From: Bacteroidaceae bacterium | Lineage (GTDB): Bacteria > Bacteroidota > Bacteroidia > Bacteroidales > Bacteroidaceae | NCBI GenBank assembly: GCA_902362375.1 | Contig: CABIVS010000016.1 | Coordinates: forward strand, 1-64,000 | Reading direction: 5' to 3' | DNA: 64,000 nucleotides | Shown: positions 1-64,000 of the stretch, in pieces | Layout of the letters: every line of letters begins with the position of its first letter | Position numbering within the stretch: the first letter of the stretch is position 1 | The notes under the pieces: model-generated | The model's database searches: none | What the model was told of the DNA's origin: nothing | Seen by the model: only the letters and a program-made list of their open reading frames with translations | Translations under genes and position numbers: made by a program

Positions 1-76
1 AGCTCGCACACAAATCCTTTTTTACTCCATTTTAATATCTAATCATTTGATTATTAGTTGTTTATTGTCTTGAATG
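1..76. repeat. 76-bp direct repeat, left copy
   Basis: This stretch is identical base for base to 2240-2315. In the right copy the repeat begins directly upstream of the transposase ATG, so a second transposase copy may begin just outside the window on the left. After position 76 the copies diverge: here a hairpin and the SUKH gene follow, in the other copy the recombinase gene follows. The window edge prevents seeing how far left the identity runs. Confidence 0.95.
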
Positions 77-80
77 CCCG

Positions 81-113
81 GCGGATAATCGACTGTTAGG
101 GAGATTGATCCGC
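81..113. repeat. Cassette-like hairpin A downstream of the SUKH gene
   Basis: The outer stem GCGGAT (81-86) pairs with ATCCGC (108-113), there is a one-base bulge at 107, an inner stem AATC (87-90) with GATT (103-106), and a 12-base loop containing GACTGTTAGGG. Hairpin B (764-797) has the same architecture, bulge position and loop core with different but compensating stem bases. No T-run follows on the minus strand, so a simple terminator is less likely than a structured recombination site. Confidence 0.6.
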
Positions 114-122
114 TTGTTATCG

Positions 123-728
123 TCAGTATTTTCGTTTATCGAATTTCCTATCTAACAAATTATATTCTGATGTTTCTTGACTTTGTAGATATTGAGCCAT
201 TTCAATATCATCTATAATAAGTTTTTGAGGGTTAAGAAACCAATCATTATCTATATAAATCGCATTTTTATCAATAGCCAAAGATGCTTCCACTTGTTTC
301 AGAAACTTATCCATGAAAATATTGAAAGAAGATGCGACAAGATACACATGTTCTGGTTCATTTGCTGAATAGTAACCTATGTAATGATTACCAGAACTAT
401 CCTTTTCATCAATATAGCCAAAGTTTTCGCCACTGCTTGTTCCGACTATACCCCAAAAACGAAAAGTCAATAAACAATCGGATTGCCATAATTCTCTCAT
501 ATTGTCATAAACATTCACTCCTAAAGTGTGATTCTTTAACCCTAAGAAGCAATAATCTAATATTGAAGCACCATTTGTCTTCAATAAAAATTCCACATAT
601 TGTTTATCAACCTCTCCTGTGATTTTTCCGATGTTTCTTAATATGACATTGGAATTAAAATCTCGGTATAGTTTAATATATGGAGATATTTGTGCAAGTT
701 CTTCTATATATGTGATTATGGCATCCAT
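123..728 (-). CDS. SMI1/KNR4 (SUKH superfamily) immunity-type protein
   Basis: A 201-residue soluble protein with the SUKH layout: an N-terminal helix pair, the segment YVEFLLKTNGAS (about 45-56), the central strand block FWGIVGTSSGENFGYID (about 91-107) and a late helix VASSFNIFMDKFL (about 131-143). SUKH proteins are commonly immunity proteins that bind and neutralise toxins of polymorphic toxin and contact-dependent systems. No toxin gene is adjacent, so it looks like an orphan immunity gene. It is clearly more AT-rich than the transposase and recombinase beside it, which suggests separate acquisition. It is flanked by two related hairpins (81-113, 764-797) as one would expect of a gene cassette. 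The target toxin is unknown. Confidence 0.75.
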   Translation of the reverse strand: MDAIITYIEELAQISPYIKLYRDFNSNVILRNIGKITGEVDKQYVEFLLKTNGASILDYCFLGLKNHTLGVNVYDNMRELWQSDCLLTFRFWGIVGTSSGENFGYIDEKDSSGNHYIGYYSANEPEHVYLVASSFNIFMDKFLKQVEASLAIDKNAIYIDNDWFLNPQKLIIDDIEMAQYLQSQETSEYNLLDRKFDKRKY

Positions 729-763
729 TTTACTTCATTATTTTACTTTGACGATAATGTTTA

Positions 764-797
764 GAGGATAGCCGACCGTTTAGGGCGGTTCATCCTC
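764..797. repeat. Cassette-like hairpin B upstream of the SUKH gene
   Basis: The outer stem GAGGAT (764-769) pairs with ATCCTC (792-797), with a one-base bulge at 791, an inner stem AGCC (770-773) with GGTT (787-790, one G-T pair) and a 13-base loop containing GACCGTTTAGGG. About 26 of 35 aligned bases match hairpin A and the stem differences compensate each other. The remaining sequence up to the transposase stop at 1019 has no gene; a GTTC at 800-803 could be the IS91-type target next to the transposon end. Confidence 0.6.
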
Positions 798-1018
798 ATG
801 TTCGAGACAATTTTTATTTCCTTTATTACATACTATATAGAACTTCAATTTTTGACTGCTGTTTCCGGCAGAAAGAGGTGTGAAGTTCATGCCCGCACCC
901 CGTTCGTTTCATTACTGCTCTTATCCGTATTTCATTCATTTTTCAGTTCTCCTTTCTTTCTTTTCATGGGATTTCACTGTTCTTGTTCACGGCAGGACAT
1001 AGCTATCCCATGTTGCTG

Positions 1019-2239
1019 TCATGCCGCTTTTTTCCGGTGTATGTCGCAATGCTCCAGTATTACCGTGTATGTCATGCCGCCACCCGTTACCGTAGTGTGG
1101 CTGTAAACTCTCGTCCGTCCGCAACGCTCGCAGAAATACGGGTTTTCATATCCGCTTTCTGCCTGTTGCAACTCGGCTTCCTCTATCTCGCTTTCATCCT
1201 GCCCGAAGTATTCTTCCGGCAGGCTGCCTTTATTGGAATAGAAGCCGTAGTACCTCACGATGCGGAAATAGCGCAGTGGAACGTGTTGCAGCAGCCGGGG
1301 GAAGAACTCCCGGTAATGCAGCGTCAGTTCCTTTTCAACCGGGTTCCTCCTGTCGGGTGAGTTTTTGTAATCACGGTAACGGAATGAAATGTTTTCGCCG
1401 TCCATTGCCGTAATCTTGTATTCACTCAGGCACGCCCGTTTGGAATATCTGCCCACATATTGTATCACCTGTTCCGGCATCTGTATGGGTGGTTCCAAAT
1501 GCACTATCCAGTCCTTTTTGTTTGCCACTTTTTTGATGAAGCCCATAAACTCCATGCGGTCACGGAAGTCATGCTCCAGCCTGCCCGCATCGAACAACTC
1601 TATCAGGGCGTGTTCAAACTTGTAGCGGAATACCTTACAGATAGAGGGGATATGCACGTAGTCATGTTCGGGGATGACTATCTTACCGTCGTTATCTATG
1701 CCGCCCCATGACATAATCATGTGCGTATGTACATGGAGCTGTTTCGTTTCCCCGTAGGTATGTAGTACGGCAATTACCCCGGTTTTCAAGCCGAACTTGT
1801 GCATCATCCAGTCTTTCAGCGTTTCAGCCGAAGTACGCATCAGTATATTCAGCATTTCTTTCCTGTTGCGCTTCACCAAGTCCAGCAGGATATGCGGCAA
1901 GGTCATCACCACATGGCGGTGTGGCACCCGCAGCATCTTTTCTTTCATGCGTGCCGCCCATTTCAGCGTGTCACGCCAGCCGCATGACGGGCAAAAACGG
2001 TGTTTGCAACTATGGCTGATTTCCCGTACTTCCCCACAATCGGGACAAACGTATGTATCTATCCCCAAAGTGGTTGTGCGACATACACGGATAGCGTTCA
2101 CCGCCTTGTACTGTTCGGGGGTGATGTACTCCGCCGGGTGCTGTGCGTATTCGTCCCACCACCGATTGAAGAAATCGGACAAGCGGTACTTCTTTTCTTT
2201 GCAACCGTCTGTATATATGTCGTTTAGCACTTCTTTCAT
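1019..2239 (-). CDS. IS91-family (Y1, HUH) transposase
   Basis: The protein (about 406 residues from the ATG at 2239; a GTG three codons upstream at 2248 is possible) has an N-terminal zinc-binding region with CPDCG and CPSCG, the HUH motif HVHTH in the middle and the candidate catalytic tyrosine in YVGRYSKRA. This family moves by rolling-circle, one-ended transposition and can carry adjacent DNA. The C-terminus has another CERCG pair and a late Cys-His cluster. The recombinase gene lies 116 bp upstream in the same orientation; some IS91 relatives carry a tyrosine recombinase as an accessory gene. The 76-bp repeat abuts the start codon. Confidence 0.92.
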   Translation of the reverse strand: MKEVLNDIYTDGCKEKKYRLSDFFNRWWDEYAQHPAEYITPEQYKAVNAIRVCRTTTLGIDTYVCPDCGEVREISHSCKHRFCPSCGWRDTLKWAARMKEKMLRVPHRHVVMTLPHILLDLVKRNRKEMLNILMRTSAETLKDWMMHKFGLKTGVIAVLHTYGETKQLHVHTHMIMSWGGIDNDGKIVIPEHDYVHIPSICKVFRYKFEHALIELFDAGRLEHDFRDRMEFMGFIKKVANKKDWIVHLEPPIQMPEQVIQYVGRYSKRACLSEYKITAMDGENISFRYRDYKNSPDRRNPVEKELTLHYREFFPRLLQHVPLRYFRIVRYYGFYSNKGSLPEEYFGQDESEIEEAELQQAESGYENPYFCERCGRTRVYSHTTVTGGGMTYTVILEHCDIHRKKAA

Positions 2240-2315
2240 AGCTCGCACACAAATCCTTTTTTACTCCATTTTAATATCTAATCATTTGATTATTAGTTGT
2301 TTATTGTCTTGAATG
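2240..2315. repeat. 76-bp direct repeat, right copy
   Basis: Identical to 1-76. It occupies most of the space between the recombinase stop (2356) and the transposase ATG (2239), so it includes the likely transposase ribosome-binding region. A small hairpin (CAGCC 2325-2329 with GGCTG 2335-2339) lies just beyond it. Confidence 0.95.
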
Positions 2316-2355
2316 TTATACTATCAGCCGATTTGGCTGTTATTTTCTTTAAGTA

Positions 2356-3474
2356 TCAGACCTCGTCTTCCTCCATCAACAGATCGTCCAACGGGCTTTT
2401 GATATTGCTTTTGAAAGTGTCGGCTATGTGGACATACCTTTCCGTTGTCTTGATGTTGTTATGTCCCATAAGCTCTTTCACAATCTTGATGTCGATTCCC
2501 TGCTCCAGCAAGTGGGTGGCGAACGAATGGCGCAGCAGGTGCGGGTAAATCCGTTTCGTGATTCCCGCTTCCCGAGCCGCAGCCTTCAACCGTTTCGACA
2601 CGATACTCTCGGTAAAAGGTTCGCCCGGTCTGTGTTCAAAGAGCCACACTTTCGGTTTGTATAGTCTGTTATATTCCGTCAGCTTTTTCATCAACGGTTT
2701 TGACAGCAGGGTGTAGCGGTCCTTCTTGCCCTTTCCCTGACGCACCCGTATCAGGGAGCGGGGTTCGTTGATGTCGCCGGGTTTCAGTTCCAGCAGTTCG
2801 CTGATGCGCAACCCTGCGGAGTAGAGTATGGAGAACATACAGAAGAAACGCAGGTCTGTCACTGTCACGTCGAGTATTTTCTTTATTTCCTCCTTGCTCA
2901 ACACGTCGGGCAGCGTCTTCTCCCGTTTGGCACGGTTCACCTTGTAACACCGCCGTTCCTGACCGAGAACTTTCTCGTAATAGAACTTGATGGCGTTGAT
3001 ACGCTGGTTTTGCTGGCAGGAGGATATGTTTTTCTCATGGATGAGATACAGCAGGTAGTCGTTTATCTCGCCGGGAGTAACCGTTTCAATCTTACGCCCC
3101 TCGAAATATTGTTGGAAATCGCGGAAATAGGAGGTATATACCCTTACGGTATGGTCACTGTAACGCACTTGCTGGAGTTTTTCCAGATAACCTTCCGGCA
3201 GTGGCGGCCGTTTGTCTTCCTCTTTACGGGGTGCGGTTTCCTTGATGGCGGAATAGTCTATAAACGCCATTTTCACATAGCGGTCGAAGAACTCGGCAAG
3301 CACGAAATTCTCTGCCGGTAGATAAGCTCTGCCACCGACAAGCAGTACGTTTTCTTCCTTCGACAGCGACAAGCGGATGTCATTGTCATTACCGAAAGTC
3401 ACTTCGACAAATTCTCTCCCGTTTCTTACCACAGGAGAAAGTTTGATTTTGGGTTTTGGAGTATATATTTCCAT
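2356..3474 (-). CDS. XerC/D-type tyrosine recombinase
   Basis: 372 residues. The N-terminal ~90 residues are an extra domain, followed by a SAM-like core-binding domain (about 95-180) and the catalytic domain. Catalytic signatures are visible: Arg in SAGLRISELLEL, Lys in GKGKKDRY, HLLRHSFATHLL, LMGHNNIKTT and the final Tyr in ERYVHI. All residues needed for strand exchange seem present, so it is probably active. Its start lies only 12 bp after the MORN-protein stop, so it may be cotranscribed with the 13-gene operon. It could belong to the IS91 element as an accessory gene, or be the integrase of a cassette array; the two structured hairpins next to the SUKH gene favour looking at the second idea. 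Confidence 0.9.
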   Translation of the reverse strand: MEIYTPKPKIKLSPVVRNGREFVEVTFGNDNDIRLSLSKEENVLLVGGRAYLPAENFVLAEFFDRYVKMAFIDYSAIKETAPRKEEDKRPPLPEGYLEKLQQVRYSDHTVRVYTSYFRDFQQYFEGRKIETVTPGEINDYLLYLIHEKNISSCQQNQRINAIKFYYEKVLGQERRCYKVNRAKREKTLPDVLSKEEIKKILDVTVTDLRFFCMFSILYSAGLRISELLELKPGDINEPRSLIRVRQGKGKKDRYTLLSKPLMKKLTEYNRLYKPKVWLFEHRPGEPFTESIVSKRLKAAAREAGITKRIYPHLLRHSFATHLLEQGIDIKIVKELMGHNNIKTTERYVHIADTFKSNIKSPLDDLLMEEDEV

Positions 3475-3486
3475 GTTTTTTAAATT

Positions 3487-4311
3487 TTACCGGTCCCACT
3501 CGTTCAGGATTTCTCCGCTTATGATATCATATCGTATCCAGTGTCCCGTCTCGCGTCCCTCGGTGTATTCGCCTTGGACTGCGATATCGTCCCGGTCGAT
3601 TTCTTTCCACGAACCGTGCTTGTAGCCGTTCTTGTACGAGCCGGATTTGTAGGCGTACAGCTTGCCATGTAGGTGGGCCGTGTATTCGTAGGGGCCGTCC
3701 AGTTCGCCGTTCTTATAGTGGCTGACGGTTTTGCTGACCCATCTCTCGGTGGTATCCTCGCTGATTTTCCATTGTTTTCCCTCTTTCCGGTCGTCGGTAT
3801 AGTTTGCCTCGTAGATCTGCTTGCCGCTTTTCGGGTCAAAGCGTTGTTCCTTGCCGTTCCGCTTGCCCTGCCTATATTCCTGAACCATGTCCGGCTTCCC
3901 GTCGCTGAACCATGTCCTTACCGTACCGTCTATCTTCCCGTACTGCATGGGTGCTTCCCGTTGCGGTGTCTTTCCGTTCTGATGATAGGAAACGAACAGA
4001 CCATGCCGTCTGCCGTCGGTATACTTGCCCTTTTCCCGCAGGCTGCCGTTGCGGAAACGCCTGTACTCGCCCTGCATAACCCCTTTGGAAAAATGCACTA
4101 TTTCCTCATCCTGCCCCCGCAAGATACGGAATTTGCCCGATAGCGGACGTTTTCCGCCCTTCAGATAATGGACGACTGTTCCATGCTGTTCGTCCGTGGT
4201 GGTTCGCAAGTCACCGGATTCCACGATCCGCTGTGCGAAGGCAGAACAACACAGCAGCGTGAGAACGATGGCCGCAAGCATTTTTCTTATGTTTCCCTTT
4301 GCCTTTCTCAT
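3487..4311 (-). CDS. Secreted MORN/YwqK-type repeat protein
   Basis: 274 residues with a signal peptide (about 1-26, ending AFA) followed by at least seven degenerate repeats of the form G-x-Y/W-x-x-G-x-x-x-G-x-W/Y (for example GKYTDGRRHGLFVSYHQNGK and GSYKNGYKHGSWKEI). Such repeats form beta-sheet ribbons and are often annotated 'toxin-antitoxin system YwqK family antitoxin'. The signal peptide puts it in the periplasm or outer membrane. The start overlaps the DUF4261 stop by 4 bp, indicating translational coupling. It is the last gene of the 13-gene run. Immunity to a secreted toxin is possible but not shown by the sequence. Confidence 0.75.
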   Translation of the reverse strand: MRKAKGNIRKMLAAIVLTLLCCSAFAQRIVESGDLRTTTDEQHGTVVHYLKGGKRPLSGKFRILRGQDEEIVHFSKGVMQGEYRRFRNGSLREKGKYTDGRRHGLFVSYHQNGKTPQREAPMQYGKIDGTVRTWFSDGKPDMVQEYRQGKRNGKEQRFDPKSGKQIYEANYTDDRKEGKQWKISEDTTERWVSKTVSHYKNGELDGPYEYTAHLHGKLYAYKSGSYKNGYKHGSWKEIDRDDIAVQGEYTEGRETGHWIRYDIISGEILNEWDR

Positions 4312-5063
4312 TCGTCCGGATATTCAAGTTTCAATGTCATGCCGTCCAAAGCGATGCCTTCGCTAAGCGTGATGGCAAGTTTCTGTTCTTCGGAGAATCC
4401 TATGGTTTCCCCGTCCTGCAAGGTGACATCATCCGACAGGATATAATGCACGATGTCCATTAGGAAATCACGGATGTCACTCAGATCGGCAGGGGCATAC
4501 ACTTCGATTTCCTCTTTCCCGAATTTTCTCAGTCCGTAGGTATAGATGCCGGGGATTCCTTTCTGTGTGCGGTAGATGCCGAACCATACCCAGTCCATGA
4601 CGGGCAGTTCATCTTCTTGCAGGAGTGCGGCCATATCCCTGTAAAATTCGGGTTGGAACACCATACCGTCGGTATATACCGCTGTAGCGTAGGACTGTTT
4701 CAGGCAGGAAGACGTGGCTCTGGTGAACAGTTTGGCTCTCTCCAGCAGGTTGGATTGGTCTCCGGTCACGGATACGAGGATATGTGCCTCGTGTTGTCGT
4801 GCCACTTCTGTTGCATCTTTCCACAGGTAGTTGCCCTGTGCATAGTGTTCCGCTTCTCCGTTGGGTACGGGACCGGGCATGATGGCTATTGCCAATGTCA
4901 TGCCGCTGAACATTCCGACAAGTACGTCACCGTTGTCGTCGTCATCGGTAAGGACGATTCCCCAGTCTTCCTCGAAGTCATGGATGAACTGTTTCTTGTC
5001 CCATTGATTTTGTGAAAGCAACACGGACGAGACAAAGCATCCTTTGATATTATCCTTTTCCAT
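4308..5063 (-). CDS. DUF4261-domain protein
   Basis: 251 residues, no signal peptide. The N-terminal half (LSQNQWDKKQFIHDFEEDWGI, then an acidic DDDDNGD loop and GMTLAIAIMPGPVPNGEAE) and the central block HEAHILVSVTG fit DUF4261, a cytosolic family of unknown function found next to toxin-immunity and secretion loci in many bacteria. The protein is rich in Asp and Glu, as are many immunity proteins that mimic or block nucleic-acid-binding toxins. It is separated by 145 bp from the upstream gene, the largest gap in the run, so a secondary promoter there is possible. Confidence 0.7.
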   Translation of the reverse strand: MEKDNIKGCFVSSVLLSQNQWDKKQFIHDFEEDWGIVLTDDDDNGDVLVGMFSGMTLAIAIMPGPVPNGEAEHYAQGNYLWKDATEVARQHEAHILVSVTGDQSNLLERAKLFTRATSSCLKQSYATAVYTDGMVFQPEFYRDMAALLQEDELPVMDWVWFGIYRTQKGIPGIYTYGLRKFGKEEIEVYAPADLSDIRDFLMDIVHYILSDDVTLQDGETIGFSEEQKLAITLSEGIALDGMTLKLEYPDE

Positions 5064-5208
5064 ATAGTTCTTTCTTTTTGAGTCGTCAATTATTGAAGAT
5101 TCTTGCGCAAGATAGGTATTTTACCCTGATTCCTTGGTACTTTCATCTGTTAATATACGATAAATGCAGGCCCTGCCTGTGACTTTACAGATAAAGGTTG
5201 CGCTCCGT

Positions 5209-6135
5209 TCAATAGATGCGCACATACTGTACTTCCCCGTCAAGCAGTTCAACATAGCGGTTGTCGGAAAAGCGCAATGTCTCCAGAGTCCTGCCTTCCT
5301 TCTTGACTTCCGATTTGTGGTATGGTTCGCCCCATGCGGCGATGACCATTTCCCTCGTCATGCCGGTATCGACCTTGCGGAAGGCAATCAGCTTCCCGTA
5401 TTTCTCGCCGTACCGTTTTTCCAGCTGGCCGATACGTGCCGTGCTTACAAACTCGTACACCTCGTCACCGCCTATAGGAAATGCTTCCACACGGACACCG
5501 TCAGCACCTTCCATCAGCAGAAACGCCCCGTCACTGTTCATCTTCAGGCCGATGTCCACACAACGGTACTCCGCACCTTCAGCCGGGGTGATTACCTGAC
5601 CGTCCTCGGTCTCGACGGCCTTGGCAAGTGACAGGAATGTCTGTCCGACAAAGCGTTTCAGTTTCTCATAATACCCTATACAGGTCATGCTCAGCGGATA
5701 CCTGAATGGGTTGTAATACATCTCATCACCGCTTTCTTTTTCACGGAGCAGCAGGCAGCATCCAGCCGACAGGTAGTCTGTCTTTGTCCAGACCTTCACT
5801 ACCTCGTAATATTTCCCCACCACCTCTTTAGAAGGGGTGGTACTGATGTTGACCGCCTTGTACACCGTTCGGTCATCCCCGGTAAGGAAATTGACCGTAT
5901 AGAAAGCATCCCAGTAGCCGTTCCTGTCATTTTTTACCCCATGCATGTACAGGGTCTGTCCCGGAAGGGAAGTGAAACTCCGCTTCTCCACGTTCGTCAG
6001 GCTGTCATAGGGGTGGGCATTTGTCACCGTGTACTCTTTCAGTCCATCGTTCTTGGGAACGATGTTAAGCTGTGCATGGGCATACATCACCGTGCACAGG
6101 AAGAAGGTTATAATTGGAATTGTTTTCATACTCAA
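5209..6135 (-). CDS. Secreted protein with BamE/SmpA-like C-terminus, function unknown
   Basis: 308 residues with a signal peptide (about 1-21, ending AHAQ); there is no lipobox Cys, so it is probably periplasmic. The last ~55 residues (DTGMTREMVIAAWGEPYHKSEVKKEG...RYVELLDGEVQYVRIY) have the pattern of the BamE/OmlA fold: the 'GMTREMV..WGEP' helix then beta strands. The central part is not recognised. It lies within the 13-gene run, 44 bp upstream of the next gene's start. I infer an envelope role; nothing indicates catalysis. Confidence 0.55.
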   Translation of the reverse strand: MSMKTIPIITFFLCTVMYAHAQLNIVPKNDGLKEYTVTNAHPYDSLTNVEKRSFTSLPGQTLYMHGVKNDRNGYWDAFYTVNFLTGDDRTVYKAVNISTTPSKEVVGKYYEVVKVWTKTDYLSAGCCLLLREKESGDEMYYNPFRYPLSMTCIGYYEKLKRFVGQTFLSLAKAVETEDGQVITPAEGAEYRCVDIGLKMNSDGAFLLMEGADGVRVEAFPIGGDEVYEFVSTARIGQLEKRYGEKYGKLIAFRKVDTGMTREMVIAAWGEPYHKSEVKKEGRTLETLRFSDNRYVELLDGEVQYVRIY

Positions 6136-6179
6136 TCACTTTTTAAGTTTACAGGTGGCATCCGGGAAAGAGCACTCAG

Positions 6180-6446
6180 CTATTTGCCGGAAATAGAGAA
6201 CAGGTACAGAGACAGTCCTATCCCGACGGCAAGAATCACTCCCAGCCAGAACCGGAAAGTTTTCGGACCGAGCAGATTCATCCAGAAGTTACCTCCTGTA
6301 CTACCCGGACGGGAATACGTCCACTTCCAGCCACAGATGACACCGACAAGCCATATCAGAAGCAGGCCCGCCACGACCAGATAGCCGTAGCGGGGTTCCT
6401 GCTGTATCAGATTCGGAAAATCCTTTATTTTATCCAACCATTCCAT
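6180..6446 (-). CDS. Small two-helix membrane protein with Imm17-like WxW motif
   Basis: 88 residues with two membrane helices (about 22-39 and 66-84). Between them lies GWKWTYSRPG, a WxW motif. The Pfam description of immunity protein 17 as I know it is exactly two helices with a WxW motif between them, in polymorphic toxin loci of Bacteroidetes. The match is by architecture and motif only. Its neighbours on both sides also encode membrane proteins. If correct, it would protect against a toxin acting at the inner membrane or in the periplasm. Confidence 0.55.
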   Translation of the reverse strand: MEWLDKIKDFPNLIQQEPRYGYLVVAGLLLIWLVGVICGWKWTYSRPGSTGGNFWMNLLGPKTFRFWLGVILAVGIGLSLYLFSISGK

Positions 6447-6457
6447 ATCTCACCGGT

Positions 6458-6916
6458 TTATTTTTTCAAGAGCGCCGCAAATTCTTTAAGCTGTGGCAGT
6501 CCGTCAAAGAAATCAACGTCAAATTTGGCCGTTGAGCCGTTGGCGAGGGTGATTGTCAGAATACCATTGTCGTAATTGTAGTTTGAACTGGATATTTCCG
6601 ACAATGTAAAAGAACACATCTCAACATTTCCTTTCACGATGACCGGGTATGTCACCTTATCGCCGTCAACCGTGATGATACAGCTTTTGGCAGCCAACTT
6701 GCGGGCCTTATGTATCTTCCGCCAGGCTCTGAACAGCATGTACAGTCCGACAAGGGCAAGGATGATGGCTGTTGGTAACGGTCCGAGGATGCGAAGTGTA
6801 CCGACTTTTATACCGAAAGGATAAACTACCGGTACTATTATCAGTCCGGCACCGACAAGGATTTCAGTCAGATTGTCCTTGATGGACGATTTGGAAGAAT
6901 AATTGAATGTAGCCAT
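6458..6916 (-). CDS. Two-helix membrane protein with C-terminal PH-like domain, unknown
   Basis: 152 residues. Two hydrophobic segments (about 18-36 and 44-63) are followed by a basic stretch (RAWRKIHKARKLAAK) and a beta-rich cytosolic domain (about 78-140: SCIITVDGDKVTYPVIV...YNYDNGILTITLANGSTAKFDVDFF). This resembles the bacterial PH-like (bPH2) arrangement of membrane anchor plus split-barrel domain. I do not recognise a named family. It sits 11 bp upstream of the Imm17-like gene and 35 bp downstream of the next, so it is surely in the same transcript. Confidence 0.55.
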   Translation of the reverse strand: MATFNYSSKSSIKDNLTEILVGAGLIIVPVVYPFGIKVGTLRILGPLPTAIILALVGLYMLFRAWRKIHKARKLAAKSCIITVDGDKVTYPVIVKGNVEMCSFTLSEISSSNYNYDNGILTITLANGSTAKFDVDFFDGLPQLKEFAALLKK

Positions 6917-6951
6917 ATTCGGATATTAGTGAAGTTATTCGTTCGGTGATA

Positions 6952-7605
6952 TTATTTTATGAAAAAGTACCAGATAAGCAGAGCCGCGGTGATGATTATG
7001 GACAGGACCGTCATGGCCGACCTGTATTTTTCGACAGCAGGCGATTCCTGCGGAGCTTCAAATTCCAGTATCGTAGGTGCTTGGCCTATCGCGCTATTAG
7101 GAATAGCCTCTATCTTGAACTCGTTGGGCTGTTTTTCAATGCCGATCAAGGCATAGGCACAATCAAGCTGATTGGCCTTTCTTGGCGAGAATACCGATTT
7201 GCTGAACAGGATGACGCCGTCATAATGATCGCTTATTTCCATTACCGAATCCATATCCCGTTGTCCTGTCAGTATATGACGGCCTGTATCAGGATCTACT
7301 ATGTAATAGTCATAGCCACAGGACTGTACGGAATCATAACGGATTTCACCGATTTCCAGCGTATCCACTTCAGCCTTGATGCTCTGAAGGGTGGCCTCGT
7401 CAATTTCAGTCCCTTTCAACGGGCAGGCATACAGGCAATAGCGGCTGTCTTCGTGCATCACGGTTCTGATGGGATAGAGGTTTACTACTTTGCGGTTTTC
7501 CAGTTTGAGGTATGTCTTAGACAATTTGCCGATTGCTTTCCCGTTATAACCGGCCGGAACAGCACCTCCTTCAAGAATGGCTGACAGATTTTTAAGTTCG
7601 CTCAT
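6952..7605 (-). CDS. Tail-anchored membrane protein, unknown
   Basis: 217 residues with no signal peptide and a single hydrophobic segment at the very C-terminus (about 198-215, VLSIIITAALLIWYFFI), so the ~190-residue N-terminal domain should face the cytosol. That domain is mixed alpha/beta with no recognised motif; it contains several Cys residues (about 58-110). It is one of four consecutive small membrane-associated proteins in the run, which suggests a membrane complex. No function can be assigned. Confidence 0.5.
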   Translation of the reverse strand: MSELKNLSAILEGGAVPAGYNGKAIGKLSKTYLKLENRKVVNLYPIRTVMHEDSRYCLYACPLKGTEIDEATLQSIKAEVDTLEIGEIRYDSVQSCGYDYYIVDPDTGRHILTGQRDMDSVMEISDHYDGVILFSKSVFSPRKANQLDCAYALIGIEKQPNEFKIEAIPNSAIGQAPTILEFEAPQESPAVEKYRSAMTVLSIIITAALLIWYFFIK

Positions 7606-7642
7606 GTTGTAATTCTTTTTATTCGTTTTCGATTATTGTTGA

Positions 7643-8671
7643 TTATTTGATTCCATTTTCTACAGTGAGACAGAAGTTCACCTCCCTGTACAGTTGTTCC
7701 AGCAGATGTTCGTCATCCAGCGACTTCCTGCCGGGACGTAAGAAACCGTCCGGAGTGTCGGATGCGTAGTAGAACATGTTCCCGTTGAAGGAGAGCATCA
7801 GGTCACGGCTGAAGGATTTCCGCAGGGCGGTCAGCTTCCGCATCATCGCCGGGGTGAGCACCATGCGGGCTTCCACCTCGTCATCCGCGTACACGGCAAA
7901 ATGCCTCTCGAACTCCGGGTCTTCCAAATGTACGAATTTTGCCCCGTACTTTTCCTTCATTCCCTGGATTGTTTGCGCCAGGTAGCCGATTTTGTTTTCC
8001 AGATGGTCGGGCAGCAGCATCACGTAGCCCCTGAAGGTGCGGTTCAGCTTGCAGCACCCGAACATGCCCCTGAAACTGTGCATCGTGCTCTCTATCCTGA
8101 CTCCGAATATCGGACGGATAAAATACTGGTACGGCACTTCAAGGAAGTTGAAGGCCGAGAAATCTTTCGAATTGGCTGAAGTCACACCGGCATCCACGAC
8201 AGTCATCATGTCATTTCCGACGGGAATGTCAAGACGGCCGTAACAGGTCGAACTTACCGAATTGCCCGATGACAATGCCGTTCCGAACAGGCGGCTGTCC
8301 GCAAAGACTTTCGGCTGTATGGAACCGGAAGGATTGTACCTTGCTCCCGGGAACAGCAGGTAGATGATGTGGGCCATCGTGTAGGTTTCCCTCTTGTTCA
8401 GCGCGGCAAAACATTTCATGAATGCGAAATGAAGTACAAAAAATACGGCAAAGCCTATCATGAGGTATTTTCCCGTGGTGACGGAAGTCTCATAGTCAGT
8501 ACGGTCCACGAGGAATCCGCCGAAGATACAGAAACCGAACCACACGACGGTACACAGATAGACAATGGAGGTCAGGATGCGGAACACAATCCGGAGCATC
8601 CTGATACGGGACATCTCTTTCTTCATGTGAAGGGAAATGCCCTTGAAATCTATATTCTGACTTTCTTCCAT
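7643..8671 (-). CDS. DUF3137-type membrane protein
   Basis: 342 residues. Two membrane helices near the N-terminus (about 28-52 and 66-86) are followed by a large cytosolic or periplasmic domain. The block RIESTMHSFRGMFGCCKLNRTFRGYVMLLPD (about 192-223) and DPEFERHFAVYADDEVEARMVLTPAMMRKL (about 250-280) are typical of DUF3137, in which 'F...F.V...D..EAR..LTP..m..l' recurs. DUF3137 genes are very often next to lemA, as here: the LemA gene ends 3 bp upstream. The pair is thought to act in the envelope; its biochemical role is not known. Confidence 0.75.
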   Translation of the reverse strand: MEESQNIDFKGISLHMKKEMSRIRMLRIVFRILTSIVYLCTVVWFGFCIFGGFLVDRTDYETSVTTGKYLMIGFAVFFVLHFAFMKCFAALNKRETYTMAHIIYLLFPGARYNPSGSIQPKVFADSRLFGTALSSGNSVSSTCYGRLDIPVGNDMMTVVDAGVTSANSKDFSAFNFLEVPYQYFIRPIFGVRIESTMHSFRGMFGCCKLNRTFRGYVMLLPDHLENKIGYLAQTIQGMKEKYGAKFVHLEDPEFERHFAVYADDEVEARMVLTPAMMRKLTALRKSFSRDLMLSFNGNMFYYASDTPDGFLRPGRKSLDDEHLLEQLYREVNFCLTVENGIK

Positions 8672-8674
8672 GCT

Positions 8675-9235
8675 TTACTTGAATAATTCTCCCACTTTCA
8701 CTTCCTTGATCTCACTTTCCGGGAACTCTATCAACTCCTGCTGCTCATGCTTGCGCCAGGATGCGATTATCGACGACGGAAACATTTCAATGTAATTGTT
8801 ATAATCGGTAGCAGCGGCATTGTAGGTGCGCCGGATTGCCTGCAGCTCATTCTCCATGTCCTCGATCTGGACCTGAAGATGAAGGAACTGCTGGTTCGCC
8901 TTCAGCTCCGGGTAGTCTTCCACCGCCACATTCAGTCTTGACAGAAGCGAGGACATTTCCGTACCGCTTTTTATCTGCTCGGACTCTGTAGCGTTCGAAG
9001 CCCTTGACCGCAAATCGGCAATGCGGATGAGAATCTCATTCTCGTGCCCCATGTATGCCTTTACGGATGCGACAAGATTGGGGATCAGGTCATTCCTCTG
9101 TTTGAGGACCACGCAGATACCGCTTCTGCATTGCTTGACCCGGTTCTTCTTTGCAATAAGGCTGTTGTTAGTGAATACTGCCCATAAAATAATTATGAGC
9201 AGTACCACGATAATACATATAACGGCTATAATCAT
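8675..9235 (-). CDS. LemA-family membrane protein
   Basis: 186 residues. An N-terminal membrane helix (about 2-22) is followed by the LemA helical bundle: the signature NRVKQCRSGICVVLKQRNDLIPNLVASVKAYMGHE (about 31-65), then long helices and NAAATDYNNYIEMFPSSIIASW near the end, all in the usual order and length. LemA proteins form a four-helix coiled-coil domain exposed on one side of the inner membrane; function is unresolved. It is paired with the DUF3137 gene, forming a two-gene unit within the operon. Confidence 0.9.
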   Translation of the reverse strand: MIIAVICIIVVLLIIILWAVFTNNSLIAKKNRVKQCRSGICVVLKQRNDLIPNLVASVKAYMGHENEILIRIADLRSRASNATESEQIKSGTEMSSLLSRLNVAVEDYPELKANQQFLHLQVQIEDMENELQAIRRTYNAAATDYNNYIEMFPSSIIASWRKHEQQELIEFPESEIKEVKVGELFK

Positions 9236-9249
9236 ATTTTCAGATGGAT

Positions 9250-9957
9250 TTAGACATACAATTCAGCCGGTATGACTCTGATTGTCCCTTCCCAGTAGAA
9301 GTGGGGGACGATGCCGTCTGAAGGAAGATAGCCTTGGGGAAGTTCCTTGTAATAAAGGACAAGTTTCCTTACTTCCACATCGGCGCCTTCCACGATTTCA
9401 CCACTCAGTTTCACGGTTGACCAGCAGTCCTCCTCCTTGGCAAGACTGACTACGCCCTCACATCCGGGAGCTACCGGCTGCCTGCCTTCACACATGTTGC
9501 GCAGCTTTTCCATCACTCTCTTCAGCCATTCCATATCGTTCATGTGTCCCTTGTCCAGTGCGTATATGCCAATACCATGGAAAGAGTCGTCCTTGTGCTT
9601 CACGCCTTTCCACGCCTCTGCCGGGGCACTGACAATCCCCGCGTAAACGATATATCCTTCCGTGAATTTTCTCAACCACTTGCTTTTGCCCAGCCATGGT
9701 GCCTTTCCTGCAAGTTTCTTGAAGAACTCGGTCTCAGAACTGCGTGGCGTCTGCATGTACGGTTTCATCTTGTCAAGCTGTGTCGGGTTCTTGTACAGTT
9801 CCCTGTCTCGCTTGGCTTCTTCGGCCTCCTTTGCACGCCGTGCGGCCAGTTTCTCCCTGTATTTACTTACGTCAAGACCTTGTGCTTCCATTTGGTCAAG
9901 ATCATTCTCTGTCATGGTTTTCTCCCATTCTGTTGCTGCATTTTTGAAAAGTGCCAT
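9250..9957 (-). CDS. Hypothetical cytosolic protein
   Basis: 235 residues with no signal peptide or membrane helix. The N-terminal ~60 residues are highly charged and probably helical (ENDLDQMEAQGLDVSKYREKLAARRAKEAEEAKRDREL is split over about 17-55), followed by a globular alpha/beta part with GYIVYAGIVSAPAEAWKG and a C-terminal strand-rich region ending ELYV. The second region suggests a binding domain. No family recognised. It sits 46 bp downstream of the DUF1266 gene and 14 bp upstream of lemA. Confidence 0.55.
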   Translation of the reverse strand: MALFKNAATEWEKTMTENDLDQMEAQGLDVSKYREKLAARRAKEAEEAKRDRELYKNPTQLDKMKPYMQTPRSSETEFFKKLAGKAPWLGKSKWLRKFTEGYIVYAGIVSAPAEAWKGVKHKDDSFHGIGIYALDKGHMNDMEWLKRVMEKLRNMCEGRQPVAPGCEGVVSLAKEEDCWSTVKLSGEIVEGADVEVRKLVLYYKELPQGYLPSDGIVPHFYWEGTIRVIPAELYV

Positions 9958-10003
9958 AATCGTAAAACTTTTAAGATATTGTTGATTCTATTTTTTTTGG
10001 ATT

Positions 10004-11032
10004 CTACCATTCGATTGCCTTCCAAGGGGAATCTTCTTTATTGAGAAGCGCTCCCACGACTTCATCCGCAGTCTCGTAGTCATCTGTTTCGCCTCTCCAT
10101 ATTCCGCGTCCCACGGCAAAGCTGTTGCCGTATTCTTCCCATGAACTGAAGGATTCCTTGGCTATGCCGGCAGTGGTTCTGATGGCTTCCCACATTTCGT
10201 CTTCATTGATGTAGCCGCAGATGAAAGCCCAACGGGCCATGTTCACGGCACGTACAAGGTCCCATGCCAGCACGGTTTCGGGCAGGTCCGCTTCCGTCGT
10301 TTCATTTACTCCCATTACAAATTCAGCTATCGTGAACGCATCGCCGATCTTGCTGTCCTCGTCCGCCTTTTCTTCCTCGGTGATGGCCTCGATTCCACGC
10401 TGGCGGATTTCAGCCAAGGCCGGATCCGCACCGGCATGTTGGCCTTCGTTCAGCAGCCATGAGATGGTCTCCAGGGCACTCTTCCTGTCAGTAACTTCCC
10501 ACCATTCCTCAAGCATTTCCTTAAGGGTGTCCGTGCCTGCTGTACTTTCAAGGGAGTCCACGTTGTCATCGTTGTATAGGAACAGAGGTGCCCCATAAGC
10601 CAGAAGTTTGTTCTGTTCAGGTGTCAGGCTGTTGTCGCCCTTGCGGGTGATTTCCCAACCTGCATATACGTCAAAACCGTCCGAGAAATCCGGTAAACCT
10701 TCCGGCATGAATCCGGCATTCATTGCCTGCTGCATCATGTTCCCTGCGAACTCGATGTTTTTGCTGTAGGTCTCCATTATCGCCTCGGGATCCTGGGCGG
10801 ATTCTGCCATCATCTTTGCCTGGTATGCCTGTGCCTCCGCAACTCCCGGGAACATCTCGGCCGAGTCCTGCATCAGCTTTTCATGCTTCTTCATCAGGTC
10901 GGTGCCTTCAAATCCGGGTACGTTGCCATACAAGGCTTGCGCCTGTTCCAGTGCTGCTTTCATGGCCTGAGCCTGTGCTTCTCTTGCGATTTCCTCGGGT
11001 GTCTGAGGTGTCTTCTTGGTTTCTTCTGCCAT
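10004..11032 (-). CDS. DUF1266-domain protein
   Basis: 342 residues. The N-terminal ~110 residues are Ala-, Gln- and Met-rich helices. The C-terminal half carries the DUF1266 signature: AWDLVRAVNMARWAFICGYINEDEMWEAI, then AGIAKESFSSWEEYGNSFAVGRGIWRG (about 245-310). DUF1266 proteins are cytosolic, of unknown function, and frequently found near type VI secretion or toxin-immunity genes. The extended N-terminal region beyond the family domain is acidic and could be a partner-binding arm. Confidence 0.85.
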   Translation of the reverse strand: MAEETKKTPQTPEEIAREAQAQAMKAALEQAQALYGNVPGFEGTDLMKKHEKLMQDSAEMFPGVAEAQAYQAKMMAESAQDPEAIMETYSKNIEFAGNMMQQAMNAGFMPEGLPDFSDGFDVYAGWEITRKGDNSLTPEQNKLLAYGAPLFLYNDDNVDSLESTAGTDTLKEMLEEWWEVTDRKSALETISWLLNEGQHAGADPALAEIRQRGIEAITEEEKADEDSKIGDAFTIAEFVMGVNETTEADLPETVLAWDLVRAVNMARWAFICGYINEDEMWEAIRTTAGIAKESFSSWEEYGNSFAVGRGIWRGETDDYETADEVVGALLNKEDSPWKAIEW

Positions 11033-11073
11033 ATCTTTCTAATATTAAATTTGTTAATGAATATCTTACCTGT

Positions 11074-12045
11074 TTATTCCGCTCCGTTTTCAAGAAGTTT
11101 TTCCACGATTTCGTTGAAGCCGCGCTCTCCTGCATAGTACAGGGCGGTGTGCTGGAGGTTGTCTGAGATGCTAACATTCGCGTGAAATTCAAGCAGGACG
11201 GACACAAAATCGTTGTGGCCCTCCTTGGCTGCAAGAATAAGCGGGGTTTCCCCGTTGTCATTCTGTGCGTCAACCGCAGCTTTGGCCTTCAGCAGAGCCT
11301 CGCCTATAAAGCGGTTACCTGAAATGGCCGCGTAATGTATCGGGGCATTGCCGCTCAGCATAGCTTTGCCGGGATCGGCTCCGGCCCCGAGAAGAAGGTT
11401 GACCATGACAAGATTCCCCTGCATACAGGCGAGTATCAGCGGAGTCTCTCCGCCGTCATTCGTCGAGTCAAGCATGGACTTGTCTGACAGGAGCAGCGTG
11501 CGGACAATTTCACCCTGTCCGTTATACACGGCCTGATGAAGCGGGGTGTTGCCACGTGCATCCCGGTCATTCCCGCACGAGAGTCGGGCGACCACTTCCC
11601 GCAGCCCGTGGGCTGTGGCATAGTCGATGGCCTTGTGGCCGGAGGCATCGGCGACCTCCGTATCGGCTCCCTGATCCATCAGGAAAAGGGCGGCATCTGT
11701 ACGCTTGTTGTCAAGCAGGCATATCAGCGGGGTTCGTCCTTCATTGTCCGTCACGTTGATGTCGGCCCCCTTCTGGAGCAGCTTCCCGAGGATTTCCTTG
11801 TTGCCGCTCCGTGCCGCCGCGTGGAGCGGGCTTTCGGAACGGTTGTTGATACATGACGCGTCGGCATCGTTGTCAAGAAGCAGAGCCACTATGTCCCTGT
11901 AGCCTTTCTGACAGGCATAATAAAGAGCAGTGTTTCCTTCCTGATCCCTTTTGTTGATGTCAATTCCTCCCTTTTTCAGGAATATCTGGACAATGCTTTT
12001 CTGCCCGTTTCGGCAAGCATTGAGAAATGTCTGGTTGTTGTCCAT
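11074..12045 (-). CDS. Ankyrin-repeat protein (about nine repeats)
   Basis: 323 residues made almost wholly of ankyrin repeats, about 33 residues each (for example GNTALYYACQKGYRDIVALLLDNDAD, GETPLILACMQGNLVMVNLLLGAGAD, GETPLILAAKEGHNDFVSVLLEFHAN). There is no signal peptide or membrane segment. Ankyrin stacks bind other proteins; in bacteria many are immunity or adaptor proteins of toxin loci. It lies 10 bp downstream of a second ankyrin gene and the two probably arose by duplication. The repeat units are regular, so it is likely intact. Confidence 0.9.
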   Translation of the reverse strand: MDNNQTFLNACRNGQKSIVQIFLKKGGIDINKRDQEGNTALYYACQKGYRDIVALLLDNDADASCINNRSESPLHAAARSGNKEILGKLLQKGADINVTDNEGRTPLICLLDNKRTDAALFLMDQGADTEVADASGHKAIDYATAHGLREVVARLSCGNDRDARGNTPLHQAVYNGQGEIVRTLLLSDKSMLDSTNDGGETPLILACMQGNLVMVNLLLGAGADPGKAMLSGNAPIHYAAISGNRFIGEALLKAKAAVDAQNDNGETPLILAAKEGHNDFVSVLLEFHANVSISDNLQHTALYYAGERGFNEIVEKLLENGAE

Positions 12046-12055
12046 ATATCTTTGT

Positions 12056-13615
12056 TTAAGAATATTTCAATAATAGTCTTACGAGATTGTCATTGTTGTA
12101 GTCTGCCGCCACGTCCATGGCCGTTTTGCCTTCATTGTTTACGGCATTTACGTCAGGCAGCTTGAAGTCCAGCAGGAGTTCAATCGCTTTCTGTGCTATG
12201 CTGTCACGGCAACATGCCGCCACATAATGCAGGAGGGTGTTTCCCCGGTTGTCCGTCTTGTTCACGTCAGCTCCGGCTTCGAGAAGCTTTTCGAGGATTT
12301 CCGTGGGGTCGTCAGAACCGGCTGACCAGCCGTAAGGCACATATTTTTCGTTCGCCTTATGACCACCGAAGAGAATCATCATGGGAGTTTGGCCGGAAAG
12401 ATTGGCGGCGTTGGGGTCGGCCTTTCCCTTGAGCAGCCAACCGAATGCCGTTTTACCCAACCTGTAGCCGGTATGGCGGCAGGAAAGGGCAAGTGCCGTG
12501 TTGCCTTCCGTATCAACAGGAAGCTCGGGATTCCAGCCTTTTTCCTTCATCAGGTCAAGCAGCCCCTTGTAAACCTCGGTATCCTTGCAGAAATAGTCCT
12601 TACTCACCCATACCGAAAAAGCCGTCTCTTCATTCGGGAAACGGTAATTCGGATTCGCTCCGCCGTTCAGAATCATGGCCGGAGCATCCTGTATGCTGTC
12701 AAACCAACTGAACGCACAAGCGAGGGGCGACTTGCCTTCAAAGTCATACATATCCTTGTGCTCGCACACCGTCTGCAGGTCTGCACCCGAACGCAGAATG
12801 GCATCCAGCGCCTCCATATCCTTCATGTACATAGCCTGGAATATGTCCATGTTGCCGTGCAAGGTCGAAAGTTCGTCAACATTGGGGTCGCTTCCGGAAA
12901 GGAAGGCCGCGATCTTCATCGCCTTGTTCTCTATGGCGGCATCCCAGGCTGTCTTTCCACTGTTTGACTTGTCTTCCGGATCGGCCTTGTCTTCTTCAAC
13001 AAGCCTTCTGGCAAGTCGGTAGGCGGCTTCGCCATCATCCTCCAGCCTTGTAATCCTGCTCCTGATTTCCTCTATCTTGTTTTCGGGGTAACTGTATTGT
13101 ACGGATTCGTCCAGTTCCTTTTTCGCGAACCGGATATCCCTTCTGATGTCGCCTGAAGCGGCACAAAAACCGAAAAGCACGTTCTCGCCGTTAAGGTCGG
13201 TTGAGTTGACGCGTGCTCCGGAATTTATGATCGCTTCCGCCATCTTGAAATGACGGTTCCTTACGCACTCGATAAGGGCCGTCGTATTCTTGGCCGAACG
13301 CGGTATATTCGCTCCATGTTCCATGAGCATGACAGCTATTTCTTTCAGTTTGTCTTCATCTGCACGGCCGGCACTGGTTCTGCCGAGGATATGAATCGGG
13401 GTGGAACCGTTTGCATCCTTCGTGTTGGGTTCGGCATCACGTTCAAGAAGTATCTTGACCCCCTCCGCGTCTCCATACTGGCAGGCAAGATGCAACGGAG
13501 AACGGTCTTCGTACTGTTCGTCGCTGTCATCGACGGGCACTTCTCTGAGCGCCTGATGAATTGCATCCTTCGGCTGACTTGTCGAATAAAGTCTGTATAT
13601 GTCACTGTATTTCAT
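12056..13615 (-). CDS. Large ankyrin-repeat protein
   Basis: 519 residues with ankyrin repeats along the length (RSPLHLACQYGDAEGVKILLERDAEPN near the N-terminus, GNTLLHYVAACC and GKTAMDVAADYNNDNLVRLLLKY near the end), with helical inserts between them (about 165-225). No signal peptide. Its ATG overlaps the stop of the upstream TPR-type gene by 4 bp, so their translation is coupled. It is longer and less regular than its neighbour. The partner is unknown. Confidence 0.88.
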   Translation of the reverse strand: MKYSDIYRLYSTSQPKDAIHQALREVPVDDSDEQYEDRSPLHLACQYGDAEGVKILLERDAEPNTKDANGSTPIHILGRTSAGRADEDKLKEIAVMLMEHGANIPRSAKNTTALIECVRNRHFKMAEAIINSGARVNSTDLNGENVLFGFCAASGDIRRDIRFAKKELDESVQYSYPENKIEEIRSRITRLEDDGEAAYRLARRLVEEDKADPEDKSNSGKTAWDAAIENKAMKIAAFLSGSDPNVDELSTLHGNMDIFQAMYMKDMEALDAILRSGADLQTVCEHKDMYDFEGKSPLACAFSWFDSIQDAPAMILNGGANPNYRFPNEETAFSVWVSKDYFCKDTEVYKGLLDLMKEKGWNPELPVDTEGNTALALSCRHTGYRLGKTAFGWLLKGKADPNAANLSGQTPMMILFGGHKANEKYVPYGWSAGSDDPTEILEKLLEAGADVNKTDNRGNTLLHYVAACCRDSIAQKAIELLLDFKLPDVNAVNNEGKTAMDVAADYNNDNLVRLLLKYS

Positions 13616-14091
13616 GGTTGTATGTTTTTTATCAGTTCTTCAATGTGTTGATATTTATTGCCCAAACGGGCGTGGATAGTCCGCACCTCCGTGTGCAGGT
13701 GCAGTCTGGCCGACACTTTCGCTTTCAGCCTCAACAGTTGTACGGCGGCGAGGTTATCGGGAGCATCCTCCGGCATGGGACAACCGGCAGGGCTTTTTTC
13801 GTATTCCCAGCGGAGGACGGCTTCCGGCAGGTTTTCCGGCAGACGTTCCGTTAACGGTGGCAGCAGCCTCTCCGCTTCCAACAGCAGGGAACGGCAGTCA
13901 TTATACAGAGAAAGGTAGTAGCAGCATAACGCCTTGTTGTAAAGTGTCGGCAGGTCAGACTTTCCTGCCTGCGTGAAACAGGAGAAGGCAAAGGCATATT
14001 CGCCACTTACCATATAGGTAATACCTGCGGAGAAAAGTTCTTTTTTCTGGGATTCAGGCATGGTTTGTTTATTTCCATATATTCCAATCAT
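13612..14091 (-). CDS. TPR-like protein, first gene of the 13-gene operon
   Basis: 159 residues (starting at Met11, position 14061, is also possible). Helical pairs fit tetratricopeptide repeats: KKELFSAGITYMVSGEYAFAFSCFTQAG, LPTLYNKALCCYYLSLYNDCRSLLLEAERLLP, then a longer helical tail. There is no signal sequence. It is the promoter-proximal gene of the run ending at 3487, with a 996-bp upstream gap. As with the ankyrin proteins, this is a scaffold-type protein. Confidence 0.7.
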   Translation of the reverse strand: MIGIYGNKQTMPESQKKELFSAGITYMVSGEYAFAFSCFTQAGKSDLPTLYNKALCCYYLSLYNDCRSLLLEAERLLPPLTERLPENLPEAVLRWEYEKSPAGCPMPEDAPDNLAAVQLLRLKAKVSARLHLHTEVRTIHARLGNKYQHIEELIKNIQP

Positions 14092-14338
14092 AGATACTTA
14101 AACACTAAAAGAGATTTCAGACTGTTATGGGTGGAAACAAAAAACCGACGATATTCGGGCGCAGAGAACGCTCCCCAGTACCGTCGGACCATAAAAATAT
14201 CCTGCCTTTTTTGAGACAATATGGCAGAGGATGAGTATTTATAGGAACTTTTGTCGTAAGACAAGGATAACCCCGGATAATTGATTCCGGTAATCCATTG
14301 TAAATTAAATGTTTTATTATATATTGACGCGCGATAAT

Positions 14339-14356
14339 TGTGTGTGTGTGTGTGTG
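14339..14356. repeat. (TG)9 dinucleotide tract
   Basis: Nine perfect TG units, followed by TTTACACG. The tract lies about 250 bp upstream of the first gene of the 13-gene operon. Dinucleotide runs of this length are prone to slippage, so promoter spacing could vary if the promoter spans it; no promoter elements were seen at suitable positions on both sides. Confidence 0.9.
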
Positions 14357-14655
14357 TTTACACGAATTTTCCACACTGCCAAATTATCAATACACTTTTT
14401 AAGGGAATATGTAAGGTAACTAATGCACACAAGAAAAACGTCCGCTTTATGCGAAGCTTCGCTCAAACAAATATCATTTGTTAAAATCGAGCGACATTTT
14501 ACAATGTATCCATTGTCATACATATCAGTTTATTAGAGTGAATACTTCTTCAAATACAAAATTAGAAAAATGTTTTGTTCTGCAATGAAATAACCGACAC
14601 TTTTTTCAGGGAAAAATAAAAATGGCTTTATTATAATTGCCTTGTACCATAGAAA

Positions 14656-14690
14656 ACGGGCAGAGAGCATGCAGTTGCTCATCTGCCCGT
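14656..14690. terminator. GC-rich hairpin, possible terminator
   Basis: ACGGGCAGA (14656-14664) pairs with TCTGCCCGT (14682-14690), and GAGCA pairs with TGCTC inside, with one bulged base. It lies downstream of the minus-strand phage module and upstream of the operon, so it could separate the two transcripts. No clear T-run follows. Confidence 0.4.
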
Positions 14691-15087
14691 CCTGTAGGGA
14701 GAACCGTTTCATGCCGCTATCGGATTCACTTTCAATGTAGTCTGAAAGATGAACGCCTCTACTTTCATGTTGATTATGAAACATTGTTGGTGTGCGTGAT
14801 AAGACTTCATGCCTTATTCAAACCTAAATCCAACGGGCACAAAAACAAGTAAGTAATTATTCAATGTCTTGAGATCATTAAATACCGCAAAGGCAGTAAG
14901 GAATATAGCAGATTGGATTATTCTAAAAGGCCAAATTTATATCTTCTTTTGGCGGCATATTACAAGGAACTTGCCACCCGATCAGGGGGGCTCTTGTGGA
15001 AACGGAACTAACAAACAAGCAGTAATTTCGTTTCTTGTTCATGGTAAAGACTACGACAACAAATCCGGTAGCGGTATTTACTGTTAT

Positions 15088-16107
15088 TTAGGTCAGCCAC
15101 GGGTTTCGATACGGGTCATAATCTGTTTGGAAAGTAGCCAGTTGCCAATCGGTAACCGGCTTTTTCGTGTCATCGACTTTACGGGGGATTTGTGGATTAA
15201 GTCGCAATTTGGCGGCATCATTAAGCCATTTCATGCTATCCTCGTAATCGCGCATACGGACAACACTGACATTATTCGGGGCAATGAGTTTCGTGAGCTC
15301 GTAGATAGCCAATCGAACCATATGCTTCTTGAGGTTGTAGTTTCGTGGATCGTGTAATGATAGGTTTAGACCGACTTGCGGCGTGTCCGCGTTCACATCC
15401 GTTTCCGGGTAAAATACCCGTCCGTCATAAACTACATATTCGTGTTCCGACAATTCGTAGGCATTGTATGATGAATCGTAATCGGCTATGGCTCCCCAAC
15501 AGTCGGACACCATAGGGTCAAGATTGCAATCGAAACAGTCAAGCGTCATCAAAGTATAGAACGCCCCTTCATATTCAACGACTGACCACAGAGGATACTC
15601 GACAGGCTGCCATAACGTGACTTCCGTCTCGATCCAACCGCCGACCATCGGGATACGGATATCATCGAACTTGTACCCGTTTTCGGCAAGGCAAATATAG
15701 ACAACACCGTTGTAGTTTACTTTATCACCCGGATAATAGGTGTTGAACTGGGAATAATTTACAACTTGTCCCGCATCGACGTGGATATCGGAACACTCTT
15801 CCCAATAGATTGCCGTTGCCGGCTTGCGATAGCCGCTGACGGAGCGTGTCACCTCATGGATTTGTCCCTCGAAATAGACATGCACACCCACGGGATAGGT
15901 AATTCGACGGTCGTATTCGGCGATATATTTTCCTTTTGCAAGTTCCTTTTCAATCTCGTAGTTCTCCGACAAATATTCCACAATGCTCATCTCCGCCGAT
16001 TCTTCCGCCTGGATGAATCGTGCATCATTGCCCCGCGTGAGTTGTGCTAGTGCTTCCGGAGTAATTATCCCAAGATAGTCGTCATTATTGAGAAACCGTC
16101 TGTACAT
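15088..16107 (-). CDS. Phage structural (neck/tail-type) protein
   Basis: 339 residues, encoded 15 bp downstream of the terminase gene. The chain has at least four short units with the pattern Y-P-x-G-x-x-V-x-Y/F-x-G-x-x-Y/H (YPVGVHVYFEGQIHEV, YPGDKVNYNGVVYIC, YPLWSVVEYEGAFYTL, YVVYDGRVFYPE), like the small beta modules of phage tail or carbohydrate-binding proteins. The C-terminus (RLAIYELTKLIAPNNVSVVRMRDYEDSMKWLNDAAKLRLNPQIPRK) resembles head-tail connector proteins. Exact role is uncertain. No portal, protease or capsid genes follow; the next 996 bp hold no gene. Confidence 0.6.
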   Translation of the reverse strand: MYRRFLNNDDYLGIITPEALAQLTRGNDARFIQAEESAEMSIVEYLSENYEIEKELAKGKYIAEYDRRITYPVGVHVYFEGQIHEVTRSVSGYRKPATAIYWEECSDIHVDAGQVVNYSQFNTYYPGDKVNYNGVVYICLAENGYKFDDIRIPMVGGWIETEVTLWQPVEYPLWSVVEYEGAFYTLMTLDCFDCNLDPMVSDCWGAIADYDSSYNAYELSEHEYVVYDGRVFYPETDVNADTPQVGLNLSLHDPRNYNLKKHMVRLAIYELTKLIAPNNVSVVRMRDYEDSMKWLNDAAKLRLNPQIPRKVDDTKKPVTDWQLATFQTDYDPYRNPWLT

Positions 16108-16122
16108 ATCCTTGTTCCGTTA

Positions 16123-17712
16123 TTAGTATGAAAATCCTTCCTGAATTACCGATGTGGAGACCACATACCCGTTCCCGTCGCCTCCGCTCTTGAACTTGTA
16201 CCAGCTGTCGCGCAGGTAGTAACAGAGCAGGTAGTCAAGGCAGTCGGACAAGTGCCCGTACCGTTCATATTTGACACCGGTTTTCGGGTCGGTGGTCTTC
16301 TGTTTGCTCTTGGTACCGTCCTCGTTACGAAGCTGGTAAATCAGATCCTGGGTAAGTTTGCGACATTTGATATCGATTTGTATCTCCCAGCCTTCATAGC
16401 CCCCGAATACCTCGTTGACGAACTCGCACCGTGTAGCCTGCGGAGGCTGCTTGCGTAACAGCTTTACCTTCGGTCGCAGGATTCCTCTGCCGAAAGTGTC
16501 CGTGATGATGGTATAGTTGTTGATGCCGTCCTCGTTGGTGGTGGAGCGTTGTAACCCGGAAGGGTCACCGGTCACATCCACTCCGCCGATATGCTTGTCC
16601 CGGTAAAGTTTTAAGCGTACTTTCCGTGCCAACGCAGGTGTGTTGTTCTCCTTTTCCTCCGGCTTGCCGAGTATCTCTTCCAGTATATAGACCTTCCTGT
16701 TTTCATAGTCTATTTGTGCGGAGAGCACCGACATTTGGGGGGCAACATTGAAGTCCCACACCGTGATGAGCGGCTTGGTCGGATCGTATGCTTTTTCTTT
16801 CAGTCCGGTAACGAGATGCCGGGAGCCGTCGAAACTGTTATAAATCGCCATATCGTTGGCTTCCACGAAATCCCAGTTGCCATAGAGCAGGCGTTCCTTT
16901 GTCGCCTGATCCCGGATCTTGTTCAGGGCCGCCTCGTACACCTGACGGAAAGCGATATTCGGGTTGTCAAACACGGAAAAAGGTATATACGCTTCACCCT
17001 CGCGGCAGATGACCTTGTCTCCGTTTTCGTCCTGCACGAAGCGGGAACGCACCCAGTTAATCGTCGGATTGGTGGTGAGCAGCATTCTCGGAGTCTTGAA
17101 TGTCTCATGGGTTCTCCAGCGGAGACGGGAGAACAGCACTTCGACGGCCCGTTCCGAGATTTCCGACACCTCGTCCACCATGGCGATGGTGTATTCCGAA
17201 GAGCCGAAACGCTCGAAGTTGGGGTCGCTGGGGATATCCGCCATCTCCTTCATGATGATGACCGAGTCATTCCAGAATGTGAGCGTGCCTTCGAGGTTGT
17301 TTATCTTGTAGTTTGTATCCTCTTTCAGTCCCCAATCCTTCAGAATCGACTTGATGGTATTCCATGTCGATTCCTTCAACGACTTGAGTGTCTTACGGGC
17401 CACCACCGCACGGATATTCTCGAACCGGATACATGAAGACACCAGCCAAACGCTGCCGATATACGATTTTCCGCCGCCGGCCGCTCCGCCTCCCAGTATC
17501 AGCTGCGGCAGGTTCTGCGACTTGCAATGCCTGCATTGGGGCCTGTACTGAGGGTTGCCTTGCTGGTCATAGCCGATAAGGATTTGCTCGATCTCCCCGC
17601 CACAATGGGGACAATAGTTCGGTTGCAACAGTTTCCAGAGTTCATACTGCCGTGGGGACGGTTTGAACTCGATGCGCAGGTTTCTGGGTGGTTTGAGCCT
17701 GTTGACCGCCAT
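16123..17712 (-). CDS. Phage terminase large subunit
   Basis: 529 residues. The ATPase domain has a glycine-rich Walker A (GGGAAGGGKS, about 74-83) and Walker B (YTIAMVDE, about 174-181). The C-terminal RNase H-like nuclease has the expected acidic residues in VWDFNVAPQ, GGVDVTGDPSG and HLSDCLDYLLCY. An unusual zinc-ribbon-like insert precedes Walker A: Cys34, Cys37, Cys60, Cys63 in CPHC and CRHC. Terminases cut and pump DNA into phage heads. With only DUF5675 and one structural protein nearby, this is a packaging module of a satellite or decayed prophage and not a whole phage. Confidence 0.92.
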   Translation of the reverse strand: MAVNRLKPPRNLRIEFKPSPRQYELWKLLQPNYCPHCGGEIEQILIGYDQQGNPQYRPQCRHCKSQNLPQLILGGGAAGGGKSYIGSVWLVSSCIRFENIRAVVARKTLKSLKESTWNTIKSILKDWGLKEDTNYKINNLEGTLTFWNDSVIIMKEMADIPSDPNFERFGSSEYTIAMVDEVSEISERAVEVLFSRLRWRTHETFKTPRMLLTTNPTINWVRSRFVQDENGDKVICREGEAYIPFSVFDNPNIAFRQVYEAALNKIRDQATKERLLYGNWDFVEANDMAIYNSFDGSRHLVTGLKEKAYDPTKPLITVWDFNVAPQMSVLSAQIDYENRKVYILEEILGKPEEKENNTPALARKVRLKLYRDKHIGGVDVTGDPSGLQRSTTNEDGINNYTIITDTFGRGILRPKVKLLRKQPPQATRCEFVNEVFGGYEGWEIQIDIKCRKLTQDLIYQLRNEDGTKSKQKTTDPKTGVKYERYGHLSDCLDYLLCYYLRDSWYKFKSGGDGNGYVVSTSVIQEGFSY

Positions 17713-17717
17713 TAGAT

Positions 17718-18152
17718 TTATACAATCTGAATGGTTATGTCCCTTTCGGACTCGAGTATAGCATACAGTTTTTGGAATGTAGTACGGGATTCCAAAACTT
17801 TTCCCTTGACCGTATTCTTTCCCACGATGATACAGCCGGCGGAATCGACTTCGGTATTGCCGGAATGGATCAGGATGCCGAGGAAATGCGGCACATCATG
17901 CAGATATGGCATTTTCTTCTTGTACCTGGGACTGTACTGAAGAGTGACTTTATAAGTCCCGGCAGGAATGGCAGTCTTGGCATAGACCTTTTCCTTGCAG
18001 GTACAGGAACGGCCGCGAGGAGTATCCGGACAGGTTGCCGGAAGTTCCCTCACGGCATCTTCGATGGTATTACAGAAAAATTTGCCGTCGATGGACAGGT
18101 CACCTATGGTATAGGTCTGACCTTTGAATTTGCGGTTGAGTGTCAGCTTCAT
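17718..18152 (-). CDS. DUF5675 protein
   Basis: 144 residues. The motif order LTLNRKFKGQTYTIGDLSIDGKFFCNTIEDAVRE, AIPAGTYKVTLQYSPRYKKKMPYLHDVPHFLGILIHSGNTEVDSAGCIIVG (an IPAG..Y, H.GN....GCI.VG pattern) is that of DUF5675, a small domain common in Bacteroidetes phages and conjugative elements. The His-Gly-Asn and Gly-Cys-Ile residues recall L,D-transpeptidase-like cysteine folds; a wall-active role is only inference. It ends 5 bp before the terminase start, so it is in the same transcript. Confidence 0.75.
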   Translation of the reverse strand: MKLTLNRKFKGQTYTIGDLSIDGKFFCNTIEDAVRELPATCPDTPRGRSCTCKEKVYAKTAIPAGTYKVTLQYSPRYKKKMPYLHDVPHFLGILIHSGNTEVDSAGCIIVGKNTVKGKVLESRTTFQKLYAILESERDITIQIV

Positions 18153-18246
18153 ACTTCGATACTATTTGTATCGAAAGAGTAGAGACGGACGCCGGCTAAT
18201 GTTTATTATATGTGTTTGTAAAAGGAGGATATTTCAGGAAATGATG

Positions 18247-18254
18247 TATCTTTG
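18247..18254 (+). promoter_or_regulatory. Bacteroides -7 box for the HU gene
   Basis: TATCTTTG is a perfect TAnnTTTG box, 34 bp upstream of the HU ATG at 18289. A TTTG at 18215-18218 is somewhat far for the -33 element. Confidence 0.6.
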
Positions 18255-18288
18255 TGAACGGATTGACAGTATTTAATCAAGAGTTAAT

Positions 18289-18570
18289 ATGACAAAAGCG
18301 GATATCGTCAGGGAAATAGCAACGCAGACCGGTCTGGAGAAGCAGGTCGTGTTACAAGTTGTCGAAGGATTCATGGATAGCGTAAAGTCTTCCATGATAA
18401 ACGGCGAGGAGGTTTATCTTCGCGGCTTCGGCAGTTTCATCATCAAGCACCGTGCGGAAAAGACAGCACGCAACATAAGCAGGAATACCACGGTGATAGT
18501 GCCTGCCCACAATATCCCGGCATTCAAGCCGTCAAAAGCCTTTGCAGGAAGGATGAAATCAGACAAATAA
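18289..18570 (+). CDS. HU/IHF-family DNA-binding protein
   Basis: 93 residues with the complete HU fold: MTKADIVREIATQTGLEKQVVLQVVEGFMDSVKSSMINGEEVYLRGFGSF (helices and first strands, split here over residues 1-50), the arm region and the C-terminal PAHNIPAFKPSKAFAGRMK. HU/IHF proteins bend DNA and are cofactors for tyrosine integrases and phage packaging. It is divergent from the phage module and sits 1 kb from the integrase, so a role in excision or integration of the island is plausible. Confidence 0.93.
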   Translation: MTKADIVREIATQTGLEKQVVLQVVEGFMDSVKSSMINGEEVYLRGFGSFIIKHRAEKTARNISRNTTVIVPAHNIPAFKPSKAFAGRMKSDK

Positions 18571-18593
18571 GGTGATTATATGCAACAGGAGCG

Positions 18594-18866
18594 TTATTCA
18601 GATGCTCCTGTTACTTTATACAGGGCAACGAGGTTGGTATTGTCCGATTGGAACAGGAAACGGCCGTTGCTTAAAAGGCATTCGTGGATGGTGTTGTCAT
18701 TAGGATCCGACTCCAATAAAGCCCCCGCCTTGTTTTCATCGATAAGCAGCATTTCTATGCCTTGTACGGTGGCGGCAGTTGCATCAGCAGGAATTTTCAA
18801 AAGTTCATCCATCAGATTCATGTCGTTCATAATATCTCCGTATTTGGCTTGAGTCCCGTCAAGCAT
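18594..18866 (-). CDS. Small hypothetical protein
   Basis: 90 residues (Met13 or Met16 are alternative starts). Acidic and soluble, with no signal peptide, no membrane helix and no recognised motif (VQGIEMLLIDENKAGALLESDPNDNTIHECLLSNGRFLFQ in the middle, split over about 34-72). It converges on the HU gene with a 23-bp gap; a short inverted repeat (AGGAGCG ... GCTCCTG, 18587-18608) at the junction may act as a shared terminator. Confidence 0.5.
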   Translation of the reverse strand: MLDGTQAKYGDIMNDMNLMDELLKIPADATAATVQGIEMLLIDENKAGALLESDPNDNTIHECLLSNGRFLFQSDNTNLVALYKVTGASE

Positions 18867-19126
18867 TCAATGTACCAAGACCAAAAAGCGTGGGACATAA
18901 CCCGTAGCACCGAGGTTCTGGTAAACCTATCCGCAAACAAGTTAAGCCCACGCAAAAGCATAGGCGAAAACTGTTTGTCCTGCGGATAAGTGAAATTTAC
19001 CAGATTTCGGTGCATGACAAAAGCTAACGCTTTCCGTATTTTATTATGTCGTTCTGCCAATATGGTTTTTATGCCGCATCTGCAGAAGAACCGGCCATTA
19101 TGTGATAACGACCGGACGTGTAAAGG

Positions 19127-19303
19127 TTATTTTTTAGACTCTTCCAAGGAAAGCTTACGAAACTCTTTCATCAGTTTTTCCAGTTCCAACGAGGTCTTAC
19201 GGGCACGGGTCCCTGCGGCCTTGTTGCCTTTTTCAATCTGAAGTGCCGCATCCGTGGAGAATGTAGCATATACTTCCTGTATTTTTGAAACCAATTCTTT
19301 CAT
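19127..19303 (-). CDS. Histone H1-like (Hc1) small nucleoid protein
   Basis: 58 residues from the ATG at 19303 (MKELVSKIQEVY...). The pattern GNKAAGTRARKTSLELEKLMKEFRKLSLEESKK matches the short Bacteroidetes Hc1/H1-like proteins, highly charged helical DNA binders. I chose the internal Met because the longer frame upstream is hydrophobic noise and a perfect -7 box (TACCTTTG, minus strand, 19337-19330) lies 27 bp upstream of this start. It lies next to HU and the integrase. Confidence 0.8.
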   Translation of the reverse strand: MKELVSKIQEVYATFSTDAALQIEKGNKAAGTRARKTSLELEKLMKEFRKLSLEESKK

Positions 19304-19329
19304 ATAAATTCTATTTAAGTTATTGACCA

Positions 19330-19337
19330 CAAAGGTA
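19330..19337 (-). promoter_or_regulatory. -7 box for the Hc1-like gene
   Basis: The plus strand reads CAAAGGTA, giving TACCTTTG on the minus strand, an exact TAnnTTTG box at the right distance from the ATG at 19303. No clear -33 box was seen. Confidence 0.5.
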
Positions 19338-19481
19338 ATGAAAATAATCGAGAATAAGAGCGATTTTGTCAATATTGCAAATATCACATTGGTAATCAAT
19401 GACTTTTAACAGCCATTACACCGTATGATTTATCCATCAGAGAAATTGTCAAGGTGTTTACAACTTTATGGATATGTCTGG

Positions 19482-20759
19482 TCAGAACATTTCTTCCATC
19501 TGCCGCTTGATTTCTTCCCGCTTTGTATTCTTGTAGTAATGCTTATAGATGGTCAATGGGCTGTTACCAGCCATCTCTGCAACCACATACGGATTATTAC
19601 CGGCATCTACCATCTTCGATATGAAAGAGCCACGGGCGGAATACCATGTGATGTTTTCTTTAATGCGCAGCATCTTGCATGCTTTCGTCAAGGTTTGTGA
19701 AAGGCGTGTGGAAATTTGCTTGACACGTGTAGTCTTCTTGGAAGTGGTCGTGTGTTTATGAGTAAAAACAGGAAATACATAATTTCCATAACTTTGCCCA
19801 CGGTATTTATTCATGATGGCTTTTGCTTTACTGAGTAATTCCGGTTTGGCTGTTTTGGGAAACTTGATACGTTCATAGACGATGCGGTCTTCCTGGACCA
19901 AATCCCATGTCAGGTTACATACATCGACATTCGCCATACCTCCGGTATAGTAGCTGAACAGGAACAAATCAAGATGCAACTGCTCTTTTTTCGTAAACAA
20001 GGTACGGTCAACATTTGCGATTTTAGCTATGACTGTTTCCGGAACTGCTCTTGAAGTGGTTTCCGGCCAATTAATATCATCACCGAGACAGAGGAAGTTA
20101 TCCATATTCACCCCGTACATCTCTTTCTTTTCTGCCTGCCTGCATACGGCACGGAGCAACCTTAGTTTGTGTGTAAGTCCGGCCTTGTTGCCATTTCTGA
20201 TACCTCTTTCTTTAAGCCAAAACGCAAAGTCAAGAAGAAACTCTTCTGTAATATCCGTAAAGAAATAAGAGGAAAAGGCTTTTTCATATTTTTCCTTTGT
20301 AAACGCCTGCAGTTCACGCTTGAGATAGACATACCGTTTAGCATTGGTCGTGCTGTCGACAATCTGACCGTTCTTGATGCGTTTCTTGTTTTTGAATGTC
20401 TCTTCAAGATAATCGATCATCTGCTGGACACTCTTTACTTTGACCTCGGGTTTGGCCGCCTTGATTTCATCGAAGCAATGTGATAGCTGGACGGGCGACC
20501 AGTTCCTGCCTTCCATCTCCCAGGTATCGGCGACATGCAGATATTTGGTTCGCAAATCGAAAAGCAGTTTGTTCTTGGTAGTGGCCTCCGCACTCCCTAC
20601 ACGGAAACTCTGAGACTTGACATCCCAGTCTTTTAATAGCCCTGTGATGTTTATAACCTTCGGCACACGGGCGTAACCGGTCTTGAAGAAAATTATCTCC
20701 AGCTTGACCATCTTGGTGTCTTTCGGGTTCTGCTTACCCCTGATGTTAATCGTGTACAT
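19482..20759 (-). CDS. Tyrosine integrase of the island
   Basis: 425 residues with an arm-binding N-terminal domain (about 1-100), SAM-like core-binding domain (about 105-210) and catalytic domain. Lys (RIKFPKTAKP), Arg in WYSARGSF and the nucleophile region YKHYYKNT are visible. As in other Bacteroides element integrases, the first catalytic Arg is missing (YYTGGMANVDVCNLTW) and the HxxR His is Tyr. It is the outermost gene before the core gene rnr and lies next to inverted repeats, so it is the likely integrase of the whole island. Confidence 0.9.
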   Translation of the reverse strand: MYTINIRGKQNPKDTKMVKLEIIFFKTGYARVPKVINITGLLKDWDVKSQSFRVGSAEATTKNKLLFDLRTKYLHVADTWEMEGRNWSPVQLSHCFDEIKAAKPEVKVKSVQQMIDYLEETFKNKKRIKNGQIVDSTTNAKRYVYLKRELQAFTKEKYEKAFSSYFFTDITEEFLLDFAFWLKERGIRNGNKAGLTHKLRLLRAVCRQAEKKEMYGVNMDNFLCLGDDINWPETTSRAVPETVIAKIANVDRTLFTKKEQLHLDLFLFSYYTGGMANVDVCNLTWDLVQEDRIVYERIKFPKTAKPELLSKAKAIMNKYRGQSYGNYVFPVFTHKHTTTSKKTTRVKQISTRLSQTLTKACKMLRIKENITWYSARGSFISKMVDAGNNPYVVAEMAGNSPLTIYKHYYKNTKREEIKRQMEEMF

Positions 20760-20763
20760 AGAC

Positions 20764-20925
20764 TGATAACGAGTTAGTTAATGACTTATTATTAATTCGC
20801 ATTAGTAGGAATCAATTGGTATTAATTAACCTACATAGAAACCTACATGAAAAGAGTAGTTTCCTTAGCGAAATAATGTTTATACGGATAAATCCGTACT
20901 TGTGTCATTTACTAACTCGTTATCA
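20764..20925. other. Probable attachment/arm-site region: 22-bp inverted repeats
   Basis: TGATAACGAGTTAGTTAATGAC (20764-20785) and its inverse at 20904-20925 match at 21 of 22 positions. Between them lie two AACCTACAT direct repeats (20828-20836, 20840-20848; 12-bp spacing) and a perfect TACGGAT-AA-ATCCGTA palindrome (20883-20898). Located directly upstream of the integrase, these look like integrase arm sites around the right junction. The left junction is outside the window, so the crossover core cannot be fixed. The rest of 20926-21150 holds the rnr promoter. Confidence 0.5.
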
Positions 20926-21101
20926 ATCAACTATTTTTCCTAATCACAAAAGTTGTGTCCGAAAAAAGGGTGTGCCATTTTGACATACCTCTTTTTTTGT
21001 TTATGAATAATCAAGCAATATTTCTTTATTAACTTAATGCTTCACAGAAAAGCAAATCAAAAAATAAACAGACCTTGGCAACAAACTAACCAAAAATTTG
21101 T

Positions 21102-21109
21102 TTACTTTG
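21102..21109 (+). promoter_or_regulatory. Likely -7 box of rnr
   Basis: TTACTTTG differs by one base from TAnnTTTG and lies 41 bp before the ATG at 21151; TTGG at 21075-21078 is a possible -33 element with slightly long spacing. Confidence 0.45.
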
Positions 21110-21150
21110 TATCTCATCAATGATTGAACTACTAATAAATTCCACATATT

Positions 21151-23307
21151 ATGGCAAAAAAGAAAGAAAAGAAAGAGAAAAAGGCCGGCAAAAGAATGAG
21201 TAAGAAAGAGCTGGCAGCATTATTGATAGACTTTTTCCATGCCAAACCGAACGAAACCTTGAGTATGAAATATATTTTCTCGGAATTGCGTCTCACCACC
21301 CATCCGCAGAAAATGCTATGCGTCGATATACTACATGACCTTTTAGCTGACGATTATATTTCCGAAATAGAAAAAGGAAAATTCCGCCTCACCAATCATG
21401 GAACGGAGATGGTAGGCACTTTCCAACGGAAAAGCAATGGCAAAAACTCATTTATCCCCGAAGGAGGAGGTGAACCAATATTTGTGGCCGAACGTAACTC
21501 GGCACATGCCATGAACAATGACAAAGTAAAGATCACCTTCTATGCCAAACGCAAGAACAAAGATGCCGAGGGAGAAGTAATAGAAATACTGGAACGTGCT
21601 AACGACACTTTCGTCGGCACACTGGAAGTAGCTAAATCCTATGCATTCCTAGTGACGGAAAACCGTACACTTGCCAATGACATCTTTATCCCGAAAGACA
21701 AACTGAAAGGTGGAAAGACCGGCGATAAAGCCATCGTGAAAGTAACCGAATGGCCGGACAAAGCAAAGAATCCTATCGGACAAGTGATAGATATATTAGG
21801 CCAAGCCGGTGATAACACTACGGAAATGCACGCTATTCTTGCAGAATTCGGCTTGCCATACGTATATCCGAAAGCTGTGGAAACAGCCGCAGACAAGATT
21901 CCTGCCGAGATTTCAGCAGAAGAAATAGCCAAACGCGAAGATTTCCGCAAGACCACCACTTTCACCATCGACCCGAAAGACGCCAAGGACTTTGACGATG
22001 CGCTTTCTATCCGTAAGCTGAAAAACGGATTATGGGAAGTAGGTGTGCACATCGCCGACGTGACACATTACGTGAAAGAAGGAGGAATCATCGACAAAGA
22101 AGCAGAGAAGCGGGCAACCTCCGTTTATCTGGTAGACCGTACCATCCCGATGCTTCCCGAACGGTTGTGTAACTTCATCTGTTCACTCCGTCCGAATGAA
22201 GAAAAACTTGCTTTCTCCGTCATCTTTGATATTACTGAAAAGGGAGAAGTCAGAAATTCACGCATCGTACATACAGTCATCAATTCCGACCGCCGTTTCA
22301 CTTACGAAGAGGCACAGCAGATTATTGAAACCAAAGAAGGAGACTACAAAGAAGAAGTACTCACACTGGATACCATTGCCAAAGCACTTCGTGAGAAACG
22401 TTTCGCAGCAGGAGCCATCAACTTCGACCGCTACGAGGTGAAGTTTGAAATTGACGAGAAAGGAAAACCGATCAGCGTTTATTTCAAAGAATCGAAAGAC
22501 GCCAACAAACTGGTGGAAGAATTCATGTTGCTTGCCAACAGAACAGTGGCAGAGTTCGTCGGTAGAGTTCCCAAAAATAAAAAGCCTAAAGTGCTTCCTT
22601 ACCGTATCCACGACCTTCCCGATCCGGAGAAACTGGAGAATCTGTCACAATTCATCGCCCGCTTCGGCTACAAAGTACGTACAAGCGGAACGAAGACAGA
22701 TATTTCAAAATCCATCAACCACCTGCTAGACGACATACACGGAAAGAAAGAGGAAAACCTGATTGAAACCGTATCTATCCGTGCCATGCAAAAAGCCCGT
22801 TATTCGACTCACAACATCGGTCACTACGGACTGGCATTCGAATATTACACCCACTTTACTTCACCCATCCGCCGTTTCCCGGACATGATGGTACACCGTC
22901 TGGTAACGAAGTATATGGACGGAGGGCGCAGTGTATCCGAAGCTAAATACGAAGACCTATGCGACCACAGTTCGAACATGGAACAAATTGCAGCCAACGC
23001 TGAACGTGCTTCCATCAAATACAAACAAGTGGAATTCATGAGCGAACGTCTGGGACAGATTTACGACGGCGTTATCTCCGGTGTCACCGAATGGGGGCTC
23101 TACGTAGAACTGAACGAGAACAAATGCGAAGGTCTGGTTCCTGTCCGTGATCTGGATGACGATTATTATGAGTTCGATGAAAAGAATTATTGTCTTCGCG
23201 GACGTCGCAAAAACAAGATCTATAGTTTGGGAGATGCCATCACCGTTCGTGTAGCCCGCGCTAATCTGGAAAAGAAACAGTTGGACTTTGAATTAATAGA
23301 AAAGTAA
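21151..23307 (+). CDS. rnr: Ribonuclease R
   Basis: 718 residues. A Lys-rich N-terminus is followed by a winged-helix segment, cold-shock/OB domains, the RNB catalytic domain (TFTIDPKDAKDFDDALS, the Asp cluster that binds magnesium, about 265-281; RATSVYLVDRTIPMLPERLCN; YTHFTSPIRRFPDMMVHRL) and a C-terminal S1 domain (GVISGVTEWGLYVEL, about 640-715). It is a 3'-5' processive exoribonuclease that degrades structured RNA. A core gene; the mobile island is inserted directly upstream but leaves its promoter in place. Confidence 0.97.
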   Translation: MAKKKEKKEKKAGKRMSKKELAALLIDFFHAKPNETLSMKYIFSELRLTTHPQKMLCVDILHDLLADDYISEIEKGKFRLTNHGTEMVGTFQRKSNGKNSFIPEGGGEPIFVAERNSAHAMNNDKVKITFYAKRKNKDAEGEVIEILERANDTFVGTLEVAKSYAFLVTENRTLANDIFIPKDKLKGGKTGDKAIVKVTEWPDKAKNPIGQVIDILGQAGDNTTEMHAILAEFGLPYVYPKAVETAADKIPAEISAEEIAKREDFRKTTTFTIDPKDAKDFDDALSIRKLKNGLWEVGVHIADVTHYVKEGGIIDKEAEKRATSVYLVDRTIPMLPERLCNFICSLRPNEEKLAFSVIFDITEKGEVRNSRIVHTVINSDRRFTYEEAQQIIETKEGDYKEEVLTLDTIAKALREKRFAAGAINFDRYEVKFEIDEKGKPISVYFKESKDANKLVEEFMLLANRTVAEFVGRVPKNKKPKVLPYRIHDLPDPEKLENLSQFIARFGYKVRTSGTKTDISKSINHLLDDIHGKKEENLIETVSIRAMQKARYSTHNIGHYGLAFEYYTHFTSPIRRFPDMMVHRLVTKYMDGGRSVSEAKYEDLCDHSSNMEQIAANAERASIKYKQVEFMSERLGQIYDGVISGVTEWGLYVELNENKCEGLVPVRDLDDDYYEFDEKNYCLRGRRKNKIYSLGDAITVRVARANLEKKQLDFELIEK

Positions 23308-23359
23308 AAGTTTGAATATTCAAGCAAACTGAAAAGCTCATTCAACCCCTGATAACATT

Positions 23360-23449
23360 AGTACAGAAATACGACTGATTAGATAAATCTGTGAAAGCAA
23401 CGAGAAAAAAGTTTGCATAGATTTGTGTAATCAGTCGTAAGTCTGTACT
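23360..23449. repeat. Dispersed hairpin repeat, divergent copy
   Basis: Arms 23360-23381 and 23428-23449 pair at 20 of 22 positions. The inner arm sequence (ATTTGTGTAATCAGTCG) resembles ATCCGTGTAATCCGTGC of the two copies at 33496-33579 and 53461-53542, and the overall length (90 bp against 82-84) is similar. It lies between rnr and the next gene. Confidence 0.5.
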
Positions 23450-23497
23450 TTAGCGTATCATTTTGATTATTCTTACTATTATAACATTCATATATCC

Positions 23498-23977
23498 ATG
23501 AAAACTGTCATTATCGAAGACAAACAACGAATCGAGTCCATTATCCTGCATTGCGATGCCTGTTTTGTGGGCATTACAGATTTAGAAGGTAATCCCTATG
23601 TAGTTCCCATGAACTTCGGTTATGAAAATGGCATCATATATCTGCATTCAGGTCCCGAAGGCAGCAAGTTAGAGATGTTGAAACACAATAATAATGTATG
23701 TATCACTTTCAGCCTCGGACATAAACTTGTCTACCAACACGAAAAGGTAGCCTGCAGTTACAGTATGCGTTCCGAAAGCGCGATGTGTCGGGGGCAAGTG
23801 GAATTCATCGAAGAGATAGACGATAAACGCCGTGCACTGGATATTATCATGCGTCATTATACAGACAACGCATTCAGCTATTCCGATCCTGCCGTACGTA
23901 ACGTAAAAGTGTGGAAAGTAGCTGCCCGACAGATGACAGGAAAAGTCTTCGGTCTGCGAGCCAACGAAAAACCATAA
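23498..23977 (+). CDS. PNPOx-fold (pyridoxamine 5'-phosphate oxidase family) flavoprotein
   Basis: 159 residues. The split-barrel features are clear: CDACFVGITDLEGNPYVVPMNFGYENGIIYLHSGPEGSKLEMLKHNNNVCITF (about 17-69, written here as one block of the motif order 'C-F-G...G-P-V-P-M-x-F...I-Y-x-H...G-x-K'), then SMRSESAMCRGQVEFIEE and a C-terminal LKVWKVAARQMTGK-type strand. These proteins bind FMN or heme; the substrate of this subgroup (NimA-like) is unknown. It is a single gene, closed by a hairpin at 24078-24109. Confidence 0.85.
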   Translation: MKTVIIEDKQRIESIILHCDACFVGITDLEGNPYVVPMNFGYENGIIYLHSGPEGSKLEMLKHNNNVCITFSLGHKLVYQHEKVACSYSMRSESAMCRGQVEFIEEIDDKRRALDIIMRHYTDNAFSYSDPAVRNVKVWKVAARQMTGKVFGLRANEKP

Positions 23978-24077
23978 AACAGTTTCCAGCTTTCAGCTAA
24001 TGAATTTAACTTCATGTTCCACACCCGTCTAAGAAATGAATACAGCATTCAAGAAGCATGACGGAGTATCTCCAAGC

Positions 24078-24109
24078 AAATTTCTCTAAACAAAAGTTTA
24101 GAGAAATTT
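24078..24109 (+). terminator. 14-bp perfect hairpin after the flavoprotein gene
   Basis: AAATTTCTCTAAAC and GTTTAGAGAAATTT pair perfectly around an AAAA loop. It lies 100 bp after the stop at 23977. The T-run after it is short (TTTT within the arm). The rest of the 303-bp gap holds only the promoter of the next gene. Confidence 0.5.
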
Positions 24110-24223
24110 TACCCTCACACTTTCACCCTCTGGCTGTATCTCTTTATCCACCGGTATTACAGGTGTGAGATTTATAACACAATTATAAAAGCTACTCTAT
24201 CTGTTCATTTCAAATTGTTTTTG

Positions 24224-24231
24224 TATACTTG
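24224..24231 (+). promoter_or_regulatory. -7-like box upstream of GH3
   Basis: TATACTTG matches TAnnTTTG at all but one position and lies 49 bp before the ATG at 24281. Confidence 0.45.
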
Positions 24232-24280
24232 CAACATAAATAAAAATAAATAGATAAGTACTCTTACAAAAAAATAACTT

Positions 24281-26683
24281 ATGAAGAAATTACTATGTCT
24301 CGCCCTGTTAATATCTGCCGGAAGTATCTACACCGGCAATATCTCGGCAAGCAACAAACCTACCGGTAACAAATCCGGCAACAACTCAAAGGATATATAC
24401 AAAAAGACCTGGATTGACTTCAACAAGAACGGTGTAAAGGACGTATACGAAGATCCCTCCGCTCCTATCGAAGCCCGTATTGCGGATTTGCTTTCGCAAA
24501 TGACACTGGAAGAGAAGACCTGTCAGATGGCTACTCTTTACGGTTCGGGACGGGTACTGAAAGATGCATGGCCTACCGACGGATGGTCGACAGAAATCTG
24601 GAAAGACGGTATCGGGAATATCGACGAACAGGCCAACGGACTGGGTAAGTTCGGTTCTGAAATCTCCTATCCGTATGCCAACAGTGTGAAGAATCGCCAC
24701 ACCGTTCAGCGCTGGTTTGTGGAACAGACACGACTGGGTATTCCGGTCGATTTTACCAACGAGGGAATACGCGGATTATGCCACGACCGGGCTACCATGT
24801 TTCCCGCTCAATGCGGGCAAGGTGCCACGTGGAACAAAAAATTGATCCGGGAAATTGCGAAAGTCACTGCTGATGAGGCGAAAGCACTCGGATATACCAA
24901 TATTTATGCTCCGATTCTGGACATCGCACAAGATCCTCGCTGGGGACGTGTAGTTGAAAGTTACGGAGAAGATCCTTATCTGGTAGGCGAATTGGGTAAG
25001 CAAATGATTCTTGGTCTGCAAAGTGAAGGAATCGTTGCCACTCCGAAGCATTTTGCCATTTATAGTATTCCGGTTGGTGGACGCGACGGAGGTACACGTA
25101 CCGATCCGCACGTGGCTCCGCGTGAGATGAAGACTCTGTATCTGGAACCATTCCGTAAAGGTATTCAGGAAGCGGGTGCACTGGGCGTCATGAGTTCTTA
25201 CAATGACTATGACGGGGAGCCTGTTTCCGGAAGTTATCATTTCCTCACGGAAATTCTGCGTCAGCAGTGGGGATTTAAAGGATATGTAGTTTCGGATAGT
25301 GAAGCGGTGGAATTTCTACACACTAAACATCGTATCACTCCCACAGAAGAAGAAATGGCGGCACAAGTGGTAAATGCCGGATTGAATATCCGCACGAACT
25401 TCACTCCGCCACAGGATTTTATTCTTCCATTACGCCGTGCTATTAGTGAGGGCAAAGTCTCTCTGCATACGCTCGATCAACGTGTTGGTGAGATTCTCCG
25501 TGTCAAGTTTATGATGGGTCTTTTTGATAATCCATATCCCGGTGATGACCGTCGCCCGGAAGTGGTAGTGCATAATGCCACCCATCAGGATGTATCTATG
25601 AGAGCAGCTTTAGAATCTATCGTACTTTTGAAGAATGAGAATCAAATGCTTCCGTTATCCAAGAACTTCAGCAAAATAGCTGTGATTGGCCCGAATGCGG
25701 AAGAAGTGAAAGAACTGACTTGCAGATACGGTCCCGCCAATGCATCTATAAAGACTGTCTATCAGGGAATCAAAGAATATCTGCCCAATGCAGAAGTTCG
25801 CTATGCAAAAGGCTGTGATATTATTGATAAGTATTTCCCGGAAAGTGAACTGTACAATGTTCCATTAGATACACAGGAGCAAGCGATGATTAATGAAGCC
25901 GTAGAATTAGCAAAGGCTTCGGATGTCGCTATCCTTGTATTAGGTGGAAATGAGAAGACGGTTCGGGAAGAATTCTCACGTACCAACCTCGATCTCTGCG
26001 GGCGCCAACAACAATTATTGGAAGCTGTTTATGCCACAGGAAAACCTGTCGTTCTGGTAATGGTAGACGGAAGAGCAGCTACTATTAATTGGGCAAACAA
26101 ATATGTTCCTGCCATCATTCATGCCTGGTTCCCCGGCGAATTCATGGGAGATGCCATTGCCAAGGTTCTTTTCGGAGACTATAACCCGGGCGGACGTCTG
26201 GCAGTTACTTTCCCGAAATCTGTGGGACAGATACCTTTCGCTTTCCCATTCAAACCGGGTTCGGATTCTAAAGGAAAAGTCCGTGTTGCCGGTGTGCTTT
26301 ATCCTTTCGGATATGGTTTAAGTTATACGACTTTCGGATATTCAGACTTGAAAATCTCCAAACCGGTTATCGGGGCACAAGAGAATATCACTCTTTCATG
26401 CACTGTAAAGAATACAGGAAAGAAAGCAGGAGATGAAGTGGTCCAGCTTTATATCCGTGATGATTTTAGTAGTGTAACAACCTACGATAAAGTATTACGT
26501 GGTTTCGAACGCATTCATTTGCAACCGGGAGAAGAACAAACGATTAGCTTTACACTTACTCCTCAAGACTTGGGGTTATGGGATAAGAATAATCAGTTTA
26601 CAGTAGAGCCGGGAAGTTTCTCGGTGATGGTGGGGGCTTCTTCGGAGGATATTCGGTTGAAGGGAAGTTTCGAGGTTCAATAA
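24281..26683 (+). CDS. GH3 beta-glucosidase, first gene of the MLG locus
   Basis: 800 residues with a signal peptide (about 1-23). The N-terminal GH3 barrel contains ANEGIRG-type substrate loop (FTNEGIRGLCH), KHFAIYS and the nucleophile Asp in GYVVSDSEAVEF (about 339); the second alpha/beta domain (VIGPNAEEVKE) and a C-terminal fibronectin III-like domain follow. It hydrolyses terminal glucose from gluco-oligosaccharides, probably in the periplasm. It is separated from the rest of the PUL by a terminator and an unknown lipoprotein, but the B. ovatus MLG locus likewise begins with a GH3 gene. Confidence 0.92.
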   Translation: MKKLLCLALLISAGSIYTGNISASNKPTGNKSGNNSKDIYKKTWIDFNKNGVKDVYEDPSAPIEARIADLLSQMTLEEKTCQMATLYGSGRVLKDAWPTDGWSTEIWKDGIGNIDEQANGLGKFGSEISYPYANSVKNRHTVQRWFVEQTRLGIPVDFTNEGIRGLCHDRATMFPAQCGQGATWNKKLIREIAKVTADEAKALGYTNIYAPILDIAQDPRWGRVVESYGEDPYLVGELGKQMILGLQSEGIVATPKHFAIYSIPVGGRDGGTRTDPHVAPREMKTLYLEPFRKGIQEAGALGVMSSYNDYDGEPVSGSYHFLTEILRQQWGFKGYVVSDSEAVEFLHTKHRITPTEEEMAAQVVNAGLNIRTNFTPPQDFILPLRRAISEGKVSLHTLDQRVGEILRVKFMMGLFDNPYPGDDRRPEVVVHNATHQDVSMRAALESIVLLKNENQMLPLSKNFSKIAVIGPNAEEVKELTCRYGPANASIKTVYQGIKEYLPNAEVRYAKGCDIIDKYFPESELYNVPLDTQEQAMINEAVELAKASDVAILVLGGNEKTVREEFSRTNLDLCGRQQQLLEAVYATGKPVVLVMVDGRAATINWANKYVPAIIHAWFPGEFMGDAIAKVLFGDYNPGGRLAVTFPKSVGQIPFAFPFKPGSDSKGKVRVAGVLYPFGYGLSYTTFGYSDLKISKPVIGAQENITLSCTVKNTGKKAGDEVVQLYIRDDFSSVTTYDKVLRGFERIHLQPGEEQTISFTLTPQDLGLWDKNNQFTVEPGSFSVMVGASSEDIRLKGSFEVQ

Positions 26684-26709
26684 ATAAATCTAAGATAGTC
26701 ATTAAAAGC

Positions 26710-26749
26710 AATGTGAGGCAGCCCCCTAATATTTAGGCTACCTCACATT
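26710..26749 (+). terminator. Rho-independent terminator after GH3
   Basis: AATGTGAGGCAGCC (26710-26723) pairs with GGCTACCTCACATT (26736-26749) at 13 of 14 positions, followed by CTTATTTATTTTT. It lies 27 bp after the stop. Confidence 0.85.
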
Positions 26750-26996
26750 CTTATTTATTTTTCTTTCATCAATTATGATAGGGTTATAATTGGTATTCTT
26801 ATAAATTATGCTTAATAAAACTGCTATATTTGTCCTGCATATCAACTATAACTTATAAAAAGATGGTTGTTCTACGGCCACAGGAACAAAAAAACGACTT
26901 CTACTTTTGACGGGATTAATTGGCTATCAGATCTAACAATGCTGCAACAAAAGCGTTTGGTATTCCAGAACGTTAGACTATTTATATACTACTTAC

Positions 26997-27024
26997 TGTA
27001 GGGGTAATGTCAGTTGCCCCTACA
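26997..27024. terminator. Hairpin in the gap between GH3 and the lipoprotein gene
   Basis: TGTAGGGGTAA pairs with TTGCCCCTACA (10 of 11). It lies downstream of the minus-strand lipoprotein gene (stop at 27162), so it may terminate that transcript. I saw no gene in 26750-27161. Confidence 0.5.
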
Positions 27025-27161
27025 ATAAACTAACAATGCAACAAGCTTTTTACACTCCCTATAAAAACCAAGAACAAATAAAAAAATACAAACCTTTCAT
27101 ACATACCTATAAAAAGTATCTGCAAATGAAATGATTCAAATACAATATTCAGAGAAAATTC

Positions 27162-28886
27162 TTATTTAAATTTTATATTATACTCCGGTATATATGTTCT
27201 ACTAGATATTATTTCCTGCCCTGTACTTTTCACAGTCATAGTAACAGTAACATTAACCCCAAAATTCGCTACATACAATACAGGTTTACCATTTAAACAC
27301 ATATTGCACATTGAGCGGGGAAAAACATCGACTTCAGTACGATTATAAGATGACATATATGAGAATATAGTATTAGAATATAACTTGAAAGTCTCTGCAT
27401 ATGTAGAATAACCATTAATATAAGTATCAGGATCACCTATAACAATCGGATATCCATAATAACTTGCAAATTTAACCTTTGTGCCTTTCTTCTCATCCTG
27501 AATAACCGTTGGAGTAAAATCGTATCCAGACCTTTTACTTGGTATATAAACATAAACTCCTGTATAAGAAGGATTAGGCGTACTATTATAATAATCTTTA
27601 AATTGAGTATCCCATTCACTTCCTTCAAATTCGACAACATTAGAACTAACTTTATAAGTTACCTCATCTGCTATGGCTGGATTAATAACGACATTAAATG
27701 TTGGATGAAACGATAAACTATAATATTTCCCTGAATATTTGCAATTATATGCAGAAGCAATATCTGGCCGAGCTGTTATTTCATGATAAGTTCCTGTTAT
27801 ATTTAATATTGGTGCAGATGTTAAATTCCAAGCCCCAAATCCTTCATCATATTTTATAGCAGTCAAAGGTAATACTGGAATAGAGCTATTACTAATCATC
27901 TGTCCTTTCAAATCAATAGTTCCATTGGTAGATAATTCAACCGTTTGTATAGTGGGCTCATTAACCTTCTTCGAACCAAGAAATGATCCAAAGAGGGCGT
28001 TCAATCCTCCAGCTATCAATCCTGAAACTCCTCCCTTTGCTAATCCAGCCAGTCCACCAGCAACTACATTTCCTACATTTTTTAGAATTCCAGATGAAGA
28101 ATTATTGATAGCTTTTTCAGCCTCTCCTTTCACCCATTTTTCAGCTGCATCTCCTCCCGCCTTTACAATGGTATTTGCACCTTTTTGCAGAAGATTTGGA
28201 GATGAGGAATAATGATCTTCAATAATAGTACCTGTTGTTGTGTCTTTGTAATTTCCTGTAATAGTTAGTTCAGAGATGTTTAACACTTTTGAATAAACAT
28301 TGATCCCCCCGTCTGTTTTTCCTGTATAAGTTAACGGTATTTGAAAACAATTCCAACCTCTGTCAATACCCAGAGTAGTGTTATTACTCAAACAATTGAC
28401 ACCTACACGCTGAATAGAAGCACGATCCAATGGTGCTGTGAATGTAGTTCCCTGATTAAAATAGCCATAGAATCTTTCATCAAAGAACTCCCAAACAGCA
28501 TTATTGCTTAAGAAAGAATTCTGATTGTAATAAAACACTTTTAAAATCCCGGTATATTTATTATAAAAAATCAAATAATCACTACCAATATCTTTGTTTG
28601 GGGTACTCAAGAACACCCATCCATCTTCTTTTTTTATGTCCATCCTAATATCATAAATTATACTTGTAGGAGCATATTCAACCCAAGGCAAATCAACAGT
28701 CTTATTATCAGTCAGTTGAATCGATGTTTGATTTTCCCAATCTTGTTCAAAGTTTGGAGGGGTCAATGATCTAGTAGTTGCCGATGCACCAACTTCTAAA
28801 TCCAACAAGTTGTTTTGACTTTCATCTGTACATGAATAATTAATAAAAACAGATAAAATAACGAAGAAAATAGATACATGTTTCAT
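27162..28886 (-). CDS. Large surface lipoprotein with glycine-rich hydrophobic segment, unknown
   Basis: 574 residues with a lipoprotein signal peptide (FINYSC, Cys19). A glycine-zipper-like hydrophobic stretch lies at about 266-305 (GNVVAGGLAGLAKGGVSGL, then IAGGLNALFGSFLG), flanked by beta-rich regions of about 230 and 260 residues rich in Tyr, Ser, Thr and Asn. The gene is AT-rich and points opposite to the PUL. Glycine zippers insert in membranes and are seen in pore formers and some toxins, but also in assembly proteins. It lies inside the MLG locus between the first GH3 and the HTCS gene. I recognise no family. Confidence 0.55.
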   Translation of the reverse strand: MKHVSIFFVILSVFINYSCTDESQNNLLDLEVGASATTRSLTPPNFEQDWENQTSIQLTDNKTVDLPWVEYAPTSIIYDIRMDIKKEDGWVFLSTPNKDIGSDYLIFYNKYTGILKVFYYNQNSFLSNNAVWEFFDERFYGYFNQGTTFTAPLDRASIQRVGVNCLSNNTTLGIDRGWNCFQIPLTYTGKTDGGINVYSKVLNISELTITGNYKDTTTGTIIEDHYSSSPNLLQKGANTIVKAGGDAAEKWVKGEAEKAINNSSSGILKNVGNVVAGGLAGLAKGGVSGLIAGGLNALFGSFLGSKKVNEPTIQTVELSTNGTIDLKGQMISNSSIPVLPLTAIKYDEGFGAWNLTSAPILNITGTYHEITARPDIASAYNCKYSGKYYSLSFHPTFNVVINPAIADEVTYKVSSNVVEFEGSEWDTQFKDYYNSTPNPSYTGVYVYIPSKRSGYDFTPTVIQDEKKGTKVKFASYYGYPIVIGDPDTYINGYSTYAETFKLYSNTIFSYMSSYNRTEVDVFPRSMCNMCLNGKPVLYVANFGVNVTVTMTVKSTGQEIISSRTYIPEYNIKFK

Positions 28887-29207
28887 AATAATAAAATTTA
28901 AAAGGTTTTACTCTATAGAAATACATTATATCTCAATATATTAAACATACACCACCAATCATTTTTCACAATTTTATCTCTACCATCAACACTTACGAGA
29001 ATTAGCATATTCAATACATGAACTTAGCTTTATCCTTATACGTTTTCAGGTCTAATTAAAAACTATAAGAAAATAACATCATAATCAAAGAATGGTTATT
29101 TGACAAATATACAATTTTGCCCAATAGCCACAAACTTATTTTCTCTCTTTTTTAATCATTCCTTATAAAGAATCGGATATAAATCTTAAAAAAAGAACTT
29201 TTTTTAA

Positions 29208-29396
29208 GATCCCAGCCTTACTGCCAGTGATTTGAGATTTTGTGCACTACTACGGTTAAATCTATCGACTAAAGATATTGCCCAGTTCACCAACCTTACT
29301 ATTCGTGGGGTAGAAACAGCACGTTATCGAATAAGAAAGAAGCTTGCCATTCCCGGGAATATTAATCTCGTCGATTTTCTGATTGACTTTACATAG
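29208..29396 (+). pseudogene. Remnant of a LuxR-type HTH regulator
   Basis: The plus-strand frame reads DPSLTASDLRFCALLRLNL, then STKDIAQFTNLTIRGVETAR, YRIRKKLAIPGNINLVDFLI and DFT before a stop (tag, 29394-29396). This is the C-terminal LuxR-like DNA-binding tail of Bacteroides sensor regulators ('LTPSDLRLCALLRLNLSTKEIA..TNISVRGVE.ARYRLRKKL'). A stop (taa, 29205-29207) and no upstream frame show that the N-terminal part is lost. It is the only coding trace in the 606-bp gap between the lipoprotein and HTCS genes. Confidence 0.75.
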
Positions 29397-29436
29397 GAAT
29401 ATTTACTGAATATTCCTTTTAATTTCACGTCCCTAT

Positions 29437-29470
29437 TTTGTTGGGATTTTCTAAAGAAACTTTATCTTTG
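29437..29470 (+). promoter_or_regulatory. Promoter of the HTCS gene
   Basis: TTTG (29437-29440) and TATCTTTG (29463-29470) match the Bacteroides -33/-7 consensus with a 22-bp gap, 22 bp before the ATG at 29493. Confidence 0.7.
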
Positions 29471-29492
29471 TGATATCAACAATTAAAAGAAT

Positions 29493-32400
29493 ATGGTTCG
29501 TTTTAATCTTGTTATCACCATACTACTAATGATAAGTATGGCTGTCAAAGCCGAACTGACCAGCCGGATGTTCGATGTCAGGCATGTAGGCTATGCGGAA
29601 GGTCTTAGTAGTCAACGTGTTTTTTCGATTGTCGAGGATGGAGACGGTGCCATATGGATTGCTACAAAAACCGGAATAGACAGATACAACGGTCATGCAG
29701 TAAAGAACTATGATCTACCGGGAAATTTCTATTATGGCGATCTTGCCGGACGCAGGCTTTACTTATTGTACGACGCACGACAAGGACTGTTTGCCTACGA
29801 CCACACCGGACGAATCTACCGATACTCCACCATTCACGATCATTTTGAGCAAGTCCTACATCTGGGGCTATTGATTCAGGAAGAAGTCATCTTGAACAAA
29901 CTTTGTTTGGATGATGACGGAACCTGGTGGATGGGATCGGATAAAGGACTATACAAGCAGGAAGCGGACAACCGTATAGTTGCCGTGCTCAAAGGACAAT
30001 ATGTCAACGACATCGCATTTGCCGACGAATCGCTCTATGTGGGTACTTCTAACGGAGTCTGGCAACTTTCACACGCCCTGCCGGATAAAAAACGCCAACT
30101 GCTGGAAGGATGGAATGTACAGACATTGTTCTGCGACAAACCGAAAAAAGAACTCTGGATAGGCACATTTGGCAGCGGTTTGTCTGTGATGAACCTCAAC
30201 ACTTCCAAAGTGCTTGCACTGGAGGGACAAGGGAGTACATTCCTTCATCCGATACGGGCAATTACAGACTACGATGAGCATACCATACTCATAGGCGTGG
30301 ATGGTGGCGGTGTGTATGCGATAGATAAAGCCACCAAGAAAGCCCGTTTACTGATGAATACCAAAGATGACACAGATACTTACCTGCGGGGAAACGGCAT
30401 ATATGCCGTAACCAGAGACGATCAGGGCAACATCTGGATAGGTAGTTATACGGGAGGCGTATCTGTAGCTATCCTGCTGAAACATCCCATTTCGATATTA
30501 GCGCACGAAAAAGGAAATCCCCATTCCCTCATCAGCAATAACGTGAATGATATCGAAGAAAACCCGGATGGCAACCAATGGTTCGCTACCGATAATGGAA
30601 TCAGCATCCGAAACACCCTGTCAGGTACCTGGAAACACGTGCTGAAAGAAATTGTAACCATTTCTCTTTGCACATCCGGAAATGGAAACGTATGGGTAGG
30701 AACATACGGAGACGGGGTATATCTATTGGATAACAACGGACGCGTGCTACGTCATCTCACCAAACAACAAGGGCAATTGACTACCAATTATATTTTTTCC
30801 GTCAAACAAGACATGGAGGGGGACTTATGGATAGGAGGTCTGGACGGATGCCTGATCATGTTTGAAAAAGAAAAAGGCAACAGACGTTCCTTCGACGTGA
30901 ATTGGGTACAGTCCATTGAACCTATCGACCGAAACCAGGTAGCGGTGGCTACCGTCAACGGTTTCTTCCTAGTGAACAAGCACACAGGAAATATACAGCA
31001 CTATGCCAATTCCCAAGAATTTCACAATCAGAATGTCAGTGCTTATATCATCTCTATGCTATTCAATGAAGACGGAACAGTGTGGTTGGGAACCGAAGGG
31101 GGAGGACTGAATCTGTATGACATGAAAAACCGAACGGTAAAAACTTTCACTGTTCAAGAAGGATTGCCGTCCAACGATATATATAGTTTGCAGCGAGACG
31201 ACAAGAAACGCTTGTGGGTCAGCACCGGAAAAGGAATTGCCTTGATAGACAGCCTGCGCGTGTCGAACCTCAACTATGCGGGCAATATAGACAAGGAATA
31301 TAACAAGTCTTCGTTTGCCCGGTTAATGAATGGTGAGTTTGTGTATGGTAGCACGGATGGTGCTGTCTTTATCATGCCACTCGACATTTCAACCGTTGAC
31401 TACTGGACGCTCCTGCGTTTCACGGGACTGACAGTGGATTATCAAAACGCCAAGGAAGAAGAATCGTTGAAACCCGCCATTCATGATATGCTTGCCGACC
31501 ATGCCGTACAGCTCGGTTATAAATACAACTCGTTTACTATTTCTTTTGAATCTATCAACTATCGTTTCCAGCGCGATATTGTCTATCAGCATATTTTAGA
31601 GGGGTATGACAATGATTGGAGCAAACCGTCTGCCGAGGGGAAAGCATCTTACACCAAAGTATCGCCGGGCACTTATCTTTTTAAGGTGCGCAGTCTGCGG
31701 CGCAGCGACGGAAAGACTATCTCCGAAAACACCTTAGAAGTACACGTGAGTCAGCCATGGTGGAACTCGTGGTGGGCTTGGACCATTTACCTATTTATAA
31801 TAGGCTTCGTTTTCTATTTCATTCTGCGGTATAAGAGCAACCAACTCCAGAAGAAATACGACGAAGACAAAATACGTTTCTTCATCGATACAGCGCACGA
31901 CATTCGCACGCCGGTGACGCTTATCATGGCACCGCTGGAGGATTTGAACCGGGAACAAGATCTTTCGGACAAAGCCCGTTATTACCTGAATCTGGCCCAT
32001 GAAAGTACCCGCAAGCTCCATTCACTCATCACACAGTTGCTCGAATTTGAAAAGGTAGACGCCCACAAGCAATCCTTTTTATCAACTCCGCTTTGTCTGA
32101 ATGAAGTTTTGCTGAAAGAAGTCTCCGTCTTCCGGTCTTTTTGCGAGAAGAAGCAGTTGACACTGAATCTGACCCAACCCGACGAATCCATTTTCATTTC
32201 GGCAGACAAACATCTGATAGAGATGTTACTCGACAATCTTCTGTCTAATGCTTGCAAATACACAATGCCCCAAGGAGCAATCAGCCTGGATCTGAAAGCA
32301 ACGAAACGCAAAGCCATCCTTTCGTTGAAAGATAACGGAATAGGTATACCCAAGAAAGCGAAAAAGCATATCTTTTCCGATATTTACAGAGCCGAAAATG

Positions 32401-33464
32401 CCCGGCAGTCACAGGAAGAAGGAACCGGATTCGGACTGTTGCAGGTGCAGCGCATTGTAAAGATGCTACATGGCAAAATCACTTTCTGTTCCGAGGAGGG
32501 CAAGGGAACTACTTTCACCGTAACATTGCCACGAACTACCACCGTAGCCGAATCCGTATCACACGAATCATCCCTCGAACACTTTACCGACACATCGGAT
32601 AAAAACAGCCACGAAACGGACAAGATGAAAGATCCGGACGACCGGAATACATTGCTCATTGTAGAAGACCACGAGACTCTCCGTCACTATCTCCGCCAGA
32701 CCTTTGAACACCTCTATCGGGTGATTGATGTCGCCAACGGAGACGAAGCTATCGCCTGCCTCGCCAATGAATATCCGGATATCATCCTCTCGGACGTCAT
32801 GATGCCCGGCATACGGGGGGACGAACTTTGCAAACTGGTCAAAGAGAATCCCGACACATCGGGTATTCCCGTCGTTCTGCTGACAGCAAAGGCTAACCAT
32901 GAAGCAATAGTGGAAGGATTGAAGAAAGGCGCGGATGATTACATCCCCAAGCCATTCAGTACCGAAATACTGAAACTAAAAGTGCAAGGACTGATTGACA
33001 ATCGAAACAGACAACGGCAGTTCTTCATGCGACAGGCCATCGCTCAAGTAGAGACGGGTAGCAAACGGGACGACAACGAAAGCAACGAAAGCCACGAAAG
33101 CATCGACAACAAAAGCGTTACGACAGCAAACGAAACAATGGCCGAGGGCGACCACCGGTTCATCATGCAAGCTACACAGTTTGTTCTTGATCATTTAGAT
33201 GAACCCGATTTCAACATCAACCTCTTATGTCATGAAATGGCAATGAGCCGGACACTGTTCTACAGTCGTCTTAAATCACTGACGGGAAAAGGACCACAGG
33301 AGTTTATCCGTATCATCCGACTTCAGAAGGCTGCCGAACTGCTGAAGGAAGGTAAAAGTGTAACCGACGTCGCCACCGAAACCGGATTCGTCAACACGAA
33401 ATATTTCAGTTCATTATTCAAGAAACAATTCGGGATGCAGCCGAGTAAATATAGTGGGAAATAA
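29493..33464 (+). CDS. Hybrid two-component system (HTCS) regulator of the MLG locus
   Basis: 1323 residues: signal peptide; two beta-propellers of repeated 'G..WIGT..G' type (about 25-640) and a Y_Y_Y domain forming a periplasmic sensor; a membrane helix (about 760-782); a histidine kinase (His about 802 in TAHDIRTPVTLI; ATP-binding DNLLSNACKY, DNGIGIP, GTGFGL); a receiver (Asp about 1102 in IILSDVMMPG, Lys in PKPFS); and a C-terminal AraC-type HTH (about 1210-1323). HTCS proteins bind a specific oligosaccharide and switch on the neighbouring PUL. Its position before GH16-susCD fits a sensor for mixed-linkage beta-glucan fragments. Confidence 0.95.
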   Translation: MVRFNLVITILLMISMAVKAELTSRMFDVRHVGYAEGLSSQRVFSIVEDGDGAIWIATKTGIDRYNGHAVKNYDLPGNFYYGDLAGRRLYLLYDARQGLFAYDHTGRIYRYSTIHDHFEQVLHLGLLIQEEVILNKLCLDDDGTWWMGSDKGLYKQEADNRIVAVLKGQYVNDIAFADESLYVGTSNGVWQLSHALPDKKRQLLEGWNVQTLFCDKPKKELWIGTFGSGLSVMNLNTSKVLALEGQGSTFLHPIRAITDYDEHTILIGVDGGGVYAIDKATKKARLLMNTKDDTDTYLRGNGIYAVTRDDQGNIWIGSYTGGVSVAILLKHPISILAHEKGNPHSLISNNVNDIEENPDGNQWFATDNGISIRNTLSGTWKHVLKEIVTISLCTSGNGNVWVGTYGDGVYLLDNNGRVLRHLTKQQGQLTTNYIFSVKQDMEGDLWIGGLDGCLIMFEKEKGNRRSFDVNWVQSIEPIDRNQVAVATVNGFFLVNKHTGNIQHYANSQEFHNQNVSAYIISMLFNEDGTVWLGTEGGGLNLYDMKNRTVKTFTVQEGLPSNDIYSLQRDDKKRLWVSTGKGIALIDSLRVSNLNYAGNIDKEYNKSSFARLMNGEFVYGSTDGAVFIMPLDISTVDYWTLLRFTGLTVDYQNAKEEESLKPAIHDMLADHAVQLGYKYNSFTISFESINYRFQRDIVYQHILEGYDNDWSKPSAEGKASYTKVSPGTYLFKVRSLRRSDGKTISENTLEVHVSQPWWNSWWAWTIYLFIIGFVFYFILRYKSNQLQKKYDEDKIRFFIDTAHDIRTPVTLIMAPLEDLNREQDLSDKARYYLNLAHESTRKLHSLITQLLEFEKVDAHKQSFLSTPLCLNEVLLKEVSVFRSFCEKKQLTLNLTQPDESIFISADKHLIEMLLDNLLSNACKYTMPQGAISLDLKATKRKAILSLKDNGIGIPKKAKKHIFSDIYRAENARQSQEEGTGFGLLQVQRIVKMLHGKITFCSEEGKGTTFTVTLPRTTTVAESVSHESSLEHFTDTSDKNSHETDKMKDPDDRNTLLIVEDHETLRHYLRQTFEHLYRVIDVANGDEAIACLANEYPDIILSDVMMPGIRGDELCKLVKENPDTSGIPVVLLTAKANHEAIVEGLKKGADDYIPKPFSTEILKLKVQGLIDNRNRQRQFFMRQAIAQVETGSKRDDNESNESHESIDNKSVTTANETMAEGDHRFIMQATQFVLDHLDEPDFNINLLCHEMAMSRTLFYSRLKSLTGKGPQEFIRIIRLQKAAELLKEGKSVTDVATETGFVNTKYFSSLFKKQFGMQPSKYSGK

Positions 33465-33495
33465 ACAACCTTTAAAAGATAAGAAAGGAATATAT

Positions 33496-33579
33496 TTAGG
33501 CACGGATTACACGGATAAAAACAGTTGCTTTGCGTAATCATTGCATTAAAACCGTGAAATCCGTGTAATCCGTGCCTAA
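33496..33579. repeat. Dispersed hairpin repeat (84 bp)
   Basis: A perfect 21-bp inverted repeat encloses 42 bp. The arm contains GCACGGATTACACGGAT and its inverse. The same arms and part of the interior (AAAACCGTGA before the right arm) recur at 53461-53542. It lies 32 bp after the HTCS stop. Confidence 0.85.
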
Positions 33580-33686
33580 TCCTCAATTTACGATCTAGTT
33601 CATAACCGTACTGGTTATGAACTAATTTTGAACTTGTGAAATTTTATTTTTAATGCTTAATGGATTTATGGCTAATGATGCATGAT

Positions 33687-33784
33687 TTTATTCGTCTGAC
33701 AGTTGTTTCTTTTTCGTCTGACAGTTGTTAGACGAAAGAATAACAGTTGTCAGACGAAAAAGAAACAACTGTCAGACGAATAAA
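33687..33784. promoter_or_regulatory. 44-nt palindrome with four copies of a 17-mer, upstream of GH16
   Basis: Arms 33687-33730 and 33741-33784 pair along all 44 positions (42 Watson-Crick plus two G-T) around the loop GACGAAAGAA. Each arm holds two copies of TTCGTCTGACAGTTGTT with a 22-bp period (33691-33707, 33713-33729; inverted on the right, one copy with two changes). It could be an operator cluster, an attenuator or terminator for the HTCS message. No recognised element explains it. Confidence 0.8.
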
Positions 33785-33923
33785 GTTATGTATAACGAGT
33801 ATTAAATCATTGCATACTACCAATTAGGTTTTAGAAAAACTAAGATTAGTTCATTTCCGCACCGAAGCAATCTTTGAAAAAGGATGGGTAGGATAACGTC
33901 AGTTCGATAAAAATCAGCAGATT

Positions 33924-33955
33924 TGTCAGCAATCAAACCTTATATGTCAGCAATC
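33924..33955 (+). promoter_or_regulatory. Direct repeat, candidate HTCS operator
   Basis: TGTCAGCAATC occurs at 33924-33934 and 33945-33955, a 21-bp period (two helical turns), as expected for an AraC-type HTH dimer. A -7-like CATCTTTG (33982-33989) follows about 27 bp downstream, before the GH16 ATG at 34049. Confidence 0.5.
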
Positions 33956-34048
33956 TGACCATCGTTTTAGCCTGATATTAGCATCTTTGCACCAGGCTTT
34001 ACAAGTATAAAGCACATATTACGTTCAACCTTTTAAAATGCTAAAACG

Positions 34049-34864
34049 ATGAAAAAAGTAGCACTATTTCTATTTTTATCCGTTTGCTTCGCGCAACAAT
34101 CCTGCTCGTCTGATTCTGTTGGAACGGAACCGGAAGAGAATCCACAAGACATTCTTTTTAAAGACGATTTCAACTTTTTCGACGAAAAAGTATGGACGAA
34201 AGAAACTCATGAACCCGGTTGGACCAATCAAGAACTGCAAGCATACGATGCCGCTCATGTATCAGTAGGAAAGGACGGGGACAAATCGGTTCTGATTCTT
34301 ACTGCCGAACGCAAAGGAAATAAAATCTATTCCGGCAGGGTCAATTCTAAAGGAAAAAAGAGCTTCAAGTATCGCAAGATAGAAGCGAGCATCAAGCTTC
34401 CCAAAACCAACGGCGGACTATGGCCTGCGTTCTGGATAATGGGAGATAACGACAAAGAATGGCCGCAATGCGGAGAGATTGATATTATGGAAATGGGAGA
34501 ACAGAGCGGAATGGCTGCGGGCATTTCAGAAAAACAAGTGAACACCGCCATTCACTATGGTCCCAGCATAGCGGCTCACGAACAGCAATACTACAAAGCC
34601 AATGTTGCCAACAGTCTGCAAGACGGCAATTATCACACCTACTCTCTGGATTGGGATGAAAACAGCCTGACCATATCCGTCGACAACGTCAAGTTCCATA
34701 CGTTCGACATTAGCTCGAACCCTTACTTTCACGACAACTTCTACGTCCTGTTCAACCTCGCCGTGGGAGGTGCGTTTACAGGAATTACCGACATCAATAA
34801 ACTGACAGGCCTGAAAGACGGTCAGAAAGTAAATATGTACATCGACTGGGTGAGAATATTATAG
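34049..34864 (+). CDS. GH16 endo-beta-glucanase (lipoprotein)
   Basis: 271 residues. A lipobox (FAQQSC, Cys19) puts it on the outer membrane. The catalytic motif EIDIME (about 143-148: Glu143 nucleophile, Glu148 acid/base) is intact, preceded by GGLWPAFWIMG. GH16 licheninases with this EIDIME pattern cut internal beta-1,4 bonds next to beta-1,3 in mixed-linkage glucan. As the first gene after the operator region it provides the surface step that feeds SusC. The position matches B. ovatus GH16-MLG. Confidence 0.93.
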   Translation: MKKVALFLFLSVCFAQQSCSSDSVGTEPEENPQDILFKDDFNFFDEKVWTKETHEPGWTNQELQAYDAAHVSVGKDGDKSVLILTAERKGNKIYSGRVNSKGKKSFKYRKIEASIKLPKTNGGLWPAFWIMGDNDKEWPQCGEIDIMEMGEQSGMAAGISEKQVNTAIHYGPSIAAHEQQYYKANVANSLQDGNYHTYSLDWDENSLTISVDNVKFHTFDISSNPYFHDNFYVLFNLAVGGAFTGITDINKLTGLKDGQKVNMYIDWVRIL

Positions 34865-34884
34865 GAATCTTAAATATACATGCT

Positions 34885-37800
34885 ATGAATATGAAGAAAT
34901 GTAAGTATCTATTATTCTGCGGAACGCTCGCCCTTGGGATGGCGGGAAGTTTCCAACAAGTGTATGCAGCAACAGAACCAAGTTCACAAGCTGTTCAACA
35001 ACAAAGCAACAAGGTAACCGGAAAAGTAAGCGATGCCACAGGTCCCATTATCGGGGCTTCTGTAGTGGAAAAAGGAACTGCCAACGGAACCATTACCGAT
35101 TTGGATGGAAATTTCAGTTTGAACGTAAAAGCAGGAGCTACGCTCGTTGTCAGTTACGTAGGCTATAAATCCGAAGAGGTGAAAGTGGGAAAAGGTCCTT
35201 TGAATATCACTTTGAAAGAAGATGCCAAAGCATTGGATGAAGTAGTGGTCACCGCCCTCGGTATCAAGAGAGAGCGCAAAGCATTGGGCTACGGCATTGA
35301 TGAGGTGAAAGGTGAAGCTTTGACCAAAGCCAAAGAAACGAATCTCATCAACTCCATGGCAGGACGTGTGCCGGGTTTGGTAGTCAGCCAGACTGCCGGC
35401 GGTCCTTCCGGTTCTACACGTGTCATTCTGCGAGGCAGTACCGAAATGACCGGAAACAACCAGCCTCTTTATGTAGTGGACGGTGTACCTCTGGATAATA
35501 CCAATTTCGGTAGTGCCGGTACAAACGGCGGCTTCGACTTAGGCGACGGCATTTCAAGTATCAATGCCGATGACGTGGAAAACATGTCGGTATTGAAAGG
35601 TCCTGCAGCATCCGCACTTTATGGTAGCCGTGCCAGCCACGGTGTCATCTTGATTACAACCAAGCGCGCCAACAAGGACAAAGTCAGCGTGGAATATAAC
35701 GGAACACTGACTTTTGACACCCAACTCGCCAAATGGGACGAAGTGCAACAGATATATGGTATGGGAAGCAACGGTACTTACAGCTATGATGCCATATCCA
35801 ACACGAACAAGAGTTGGGGCCCCAAAGCGGACGGTTCAAACATGCTGAAGTATTTCGACGGCGTGGAACGTCCTTTCCTGATTGTCCCCGACAATACATC
35901 CAGCTTCTTCCGCACGGGTATCACCGCCACCAACTCGGCCATCATAGGTGTGAACAGCGGAAAAACCGGCATTCGCTTCACCTATACGGACATGCGCAAT
36001 AAAGACATCGTTCCCCAAACGCACATGAGTCGTGATATTTTCAACCTGCGTGCCAATACGTCTACAGGAAAGGTAGACTTGGATTTCAGCGTCAACTATA
36101 CCCGGGAAGACGTGAAGAACCGTCCGGCATTAGGCGACAGCAAGTCCAATATCGGTAAAAACCTGATGACCCTCGCCACCACCTACGACCAGGAATGGCT
36201 ACGAACCTATCAGACTGCCGACGGCGAATATTCCAACTGGAACGGTATGGACCCCTACAACGTGAATCCGTACTGGGATATCTATAAGAACTTCAATAAA
36301 TCCAAGAAGGACTTGTTCCGCATGAATGGCAAAGCTGTATGGAACATTGACCAGCATCTGAAACTTCAGGCAACGCTGGGCGCCGAACTCAACTGGTTCA
36401 CGTTCGATGATTACAAAGCGCCTACCACTCCCGGATTCGAAGCCGGAAGACTTCAAAACAGCGCTTTCCGCAACCGCATGTACAATTTTGAAGTGTTGGC
36501 TCTCTATAACAACCATTGGGGTGATTTCGATTTCAACGCTACGTTGGGCGGCAATGTATATAAGGTGAACAACCAGACCACTGTTACCACCGCTCAAGAC
36601 ATGAAGATACGCGATGTCCCTTCATTGACGAGCTTCAACGAGATCAGTGTAGTGCCCGGCAGTTACCGCAAGCAGATTAATTCGGTTTACGGAGCAGTGA
36701 ACGTGGGATGGAAACACATGCTTTACCTGGATGCCACGTTGCGTGGCGACCAATCGTCTACCCTTCCTATCAATAACAATATGTATATGTACCCTTCTTT
36801 TTCCGGTAGCTTTGTGTTCTCCGAGCTGACACAACTGGGTGACCTCCTGCCTTACGGAAAGTTACGTATGTCATGGGCGCAAGTGGGTAGCGATACCGAT
36901 CCTTATCAATTGGGACTTGTCTATACGAAATCCAAATATGCTTATCCCGGATATACCATCGGATATATCGATAACGGAACCATCCCCAACAAAGACTTGA
37001 AACCAACCAAAACAAATTCTGTGGAAATGGGATTGGAATTGAAATTCCTGAAGAACCGTATCGGGTTGGATTTCACCTACTATTCTCAAATCAGTAAAAA
37101 CCAGATTATGGGAATGGCAAGTTCCTGGACAACCGGTTATAACTATCGCTTAATCAATGCCGGCAAAATAGAAAACAAAGGTATCGAGATTGCCCTTAGC
37201 ACACGACCGATTCAAACACGTGATTTCTCCTGGGATATTAATCTGAACTTCTCCAAAAACAGCAACAAGGTAAAAGAGCTGGATGGCGAATCGGATATGT
37301 TTGAACTGGAAAAGGCGACTTGGCTCGACGTTCAGGTAGCCGCTAAGGTAGGCGAAAACTTTGGTTCTATCGTAGGTCCGGACTTCCAACGGAACGAAAA
37401 GGGAGATATTCTGATTGACCCGCAAACCGGTCTGCCGCAATATGACAAGAGCAACCACGTATTGGGTAATGCCTCTTGGGATTGGACAGGTGGATTGCTC
37501 ACCAACTTTACCTACAAGAATATTTCGTTGGTAGCAGTATTCGATGTGAAAGTAGGCGCCGACCTCTATTCCATGTCTGCCCGCGCCGCCCACGAATCGG
37601 GTAAAAGTCCCGAGACATTGGCTGGACGCGATGCTTGGTATCGCTCGGAAGAAGAAAGATTAGCAGCCGGCATTGCGAAAGGAGCCGATAACTGGAAGCC
37701 GACAGGTGGATTCGTTGCTCCGGGTGTCATTGACAACGGTGATGGAACTTATCGTCCCAACGACATCTACATCAATCCGGAAGACTACTGGATGAGCGTT

Positions 37801-38073
37801 TGCCGTAATGCACCCTCTATGTTTATTTACGACAACTCATACGTGAAATGCCGTGAACTGACATTGAGTTATAATGTACCCAAATCCTGGCTAAAGAATG
37901 TAATAAGCGGACTGACCGTTTCGTTCGTTGCCCGCAATCCATTCATCGTATGGAAGAATATTCCAAATATCGACCCGGATTCCAACTACAACAATACCAC
38001 CGGTATGGGACTTGAATACGGTTCGTTGCCTTCACGCAGAAGCTATGGTTTTAATGTAAATGTGAAATTCTAA
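34885..38073 (+). CDS. SusC-like TonB-dependent transporter (MLG locus)
   Basis: 1062 residues. After the signal peptide (about 1-28) comes a carboxypeptidase-regulatory-like domain (VTGKVSDATGPIIGASVVEKG...), the TonB-box-like LDEVVVTALG, the plug (VPGLVVSQTAGGPSGSTRVILRG...) and a beta barrel ending KF. SusC transporters import oligosaccharides with the SusD lid protein, which is encoded 11 bp downstream. Substrate assigned from context: mixed-linkage glucan oligosaccharides. Confidence 0.95.
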   Translation: MNMKKCKYLLFCGTLALGMAGSFQQVYAATEPSSQAVQQQSNKVTGKVSDATGPIIGASVVEKGTANGTITDLDGNFSLNVKAGATLVVSYVGYKSEEVKVGKGPLNITLKEDAKALDEVVVTALGIKRERKALGYGIDEVKGEALTKAKETNLINSMAGRVPGLVVSQTAGGPSGSTRVILRGSTEMTGNNQPLYVVDGVPLDNTNFGSAGTNGGFDLGDGISSINADDVENMSVLKGPAASALYGSRASHGVILITTKRANKDKVSVEYNGTLTFDTQLAKWDEVQQIYGMGSNGTYSYDAISNTNKSWGPKADGSNMLKYFDGVERPFLIVPDNTSSFFRTGITATNSAIIGVNSGKTGIRFTYTDMRNKDIVPQTHMSRDIFNLRANTSTGKVDLDFSVNYTREDVKNRPALGDSKSNIGKNLMTLATTYDQEWLRTYQTADGEYSNWNGMDPYNVNPYWDIYKNFNKSKKDLFRMNGKAVWNIDQHLKLQATLGAELNWFTFDDYKAPTTPGFEAGRLQNSAFRNRMYNFEVLALYNNHWGDFDFNATLGGNVYKVNNQTTVTTAQDMKIRDVPSLTSFNEISVVPGSYRKQINSVYGAVNVGWKHMLYLDATLRGDQSSTLPINNNMYMYPSFSGSFVFSELTQLGDLLPYGKLRMSWAQVGSDTDPYQLGLVYTKSKYAYPGYTIGYIDNGTIPNKDLKPTKTNSVEMGLELKFLKNRIGLDFTYYSQISKNQIMGMASSWTTGYNYRLINAGKIENKGIEIALSTRPIQTRDFSWDINLNFSKNSNKVKELDGESDMFELEKATWLDVQVAAKVGENFGSIVGPDFQRNEKGDILIDPQTGLPQYDKSNHVLGNASWDWTGGLLTNFTYKNISLVAVFDVKVGADLYSMSARAAHESGKSPETLAGRDAWYRSEEERLAAGIAKGADNWKPTGGFVAPGVIDNGDGTYRPNDIYINPEDYWMSVCRNAPSMFIYDNSYVKCRELTLSYNVPKSWLKNVISGLTVSFVARNPFIVWKNIPNIDPDSNYNNTTGMGLEYGSLPSRRSYGFNVNVKF

Positions 38074-38084
38074 AAAGATATATC

Positions 38085-39761
38085 ATGAGACAATCTAAAT
38101 ACATCACAATCATCATGATGGCATGCACCCTGTTTTTCGCTTCTTGTAGCGATGAATACATGGAAAACATGAACACCGACCCTTCCAAGGCTGCTACCAT
38201 CGACCCGAATGCACAGCTCACCACTGCCCAACTGCAAACATACGGAGACTTGGGCATGATAGAGATCTACCGTAACTACCATTATGCGTTCACCCAACAA
38301 CTGATGGGATGCTGGAACACCACTAACTATGGTGGCCGCCACACAGTGGACAATAATGAAATGAGCCGTATCTGGACATCTTTCTACACCCAATCTCTGA
38401 AGAACATTACCGACGCTGAATATCGTACAGCCGAAGATGCAGAGAAAGTGAATATCAACTCTGTGCTCCGCATCTATCGGGTTTACCTGATGTCTATCAT
38501 CACCGACACTTACGGAGACGCTCCTTTCAGTGAAGCCGGACTGGGATTCCTCGAAGGGAAGTTCAATCCGAAGTATGATAAACAGGAAGATATTTACAAC
38601 GCTTTCTTTCTGGAACTGGAAGATGCCGTCAATAAAATCGATCCGTCCAAAGATAAAGTGACAGGCGACCTCATCTATGCCGGTGATGTGGTTAAATGGC
38701 AACAATTGGCAAACTCACTTCGCCTTCGTTTTGCCATGCGAATCTCCAATGTCAACCCGACAAAGGCACAAACGGAATTTGAAAACGCTTTAACTGCCAA
38801 CGGCGGTGTGATAACGGACGCTTCCGGCGACGCTCTCATCAAATACATGACAATAGCATTTAGTTTCGGACAAGAAGCTTACTCTGACTACCGCGGAAAT
38901 TCATTGCCGCAACTGTTGTTCGGCAACGACCCCGCCAACAATCCAAGTTATCTCTGCTCTACCTTCTTTAATCAGCTATACAACTCCGGCGATCCCCGTA
39001 CATTCAGAATTTCCCGTTGCTATTACGACGGACTGATGAGTGCCACCAGTACCGACAATCGTGTCGACATCACTCAAGAGATGATTGACAAAGGAATTGC
39101 TTTCAGTCCGCGCGACCCGGGTGCTTATTCGTGGGAACCGTGGCCTACGGGTTACGACAGCGATATTTGTGCAGCATTAGCCGTCAACAATCCTGCCGTC
39201 ACGGCGACTATGGCCCGTGAAGTGGAACCCAAACTTGCCAATAATTTCCTTAAAAGCGACAATCCGGGTGTAGTGATGACCTCTGCAGAAGTGAAGTTGC
39301 TGATGGCGGAAGCTACCGTAAAAAAATGGAACGTCGGCAGTGTTTCGGCAGAAAATCTGTACAAGCAAGGAGTGCGTGCGGCTATGGATTTCCTGACAGA
39401 CAACTACGATTGCACGGCTATCACCGATGAAGAGTTTGATGCATTCATTCAAAACAAAGGGGCTTTCGGGCACACGGACAATCAGAAACTCGAAGCCATC
39501 AACACACAGGCATGGATTCTTCACTTCACCAACCCTGCCGAATGTTGGGCAAATGTGCGTCGTTCCGGTTATCCGAAATTGAAATCACCGGCAGAATATG
39601 GTTTTGGACAATATCTCACCGGTGGCACGGACATTCCGGTTCGCCTCTGCTATCCTGTATTGGAATCTTCATACAATAAGAATAACTATAACGAAGCCAT
39701 TGAACGTATGGGAGGAACAGATAATTGGCATATCCTTCTGTGGTGGGATACTGAAAACTAA
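38085..39761 (+). CDS. SusD-like surface glycan-binding lipoprotein (MLG locus)
   Basis: 558 residues with lipobox LFFASC (Cys21). It fits the SusD-like_2 subgroup: an N-terminal TPR-containing domain (LQTYGDLGMIEIYRNYHYAFTQQ...), then the SAC-type PMETDTYGDAPFSEA region, and the C-terminal AWILHFTNPAECWANVRRSGYPKL. It forms the lid over SusC and binds the glycan. Tight linkage with the SusC gene (11 bp) is the standard SusC/D arrangement. Confidence 0.93.
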   Translation: MRQSKYITIIMMACTLFFASCSDEYMENMNTDPSKAATIDPNAQLTTAQLQTYGDLGMIEIYRNYHYAFTQQLMGCWNTTNYGGRHTVDNNEMSRIWTSFYTQSLKNITDAEYRTAEDAEKVNINSVLRIYRVYLMSIITDTYGDAPFSEAGLGFLEGKFNPKYDKQEDIYNAFFLELEDAVNKIDPSKDKVTGDLIYAGDVVKWQQLANSLRLRFAMRISNVNPTKAQTEFENALTANGGVITDASGDALIKYMTIAFSFGQEAYSDYRGNSLPQLLFGNDPANNPSYLCSTFFNQLYNSGDPRTFRISRCYYDGLMSATSTDNRVDITQEMIDKGIAFSPRDPGAYSWEPWPTGYDSDICAALAVNNPAVTATMAREVEPKLANNFLKSDNPGVVMTSAEVKLLMAEATVKKWNVGSVSAENLYKQGVRAAMDFLTDNYDCTAITDEEFDAFIQNKGAFGHTDNQKLEAINTQAWILHFTNPAECWANVRRSGYPKLKSPAEYGFGQYLTGGTDIPVRLCYPVLESSYNKNNYNEAIERMGGTDNWHILLWWDTEN

Positions 39762-39781
39762 CTATTAAATAATCATCCATT

Positions 39782-41044
39782 ATGAAAAAGATATATATTG
39801 CACTATTTGCCCTACTCGCTGTAGGCTCCACATTTACTGCATGCACCGACGAAGAACCGTTCGCTACGGTAACAGAGAATGATGATCCGCATATCCTTGA
39901 TCCGGTGTTCCCTGACAGAACAAATGGTCAATTGGCTACATTCGCCAACATCAGCCGGGATGCAAATCTATCCATCTCGCTGACCGTGACTCCGAAAGAT
40001 TACACCACAGTCACGTGGTTTATTGACGGGCAGGAAGTAGAATCGGGTACCGGCTCCGACAAGGAAATGAACCGCAGTCTGAAAGCCGGTACATATAATT
40101 TGAAGATAGAAGTAGAAACCGTGAAAGGGAAAAAGACTTCCCGTGAAGGATTGGTATTGGTCAATCCATTGGCAGATGACCCCCAATCCAAGGAAGTAGC
40201 CTTTGAACGGATTGTATCTCCCGGTAAGACTGCCCGTCTATATGGCAGTAATCTACAGAACGTAACAGCCATCCTCTTGGGAGGAAGCACGGTCACCGAT
40301 CCCACTTATGTTGAATCGGAAGATGGGGAATATCTGGAATACACTGTTCCGACAGACGTAAACGAAGGCGATTACCGCATCGTTCTGCAAGATTCCGAAG
40401 GCAATGAATATGGAGCCGACATGGTAAAAGTGACTAAGTCTTCCTTAATCATTTCGGGAGCCAACCGGGCTACTGCCAACACGGACTGGACCATTTCCGG
40501 CATCAATCTCGACAACATCGCTTCTCTAACCATCGGCGGGCAGACAGTGTCTCAATTCAACAACCAATCTTCTACGGAGATTACGCTGACTTGTCCGGAT
40601 TTGTCTGATGGAAGCTATACGATGACAGGCAAGACCCGTAGCGGAGAGGCTGTACAGTTCTTGAACGATAATACTACGACTACCGAGCAGACTGTTACCG
40701 TATCTACCGAAATAACGCTTTGGTCGGGACATCATTACGTTTCGTGGGATAAGCCGGACGGTGATCCCAACAAGAGTTTCGGTCTGATTCCGAAGGATGT
40801 GTTTGCCGGTATCACAGCCGGATCAACACTGAAAGTAGTCTACTCCATAGAGCCTACTGCCGAATATCATCAGATGCAACTTGCCACAGGTTGGTGGGCT
40901 GGTCTGGCAGATAAGATAGAATTTACGGAAAACGGTGAATACATACTGGTACTGACACAAGACATGCTGAATAAGATTCAAACTGAAGACGGATTCTTAT
41001 GTACGGGACATGGCTATTATGTAGATTTAATAACCGTGAAATAA
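39782..41044 (+). CDS. Second surface glycan-binding protein (SGBP-B type)
   Basis: 420 residues with a lipobox (TFTAC, Cys21). The N-terminal half is Ig/PKD-like (LTVTPKDYTTVTWFIDGQEV), followed by IPT-like beta-sandwiches (RLYGSNLQNVTAILLGGSTVTDPT; WTISGINLDNIASLTIGGQTV), and a distinct C-terminal domain (EITLWSGHHYVSWDKPDGD...) likely to carry the binding face with its Trp and Tyr residues. It follows SusD by 20 bp. In the known MLG locus the equivalent protein binds barley beta-glucan at the cell surface. Confidence 0.85.
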   Translation: MKKIYIALFALLAVGSTFTACTDEEPFATVTENDDPHILDPVFPDRTNGQLATFANISRDANLSISLTVTPKDYTTVTWFIDGQEVESGTGSDKEMNRSLKAGTYNLKIEVETVKGKKTSREGLVLVNPLADDPQSKEVAFERIVSPGKTARLYGSNLQNVTAILLGGSTVTDPTYVESEDGEYLEYTVPTDVNEGDYRIVLQDSEGNEYGADMVKVTKSSLIISGANRATANTDWTISGINLDNIASLTIGGQTVSQFNNQSSTEITLTCPDLSDGSYTMTGKTRSGEAVQFLNDNTTTTEQTVTVSTEITLWSGHHYVSWDKPDGDPNKSFGLIPKDVFAGITAGSTLKVVYSIEPTAEYHQMQLATGWWAGLADKIEFTENGEYILVLTQDMLNKIQTEDGFLCTGHGYYVDLITVK

Positions 41045-41090
41045 TGAATGACAGATTGGATAAACTACGCTACTTAAAAAATAAATCATA

Positions 41091-43385
41091 ATGAAACTAA
41101 GAAATATTATCTTAATGTCCGCATCCATTGCAATGACTGCCTGTTCCAAACAGGCAGTCCCCACTGCCATTCCTGAAGACGCAAAAATAGAGCAACAAGT
41201 GGAAGAGCTTCTATCAAAGATGGACCTTGACGCCAAGATAGGGCAAATGACCGAGCTTGCCATTGATGTATTGGGAGATATAGTGAATGGAGAATTCCAA
41301 CTGGACGAGACAAAACTCCACAAAGCGATTGCCGAATATAAGGTAGGTTCGTTTCTTAACGCTCCCGGCCCTGTGGCACAAAGCCCGGAAAAATGGAACG
41401 AAATTATCAGTCGGATACAAGAACTGTCGATGAAAGAGATTGGCATTCCATGCATCTACGGATTGGATCAAAATCATGGTACTACCTATACATTAGGAGG
41501 CACCCTCTTTCCCCAGAACATCAATATGGGTGCTGCGTTCAATCCAGAATTGGCCTACGAAGCGGCACGTGTAACGGCTTATGAGACAAGAGCAAGCAAT
41601 TGTCCCTGGACATACTCCCCCACTGTCGATATGGCGCGCGATCCCCGTTGGCCACGTGTGTGGGAAAACTATGGAGAAGACTGTTTAGTCAATGCCATTA
41701 TGGGCAGTAATGCTGTTCGAGGCTTTCAGGGAGACGATCCTAACCATATTCCCGCTGATCGGATTGCTACATCCGTAAAACATTACATGGGATACAGCAT
41801 ACCACGTACCGGCAAAGACCGCACACCGGCTTATATATCCGTTTCCGAACTGCGTGAGAAATGCTTTGCTCCGTTCAAGGCCTGTGTAGAAGCAGGCGCA
41901 CTGACTATAATGGTCAACAGCGGTTCCATCAACGGGAAGCCTGTGCATGCCGACCACGAACTCCTTACAAAATGGCTGAAAGAGGACTTGGGATGGGACG
42001 GAATGTTGATCACCGACTGGGCGGACATCAACAATCTTTATACCCGCGAACATGTGGCAGCGGATAAGAAAGAAGCCATCGAAATGGCAATTAATGCAGG
42101 CATAGACATGGCTATGGAACCGTATGATCTCAATTATTGTACATTACTAAAAGAGTTGGTGCAAGAAAAGAAAGTACCCATGAGCCGCATTGACGATGCC
42201 GTCCGCCGCGTACTTAGATTAAAGTTCCGCCTGGGTCTGTTCGACCATCCGAATACCTTGCTGAAAGACTATCCTCTCTTCGGTAGCAAGGAGCATGCAC
42301 TTATCGCACTTCATGCAGCCGAAGAATCGGAAGTATTGCTAAAGAATAAGGATAACATCCTTCCGCTTCCTCAAGGAAAAAAGATACTGGTAACCGGTCC
42401 GAACGCTAACTCCATGCGTTGCTTGAACGGCGGTTGGAGCTATTCATGGCAAGGACATCTGACCGACAGATTTGCCGACAAGTATAACACCATTTATGAA
42501 GCAATCTGCAACAAATTCGGAACCGATCATGTCCGTCTGGAACAGGGAGTAACCTACAAACCCGAAGGTGCTTACATGGAAGAAAATGAACCGGAAATCG
42601 AGAAAGCTGTCGCAGCAGCCCGCAATGTGGATATTATTATCGCCTGTATCGGCGAAAATTCGTATTGCGAAACACCCGGTAACCTTTCCGAACTTGCTAT
42701 CTCTGCCAACCAAAGCAAATTGGTAAAGGCACTTGCCGTTACGGAAAAACCGATTATCCTGATACTCAACGAAGGCCGTCCCCGTATTATCAACGACTTG
42801 GAACCATTGGTTGATGCTGTTATTAACGTTCTATTACCCGGAAACTACGGTGGCGACGCATTGGCAAACATTCTGGCAGGAGACGTGAACCCCAGTGCCA
42901 AGATGCCTTACACATATCCGCGACACGAAGCAGCACTGACCACCTACGATTATCGGGTGAGCGAGGAAATGGACAAGATGGAAGGAGCTTACGACTACAA
43001 TGCGGTAGTCTCCGTTCAATGGCCTTTCGGATATGGATTGAGCTACACTACCTTTGAATACAGCAACTTCCAAACGGACAAGTCCTCGTTTAGCACAGGA
43101 GATAAGTTGCACTTTTCCATAGACGTAACCAATACCGGTAAATATGCCGGAAAAGAAGTCGTCATGCTGTTCAGCAGTGATCTTGTGGCCTCGCTTACTC
43201 CTGAAAACCGCAGGTTACGAGCCTTCAAAAAGGTAGAACTGCAACCGGGCGAAACTCAAACCGTCACTCTATCCATCAAAGACAGCGACCTAGCTTTTGT
43301 CAATGCTGATGGACAATGGGTGCTGGAACAGGGAGATTTTCGTATGCAATGCGGAAATCAAGTATTGACGATTACTTATAAATAA
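41091..43385 (+). CDS. GH3 beta-glucosidase, last gene of the MLG locus
   Basis: 764 residues; the signal sequence contains a lipobox-like MTACSK (Cys18). It has the N-terminal barrel with [17 protein letters not shown] and the nucleophile Asp in [10 protein letters not shown] (about 309), the second domain ([22 protein letters not shown]) and a fibronectin III-like end. Exo-acting glucosidase that finishes gluco-oligosaccharides in the periplasm or on the inner face of the outer membrane. It shares only family-level similarity with the GH3 at 24281, so the two probably differ in linkage or chain-length preference. Confidence 0.93.
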
Positions 43386-43417
43386 GCATTTATAAGTAAG
43401 TGTACATTATTAGTGCA

Positions 43418-43489
43418 AACTGCTCCTTTTGATTCAAATGATTGTATGTCTACAACAAAAGACAATCGTTTGAATCAAAAAGAGCAGTT
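43418..43489. terminator. Bidirectional terminator between GH3 and cysK
   Basis: 28-nt arms (43418-43445, 43462-43489) pair at 26 positions, with A-rich and T-rich flanks (ATTTTTAT to the right). It serves two convergent genes. Confidence 0.85.
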
Positions 43490-43516
43490 ATTTTTATCTG
43501 AAAGAAAGCAGTATTA

Positions 43517-44464
43517 TCACAAAGGATATTCCTCAAAAGCATACAAAATGGTAGACAGATAACGTTCACCTGTATCAGGCAATAACGCAACGATCATCTT
43601 TCCCGCATTTTCCGGTCGCTTCGCCAGTTCCGTAGCAGCATATACAGCTGCCCCCGAAGATATGCCGACCAACAACCCTTCTTGCTTGGCCAGTTCACGA
43701 CTCGTACGAATAGCATCGTCATTCTGCACCTGAATAATTTCATCTACGACAGAGGCTTTGTACGTTTTAGGAATAAATCCTGCACCGATCCCCTGAATCT
43801 TATGAGGACCAGGTTTTCCTCCCGACAGTACCGGAGAATCAGATGGTTCCACTGCCACTATCTTTATACTCGGATCACGCATCTTCAACGCTTCACCTAC
43901 ACCGCTAACTGTCCCGCCAGTACCTACTCCTGCTACAAAGATATCGACTTTCCCCTCGGTATCTCTCCATATTTCCAAACCGGTAGTTCGTAAATGCATA
44001 GCAGGGTTAGCAGGATTCTCGAACTGTTGTAGGATGACAGCTCCCGGAGTTACAGCTTTTAATTCTTCCGCTTTGGCAATTGCCCCTTTCATGCCATCCG
44101 CACCAGGAGTCAGCACTAATTCCGCTCCCAAGGCTTTCAAAAGATTACGTCGCTCAATACTCATTGTATCAGGCATCGTCAGAATCAGTTTATAGCCTTT
44201 CGCTGCTGAAACAAAAGCCAATCCTACACCGGTATTTCCGCTGGTCGGTTCAATGATCGTTGCTCCGGGTTGTAAGACACCTTTCGTTTCAGCATCCTCA
44301 ATCATAGCCAATGCAATACGGTCCTTAACACTTCCCGCAGGATTAAAAGATTCAATCTTTACAATCAGACGAGCTTTCAAATCATTACTCCTGTTATAAT
44401 TGCTAAGTTCCAACAACGGAGTATTACCTACCAAATCCGTCAATTTTCTTGCTATCTTTTCCAT
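43517..44464 (-). CDS. cysK: Cysteine synthase A (O-acetylserine sulfhydrylase)
   Basis: 315 residues. PLP lysine in [13 protein letters not shown] (about 43), the substrate loop TSGNTG (about 69-74), the glycine-rich phosphate site GVGTGGT (about 176-182), and the C-terminal [10 protein letters not shown]. It makes cysteine from O-acetylserine and sulfide in the cytosol. A TATCTTTG -7 box lies 40 bp upstream. Confidence 0.97.
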
Positions 44465-44503
44465 ATATATCTGTTTTTAATTTCTTTTGTTTTTAATATA
44501 GTA

Positions 44504-44511
44504 CAAAGATA
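44504..44511 (-). promoter_or_regulatory. -7 box of cysK
   Basis: The plus strand CAAAGATA gives TATCTTTG toward cysK, a perfect consensus box. Just upstream a small palindrome TACCA-CATATA-TGGTA (44535-44550) could be an operator. Confidence 0.6.
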
Positions 44512-44586
44512 GTGGAGATTCTGTTCAAGGTAAATACCACATATATGGTAAATTCATACCATACATATCTGACTTTCTACCAGATA

Positions 44587-44928
44587 CTACAATAGAAAGT
44601 CAGCCCTCATAGGACTAAATGTATCAATCAATACACCTGCTTCCAGACAAACGCATCCATGAGGCTGATCAGGTTCTACATAATAACCGTCGCCCGTAGA
44701 GAGAATTTCTTTCCGGTCGCCAATGCTCAATTCAAACTTGCCGCTTGCGACATAAGTAGCCTGGCTATGATAATGTTGATGCACAGAACCAATGGCACCT
44801 TTCTCAAATTCCACTTTCACCATCATCAGTTGCCCGTCATACCCCATTATCTGGCGGCGGATTCCCGGAGCCGGTTTATCCCAATCCAATTCTTTCTCAA
44901 ACTGAAAAGCATCACTACGTGTTTTCAT
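44587..44928 (-). CDS. Cupin-domain protein
   Basis: 113 residues making one cupin barrel: GSVHQHYHSQATYVASGKFELSIG (metal-binding His at about 60-65 and Glu further on) and GDGYYVEPDQPHGCVCLEAG. The metal ligands of a typical cupin are present. Small cupins of this kind bind or isomerise sugars or act in sensing; there is no specific assignment. It lies 30 bp after the start of the divergently oriented? hydrolase unit (same strand), so the two may be cotranscribed. Confidence 0.8.
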   Translation of the reverse strand: MKTRSDAFQFEKELDWDKPAPGIRRQIMGYDGQLMMVKVEFEKGAIGSVHQHYHSQATYVASGKFELSIGDRKEILSTGDGYYVEPDQPHGCVCLEAGVLIDTFSPMRADFLL

Positions 44929-44957
44929 CTTCCAATCTATTATTATTTATAACTATA

Positions 44958-45776
44958 TTATTTAAACCTCTTCACATAATCTACAATCAGATAGCAAGCC
45001 GGACCGAGCACCTGACCATGATCGAATCCCTGCATTTCATACAACGTCACTTTTTTATTACCTATACTTTTCAGGACAGCTTCCAACAGTGCATTTTCTT
45101 CATATCTTGCCGCCATCTCCAGATGCTTGTCACCCGTTATCAGTACAAGAGGGGCTGTTTCCTTGCGGGCCTTATTTACCGGAGCATATTCATCAACCAC
45201 CGGAATACCGTTGGGCAAACCACGCTCCTTGCGAATAGTGAAATGTGTCACCGTCTGGCCACTGACCGGAAGATAAGCAGCTACGCTATCAGCATCTGCT
45301 CCGTATGCTGCCATATACTTTTTATCCATTGCCAGAATCAACGAAAGATAACCTCCCGCAGAATGACCGGAAACAAAAATTCGGCCCTTACGACCACCAT
45401 ACTTCTCGATGTTCTTGAAAACCCATGCCACAGCTTCAGCCGCATCCTCAATATAAGCCGGATTTTTCGCTTTCGGACTCAAACGATAATTTACCGCCAC
45501 TACTGCAAACCCTTGTTCTGTCAGTTCTTTGGGGATAAATTTATTTCCACCTTCCATACCACCGCCGTGAAACCAGACGATAGTTGAAAAACCCTTCTTA
45601 TTTTCGGGATAATAAATATCCAGTTTGCAACGTTCCAGTCGATAGGCATCCATTTCGGAACCAGAAACATAAGATATATCCTTGTCGGTGCGATAAACAG
45701 TTTGTGCTTGAGCAATGCAAGTACAAAGCAAAAAGAGAAGAAGGCAAATCTTTTTCATGACTTTATTTATTTTCAA
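44958..45776 (-). CDS. Secreted alpha/beta-hydrolase (esterase/lipase family)
   Basis: 272 residues; Met7 (45758) is the more likely start, giving a clean signal peptide (KKICLLLFLLCTCIAQAQ). The oxyanion motif HGGG (about 89-92), the nucleophile elbow GHSAGG and the late catalytic His in GFDHGQV identify the BD-FAE/lipase-like family, which removes acyl groups in the periplasm. It is followed 29 bp later by the cupin gene on the same strand. A link to the flanking PULs is possible, but there is no direct sign of one. Confidence 0.85.
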   Translation of the reverse strand: MKINKVMKKICLLLFLLCTCIAQAQTVYRTDKDISYVSGSEMDAYRLERCKLDIYYPENKKGFSTIVWFHGGGMEGGNKFIPKELTEQGFAVVAVNYRLSPKAKNPAYIEDAAEAVAWVFKNIEKYGGRKGRIFVSGHSAGGYLSLILAMDKKYMAAYGADADSVAAYLPVSGQTVTHFTIRKERGLPNGIPVVDEYAPVNKARKETAPLVLITGDKHLEMAARYEENALLEAVLKSIGNKKVTLYEMQGFDHGQVLGPACYLIVDYVKRFK

Positions 45777-45957
45777 TGATTCAGTATTACATTAACTATC
45801 AACCTAAGCAGTTCATTCTTTTTTCAGACAGGAACAAAGATAAGACCTTATTCCAAGAACATAAGTAAAAAAGACTAAAAAAAGAGCTCATACTATTGAT
45901 TGGGTAAAGTTCCAACTTGGACAAACGCTATTCAATTTACCACTTCGAAATGAAAAA

Positions 45958-46467
45958 TCACTTATTGATATTGTTTTTAACAATAACTTTAGCATTAATA
46001 ATATCACGCTTATCAATGTACAATTCAGGCTTCTCACCTGCGCTTTCCACCAAAGCTTCAATAGTGATATATTCATCCGGCAACCATTGTTTAAAATATA
46101 GGGCGTTATCTTTCAACTCGGCTATACTATTATCTGTTGCGGATATTTGAATAATCTGTTTTATATTTCTCGTATACAAAGGAAGTCCATGCCCTTTAGT
46201 CACCAAAGATGACTGGGCTCCCTCACCCACAATATTCTGATTTCCTGTATTTTTTAGCATATAACATATTCTCCAAAGATTTTCAATGGGCGTCGTATCT
46301 TCATACTTCACAAAAACTGCAAGGCCCGGAACATTCGGTCTTTGTGTCAATAACGTATTTTCCATACAGTAAATCGTCACTCTGGTTTTTCTTCTTGACA
46401 TGTGTGCCAAAAAGACTGTAAATAGTGCACTGATAATAGCACATATTATAGAATTTATAGTTCCCAT
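45958..46467 (-). CDS. Membrane-anchored protein cotranscribed with HsdM, unknown
   Basis: 169 residues with one N-terminal membrane helix (about 3-22, INSIICAIISALFTVFLAHM), then a beta-rich domain (TRVTIYCMENTLL..., LWRICYMLKNTGNQNIVGEGA, DEYITIEALVESAGEKPEL). No family recognised. It starts 7 bp after the HsdM stop, so it is surely in the same operon. A membrane-bound third component is not usual in type I modification operons, which makes it a candidate effector or regulator. Confidence 0.6.
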   Translation of the reverse strand: MGTINSIICAIISALFTVFLAHMSRRKTRVTIYCMENTLLTQRPNVPGLAVFVKYEDTTPIENLWRICYMLKNTGNQNIVGEGAQSSLVTKGHGLPLYTRNIKQIIQISATDNSIAELKDNALYFKQWLPDEYITIEALVESAGEKPELYIDKRDIINAKVIVKNNINK

Positions 46468-46474
46468 GGTATAT

Positions 46475-47959
46475 CTATTTTCTATTTGTTAGCCTGATTA
46501 ATTGCTGTGTACAATACTCTAACTGTTCATTGACAAACTCCAGTCTCTTCTCTAATTTTTCAATTCTTTGCAGAGTTGCTTCTACATCAACTTCCACTCT
46601 TTCAATCTTCTCCTCCACATATTTGACAGTCTGCCAATCATACTTATTGTTTCGAACCTCCTCCTGTGTAGCAATATAAGCCGGGCAACTATTTTCCTGC
46701 CAAACCTGTTCACCACTAAGAAAACCCTTGTAAGTGTTTAAAAGCTGTTCGACCATTGCATCCGAAAGTTTATAAATACCTTTATTCGAAATATATCCTT
46801 TACGCGCATCCATAAACAAAGTCTGCGTCATCTCCCTGTTTTTTCTGAAAACAAGAATAGCCGTAGAAATAGCCGTACCGTAAAACAGATTTTGCGGTAA
46901 CTCAATAACCGTTTCAAGCAAATTATGCTCAATAATCTGATGCCGTATCTTACTTTCACTGGTACGAAACAAAACCCCCGCCGGAACCACGACAACAGCC
47001 CGCCCATTAGGTTTCAAACTTGCCAGAATATGACTAATATATGCCCATGTAGCCTGACTTCTAGGAGGAATACCATATTGAAAGCGTTCATAACGATCAA
47101 ACTCAGCTTCCTCTATTGCCCATTTATCTGCAAATGGTGGTATAGAAACAACAATATCAAACTGCTTTAACCGGTCGCCATCCGTCAGTTTAGGATTACT
47201 AAGGCTATCTCCCCAAAAAAAAGTGGAATCTTTGAATCCATTCAACATCAGATTCATTTTTGTCAATGCATATTGATTCCAGTTTGCCTCTTGCCCGAAA
47301 ATACCAACTCCTCTGATTCCAACCCTTTTACCAACTTCAACTAGTAGAGTACCACTGCCGGATACCGGATCACACAAACTATTATTATCTTTATTATTAC
47401 CTATCAATTCCGCCACCAAACCAATAACCTCTTTAGGAGTAAGGACATTACTTATCTTCTTACCCGCCTCTTCGGCAAAAATGTACAATAACTGATTATA
47501 TAAAGCACCGATATCTATTAACTTACCGGCATCATCTGTTAATGTCAGTTTCTGAAACAGACGAAGAAGTTCATGCAATTTACCCAATCTCTCATTCGTA
47601 TCTCCCAATATATTACTTTCGAAGTTGATGGCTCTATTAATTTCATAACCTTCAATTACACGGCTGTTTGCTTGCTCTAATTCATAAAGAGCAACATTGA
47701 TCAACTTACCAAGCTCCGCCGAGCCAAGTTGTTTGTAAAGATAGTCAAAAGAACTACGTTCAGACACCAACAACCGGAGGAGAGGTTTATTCTCATCCGA
47801 TTGAAAAGAATCGTTTGATTTGTAGTACTCATTTGCAGATTTCAGAAATAGCAGAGCCAGTACATAATCCTTATACTGATTGACAGAAAGCGTTCCACCT
47901 AAAATTTGTTTCGCCTTACTCGCTATATAATATGCAATTTCTATCATAACATGTTTCAT
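46475..47959 (-). CDS. HsdM-like N6-adenine methyltransferase with altered catalytic motif
   Basis: 494 residues. The helical N-terminal domain, SAM motif I (DPVSGSGTLL, about 197-206), and the C-terminal DNA-binding part plus coiled coil match HsdM of type I systems. Motif IV should be NPPF/NPPY; here it reads SIPPF, with Ile273 (codon ATA) at the place of the catalytic Asn. Otherwise the frame is intact. The start overlaps the HsdS stop (ATGA). No HsdR is nearby. It may be an inactive methylase serving as a DNA-recognition partner, or active with altered chemistry. Confidence 0.85.
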   Translation of the reverse strand: MKHVMIEIAYYIASKAKQILGGTLSVNQYKDYVLALLFLKSANEYYKSNDSFQSDENKPLLRLLVSERSSFDYLYKQLGSAELGKLINVALYELEQANSRVIEGYEINRAINFESNILGDTNERLGKLHELLRLFQKLTLTDDAGKLIDIGALYNQLLYIFAEEAGKKISNVLTPKEVIGLVAELIGNNKDNNSLCDPVSGSGTLLVEVGKRVGIRGVGIFGQEANWNQYALTKMNLMLNGFKDSTFFWGDSLSNPKLTDGDRLKQFDIVVSIPPFADKWAIEEAEFDRYERFQYGIPPRSQATWAYISHILASLKPNGRAVVVVPAGVLFRTSESKIRHQIIEHNLLETVIELPQNLFYGTAISTAILVFRKNREMTQTLFMDARKGYISNKGIYKLSDAMVEQLLNTYKGFLSGEQVWQENSCPAYIATQEEVRNNKYDWQTVKYVEEKIERVEVDVEATLQRIEKLEKRLEFVNEQLEYCTQQLIRLTNRK

Positions 47960-48531
47960 TTTAAAGAATCCATCAACAACTGTTCCTGCAAACTCCGTTT
48001 TAGTTCATTGATTTCACTGTAAATACTTTCCCCCTCTCTTCTCAATTGATCCATCTGTACAATAAGCTGTTGTGTCTGCATAGAAGGTATGCCGATCTGA
48101 AGATCACTTAGTACCGATTGGGGAATTACCTGAATTCCTGTACCTACCGATGAGTTTTTCAATTTATTAAGAACAGATGGGGTATTGAGAAAACAGCAAA
48201 GAAATTCTGGTAGTATATCTTTTGATATAATACGTATAATAATGAATGACGAAGAAGCTACCATCTTTTCCACTAACCCATCATACAAAAAACAATAATT
48301 AGAGGCTCCTTTAGCCGCAAATAATAAATCATTTTTCCGTAACCAGTATTGATCACCAATCCCTCTATCCTCCACTGTAGTGATCCGACTGTAATCAGGT
48401 TTACTCCCCGGATTAATATCCTTAACCTGCAAATACTTTATATTACCTGCCGGATCACTTTTCATATATATGCCAGATTGCATAATGGCAATATCACTTA
48501 TTCTCTTTATATCCTTTGATTTTCTATCCAT
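47956..48531 (-). CDS. HsdS-type half specificity subunit
   Basis: 191 residues, one target-recognition domain (YLQVKDINPGSKPDYSRI, then QYWLRKNDLLFAAKGASNYCFLYDG) and one terminal helix (QQLIVQMDQLRREGESIYSEINELKRSLQEQL). Normal HsdS proteins have two such halves (about 400 residues), so this would act as a dimer and read a symmetric site. It precedes hsdM, opposite to the common M-S order. A TATATTTG box lies 77 bp upstream. Confidence 0.85.
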   Translation of the reverse strand: MDRKSKDIKRISDIAIMQSGIYMKSDPAGNIKYLQVKDINPGSKPDYSRITTVEDRGIGDQYWLRKNDLLFAAKGASNYCFLYDGLVEKMVASSSFIIIRIISKDILPEFLCCFLNTPSVLNKLKNSSVGTGIQVIPQSVLSDLQIGIPSMQTQQLIVQMDQLRREGESIYSEINELKRSLQEQLLMDSLK

Positions 48532-48539
48532 ACAATACA

Positions 48540-48725
48540 GTCCCTACTTAAACACACTATTCTAAAAAGTTAAAGAATAAATTTCAGTTATCAATTCAAT
48601 TACACTGCAAATATATCACTCTTTTTGATATATCAATGCAATATGAGGAAAATAAAAACACAAAAAATGAAAATTACTTTTATAACTTCTTCTAATTAAA
48701 AACAAAATAAAGTAGGGACCCTACT
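48540..48725. promoter_or_regulatory. Control region of the HsdS-HsdM operon
   Basis: The minus-strand -7 box TATATTTG lies at 48615-48608. GTCCCTACTT (48540-48549) and its inverse AAGTAGGGAC (48710-48719) flank it, and the right one is part of a 15-bp palindrome AGTAGGGACCCTACT (48711-48725). These could bind a regulator that loops the promoter. Confidence 0.5.
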
Positions 48726-49433
48726 AAATAAGAATAAGTAAATATTAACCGGAAAGATATAGTTGCATCTCATCCATACTCACATATAAGCACCCGCTGT
48801 CTATAGCCGAACATTCAGTACCGAACGCCCCTCCATCAATAAGTGTCTTTTAAATAATTATACACTTGATAATATATACTTTCAATGTTCTATTTTTAAT
48901 ATTCTGTAGGGAAATAGCTAATTAGAAAATAATGAACCAGAAAATAAACTGCATAAATAAATGCATGAGTATACAGAAAGATGCCTAATATTGCATAAAG
49001 GCAAACAGAATATGCATCTTTCTCTATTTAGAAACCGTTCATTGCTTTAAAACCAATGAAGTGTTCCTCGGTGTGCATCGACTTGTTCTTCACCGAGGAA
49101 GCTATCGCTCCTCGGTGAAGAAGATAAAAATGGACTATTAAGAAGCATTTTTTCTCTAGTTTAACATAATATATCGGAAAGGAAAAAACAATAAAATGAT
49201 TAGTTATTCGGGCATCTACTCGCCAAATAACAAAAATAATCAAAAATCTACCGCAGCTCAATTGGTATATTTTCGAAACAGCAGAAATAAAAAATCGTGT
49301 AATTACAAATGCTGGACATTTTCCGGCTTTTCTTTACCAAACTGCAATTCACGTACTTCTCCAATGATTAAATATTCCTTTTTTAAGAATCATCATTTTT
49401 TAAGAAGGCTACTGATTTCTTCAAAAGGCTCTT
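48726..49433. other. AT-rich gene-free stretch with competing hairpins
   Basis: No gene was found. TTCCTCGGTG (49064-49073) can pair with CACCGAGGAA (49091-49100), while TTCTTCACCGAGGA (49086-49099) pairs perfectly with TCCTCGGTGAAGAA (49109-49122). The middle segment can thus pair with either side, as in attenuators or tandem repeat remnants. Confidence 0.6.
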
Positions 49434-50756
49434 TCAACTTTTATCCTTCAATAGCTCTTTTGTCTTATCCGCCAAAAACAGAGGGATATTAATCAAATTA
49501 CCATCTTGTTTCAAATTCAGCATTGAATACCGGATCCGGCAAGCAGGCTGGAAAAGCTTCTCATACTGAACCAGACTTTTACCTGTTATACTCTGGTCAG
49601 CTTTCACTTCTATCGGATAAATATGATTATCGTATTGAAGCAGAAAATCCACTTCAGCCTTATTGCCGGAAGTCCAATACCGAAAAGATGCCTGGAACTG
49701 CGCTGTAAGACTCTGCAACACATAATTCTCTGCCAAAGCTCCCTTATATTCCATATACCCGGGAGTAGACAGAAGCAAAACACTTGCATCCAGCTCCGAC
49801 AACTGCCTTAACAGTCCTACATCTAATGCGTAAAGTTTAAATGTACTCAAATCATCATATGCTTTCAATGGTAATTTGGGTGATTTGCTCAATACAACTT
49901 TGTTGATAAGTCCCGCCTGCTCCAACCACAAAATAGCATCTTCATACTCACGAGCACGGGCGCCGGGACGTACCAACTGATAAACAAACTTACGGTTCTC
50001 CTTCGCCAATTGTGAAGGCAGGGAATTCCATACATAATTAATGCGGGGAGCCAATGCCGATGTAGTATGTTTTACAAAATCCAGTGCATAGTCATTCAAG
50101 ATATCCCGAAGTGCCGAATCCACCTTTTCCATATCATTGAAGTCAATCATCAGAGTAGCAGGTTCGGGCATACCACCACAAATGGAATAGGCAACAAATG
50201 ATTCACGCAACTTATCGAAAAATATTTGAGGAAGAGGAACTATTTCCTTAATAGAACGCATATACTCATACATATTCAAATCTTTTGTCTTCAGAAATTC
50301 CGTAAAAGTAAGCGGATACATGGACAGATGATTCACCTTTCCCACCGGAAAGGAATTGCCAATATGATTCAAATAAATACCTAATAAAGAACCTGCACAA
50401 GCTACCGCATATTCGGGAGCTTCCTCACAAAAATATTTCAGTGCGTTCAGTGCTTCATTACATTCCTGAATCTCATCCAATATGAGTAAAGTCGTTTGAG
50501 GATTGATTTTCTTTCCATGCAAGAAAGACAATTGCTGAATAATCCGCCTAGGGTCTTTGGTCGTTTTAAAGATATCGCAAAGCCCGCTTTCATCCTTATC
50601 CAAACTAAAATAGGCGACATCCTCGAAATATTCCTTCCCGAAATATTTCAAAGCCCATGTCTTTCCTACTTGACGAGCCCCGTGAATAACGAGCGGTTTC
50701 CTGTTCACGTCCATTTTCCATGCTGCCAATTGCCTGAGAATATCTCTTTCGAACAT
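49434..50756 (-). CDS. AAA-type ATPase with DUF4143 domain
   Basis: 440 residues. Walker A GARQVGKT (about 25-32), Walker B LLILDEIQ (about 92-99), the sensor region ACAGSLLG, and a C-terminal DUF4143 domain with the nuclease-like pattern WTSGNKAEVDFLLQYDNHIYPIEVK (about 365-390). This family is common in Bacteroides, often in many genomic copies; function is unknown, with a DNA-related or toxin-related role proposed. A 14-bp palindrome 18-53 bp before the start suggests autoregulation. Confidence 0.9.
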   Translation of the reverse strand: MFERDILRQLAAWKMDVNRKPLVIHGARQVGKTWALKYFGKEYFEDVAYFSLDKDESGLCDIFKTTKDPRRIIQQLSFLHGKKINPQTTLLILDEIQECNEALNALKYFCEEAPEYAVACAGSLLGIYLNHIGNSFPVGKVNHLSMYPLTFTEFLKTKDLNMYEYMRSIKEIVPLPQIFFDKLRESFVAYSICGGMPEPATLMIDFNDMEKVDSALRDILNDYALDFVKHTTSALAPRINYVWNSLPSQLAKENRKFVYQLVRPGARAREYEDAILWLEQAGLINKVVLSKSPKLPLKAYDDLSTFKLYALDVGLLRQLSELDASVLLLSTPGYMEYKGALAENYVLQSLTAQFQASFRYWTSGNKAEVDFLLQYDNHIYPIEVKADQSITGKSLVQYEKLFQPACRIRYSMLNLKQDGNLINIPLFLADKTKELLKDKS

Positions 50757-50773
50757 AATGAATCACATTTTTG

Positions 50774-50809
50774 ATATCAGAAATGTGATAATTTACACAT
50801 TTCTGATAT
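50774..50809 (-). promoter_or_regulatory. 14-bp palindromic operator upstream of the DUF4143 ATPase
   Basis: ATATCAGAAATGTG (50774-50787) and CACATTTCTGATAT (50796-50809) are exact inverses around an 8-bp AT loop. A second, overlapping 8-bp pair (TCACATTT 50763-50770 with AAATGTGA 50781-50788) makes three alternating half-sites upstream of the ATG at 50756. Confidence 0.6.
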
Positions 50810-50892
50810 GAGTTTCGTGCGAATATACACATTATCCACATAAAACGAAAGAAAAGTTCTGAATAATAGCTTACCAACAGCTCACTGCTTAG

Positions 50893-53397
50893 TTAAAGAG
50901 CAATCATAATCTGCTCATCAATACCCTTATCAGGTATTCGCACACTACATACACCGGTTTCTTTATCCCAATTCCATAATACAGATTCCGTATCATTCTC
51001 TAAATTTTCTTCCAAGCGTTCCGGTTTTACCTTTTTTATCTTCTTTCCTTTAACAGTTACCTCTTTCGGAGCTTTCGCAGAATAAATACGGAATAATAGA
51101 TTTCTCGGACCAGGGACAGTGTAACCTTTTCCTTCACGGGCAGAGACAGTCAATTCATATCCATTCGCCAAAGTATTACAAACAATCGGCGTTTTGACAA
51201 ATTCATCACGCTGATATCCTAAGTCTTCCCCTTCATCCTCGTAGAGAGTAAAAATAGCCTGTGCACCTTCCTGTGCGGGAAAGACTTCAAAAGTAAGTGG
51301 ATATACCGGTTTCTCATAAGTGTAGTTCATCACCGGCATGGTGGGGATGATAGAACCTTGCTTCACAAACATAGGAACAGAAGACAAGGGAGCATCAACC
51401 GTAGTCCACTGCTCTCCGGTATAGACTGTCCGCTTGTTGTTGTAGTCTATCCATGTACCTTCGGGAAGATACACGTTCTTTGTGCGGGCACCTTTCTTCA
51501 CCACAGGGGCTACTAGTAATTCACGACCGAACATAAATTGAGCATCCGTAGAAAAAGTTTCCATATCCATTGGATATTCGAGAAACAGAGGGCGCATGAT
51601 AGGCAATCCTGTATCATAAGCTTCACGGGCATAAGTATAGATATAGGGTAATAAACGATATTTCAACTCGATAGCTGCCTTTGCGTTCTTTTCTGCTTCG
51701 GGACCGAAAAGCCACGGTTCCACCGGATTATCTCCCTCGTGGTGAATACGGCTCAAAGGATTGAATGCCCCGAACTGTATCCAACGGGTATAGAGTTCCG
51801 CCATAGCCGGATAATCCTCAATATCTCCACAGTAACCGGTAATATCACAGGAAGAAAACGGTATCAATCCTAATCCGGCGGAAAGCATTACAGGAATCTG
51901 ATTGGCTAACTGTCCCCAACCTTGCAGTACATCGTCTCCGTTCCCGCTATCACCCGTCCAGCCGAACGTATAACGTTGCAGCCCTGCATAAGCAGCACGA
52001 GTCATTTGGAACACACGACGGTCCGGATTCCTCTTTTCAAATTGTTCTTTCACCACTTTATCCCAAGTCAATCCATAGACATTATGGATTTCATCGTGCA
52101 TACCCAGATGGTGTTTCATGACGAGACGTTCCGTCTGCTCTTCGTTACTCCAGGCAGGTTCGCCCATGTCCGTCCAGAAGCCGGAGATACCGTCGTCAAT
52201 CGGTTTCTGCTGATAGGTTCCCCACCAGTCGGCTACGGCAGGCAGGGTGAAATCCACTACTCCACAGTTGCCACCCCAAGGCCAGGGCATATCGTAGCTT
52301 TTGCCGTTCGTACTGTCCTTTACAAAATAACCCAAACGATCTGCTTCTTCCCATTGCTTTTTGTTGGCTTGTGCAATTACCGGATCTTGAGATACAACTA
52401 CCTTAAAACCCATCCCTTTCAAATCCGAAAGCATCTTCTTCGGGTTCTCATAGTTTCCCTTGCGCCACTCGAAATCCTGCAAGTATTCCGTCCAGCCGAT
52501 GTCCTGATAGATAATATCACAGGGGATTCCACGTTTCCGGTAACCCTCGGCTATTTCGCGGCTTAGCTTTTCGCTTGTCAGCAGACCACGGCATTGAGCA
52601 AAGCCCAGCGCCCATTTCGGAGGCATGATCGGTTTACCCGTCAGTCCGACGTATTGGCTGATAATCTCCTTATAGTCCTTGCCGAAGATAAAATAGTAGA
52701 TCATTTCACCGTTCGGAGCTTCAAAGCTGTAATAGTCACGACTTTCCGTACCGAACTTAAATTCCGTTTTGTACGTATTATCAAGAAAAATACCATACCG
52801 ATAGCTGCTCATAAAGAAAGGAATACTCTTGTAGAGCGGATCTTCCACTATACTGTAACAGGGCTTGTCACTGTTCCACATCTTATAAGATTCGCCACGA
52901 CGGTCCATCTTTCCTGTCTTTTCTCCCAGTCCGAAGAAATGCTCGTCACGACGAAGCACTTTATATTCCATCTTCTTTGTTCCTTCACTCACATGCCCCT
53001 TGTCAGCATAATCACTAAACAGGAGTTTCTGATACTTATCAAATATCTGAAGACTCAACGGAGACTTATTTACCCGAATACGCAATTTCGGAGTAAAGAT
53101 CTCGTAACAGGCTGCCTGTTCGTCCACATGGACGGTCCCTACATTTTCCAACTCTTCATTAATTACCGCGAAAGAGGCATTTTTTCGTTGCAGCTGTCCA
53201 TCGGGCGAAAACCAAACTTTGACTACCGAAGGGCTACAAAGCTGTAGCTGCAACGCAGCACTGTCCGTCAGGTGAAAAGTCACCTGACGGCCTTGTTGTG
53301 TAAAAGAAGTGCATGTGCGCGCTGCACTTTCCGCCCACACCAATGTCGGGAATACCAAACACAACGCCCATACCCAGAATTTATATCTCATCTTCAT
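50893..53397 (-). CDS. GH31 alpha-glucosidase (dextran locus)
   Basis: About 834 residues from the ATG at 53397, chosen because it begins a proper signal peptide (MKMRYKFWVWALCLVFPTLVWA) while the longer frame to 53439 lacks one. GH31 features: galactose-mutarotase-like N-domain, barrel with nucleophile in GFWTDMGEP (about 407), acid/base in WTGDSGNGDDVLQGW (about 483), C-terminal beta-sandwich domains. It releases glucose from isomalto-oligosaccharides made by GH66. It corresponds in position to BT3086 of B. thetaiotaomicron. Confidence 0.93.
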   Translation of the reverse strand: MKMRYKFWVWALCLVFPTLVWAESAARTCTSFTQQGRQVTFHLTDSAALQLQLCSPSVVKVWFSPDGQLQRKNASFAVINEELENVGTVHVDEQAACYEIFTPKLRIRVNKSPLSLQIFDKYQKLLFSDYADKGHVSEGTKKMEYKVLRRDEHFFGLGEKTGKMDRRGESYKMWNSDKPCYSIVEDPLYKSIPFFMSSYRYGIFLDNTYKTEFKFGTESRDYYSFEAPNGEMIYYFIFGKDYKEIISQYVGLTGKPIMPPKWALGFAQCRGLLTSEKLSREIAEGYRKRGIPCDIIYQDIGWTEYLQDFEWRKGNYENPKKMLSDLKGMGFKVVVSQDPVIAQANKKQWEEADRLGYFVKDSTNGKSYDMPWPWGGNCGVVDFTLPAVADWWGTYQQKPIDDGISGFWTDMGEPAWSNEEQTERLVMKHHLGMHDEIHNVYGLTWDKVVKEQFEKRNPDRRVFQMTRAAYAGLQRYTFGWTGDSGNGDDVLQGWGQLANQIPVMLSAGLGLIPFSSCDITGYCGDIEDYPAMAELYTRWIQFGAFNPLSRIHHEGDNPVEPWLFGPEAEKNAKAAIELKYRLLPYIYTYAREAYDTGLPIMRPLFLEYPMDMETFSTDAQFMFGRELLVAPVVKKGARTKNVYLPEGTWIDYNNKRTVYTGEQWTTVDAPLSSVPMFVKQGSIIPTMPVMNYTYEKPVYPLTFEVFPAQEGAQAIFTLYEDEGEDLGYQRDEFVKTPIVCNTLANGYELTVSAREGKGYTVPGPRNLLFRIYSAKAPKEVTVKGKKIKKVKPERLEENLENDTESVLWNWDKETGVCSVRIPDKGIDEQIMIAL

Positions 53398-53460
53398 ACT
53401 TATCATTTTAGTTATTCTATCTACAGCCGCTTCATGCATTATTGCTCATATAGTAAATTA

Positions 53461-53542
53461 AGGCACGGATTACACGGATTAACGCTGTTGTTTTACATAC
53501 TCCATCATTCTAAAAACCGTGAAATCCGTGTAATCCGTGCCT
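53461..53542. repeat. Dispersed hairpin repeat (82 bp)
   Basis: A perfect 20-bp inverted repeat around 42 bp. Arms and the AAAACCGTGA stretch equal the copy at 33496-33579. It lies between the GH31 start and the GH66 stop, within the PUL. Confidence 0.85.
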
Positions 53543-53583
53543 AATAATATAAGATTAGTTTGCTAGAAGACTTACAATCATTT

Positions 53584-55362
53584 TTATTCAGCCACAACCA
53601 TTGTCCAGTATTTCAGAGACGGCAATGTGAAAGAAACAACTCCGTTCTCCTGCGTAAAAGCCAGTTCCTGCAAAGCGCCTCCATGTACATCAGGAGAGGC
53701 TACCCATAACTTGTTCACTTTGGCCGGCAGATTCATTTGTAAAGCAGCTTTCGTAATCAAGGTCGGTTCCGGCATCGTGCCGTCCACATCTCTCCAGCTA
53801 AGGCTGTTTGCCTGCGAGAAGTTAAGAAGATGTATCACCTGCTTGTTGCCTACCTGCTTAGCATAAGTAGTGACCGAACCTTGTTGGGGAGGCCATACAT
53901 TCAGACTCATTTCCCCGTTGGTACAATTCATGGTGATACTATTCTCCGTACCTCCGTCACGAAGCAGATTCTGATAAGAAGTCAGGAAGTCATAATAATG
54001 AACCATCGCTGTTTTCAGCTCTTCGCTCATTGTCAGATTCTCATTCGGGAAGTACTCTTTGCACAACATGTGATCGCCTCCCAATTCCAGATGCGAACCG
54101 CCCAAAGCAAACATAACAGCATCCGTCAGCAGAATACCCGGCGTATTAAATTCCCCCCGGTTATCCGCCTTGTTATAATTCATATAAGCTGCAAAAACCG
54201 TATTCAACTGATAATCGCCATATACTCCATTTTCATAAAGAATAGCTTTCAGATCGGTAAAATCAGCCTCATCCGCCCATACTTCATTATAGAAGAAATC
54301 CACTTTATCCGTCTCCCCTATCTGACGGGCACCGTAACGGCTCACCGCATTCATCACCAAACTCTTGTCCGGATGCACCTGCTTCATTGCATCTATAAAA
54401 GAGGCATATCCCTCACGCAAGTTAACAGGAATACCACTATAATTATAAAGCGTGCTACGTCGTCCCAACTGGTCTATCTGATAACCGTCGAAAGCAAAAT
54501 TTGCATATACATCGTCATTCCTTTCGCCCAGATATTTCTGCCATTCCTTGTTAGAAGGGTCTACCAGATAAATATTACTTTTCCATCCGCCCGGCAGATC
54601 GTGACTGTCTTTAGTAGTGTGAGAAGCATCCTTAAACAGATACCATTCCTCCTTCACTCCATCCGCAGCAGCATCCTTCAACGCTCCGAAACAAAGATTA
54701 TAAAACATAGACTTCATACCGAAACGATGCTGCGCTTCAATGTAATTCCTCACCGAACTTGTATAAACCTCCCGGTTAGCGATATCCATATATACCTCAT
54801 CCAACTGTACACGTGTACCGCCCAACGGCCAGTGATGTTTATTATGCCAATCCTGAAACTGCACCCAGTTGATATGATGACGGTTCAGATACTCCATCTC
54901 TTCCTGTGTCTTTTCGGCTGTCTTCTCCTGACTGAAATCAGCGACAAAACCATAACGCGGGAAACGTGCCGGATCACTGGATACATCTACCGCAATCGTA
55001 CCGACTATTACATCCGTTCCGTTCTCCTGACGATAAAGCTCTGCCATGTACCCTTTAAAATCAGTGGTAGGCGGCTGCCATGTCCAGCTCGTACCATTTA
55101 CCGATTCTTCTCCCACCGTTTCACCCGAAAGACGATAACGTACTTTAGTTCCGGCAGGCAGAGCGTCATCCGCTGTAAACACCACTTTCTCTCCCGGTTT
55201 GTAGAAAGCCTTGTCTGTCGACAGGTCTACACTCAAATCCGATGTTACCGGAGTCACTTCGGTAACACCGCCCGAAGCTCCTCCATTCTGTTGGTTCGAC
55301 TCATTATCATCACTGCAAGCCATACACAGGAAAGCAGCTACCAGATATATTATTTTTTTCAT
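53584..55362 (-). CDS. GH66 dextranase (lipoprotein)
   Basis: 592 residues with lipobox CMAC (Cys16) and a linker. An Ig-like domain (about 40-130) is followed by the GH66 barrel with the nucleophile Asp in FDGYQIDQLG (about 295) and acid/base Glu in FFYNEVWADEADF (about 359), then a C-terminal beta-sandwich. It cuts internal alpha-1,6 bonds of dextran at the cell surface. Its place next to GH31 matches BT3087. Confidence 0.93.
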   Translation of the reverse strand: MKKIIYLVAAFLCMACSDDNESNQQNGGASGGVTEVTPVTSDLSVDLSTDKAFYKPGEKVVFTADDALPAGTKVRYRLSGETVGEESVNGTSWTWQPPTTDFKGYMAELYRQENGTDVIVGTIAVDVSSDPARFPRYGFVADFSQEKTAEKTQEEMEYLNRHHINWVQFQDWHNKHHWPLGGTRVQLDEVYMDIANREVYTSSVRNYIEAQHRFGMKSMFYNLCFGALKDAAADGVKEEWYLFKDASHTTKDSHDLPGGWKSNIYLVDPSNKEWQKYLGERNDDVYANFAFDGYQIDQLGRRSTLYNYSGIPVNLREGYASFIDAMKQVHPDKSLVMNAVSRYGARQIGETDKVDFFYNEVWADEADFTDLKAILYENGVYGDYQLNTVFAAYMNYNKADNRGEFNTPGILLTDAVMFALGGSHLELGGDHMLCKEYFPNENLTMSEELKTAMVHYYDFLTSYQNLLRDGGTENSITMNCTNGEMSLNVWPPQQGSVTTYAKQVGNKQVIHLLNFSQANSLSWRDVDGTMPEPTLITKAALQMNLPAKVNKLWVASPDVHGGALQELAFTQENGVVSFTLPSLKYWTMVVAE

Positions 55363-55376
55363 CTTGAATTCTTGTT

Positions 55377-56891
55377 TTATTGTTTCACAATCGAGATCGT
55401 CTCTTTCAACTGGTCAATCGTAATCTGATAAGAACCGGCCTCCTGAATATTCCACTTATAGTCCAGACCACCCAAATCTGCATCCGGATACATACTGCTC
55501 AACTCTGCATCCGATTTAGTGACAAACAAAGCTGTTTCCACTTCACCCGTCGGAGTTTTACCGTTCTTATCCGCCATAAACCAGTCTCCGTTCCAGTCCG
55601 ACTGCTTATCGCAGGAAATCTTCATCTCACCGGCTTTCAGTGTACCGCTCCATGTGAAGATATAAGGACTGTCGACACTCTTAGTCATCGGCGTAGCATT
55701 GTCCAAACTCCATCCGTTCGGAGTCGCCTCACCCACCAGATACAATCCTGCGTAAGGAGTGAACGGACGCATCAGCATCTTTTCTTTTCCTTTGCCTGTA
55801 TAGAAGCATACTTTATAAGGTTTGCCACATTCAGCCTCTTTCATTTGCCATTTATTATCGTCGCCTCCAAGCACTACTGACGTCGAAGTGTACGGAGCAT
55901 TTGCTACGGCAGGATGGAAGAAAGCATCCGACTGGCCGAAGTCCGCCACAGAGCTAAACTTAAATTCTCCGTCTGCTTCCCAAGGAATCACAGCTCCATA
56001 ATGGAACAAATCCATCTGAACAGCATCTTTAGACAGTGCCTCAAATCCCCAGCCACCATTTCCGGTGAACGAACCGACAATGAAGAACTCTTCAAATCTC
56101 CAACCGATATCTTCCGTTTCAGTCAGTGTCAACGTCAGATTGAGCAGATCTACTTTTACAATATAGGTTGCCCCTTCATCGATTACAAACGGCTCATCCG
56201 GCTGGTCACCCGATGTACGGTAAGTCAGCTGGAGTGCTTCCCCGGCAGTAGCGTCACGGTTGTACGACGGCAAGAATTGTCCCAATGTCGTTATAAATTT
56301 CAATGATCCGGCGTTCAGTTTTCCTGTCCATGTAAACTGTCCGTTATCCGTACGCTCCATCGCTGTCGCATTGTCGGCAGCCCATCCATTCGGAGCAGCC
56401 TCACCAATCAGATAAAGCGTAGTAGTAACCGGCTGGTATGTAGTCACTGTAAAAGCAGTCGTCGCACTTTGTTTCTGCTCTTCCATTCCGGCAACAACCG
56501 CTGTGATACGTGCCTCCAACTCCGCTTTCACAGCATAGCCGATACCGAACTGTGTATTCAGGAATTGGTTGAGTTCTTCCACTTTCTTAGTCCATTGATA
56601 CGTTCCCGTACCTAAATCCACCGAATAAGCATTTGCAAAGTCCGTTCCGGCTTTTGCCAGCTCCAGCGTATAAGAGATACGGTTACCACTTCCATAATTC
56701 GTTCCGGTAGTCCATGAGAGAGCGAGTGCTTCCTGACTATGGTTCTTTTCGTTCAACACCAAGTCCTGCTGATTCACCGAAAGAGTGAGGGTATCATGTC
56801 CTTTATTTGTCTCCATATAATCTTCGGCACAGGCAACCATCGTTCCGCCGATGAAAAGAGAGCATAACAACTGATATATATATTTCTTCAT
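55377..56891 (-). CDS. SusE/SusF-like surface glycan-binding lipoprotein
   Basis: 504 residues, lipobox MVAC (Cys21). An N-terminal SusE domain (DTLTLSVNQQDLVLNEKNHSQEALALSWTTG) is followed by binding modules of the SusE/F type, with parallel segments YLIGEAAPNGWAADNATAMER (about 161-181) and YLVGEATPNGWSLDNATPM (about 385-403), indicating duplication. They bind alpha-glucans. It lies 14 bp upstream of the GH66 start codon and follows SusD in the same operon. Confidence 0.88.
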   Translation of the reverse strand: MKKYIYQLLCSLFIGGTMVACAEDYMETNKGHDTLTLSVNQQDLVLNEKNHSQEALALSWTTGTNYGSGNRISYTLELAKAGTDFANAYSVDLGTGTYQWTKKVEELNQFLNTQFGIGYAVKAELEARITAVVAGMEEQKQSATTAFTVTTYQPVTTTLYLIGEAAPNGWAADNATAMERTDNGQFTWTGKLNAGSLKFITTLGQFLPSYNRDATAGEALQLTYRTSGDQPDEPFVIDEGATYIVKVDLLNLTLTLTETEDIGWRFEEFFIVGSFTGNGGWGFEALSKDAVQMDLFHYGAVIPWEADGEFKFSSVADFGQSDAFFHPAVANAPYTSTSVVLGGDDNKWQMKEAECGKPYKVCFYTGKGKEKMLMRPFTPYAGLYLVGEATPNGWSLDNATPMTKSVDSPYIFTWSGTLKAGEMKISCDKQSDWNGDWFMADKNGKTPTGEVETALFVTKSDAELSSMYPDADLGGLDYKWNIQEAGSYQITIDQLKETISIVKQ

Positions 56892-56927
56892 GATATTATT
56901 TATCTAAATGAATGATTATAAAACAGA

Positions 56928-58418
56928 TTAATAACCGGGATTTTGAGTCATCAGATGATTGGAGTCCATCTCTGTCTGCGGAATAGGCAACAGGAGACGT
57001 TCCTTGGTCACATTATTCTTACCGATGGATTTCAGGAATGTCAATGCATAATTTCCATTATCCACACGGATCATATCAAACCAGCGGTGTCCTTCAAAGG
57101 CAAGTTCCATCCGGCGCTCGTGAATAATCTTCTCTCTCATTTCAGTCTGCGTCAGAGTAGTCGGCACATCTGCCAGTCCGGCACGTTTGCGGACGATATT
57201 CAACGGAGCAGCAGCCTGGTCGGGATGTCCCTGCTCGTTCAATGCTTCCGCTTTCTTCAATAGAACATCTGCATAGCGATATACTACGAAGTTGTTGGGA
57301 TTGGTATTATACTCCGGAGAAACAGTCTTCGACACAAGGAACTTGCGCACATTATAACCTGTATTCGACCAGGAACGTCTGTATTCCATTCCGTCAAAAG
57401 CGGGGCAACCTTGATACAAGACAGTTACGTCTTTCCGCAAATCACCGTCCTCATATTGCTTGAAAAATTCTTCCGTAGGCAGGTTCCATCCATAAGCACC
57501 GGCCACCAGACTTGAGTTACGAGGTCCCATAAAAGTCGACAGCCAGGATGATTGGTTATCACCGCCCCAGAAATCATATTCCGTACTACCGGAATATTGT
57601 ACTTCGAAAAGGGATTCCGCACCATTATTGATAGTAGCATTGAAATTATCGGCATAATTGTATTGGGTCAAATCGTATCCCATCGCAGCAATGTTGTCAC
57701 ACAGAGTTACTACTTCATTATAGTATTCGCGATGATTGGGCGCCAGTGTCAGATAAATATCCGCCAGCATAGCCATTGCAGCTTCTTTGCAGGCACGTCC
57801 TCTATCGCTGTCTCCATAACTGCTTTTCGGAGGAAGCATGTTTACCGCATTTTTGCAGTCAGAAAGAATCCGGGCATATACCTCATCTACCGTATTACGG
57901 GCAATATCCGTAGATTCTCCCGGTTCAAACGGCGTTAAGCGCAAAGGCACACCTCCATACAGACGAACCAGAATATAGTAGTAATGTGCACGCAGGAAAT
58001 AAGCCTCACCCATGCAACGAGTCTTTACCTCATCGGAGATAGCTGCCGAAGGCAGATTGGAAAGCACAATGTTACAACGTCCGATACCTACCCACGGAGA
58101 ACGCCATACGTACAAAGCAAAGCCATTATCACTCTGGGCTATGAAATTGGAAGCCTGCACAGTTTCCAGTCCGTCGGTTCCCCCTCCGGCGCCTACTTCA
58201 CTGTTACCTGCGATAATATCGAGGCTCCAGATACGCTGGTTATACATATTAGATGACTGAAGCGTCTTGTAGCAGGCAGTAGTCAGTGCCACAGCAATCT
58301 CGTTCGTCACTTCCGATTCGGGATCGACGCCATATTTAGGATATTTATCTAAGAAATCGTTGCATGATGTCAATGCCAATATGGCAAACATAAATACCAA
58401 AGTGGTTATCTTTTTCAT
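56928..58418 (-). CDS. SusD-like lipoprotein (dextran locus)
   Basis: 496 residues with lipobox LALTSC (Cys19). Standard RagB/SusD layout: FLDKYPKYGVDPESEV near the N-terminus, TPR-like helices (AYFLRAHYYYILVRLYGGVPL), and the C-terminal RKRAGLADVPTTL, IIHERRMELAFEGHRWFDMIR and LLLPIPQTEMDSN signature. It binds dextran and caps the SusC encoded 15 bp upstream. Confidence 0.95.
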   Translation of the reverse strand: MKKITTLVFMFAILALTSCNDFLDKYPKYGVDPESEVTNEIAVALTTACYKTLQSSNMYNQRIWSLDIIAGNSEVGAGGGTDGLETVQASNFIAQSDNGFALYVWRSPWVGIGRCNIVLSNLPSAAISDEVKTRCMGEAYFLRAHYYYILVRLYGGVPLRLTPFEPGESTDIARNTVDEVYARILSDCKNAVNMLPPKSSYGDSDRGRACKEAAMAMLADIYLTLAPNHREYYNEVVTLCDNIAAMGYDLTQYNYADNFNATINNGAESLFEVQYSGSTEYDFWGGDNQSSWLSTFMGPRNSSLVAGAYGWNLPTEEFFKQYEDGDLRKDVTVLYQGCPAFDGMEYRRSWSNTGYNVRKFLVSKTVSPEYNTNPNNFVVYRYADVLLKKAEALNEQGHPDQAAAPLNIVRKRAGLADVPTTLTQTEMREKIIHERRMELAFEGHRWFDMIRVDNGNYALTFLKSIGKNNVTKERLLLPIPQTEMDSNHLMTQNPGY

Positions 58419-58433
58419 ATTCTTCCTCCTGAT

Positions 58434-61400
58434 TTAAAAGTTAAAGTTCAAGCCCATGCTGAACGTACGTGAGATCGGGTAGCGGCTGCTGTCGATACCA
58501 TTGACGTCAACTTCCGGGTCAAAGCCGGAATATCCGGTGATAGTCGCCACATTCTCGCAAGAGAAAGAGATGCGGGCATTTTCCAGTTGAATCTTTTGCA
58601 TCCACTTTTTAGGCAGTGTATACGAAAGCGTAATGTTTTTCAGACGGAGGTAGGAACCGTTTTCCACAAATCGGTCGGATACACGGCAGTTCTGATTCGG
58701 GTCTCCCCAGATAGCACGCGGCATGGAGTTGCTTGTTCCTTCTCCCGTCCAGCGGTTCAGTACGGCTGTGGTCTGGTTGTAAGCGGCTGCCATTCCTTCG
58801 TTGTCTACATTGTTGGCATTATAAATCTTGTTTCCCGATACGCCTTGCAGGAACACGGAGAGTTCCCATCCCTTATAAGAGAAATTATTGCTTAGAGAAA
58901 AGAACCAGTTCGGGTTCGGGTTGCCGATAACGGTACGGTCTTCATCGTTGATAACTCCATCGTTATTCAAGTCCCGGAAACGGATATCACCCGGAGCAGC
59001 GCCCGGTTGGGTAGCATGGCGGTTCACTTCATCCCAGTTCTGGAAAAGTCCGTCGGTTACGTATCCGTAGAATACGTTAATCGGATAACCGGCTCTAAGC
59101 ATAGTCACGTATGAGTTCCCCATCTGGTTGATAAACATCGGAGTTTCGCTGTTCAAGTCCTGAATTTCGTTCTTGTTATAAGTGGCTGTTAAGGCAGACT
59201 CCCAAGAGAAAAGCCCTTTCAAATTAATAGTACGCAAGGTCATTTCCACCCCTTTGTTGCGCATCTTGCCGGCATTGGTGAAAGTTTCGGTAGTATCTTC
59301 AAAACCGGAAGTGATAGGAATGGAAGCCTTCACCAACATATCTGCTGTCTTCTTGATATAAGCGTCCAGCGAAAGGTTGACGCGTGAATTGAACAGGCTC
59401 ATGTCTACACCAAAGTTGGTCTGGCGCACTTCTTCCCAATGAATATTCGGATTGGAGAGAGTAGTAGATACCAGAGCGGTGGAGTTGTTGTTGCCGAAAG
59501 GATAGACTCCTGTGTTATAGGAAGCAACAAAACCATAGTTACCGATTTCCTGATTACCGGTCACACCGTATCCGATACGCAGTTTGAGGTCATTCACCGG
59601 GAAGTTGTCTTTCGGAAACCAGTTCTCCTGGGAGATACGCCATGCCAGCGAAACGGAAGGGAATGTTCCCCAACGGTTGTTTTTACCAAAACGGGAAGAG
59701 CCGTCACGACGCACAGTAGCTGTAAGCAGGTATTTATCTTCGTAAGAATAGTTGAGACGTGCCATCAGAGAGAGCAGTGCCCAGTCACTCTGGCTACCGC
59801 CAAGACTGTACATCTTCTCGCCGTTGTCCATTTCGTGGATATTATCAAACATGAAGATATTCTTTTGAGCATTCAGGTAATCGTAGTTATTCCACTGGGC
59901 GGAAGAACCTGCCATCACCCCTACCCGATGTTTCTGCGCAAAAGTGTGGTCGAATACAAAATAATTATCCCACAAATAGGTAAATGCTTTGTTATCGCTC
60001 TTATAGCGGGAAGATTCTTCTACCGGATTCGGTTTCCAGTTGTAAGCCGGAGTAAAGTTGTCGACAAACCAGAATTTGGCGTCATAACCGAATGTACTTT
60101 TCAACTTCAGCCATTTGGTAAAGGTGATCTCTCCGGTGATATTTGCCAGGAAGTTATATCCTTTTGTTTCATTGGTCATCATGTGCAGTGTACCGATCGG
60201 GTTACGGATGCTTCCGTACCATTGCGCCTCCTGTCCGGGACCGCTCCAACTGCCGTCCTCATTCTTCACCGGTTGGGTGGGGAGTGCTTTCATTGCATCA
60301 CCGATGCTATAAGTTCCTCCTTCTTTCACGTCCGTACTGAATGTCAGGTTGGTAGTGAATTTCAGCCATTTATTAACTTGGGCATCGCTATTTGCCTGAA
60401 AGTTGAAACGACGGTAATTAACGCTTTCCACAATACCGGACTGGTCAAGGAAACCACCGGACACATAGTAATGTGCTTTTTCCGTACCACCGGAATAGCT
60501 AACCGAATAGCTTTGCTTCACTCCCGTGCGCAACATTTCATCCAGCCAGTTCGTTCCTGTTCCCAATAAAGAAGGGTCTGCCCAATAAGGGTTTGTATTA
60601 TCATCATTATTAGACAGCATATCATTGCTCAAAGCGGCATATTGCGCAGCATTCAGCATATCGGGCACTTTAGTGGCATTCTGAATCGCCCAATTAGCGT
60701 TTACCGTCACCTTTCCGGCACCCTCGGCACCCCGTTTGCTGGTAATCATCACCACACCGTTCGCACCACGCGAACCATAAATAGCTGTTGCCGAAGCATC
60801 TTTCAATACGTCCACCCGCTCTACATCGGCCATATTCAAGGAAGACAATCCCAAGTCGGTAGGTATTCCGTCAATGACAATCAGCGGGTTACTATTGTTG
60901 ATTGTTCCCAAGCCACGGATTTTAATGGTGACATTATCACCCGGCTTACCGGCATCGATAATCTGCACACCGGACACCTTTCCCTGCATTGCCTGACCGA
61001 TATTGGCCACCGGAGAGTCTTTAATGTCCTTCACTCCGACAGAAGATACCGCTCCGGTCAGATCGCTCTTTTTCATCGTTCCGTAACCCACTACTACAAC
61101 TTCGTCCAATACTTCCGTATCTTCCTGCAAGGTTACTTTCAAAGCGTTTTTCCCGTTCACCGGGACTGTCTGCATTTTATAGCCGACAAAAGAGATAGTC
61201 AGCGTGCTGTTAGTCGGAACGCTTAATGAGAAATTACCGTCTACATCGGTAATTGTACCGTTCGTTGTACCTTTTTCTACCACACTGGCACCGATCACCG
61301 GTTCACCCGTGGCATCTACGACATGTCCTTTTATTGAAATCTGTTGTGCGAATGCACTAAGAGATAGGAACAAGCCCCACATTATTAGTAAGAGGCGGCG

Positions 61401-61439
61401 TTCAAAGCCTTTCGACTTCATACTCTGTTTCATGTACAT
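58434..61439 (-). CDS. SusC-like TonB-dependent transporter (dextran locus)
   Basis: 1001 residues (Met3 at 61433 or Met7 at 61421 are possible starts; the signal peptide is LLLIMWGLFLSLSAFAQ). Carboxypeptidase-like domain (IKGHVVDATGEPVIGASVVEKG), box LDEVVVVGYG, plug (VSGVQIIDAGKPGDNVTIKIRG), and barrel ending GLNFNF. First gene of the operon susC-susD-susE-like-GH66-GH31; imports isomalto-oligosaccharides. Confidence 0.95.
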   Translation of the reverse strand: MYMKQSMKSKGFERRLLLIMWGLFLSLSAFAQQISIKGHVVDATGEPVIGASVVEKGTTNGTITDVDGNFSLSVPTNSTLTISFVGYKMQTVPVNGKNALKVTLQEDTEVLDEVVVVGYGTMKKSDLTGAVSSVGVKDIKDSPVANIGQAMQGKVSGVQIIDAGKPGDNVTIKIRGLGTINNSNPLIVIDGIPTDLGLSSLNMADVERVDVLKDASATAIYGSRGANGVVMITSKRGAEGAGKVTVNANWAIQNATKVPDMLNAAQYAALSNDMLSNNDDNTNPYWADPSLLGTGTNWLDEMLRTGVKQSYSVSYSGGTEKAHYYVSGGFLDQSGIVESVNYRRFNFQANSDAQVNKWLKFTTNLTFSTDVKEGGTYSIGDAMKALPTQPVKNEDGSWSGPGQEAQWYGSIRNPIGTLHMMTNETKGYNFLANITGEITFTKWLKLKSTFGYDAKFWFVDNFTPAYNWKPNPVEESSRYKSDNKAFTYLWDNYFVFDHTFAQKHRVGVMAGSSAQWNNYDYLNAQKNIFMFDNIHEMDNGEKMYSLGGSQSDWALLSLMARLNYSYEDKYLLTATVRRDGSSRFGKNNRWGTFPSVSLAWRISQENWFPKDNFPVNDLKLRIGYGVTGNQEIGNYGFVASYNTGVYPFGNNNSTALVSTTLSNPNIHWEEVRQTNFGVDMSLFNSRVNLSLDAYIKKTADMLVKASIPITSGFEDTTETFTNAGKMRNKGVEMTLRTINLKGLFSWESALTATYNKNEIQDLNSETPMFINQMGNSYVTMLRAGYPINVFYGYVTDGLFQNWDEVNRHATQPGAAPGDIRFRDLNNDGVINDEDRTVIGNPNPNWFFSLSNNFSYKGWELSVFLQGVSGNKIYNANNVDNEGMAAAYNQTTAVLNRWTGEGTSNSMPRAIWGDPNQNCRVSDRFVENGSYLRLKNITLSYTLPKKWMQKIQLENARISFSCENVATITGYSGFDPEVDVNGIDSSRYPISRTFSMGLNFNF

Positions 61440-61507
61440 TAATTTAAAGTTAATATTAGGGTTACTTTTGTTTTACTTTCTGTGTCATTGCTGAAATGAC
61501 CGTGAAA

Positions 61508-61587
61508 CAAAAGTATCCACATTTCATACTGCTTCTTAAAGCAGATAGCAAAAATATAGTGATTTATACAGTATCCCACAGTATAAA
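61508..61587 (-). promoter_or_regulatory. Promoter and candidate operator of the dextran PUL
   Basis: Two -7-type boxes are visible for susC on the minus strand: TACTTTTG (61515-61508) and TATTTTTG (61556-61549). Upstream lies TTTATACAGTAT-CCC-ACAGTATAAA (61563-61587), which has 7-bp inverted arms and a direct repeat of ACAGTAT with 10-bp period, the sort of site a regulator could bind. Confidence 0.5.
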
Positions 61588-61644
61588 CCACTAAATATAA
61601 GAACGTTACAAAATAGAAGTCGGACTAAAAAAGTAGTGGTTTTC

Positions 61645-63294
61645 TTATTCTTCCACCTTCCCTATTTGCATTACTTTAGCCTCAAATTCATCTCTTTCTC
61701 CCACAGCCTTGTTACGGACACGAGTCCGGTAATTATAAATGGTAGTGACGGAGTAACGAAGGAATTGCGCTATCTTAGTACTGTCCGTAATTCCAAGGCG
61801 GATGAGAGCGAAGATACGAAGTTCGGTATTCAGCAGTTCTCCCGGTTTGGGTTGCATCGGTTCGGTAAGCAGGGCATTAAAATCTTCCACAAAACTGGGG
61901 AAGAGTTGCAGGAAAGTCACATCGAAGTTCGCATAAAACTCTTTCAGTTCTTCATCAAGAAATTGCGAAGATTTAATAGCCTTATATAGTTCTTCCACCC
62001 TTCCGGCAGCAGCAATCTTATTCAGGGAACGGCGGTATAAATCCATCTTGTCGAGATAAGTGGAGCATTGGTCCATATATCTCCCGATATATTCCTCCTT
62101 GATATAGTTGGCTTCCGAAAGCGTATGATTCATTTCTTTCAGTTGCGAATTGGAATCGTGAAGTTCTTCGTTCAGTTCTTGCAGGAGCGTATTAGTGTCG
62201 ATCACTTCGCGACGTGCGGCAGCAACCTTTTTCATCTGCTTGTAAACGAAGAAAATGGCGACTAACAAAAATACGGAAAGCAAACTGATACAAATCAATG
62301 AGACTTTCATCTCCTGCTGCTGACGTTTGGTTTTTAATTGATAGGCCTGATCGATGATAGGAAAGACCTGTGAGATTTCCAGGGTACGAAGACGGGCATT
62401 GCAAAGGGTGGCATCCTCCAGGGAACATTTCAGATAGTTGTAGGCACGGTCGATGTCTCCTTCTTCATAAACAAGAGAAGCGAGTTTGCGCAAAGACACA
62501 TATTCTTTTACCGCTGATTTCAAATCGGCAATGGCCGAAAGAGCCAGGTAATGTTTTTGCCCCTGCTTATCTCCTTTCAACCGATAGCCTTCGGAAATGG
62601 TATAAGTAATCATTGCCTGTGCATGATCATCTAAAGACGGTTTACTGTAATATTCCATCAGCATATCAATCGCTTCATCGTATCGGGCATGAACGATGCA
62701 CTTATCTGCCATCACCAATGCGTGCCCCAGAGAGTCGGAAGCATTGATCTGTAACAGGGAATCCCGGTATAAATCCGTCATCCGGTAATATTCTTTCTTG
62801 GCTTTCTCCGTAACGGCATAATCACCCATCAATCCATAAATAGTGCGGTACAGATGATAATAATAGCCATATAGATAGTCGGGCAGTGTTTTCTTATCAA
62901 TTTTCCCCAATAACTCGAGGGCTTCTTTATACATTCCGGTAGTTCCCATCACTTCCGCCATATTCATGGCAGAATCATCCAAGTAGTCCAGTTTATTTAA
63001 ACGATGTGCCAGTTCCTCTTTCCGTTGGGCATAGACAAAAGACGAATCCAGATTATAAGCCCGGTATTCATCGAAAAGACGTCCGCAAAAACCATATCGC
63101 TGCTCATCGGAAGCAGCCTCAACCAACAATTTCTTCAAGTCAGCAATTCGTGCCTCCTTTTCCGCTCCATAAGTCTGGCGGTTTTTAATGATACCATCAA
63201 TCTCACGAAGCAACGCATCGGTACTCTTATTATCTTTTGCATAAAGCAGACCAGAAAGGACGATTGTCACAAAAATCAGAATAACTTTTTTCAT
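61645..63294 (-). CDS. SusR-like membrane TPR regulator (DUF6377 type)
   Basis: 549 residues: signal peptide (about 1-19), TPR-like periplasmic domain (about 20-330), one membrane helix (about 332-352), a coiled coil (about 355-405), and a C-terminal HTH domain (LLNTELRIFALIRLGITDSTKIAQFLRYSVTTIYNYRTRVRNKA, split about 488-535). This type senses alpha-glucan oligosaccharides and turns on the PUL, as for BT3091. It lies directly upstream of susC, same orientation, with its own TATCTTTG box (63324-63317). Confidence 0.88.
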   Translation of the reverse strand: MKKVILIFVTIVLSGLLYAKDNKSTDALLREIDGIIKNRQTYGAEKEARIADLKKLLVEAASDEQRYGFCGRLFDEYRAYNLDSSFVYAQRKEELAHRLNKLDYLDDSAMNMAEVMGTTGMYKEALELLGKIDKKTLPDYLYGYYYHLYRTIYGLMGDYAVTEKAKKEYYRMTDLYRDSLLQINASDSLGHALVMADKCIVHARYDEAIDMLMEYYSKPSLDDHAQAMITYTISEGYRLKGDKQGQKHYLALSAIADLKSAVKEYVSLRKLASLVYEEGDIDRAYNYLKCSLEDATLCNARLRTLEISQVFPIIDQAYQLKTKRQQQEMKVSLICISLLSVFLLVAIFFVYKQMKKVAAARREVIDTNTLLQELNEELHDSNSQLKEMNHTLSEANYIKEEYIGRYMDQCSTYLDKMDLYRRSLNKIAAAGRVEELYKAIKSSQFLDEELKEFYANFDVTFLQLFPSFVEDFNALLTEPMQPKPGELLNTELRIFALIRLGITDSTKIAQFLRYSVTTIYNYRTRVRNKAVGERDEFEAKVMQIGKVEE

Positions 63295-63316
63295 AGTGCC
63301 GTATGTATTATATCTG

Positions 63317-63324
63317 CAAAGATA
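63317..63324 (-). promoter_or_regulatory. -7 box of the SusR-like gene
   Basis: The plus strand CAAAGATA gives TATCTTTG, a perfect box 22 bp before the ATG at 63294. Confidence 0.6.
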
Positions 63325-63735
63325 AAAGTCTTTCAGAAACTTCCGGCTTTCAGGAGAAGATTATTGCAGGTAGAAAAAACAATCTTTTTTAAAGAGAGGG
63401 CAAAACAGATTTATTATAAACACAATAATTGTATTTATAATAATCAATATGCAGTCATTGTTAATTCTTTTATTCCGGTCACTCCTTACTAGAGAAAGTA
63501 TTGAAAATTTTTATTCTCTATTATTCACTTCTTCCATGCCCTTGTTTTCCCCAAAGTATCTTTTTGTGTGATATAAATAGCATCTCGTATCCTCACTAAG
63601 ATTAAACTCTATTATATCCTGGAGTGCTTCGCAATTATCTTAGGCATATAGGCAGTCTTATCCTCTATTCATTGCCTAAAAAAATACCTGCATTCCATTG
63701 TAAGGGTAGCCATTCCCATATCAATGCGTGTGGCA

Positions 63736-63787
63736 TATGTACTTTGCCATGTCCGAAGATGTAACTTCAGACATGGCAAAGTACATA
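63736..63787. terminator. Long hairpin between the regulator and the next gene
   Basis: 23-nt arms (63736-63758, 63765-63787) pair at 22 positions around ATGTAA. It lies 52 bp downstream of the stop of the minus-strand gene that begins outside the window, so it may terminate it. The flanks lack a strong T-run. The rest of 63325-63839 shows no gene. Confidence 0.5.
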
Positions 63788-63839
63788 CGAAAATCAATAA
63801 AATTACTATCTCGATTACATTACATATAAATTTATTCTT

Positions 63840-64000
63840 TTAGTTAGGTAGCGGCACTATTGGTCTGCGACCGTAATTTAACTTCAGACCTCTTTGATAA
63901 GCTTCGGGACCATGAAGGTTGTCGATATCCATTTCACCCAAGTTTACGAGGATCCCCCGTGCCATGAGACCGGCATCTTCGTTTTCAAGGCGTGGCAAGG
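63840..64000 (-). CDS. C-terminal end of an unidentified gene (partial)
   Basis: The minus strand is open from the window edge to a TAA at 63840-63842. The 52 visible residues include LPRLENEDAGLMARGILVN and end with RRPIVPLPN. The 5' end is outside the window. No family recognised from so short a piece; the start of another PUL or a glycan enzyme is possible. Confidence 0.6.
   Translation of the reverse strand, partial: LPRLENEDAGLMARGILVNLGEMDIDNLHGPEAYQRGLKLNYGRRPIVPLPN

Follow-up and report, generated by a model that had tools for sequence, protein, structure and literature searches.

Positions 3487–14091 on the minus strand of the 64,000-nucleotide stretch that we analyzed (hereafter, the window), which comes from a gut Bacteroides, carry an operon of 13 genes. 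It probably serves as a common component of cellular defense against neighbors, because its gene blocks recur in distant relatives and an integron-like store of antidotes to the toxins of rival bacteria lies next to it. Its setting in a defense island is well supported. We infer that the genes act as one machine, i.e., a physical complex at the inner membrane with a protective action.

The earlier note had described 13 genes packed on one strand, and the ORF listing bears this out: 13 co-directional ORFs fill the whole span, with gaps of 3–145 bp plus two 4-bp overlaps (in transcription order: −4, 10, 41, 46, 14, 3, 37, 35, 11, 44, 145, and −4 bp), GC contents of 0.45–0.55, and lengths of up to 519 codons. 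The first gene encodes a TPR-like protein (g1: 13612–14091, 159 aa) with relatives in G096, G245, B. finegoldii, and Fusobacterium. It is followed by two ankyrin-repeat proteins (g2: 12056–13615, 519 aa, overlapping g1 by 4 bp, Pfam Ank_2 E-value 7e-36; g3: 11074–12045, 323 aa, Ank_2 2e-70), a DUF1266 protein with a helical N-terminal extension (g4: 10004–11032, 342 aa, DUF1266 3e-42; the N-terminal part of its AF2 model has low confidence), and a soluble protein of unknown family (g5: 9250–9957, 235 aa, AF2 pLDDT 91). Based on Pfam and hydropathy, a LemA family protein with an N-terminal TM segment (g6: 8675–9235, 186 aa, 6e-45) and a DUF3137 protein with two TM-like segments (g7: 7643–8671, 342 aa, 2e-29) come next, together with two proteins of unknown families, one with a C-terminal TM anchor and many homologs (g8: 6952–7605, 217 aa) and one with two TM-like segments (g9: 6458–6916, 152 aa); in G245 and B. 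finegoldii, homologs of g9 are found upstream of the gene for the TPR protein. The remaining genes encode Imm17, again with two TM-like segments (g10: 6180–6446, 88 aa, 1e-18), a secreted-type protein with a TTG start and a signal peptide recognized by eye (g11: 5209–6135, 308 aa), a DUF4261 protein (g12: 4308–5063, 251 aa, 4e-21), and a secreted-type MORN protein (g13: 3487–4311, 274 aa).

Both ankyrin labels and the DUF1266, LemA, DUF3137, and DUF4261 labels given previously all scored above the Pfam cut-offs. The TPR and MORN labels fell below them (g1: 21.3 bits at best vs. a cut-off of 27.2; g13: E-value 0.23), yet both genes are kept in relatives. TM-like segments were present in the ‘three small membrane proteins’, although the third of these is Imm17, and the ‘BamE-like’ g11 had no Pfam match up to an E-value of 1. 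As had been stated, no enzyme is recognizable: Pfam searches found neither a toxin nor an enzyme domain in the 13 proteins. Imm17 is the only named immunity family, and DUF4261 is immunity-type by association. For g5, there was no Pfam or PHROG match and NCBIfam matches were far below cut-off; 75 homologs were found, and within the genome samples searched g5 was confined to Bacteroidales. Fold searches with g5 and DUF1266 gave no lead, and sequence searches of solved structures with g4 and g7 gave nothing useful.

Genome searches were done on samples (2000 genome look-ups in total, mostly Bacteroidales). All 13 genes had matches with 97–100% identity in B. gallinarum and B. propionicigenes (in the latter, the g13 frame ends after 179 codons), and core blocks recurred in other families and in a Fusobacterium with 25–73% identity; therefore, the run of 13 genes is not due to chance. 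The order TPR-Ank-Ank-DUF1266 was shared by the window, L007, G096, G245, and B. finegoldii, and TPR-Ank-Ank was present alone in Fusobacterium (g3 is 56.7% identical to its F. vincentii counterpart). MORN-LemA-DUF3137-DUF1266 was found in G225, G313, G128, and G230, which belong to two additional families, and LemA-DUF3137-g5 in G229. These loci tie the two blocks together; g5 and DUF1266 each occur with either block. DUF1266 scored above cut-off in 11 of 295 Bacteroidales genomes, and the loci fetched from these (7.6–20 kb) held a strong operon partner in seven, a weak one in two, and none in two. The blocks are also found apart, and G056 has g5 and DUF1266 on separate contigs without partners. 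In a tree of ten concatenated LemA-DUF3137 pairs, the six operon-linked pairs separated from the four generic pairs (support: 100), and we thus rejected a generic pair as an explanation of the operon copies within this small set. Two gene fusions (P0238: TPR with DUF1266; P0144: g8 with DUF1266) resemble assembly chimeras or deletions, and we set them aside.

Compared to L007, g2–g6 showed dN/dS values of 0.04–0.16, indicating purifying selection, and g1 and g7–g10 are divergent alleles with saturated dS. The most conserved member of TPR-Ank-Ank-DUF1266 is g3, in which 145 of 323 positions are invariant across five lineages. Conservation was stronger at repeat-consensus positions (63 of 111) than elsewhere (33 of 114), and much of it may therefore reflect the fold. 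L007 also has an inserted lipoprotein gene and a swap of g9 and Imm17, and there was no match in it to g12, g13, or Int1 (see below). This reshuffling of g8–g10, as an array would show, and the presence of a predicted immunity family (Imm17) count against a fixed module. On the synteny check put forward in the earlier note, blocks keep their order across families, whereas the membrane genes (g8, g9, Imm17) and a lipoprotein gene are not constant in position or occurrence. Judged from its kept block order, the lack of cassette sites, and purifying selection on g2–g6, the operon is not a loose, freely varying array.

A tyrosine recombinase, putatively of the rAID type (Int1: 2356–3474, minus strand), starts 12 bp past g13. 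Pfam showed only Phage_integrase (E-value 1.6e-40) and SAM-like domains in it. Its relatives in P. massiliensis (69% identity) and G030 (47%) stand at the head of rAID-type arrays of orphan-immunity cassettes. An IS91-like Y2 transposase gene (1019–2248, minus strand; Y2_Tnp 2e-39) is inserted at the cassette site that follows Int1, and beyond it lies a SUKH immunity cassette (123–728, minus strand; SMI1_KNR4 7e-7, over cut-off). Using a model of attC-like sites (R1) trained on other loci and then run on the window, we found two significant sites, both on the minus strand and flanking the SUKH gene (3′ side: 70–132, E-value 6e-4; 5′ side: 753–816, E-value 1.6e-5), and none within the operon. 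Each of 22 cassettes from six sources (one in the window) begins with the inverse of the sequence at its end (mean match of 0.83 vs. 0.39 when shuffled; 0 of 20,000 shuffles as high), and all five consensus pairs of the sites covary, with two-sided changes. We considered Int1 and Y2_Tnp as one IS91-like unit with its own integrase and rejected this, because in B. gallinarum, B. propionicigenes, and P. massiliensis the recombinase (Int1 or its relative) has no Y2_Tnp match next to it, and because two cassette sites of the window carry the same IS end, one of them at its left edge. On these comparisons, Int1 is no part of the neighboring IS91-like element.

The island of B. gallinarum runs on into Imm21, DUF4948, DUF2625, and a giant multi-domain immunity-type protein (1871 aa) that also contains a DUF4261 domain, and includes a second homolog of g13 (45% identical). 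Two of the eight genes from Int1 to the giant have <41% GC (0.34 and 0.37), and the others range from 0.41–0.49. In B. finegoldii, TPR-Ank-Ank-DUF1266 lies inside an immunity array with Imm5, PoNi, a weak SUKH match, and YfbM. At all five Bacteroides loci seen, which represent three lineages (the window with B. gallinarum and B. propionicigenes; L007; B. finegoldii), the block has cassette sites or genes of immunity type next to it. The array is not a constant context, because the G096, G245, and Fusobacterium loci had no cassette site according to the model and no toxin noticed by eye. The right flank differs between B. gallinarum and the window, pointing to mobility; a search for the left end of a mobile element did not find one.

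We tentatively favor a reading in which the operon is a fixed module, made up of a scaffold and an inner-membrane part, within a mobile interbacterial-defense island, and in which its blocks may cooperate against delivered toxins. It would be the non-cassette part of this island, the other part being a cassette array, integron-like and of the rAID type, that Int1 would operate. The TPR protein, both ankyrin proteins, DUF1266, and g5 would form a cytoplasmic scaffold complex, and LemA, DUF3137, g8, g9, and Imm17 an inner-membrane assembly, outside of which g11 and g13 would be periplasmic. The whole set would protect the membrane or cytosol against toxins that neighbors deliver, without being tied to one toxin; our searches linked the operon to no target toxin and to no phage, and they revealed no enzyme in it. 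More doubtful is a further step, in which a scaffold docked on LemA-DUF3137 would be the broad, constant backbone of a two-layer island, a new apparatus, with the integron-like cassettes as toxin-specific antidotes.

It is somewhat unlikely that the operon is a heterogeneous polyimmunity array, i.e., 13 independent antidotes or small groups, each against a different toxin, gathered by recombination. A polyimmunity locus, as the earlier note had suggested, describes the neighborhood well (a heterogeneous immunity island) and the operon only in part. Imm17 is among the families listed for heterogeneous polyimmunity loci in the available part of Zhang et al. 2012 (PMC3482391), DUF4261 recurs as a domain of the giant protein, and the gene changes and divergent alleles of L007 fit such an array; set against these are the block order kept across families, which for TPR-Ank-Ank extends to another phylum, the site-free operon, and strong purifying selection on g2–g6. 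Unlikely, too, is a non-defense envelope or proteostasis module with a general cell function that rides on, or is a donor to, defense islands. The earlier note had named core, housekeeping positions as a refutation of its own reading, and some blocks do lie in settings of this type: in the one Fusobacterium locus read (F. vincentii), TPR-Ank-Ank stands alone between FAD-dehydrogenase-like and min-type cell-division genes (identified by eye), TPR homologs are named from three further Fusobacterium species, and MORN-LemA-DUF3137-DUF1266 lies near housekeeping-type genes in G225. We know of no housekeeping role for either block. DUF1266 genes of E. coli likewise adjoin Sel1-repeat and J-domain genes, but a general function fits poorly with the sporadic distribution in Bacteroidales (g5 in 3 of 399 genomes of the family and 4 of 295 of the order), the decayed remnant found in G145 (same genus as G245), right flanks that differ between two species, and immunity islands at the Bacteroides loci.

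The defense role proposed previously gains from the immunity island as context, and its anti-phage form found no support. We rejected an anti-phage system in a phage-derived or satellite element as highly improbable, despite terminase, head-tail adaptor, and integrase genes upstream of the operon. PADLOC, run on 10 of the 13 proteins (all but g2, g3, and g13), found no core protein of a known anti-phage system and only a weak LemA match (E-value 0.007); no relatives of g3, g5, or g8 were found in viral contigs; positions 1–20000 of the window had no DNA match in phage records; one DUF1266 protein match to a phage was weak and partial; and the neighbors are toxin-immunity families.

Known immunity against T6SS and similar toxins mostly relies on one antidote per toxin. 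Because the block recurs beside arrays of several Bacteroides, keeps its order among families of Bacteroidales (in part even in Fusobacterium), and is mostly under purifying selection, its presence inside or next to antidote arrays suggests a general defense layer, for which no tests were found among the literature matches listed. DUF1266, DUF3137, DUF4261, Imm17, and these LemA copies gain a common, testable context. Given the cassette evidence, an origin of rAID arrays by site-specific recombination can be tested directly.

No paper on the operon was found among the literature matches listed, and the available portions of PMC12632263, PMC10434189, and PMC7582179 contained nothing bearing on its function. 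The E. coli locus ybeQ-ybeR-djlB-ybeT-ybeU-djlC-hscC is similar in that DUF1266 genes lie beside Sel1-repeat scaffold genes, but their partners are J-domain and Hsp70 proteins rather than ankyrin, LemA, and DUF3137 proteins. Ross et al. 2019 is reportedly the first rAID paper. As defined in the available text of PMC12247911, a rAID (recombinase-associated acquired interbacterial defense) system of Bacteroidales has a tyrosine recombinase homologous to B. fragilis BF9343_RS08045 and at least two co-directional downstream genes of <41% GC, with cassettes of about 100–300 codons. The window resembles this in its co-directional tyrosine recombinase adjoining orphan-immunity genes and its SUKH cassette with conserved intergenic sites, and has one gene of <41% GC (SUKH, 0.31) downstream of Int1 before it ends. 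In contrast to such cassettes, the 13 genes precede the recombinase, have 45–55% GC and up to 519 codons, and lack intergenic sites. Like the polyimmunity loci and proteins in the available part of PMC3482391, the operon unites unrelated families of putative immunity type, including Imm17 and ankyrin proteins, in one run with no recognized toxin, and giant multi-domain proteins occur in linked islands; unlike them, it consists of fixed-order multi-gene blocks, most members of which have no assigned immunity family. The adjacent array has the cassette bounds and predicted foldable sites of an integron, with a recombinase and an adjoining site, cassettes that begin with the inverse of their end, and covarying site pairs; it differs from integrons in that its cassettes are orphan immunity genes, and the operon is no cassette.

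The 13-gene operon described in the earlier note was confirmed: 13 open reading frames lie on the minus strand (3487–14091), with intergenic gaps of 3–145 bp and two 4-bp overlaps. They encode, in order, a TPR-like protein (g1), two ankyrin proteins (g2, g3), DUF1266 (g4), a protein with no family assigned (g5), LemA (g6), DUF3137 (g7), two membrane proteins of no known family (g8, g9), Imm17 (g10), a secreted-type protein of no known family (g11), DUF4261 (g12), and a MORN-type secreted protein (g13). The g1 TPR and g13 MORN matches are under the Pfam cut-offs, and the signal peptides of g11 and g13 were called by eye. For the 'BamE-like' label previously given to g11, a Pfam search up to E 1 gave no match. 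Hydropathy placed transmembrane segments in LemA (one, N-terminal), g7 (two), g8 (one, C-terminal), g9 (two), and Imm17 (two), and borderline ones in g3 and g12; five consecutive genes therefore encode inner-membrane-type proteins, with five soluble ones ahead of them. The predicted models of g5 (pLDDT 91) and DUF1266 (78.9) had no significant match among solved folds.

Parts of the operon recur as ordered blocks in distant genomes. TPR-Ank-Ank-DUF1266 have the same order in the window, in the variant operon of an uncultured Bacteroides MAG (L007), in two sampled genomes (G096, G245), and in B. finegoldii. The gene after DUF1266 is g5 in the window, L007, and G096, and a second DUF1266 gene in G245 and B. 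finegoldii. A homologous lipoprotein lies directly ahead of TPR in G096, G245, and B. finegoldii, preceded in the latter two by a g9 homologue, and Imm17 is found downstream of the G096 block (E 2.6e-8, over the cut-off). The order LemA-DUF3137-g5 occurs in G229, and MORN-LemA-DUF3137-DUF1266 in four genomes of two families, G225 and G313 in one and G128 and G230, where there are additional DUF1266 genes, in the other. Fusobacterium vincentii has TPR-Ank-Ank by itself, with a 4-bp overlap and g3 56.7% identical over its full length; DUF1266 was not found in this 2.1-Mb record. Further matches to the TPR profile were proteins named from F. animalis, F. canifelinum, and F. russii. Gene g3 encodes the same residue in five lineages at 145 of 323 positions, with invariant residues at 63 of 111 positions of the repeat consensus versus 33 of 114 elsewhere.

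Gene g5 was detected in 4 of 295 genomes at order level, 3 of 399 at family level, and 1 of 395 at phylum level (that one being G001), and g8 in 2 of 301 family genomes, with 96 g8 homologues listed by a separate protein search. The TPR profile (E <= 0.001) matched 16 of 247 order genomes, 12 weakly (1.6e-6 or worse) and four strongly (E < 1e-20); the full block is present in three of these four and a truncated remnant in the fourth. This decayed remnant (G145; L082:8231–9849), comprising g9, the lipoprotein, and truncated TPR and Ank genes, indicates that the operon can be lost. DUF1266 was found in 12 of 295 order genomes (11 over the cut-off), and at least one locus was read in each of the 12, two further G128 copies being left out. 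A strong operon partner lies within the 7.6–20 kb DUF1266 locus read in seven of the 11 (G001, G096, G128, G225, G230, G245, and G313) and a weak one in two (G118, G222). No partner was found at the locus in the other two (G056, G123), in G071 (below the cut-off), or at the second DUF1266 loci of G001 (L051) and G118 (L054); in G056, g5 and DUF1266 are on separate contigs, both without an operon partner.

The operon is near-identical in B. gallinarum DSM 18171 and in B. propionicigenes NSJ-90, the latter with a g13 frame that stops after 179 codons. Window positions 2312–20985 are 99.2–99.7% identical to B. gallinarum, and the right flank beyond differs (RNase R in the window versus an efflux-type gene, called by eye, in B. 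gallinarum), which points to mobility. The integrase Int2 (19482–20759) is located at this differing end, with phage-type terminase and head-tail adaptor genes between it and the operon; a search for the left end of a mobile element found none. Within 15088–20985, Int2 is accompanied by isolated genes of phage type (a head-tail adaptor, a terminase large subunit, and an HU-like gene). Elsewhere in the window, 24281–39761 and 46475–47959 hold an N6 DNA methylase and genes of polysaccharide-utilisation type (GH3, GH16, SusD-like, and a hybrid two-component regulator).

Compared with the variant operon present in L007, g2–g6 and g11 show dS of 0.23–0.48 (dN/dS 0.04–0.16), whereas g1 and g7–g10 are saturated at silent sites. 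Diverged g1 and g7–g10 alleles (window 6180–8671 and 13612–14091 versus L007:228–8920) beside close g2–g6 form a mosaic; on the simplest reading of these sequences, the g1 and g7–g10 alleles would have been swapped in from a divergent lineage. L007 also has an extra lipoprotein after DUF3137, g9 and Imm17 in reversed order, and an immunity-type array after g11.

The tyrosine recombinase Int1 (2356–3474) starts 12 bp past g13. Two relatives were picked, the best of 242 matching plasmid records (most of which need not be array-heading recombinases) and the sole match among seven genomes: a 69% relative in Phocaeicola massiliensis stands at the head of Imm22, SUKH, DUF4241, and DUF4265 genes, and a 47% relative in G030 heads short co-directional genes (27–40% GC), among them one that encodes a T6SS Tdi1 immunity domain. 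Downstream of Int1 in B. gallinarum come Imm21, DUF4948, DUF2625, more genes of no known family, and an 1871-aa protein (TPR, DUF4261, DUF7832, DUF4253), past which lie SWIM, DUF5691, MoxR-type AAA, DUF5682, and VWA genes and another MORN gene, with 45% identity to g13. The SWIM-to-VWA genes (L017:18600–19940, L088:71–5892) are a possible second defence module. The B. finegoldii block is flanked on one side by a protein of 1685 aa that matches Imm5 twice and on the other by a PoNi/Imm5/YfbM array with one SUKH match just under the cut-off. Near the start of this protein (L060:5930–10987), a 97-residue stretch shares 58% identity with the N-terminus of a recombinase of the rAID type (recombinase-associated acquired interbacterial defence, as defined in PMC12247911), and the Imm5 matches and DUF7738 follow it.

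Array gaps share a palindromic site with CATTA at its end. A covariance model built from 23 such sites at five loci, window sites left out, matched the window significantly on both sides of a SUKH gene (753–816, E 1.6e-5; 70–132, E 6e-4) and, weakly, 20872–20935 (E 0.39). This SUKH gene (123–728, GC 0.31) is an integron-like cassette between two attC-like sites, and the rAID-type array probably continues past the window's left edge. In the G030 array, outside the training set, the model found 13 sites; at E <= 0.5 it found nothing in 11 of 16 other loci (including the MORN-LemA loci and those of G096, G245, and Fusobacterium). Another ten loci gave just two weak matches, both of which lie in the B. 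gallinarum island (E 0.0024, 0.026). The first bases of cassettes match the inverse of their own end (mean 0.83 versus 0.39 for shuffled ends; all 22 cassettes included, boundaries placed by hand), a mean reached by 0 of 20,000 shuffles. As far as the site that follows Int1, the window is 99.2–99.7% identical to B. gallinarum and likewise to B. propionicigenes; exactly there (L017:6077–6680 and L056:6860–7560), the first cassette is Imm21 in the former versus a 183-aa gene in the latter, and the second, 336 aa, has the same start in both. An IS91-like Y2 element (1–70 and about 824–2330, the other end being a guess based on a 93% match to a plasmid at 824–958) has the same ~70-bp end at two of the cassette sites, with CATT then CAAG, and may therefore target such sites.

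Judging from its anatomy, the operon would form a cytoplasmic scaffold from the repeat proteins and DUF1266, anchor it at the inner membrane through the LemA-DUF3137 group, and guard membrane and periplasm with Imm17 and the secreted proteins. Zhang et al. (PMC3482391) suggest that two-TM immunity proteins like Imm17 might block toxin uptake at the membrane; no partner toxin for the operon was found. The earlier proposal of a defence or polyimmunity locus is partly supported: it fits the island, but the operon itself had no cassette site under the site model and its block order is conserved. Among the papers listed by literature searches, none describes this conserved multi-gene backbone. With cassettes whose start is the inverse of their own end and which are swapped at the post-Int1 site, the array behaves as in an integron, and the island is of a kind already known (rAID, polyimmunity); what is new about it is the conserved multi-gene backbone.
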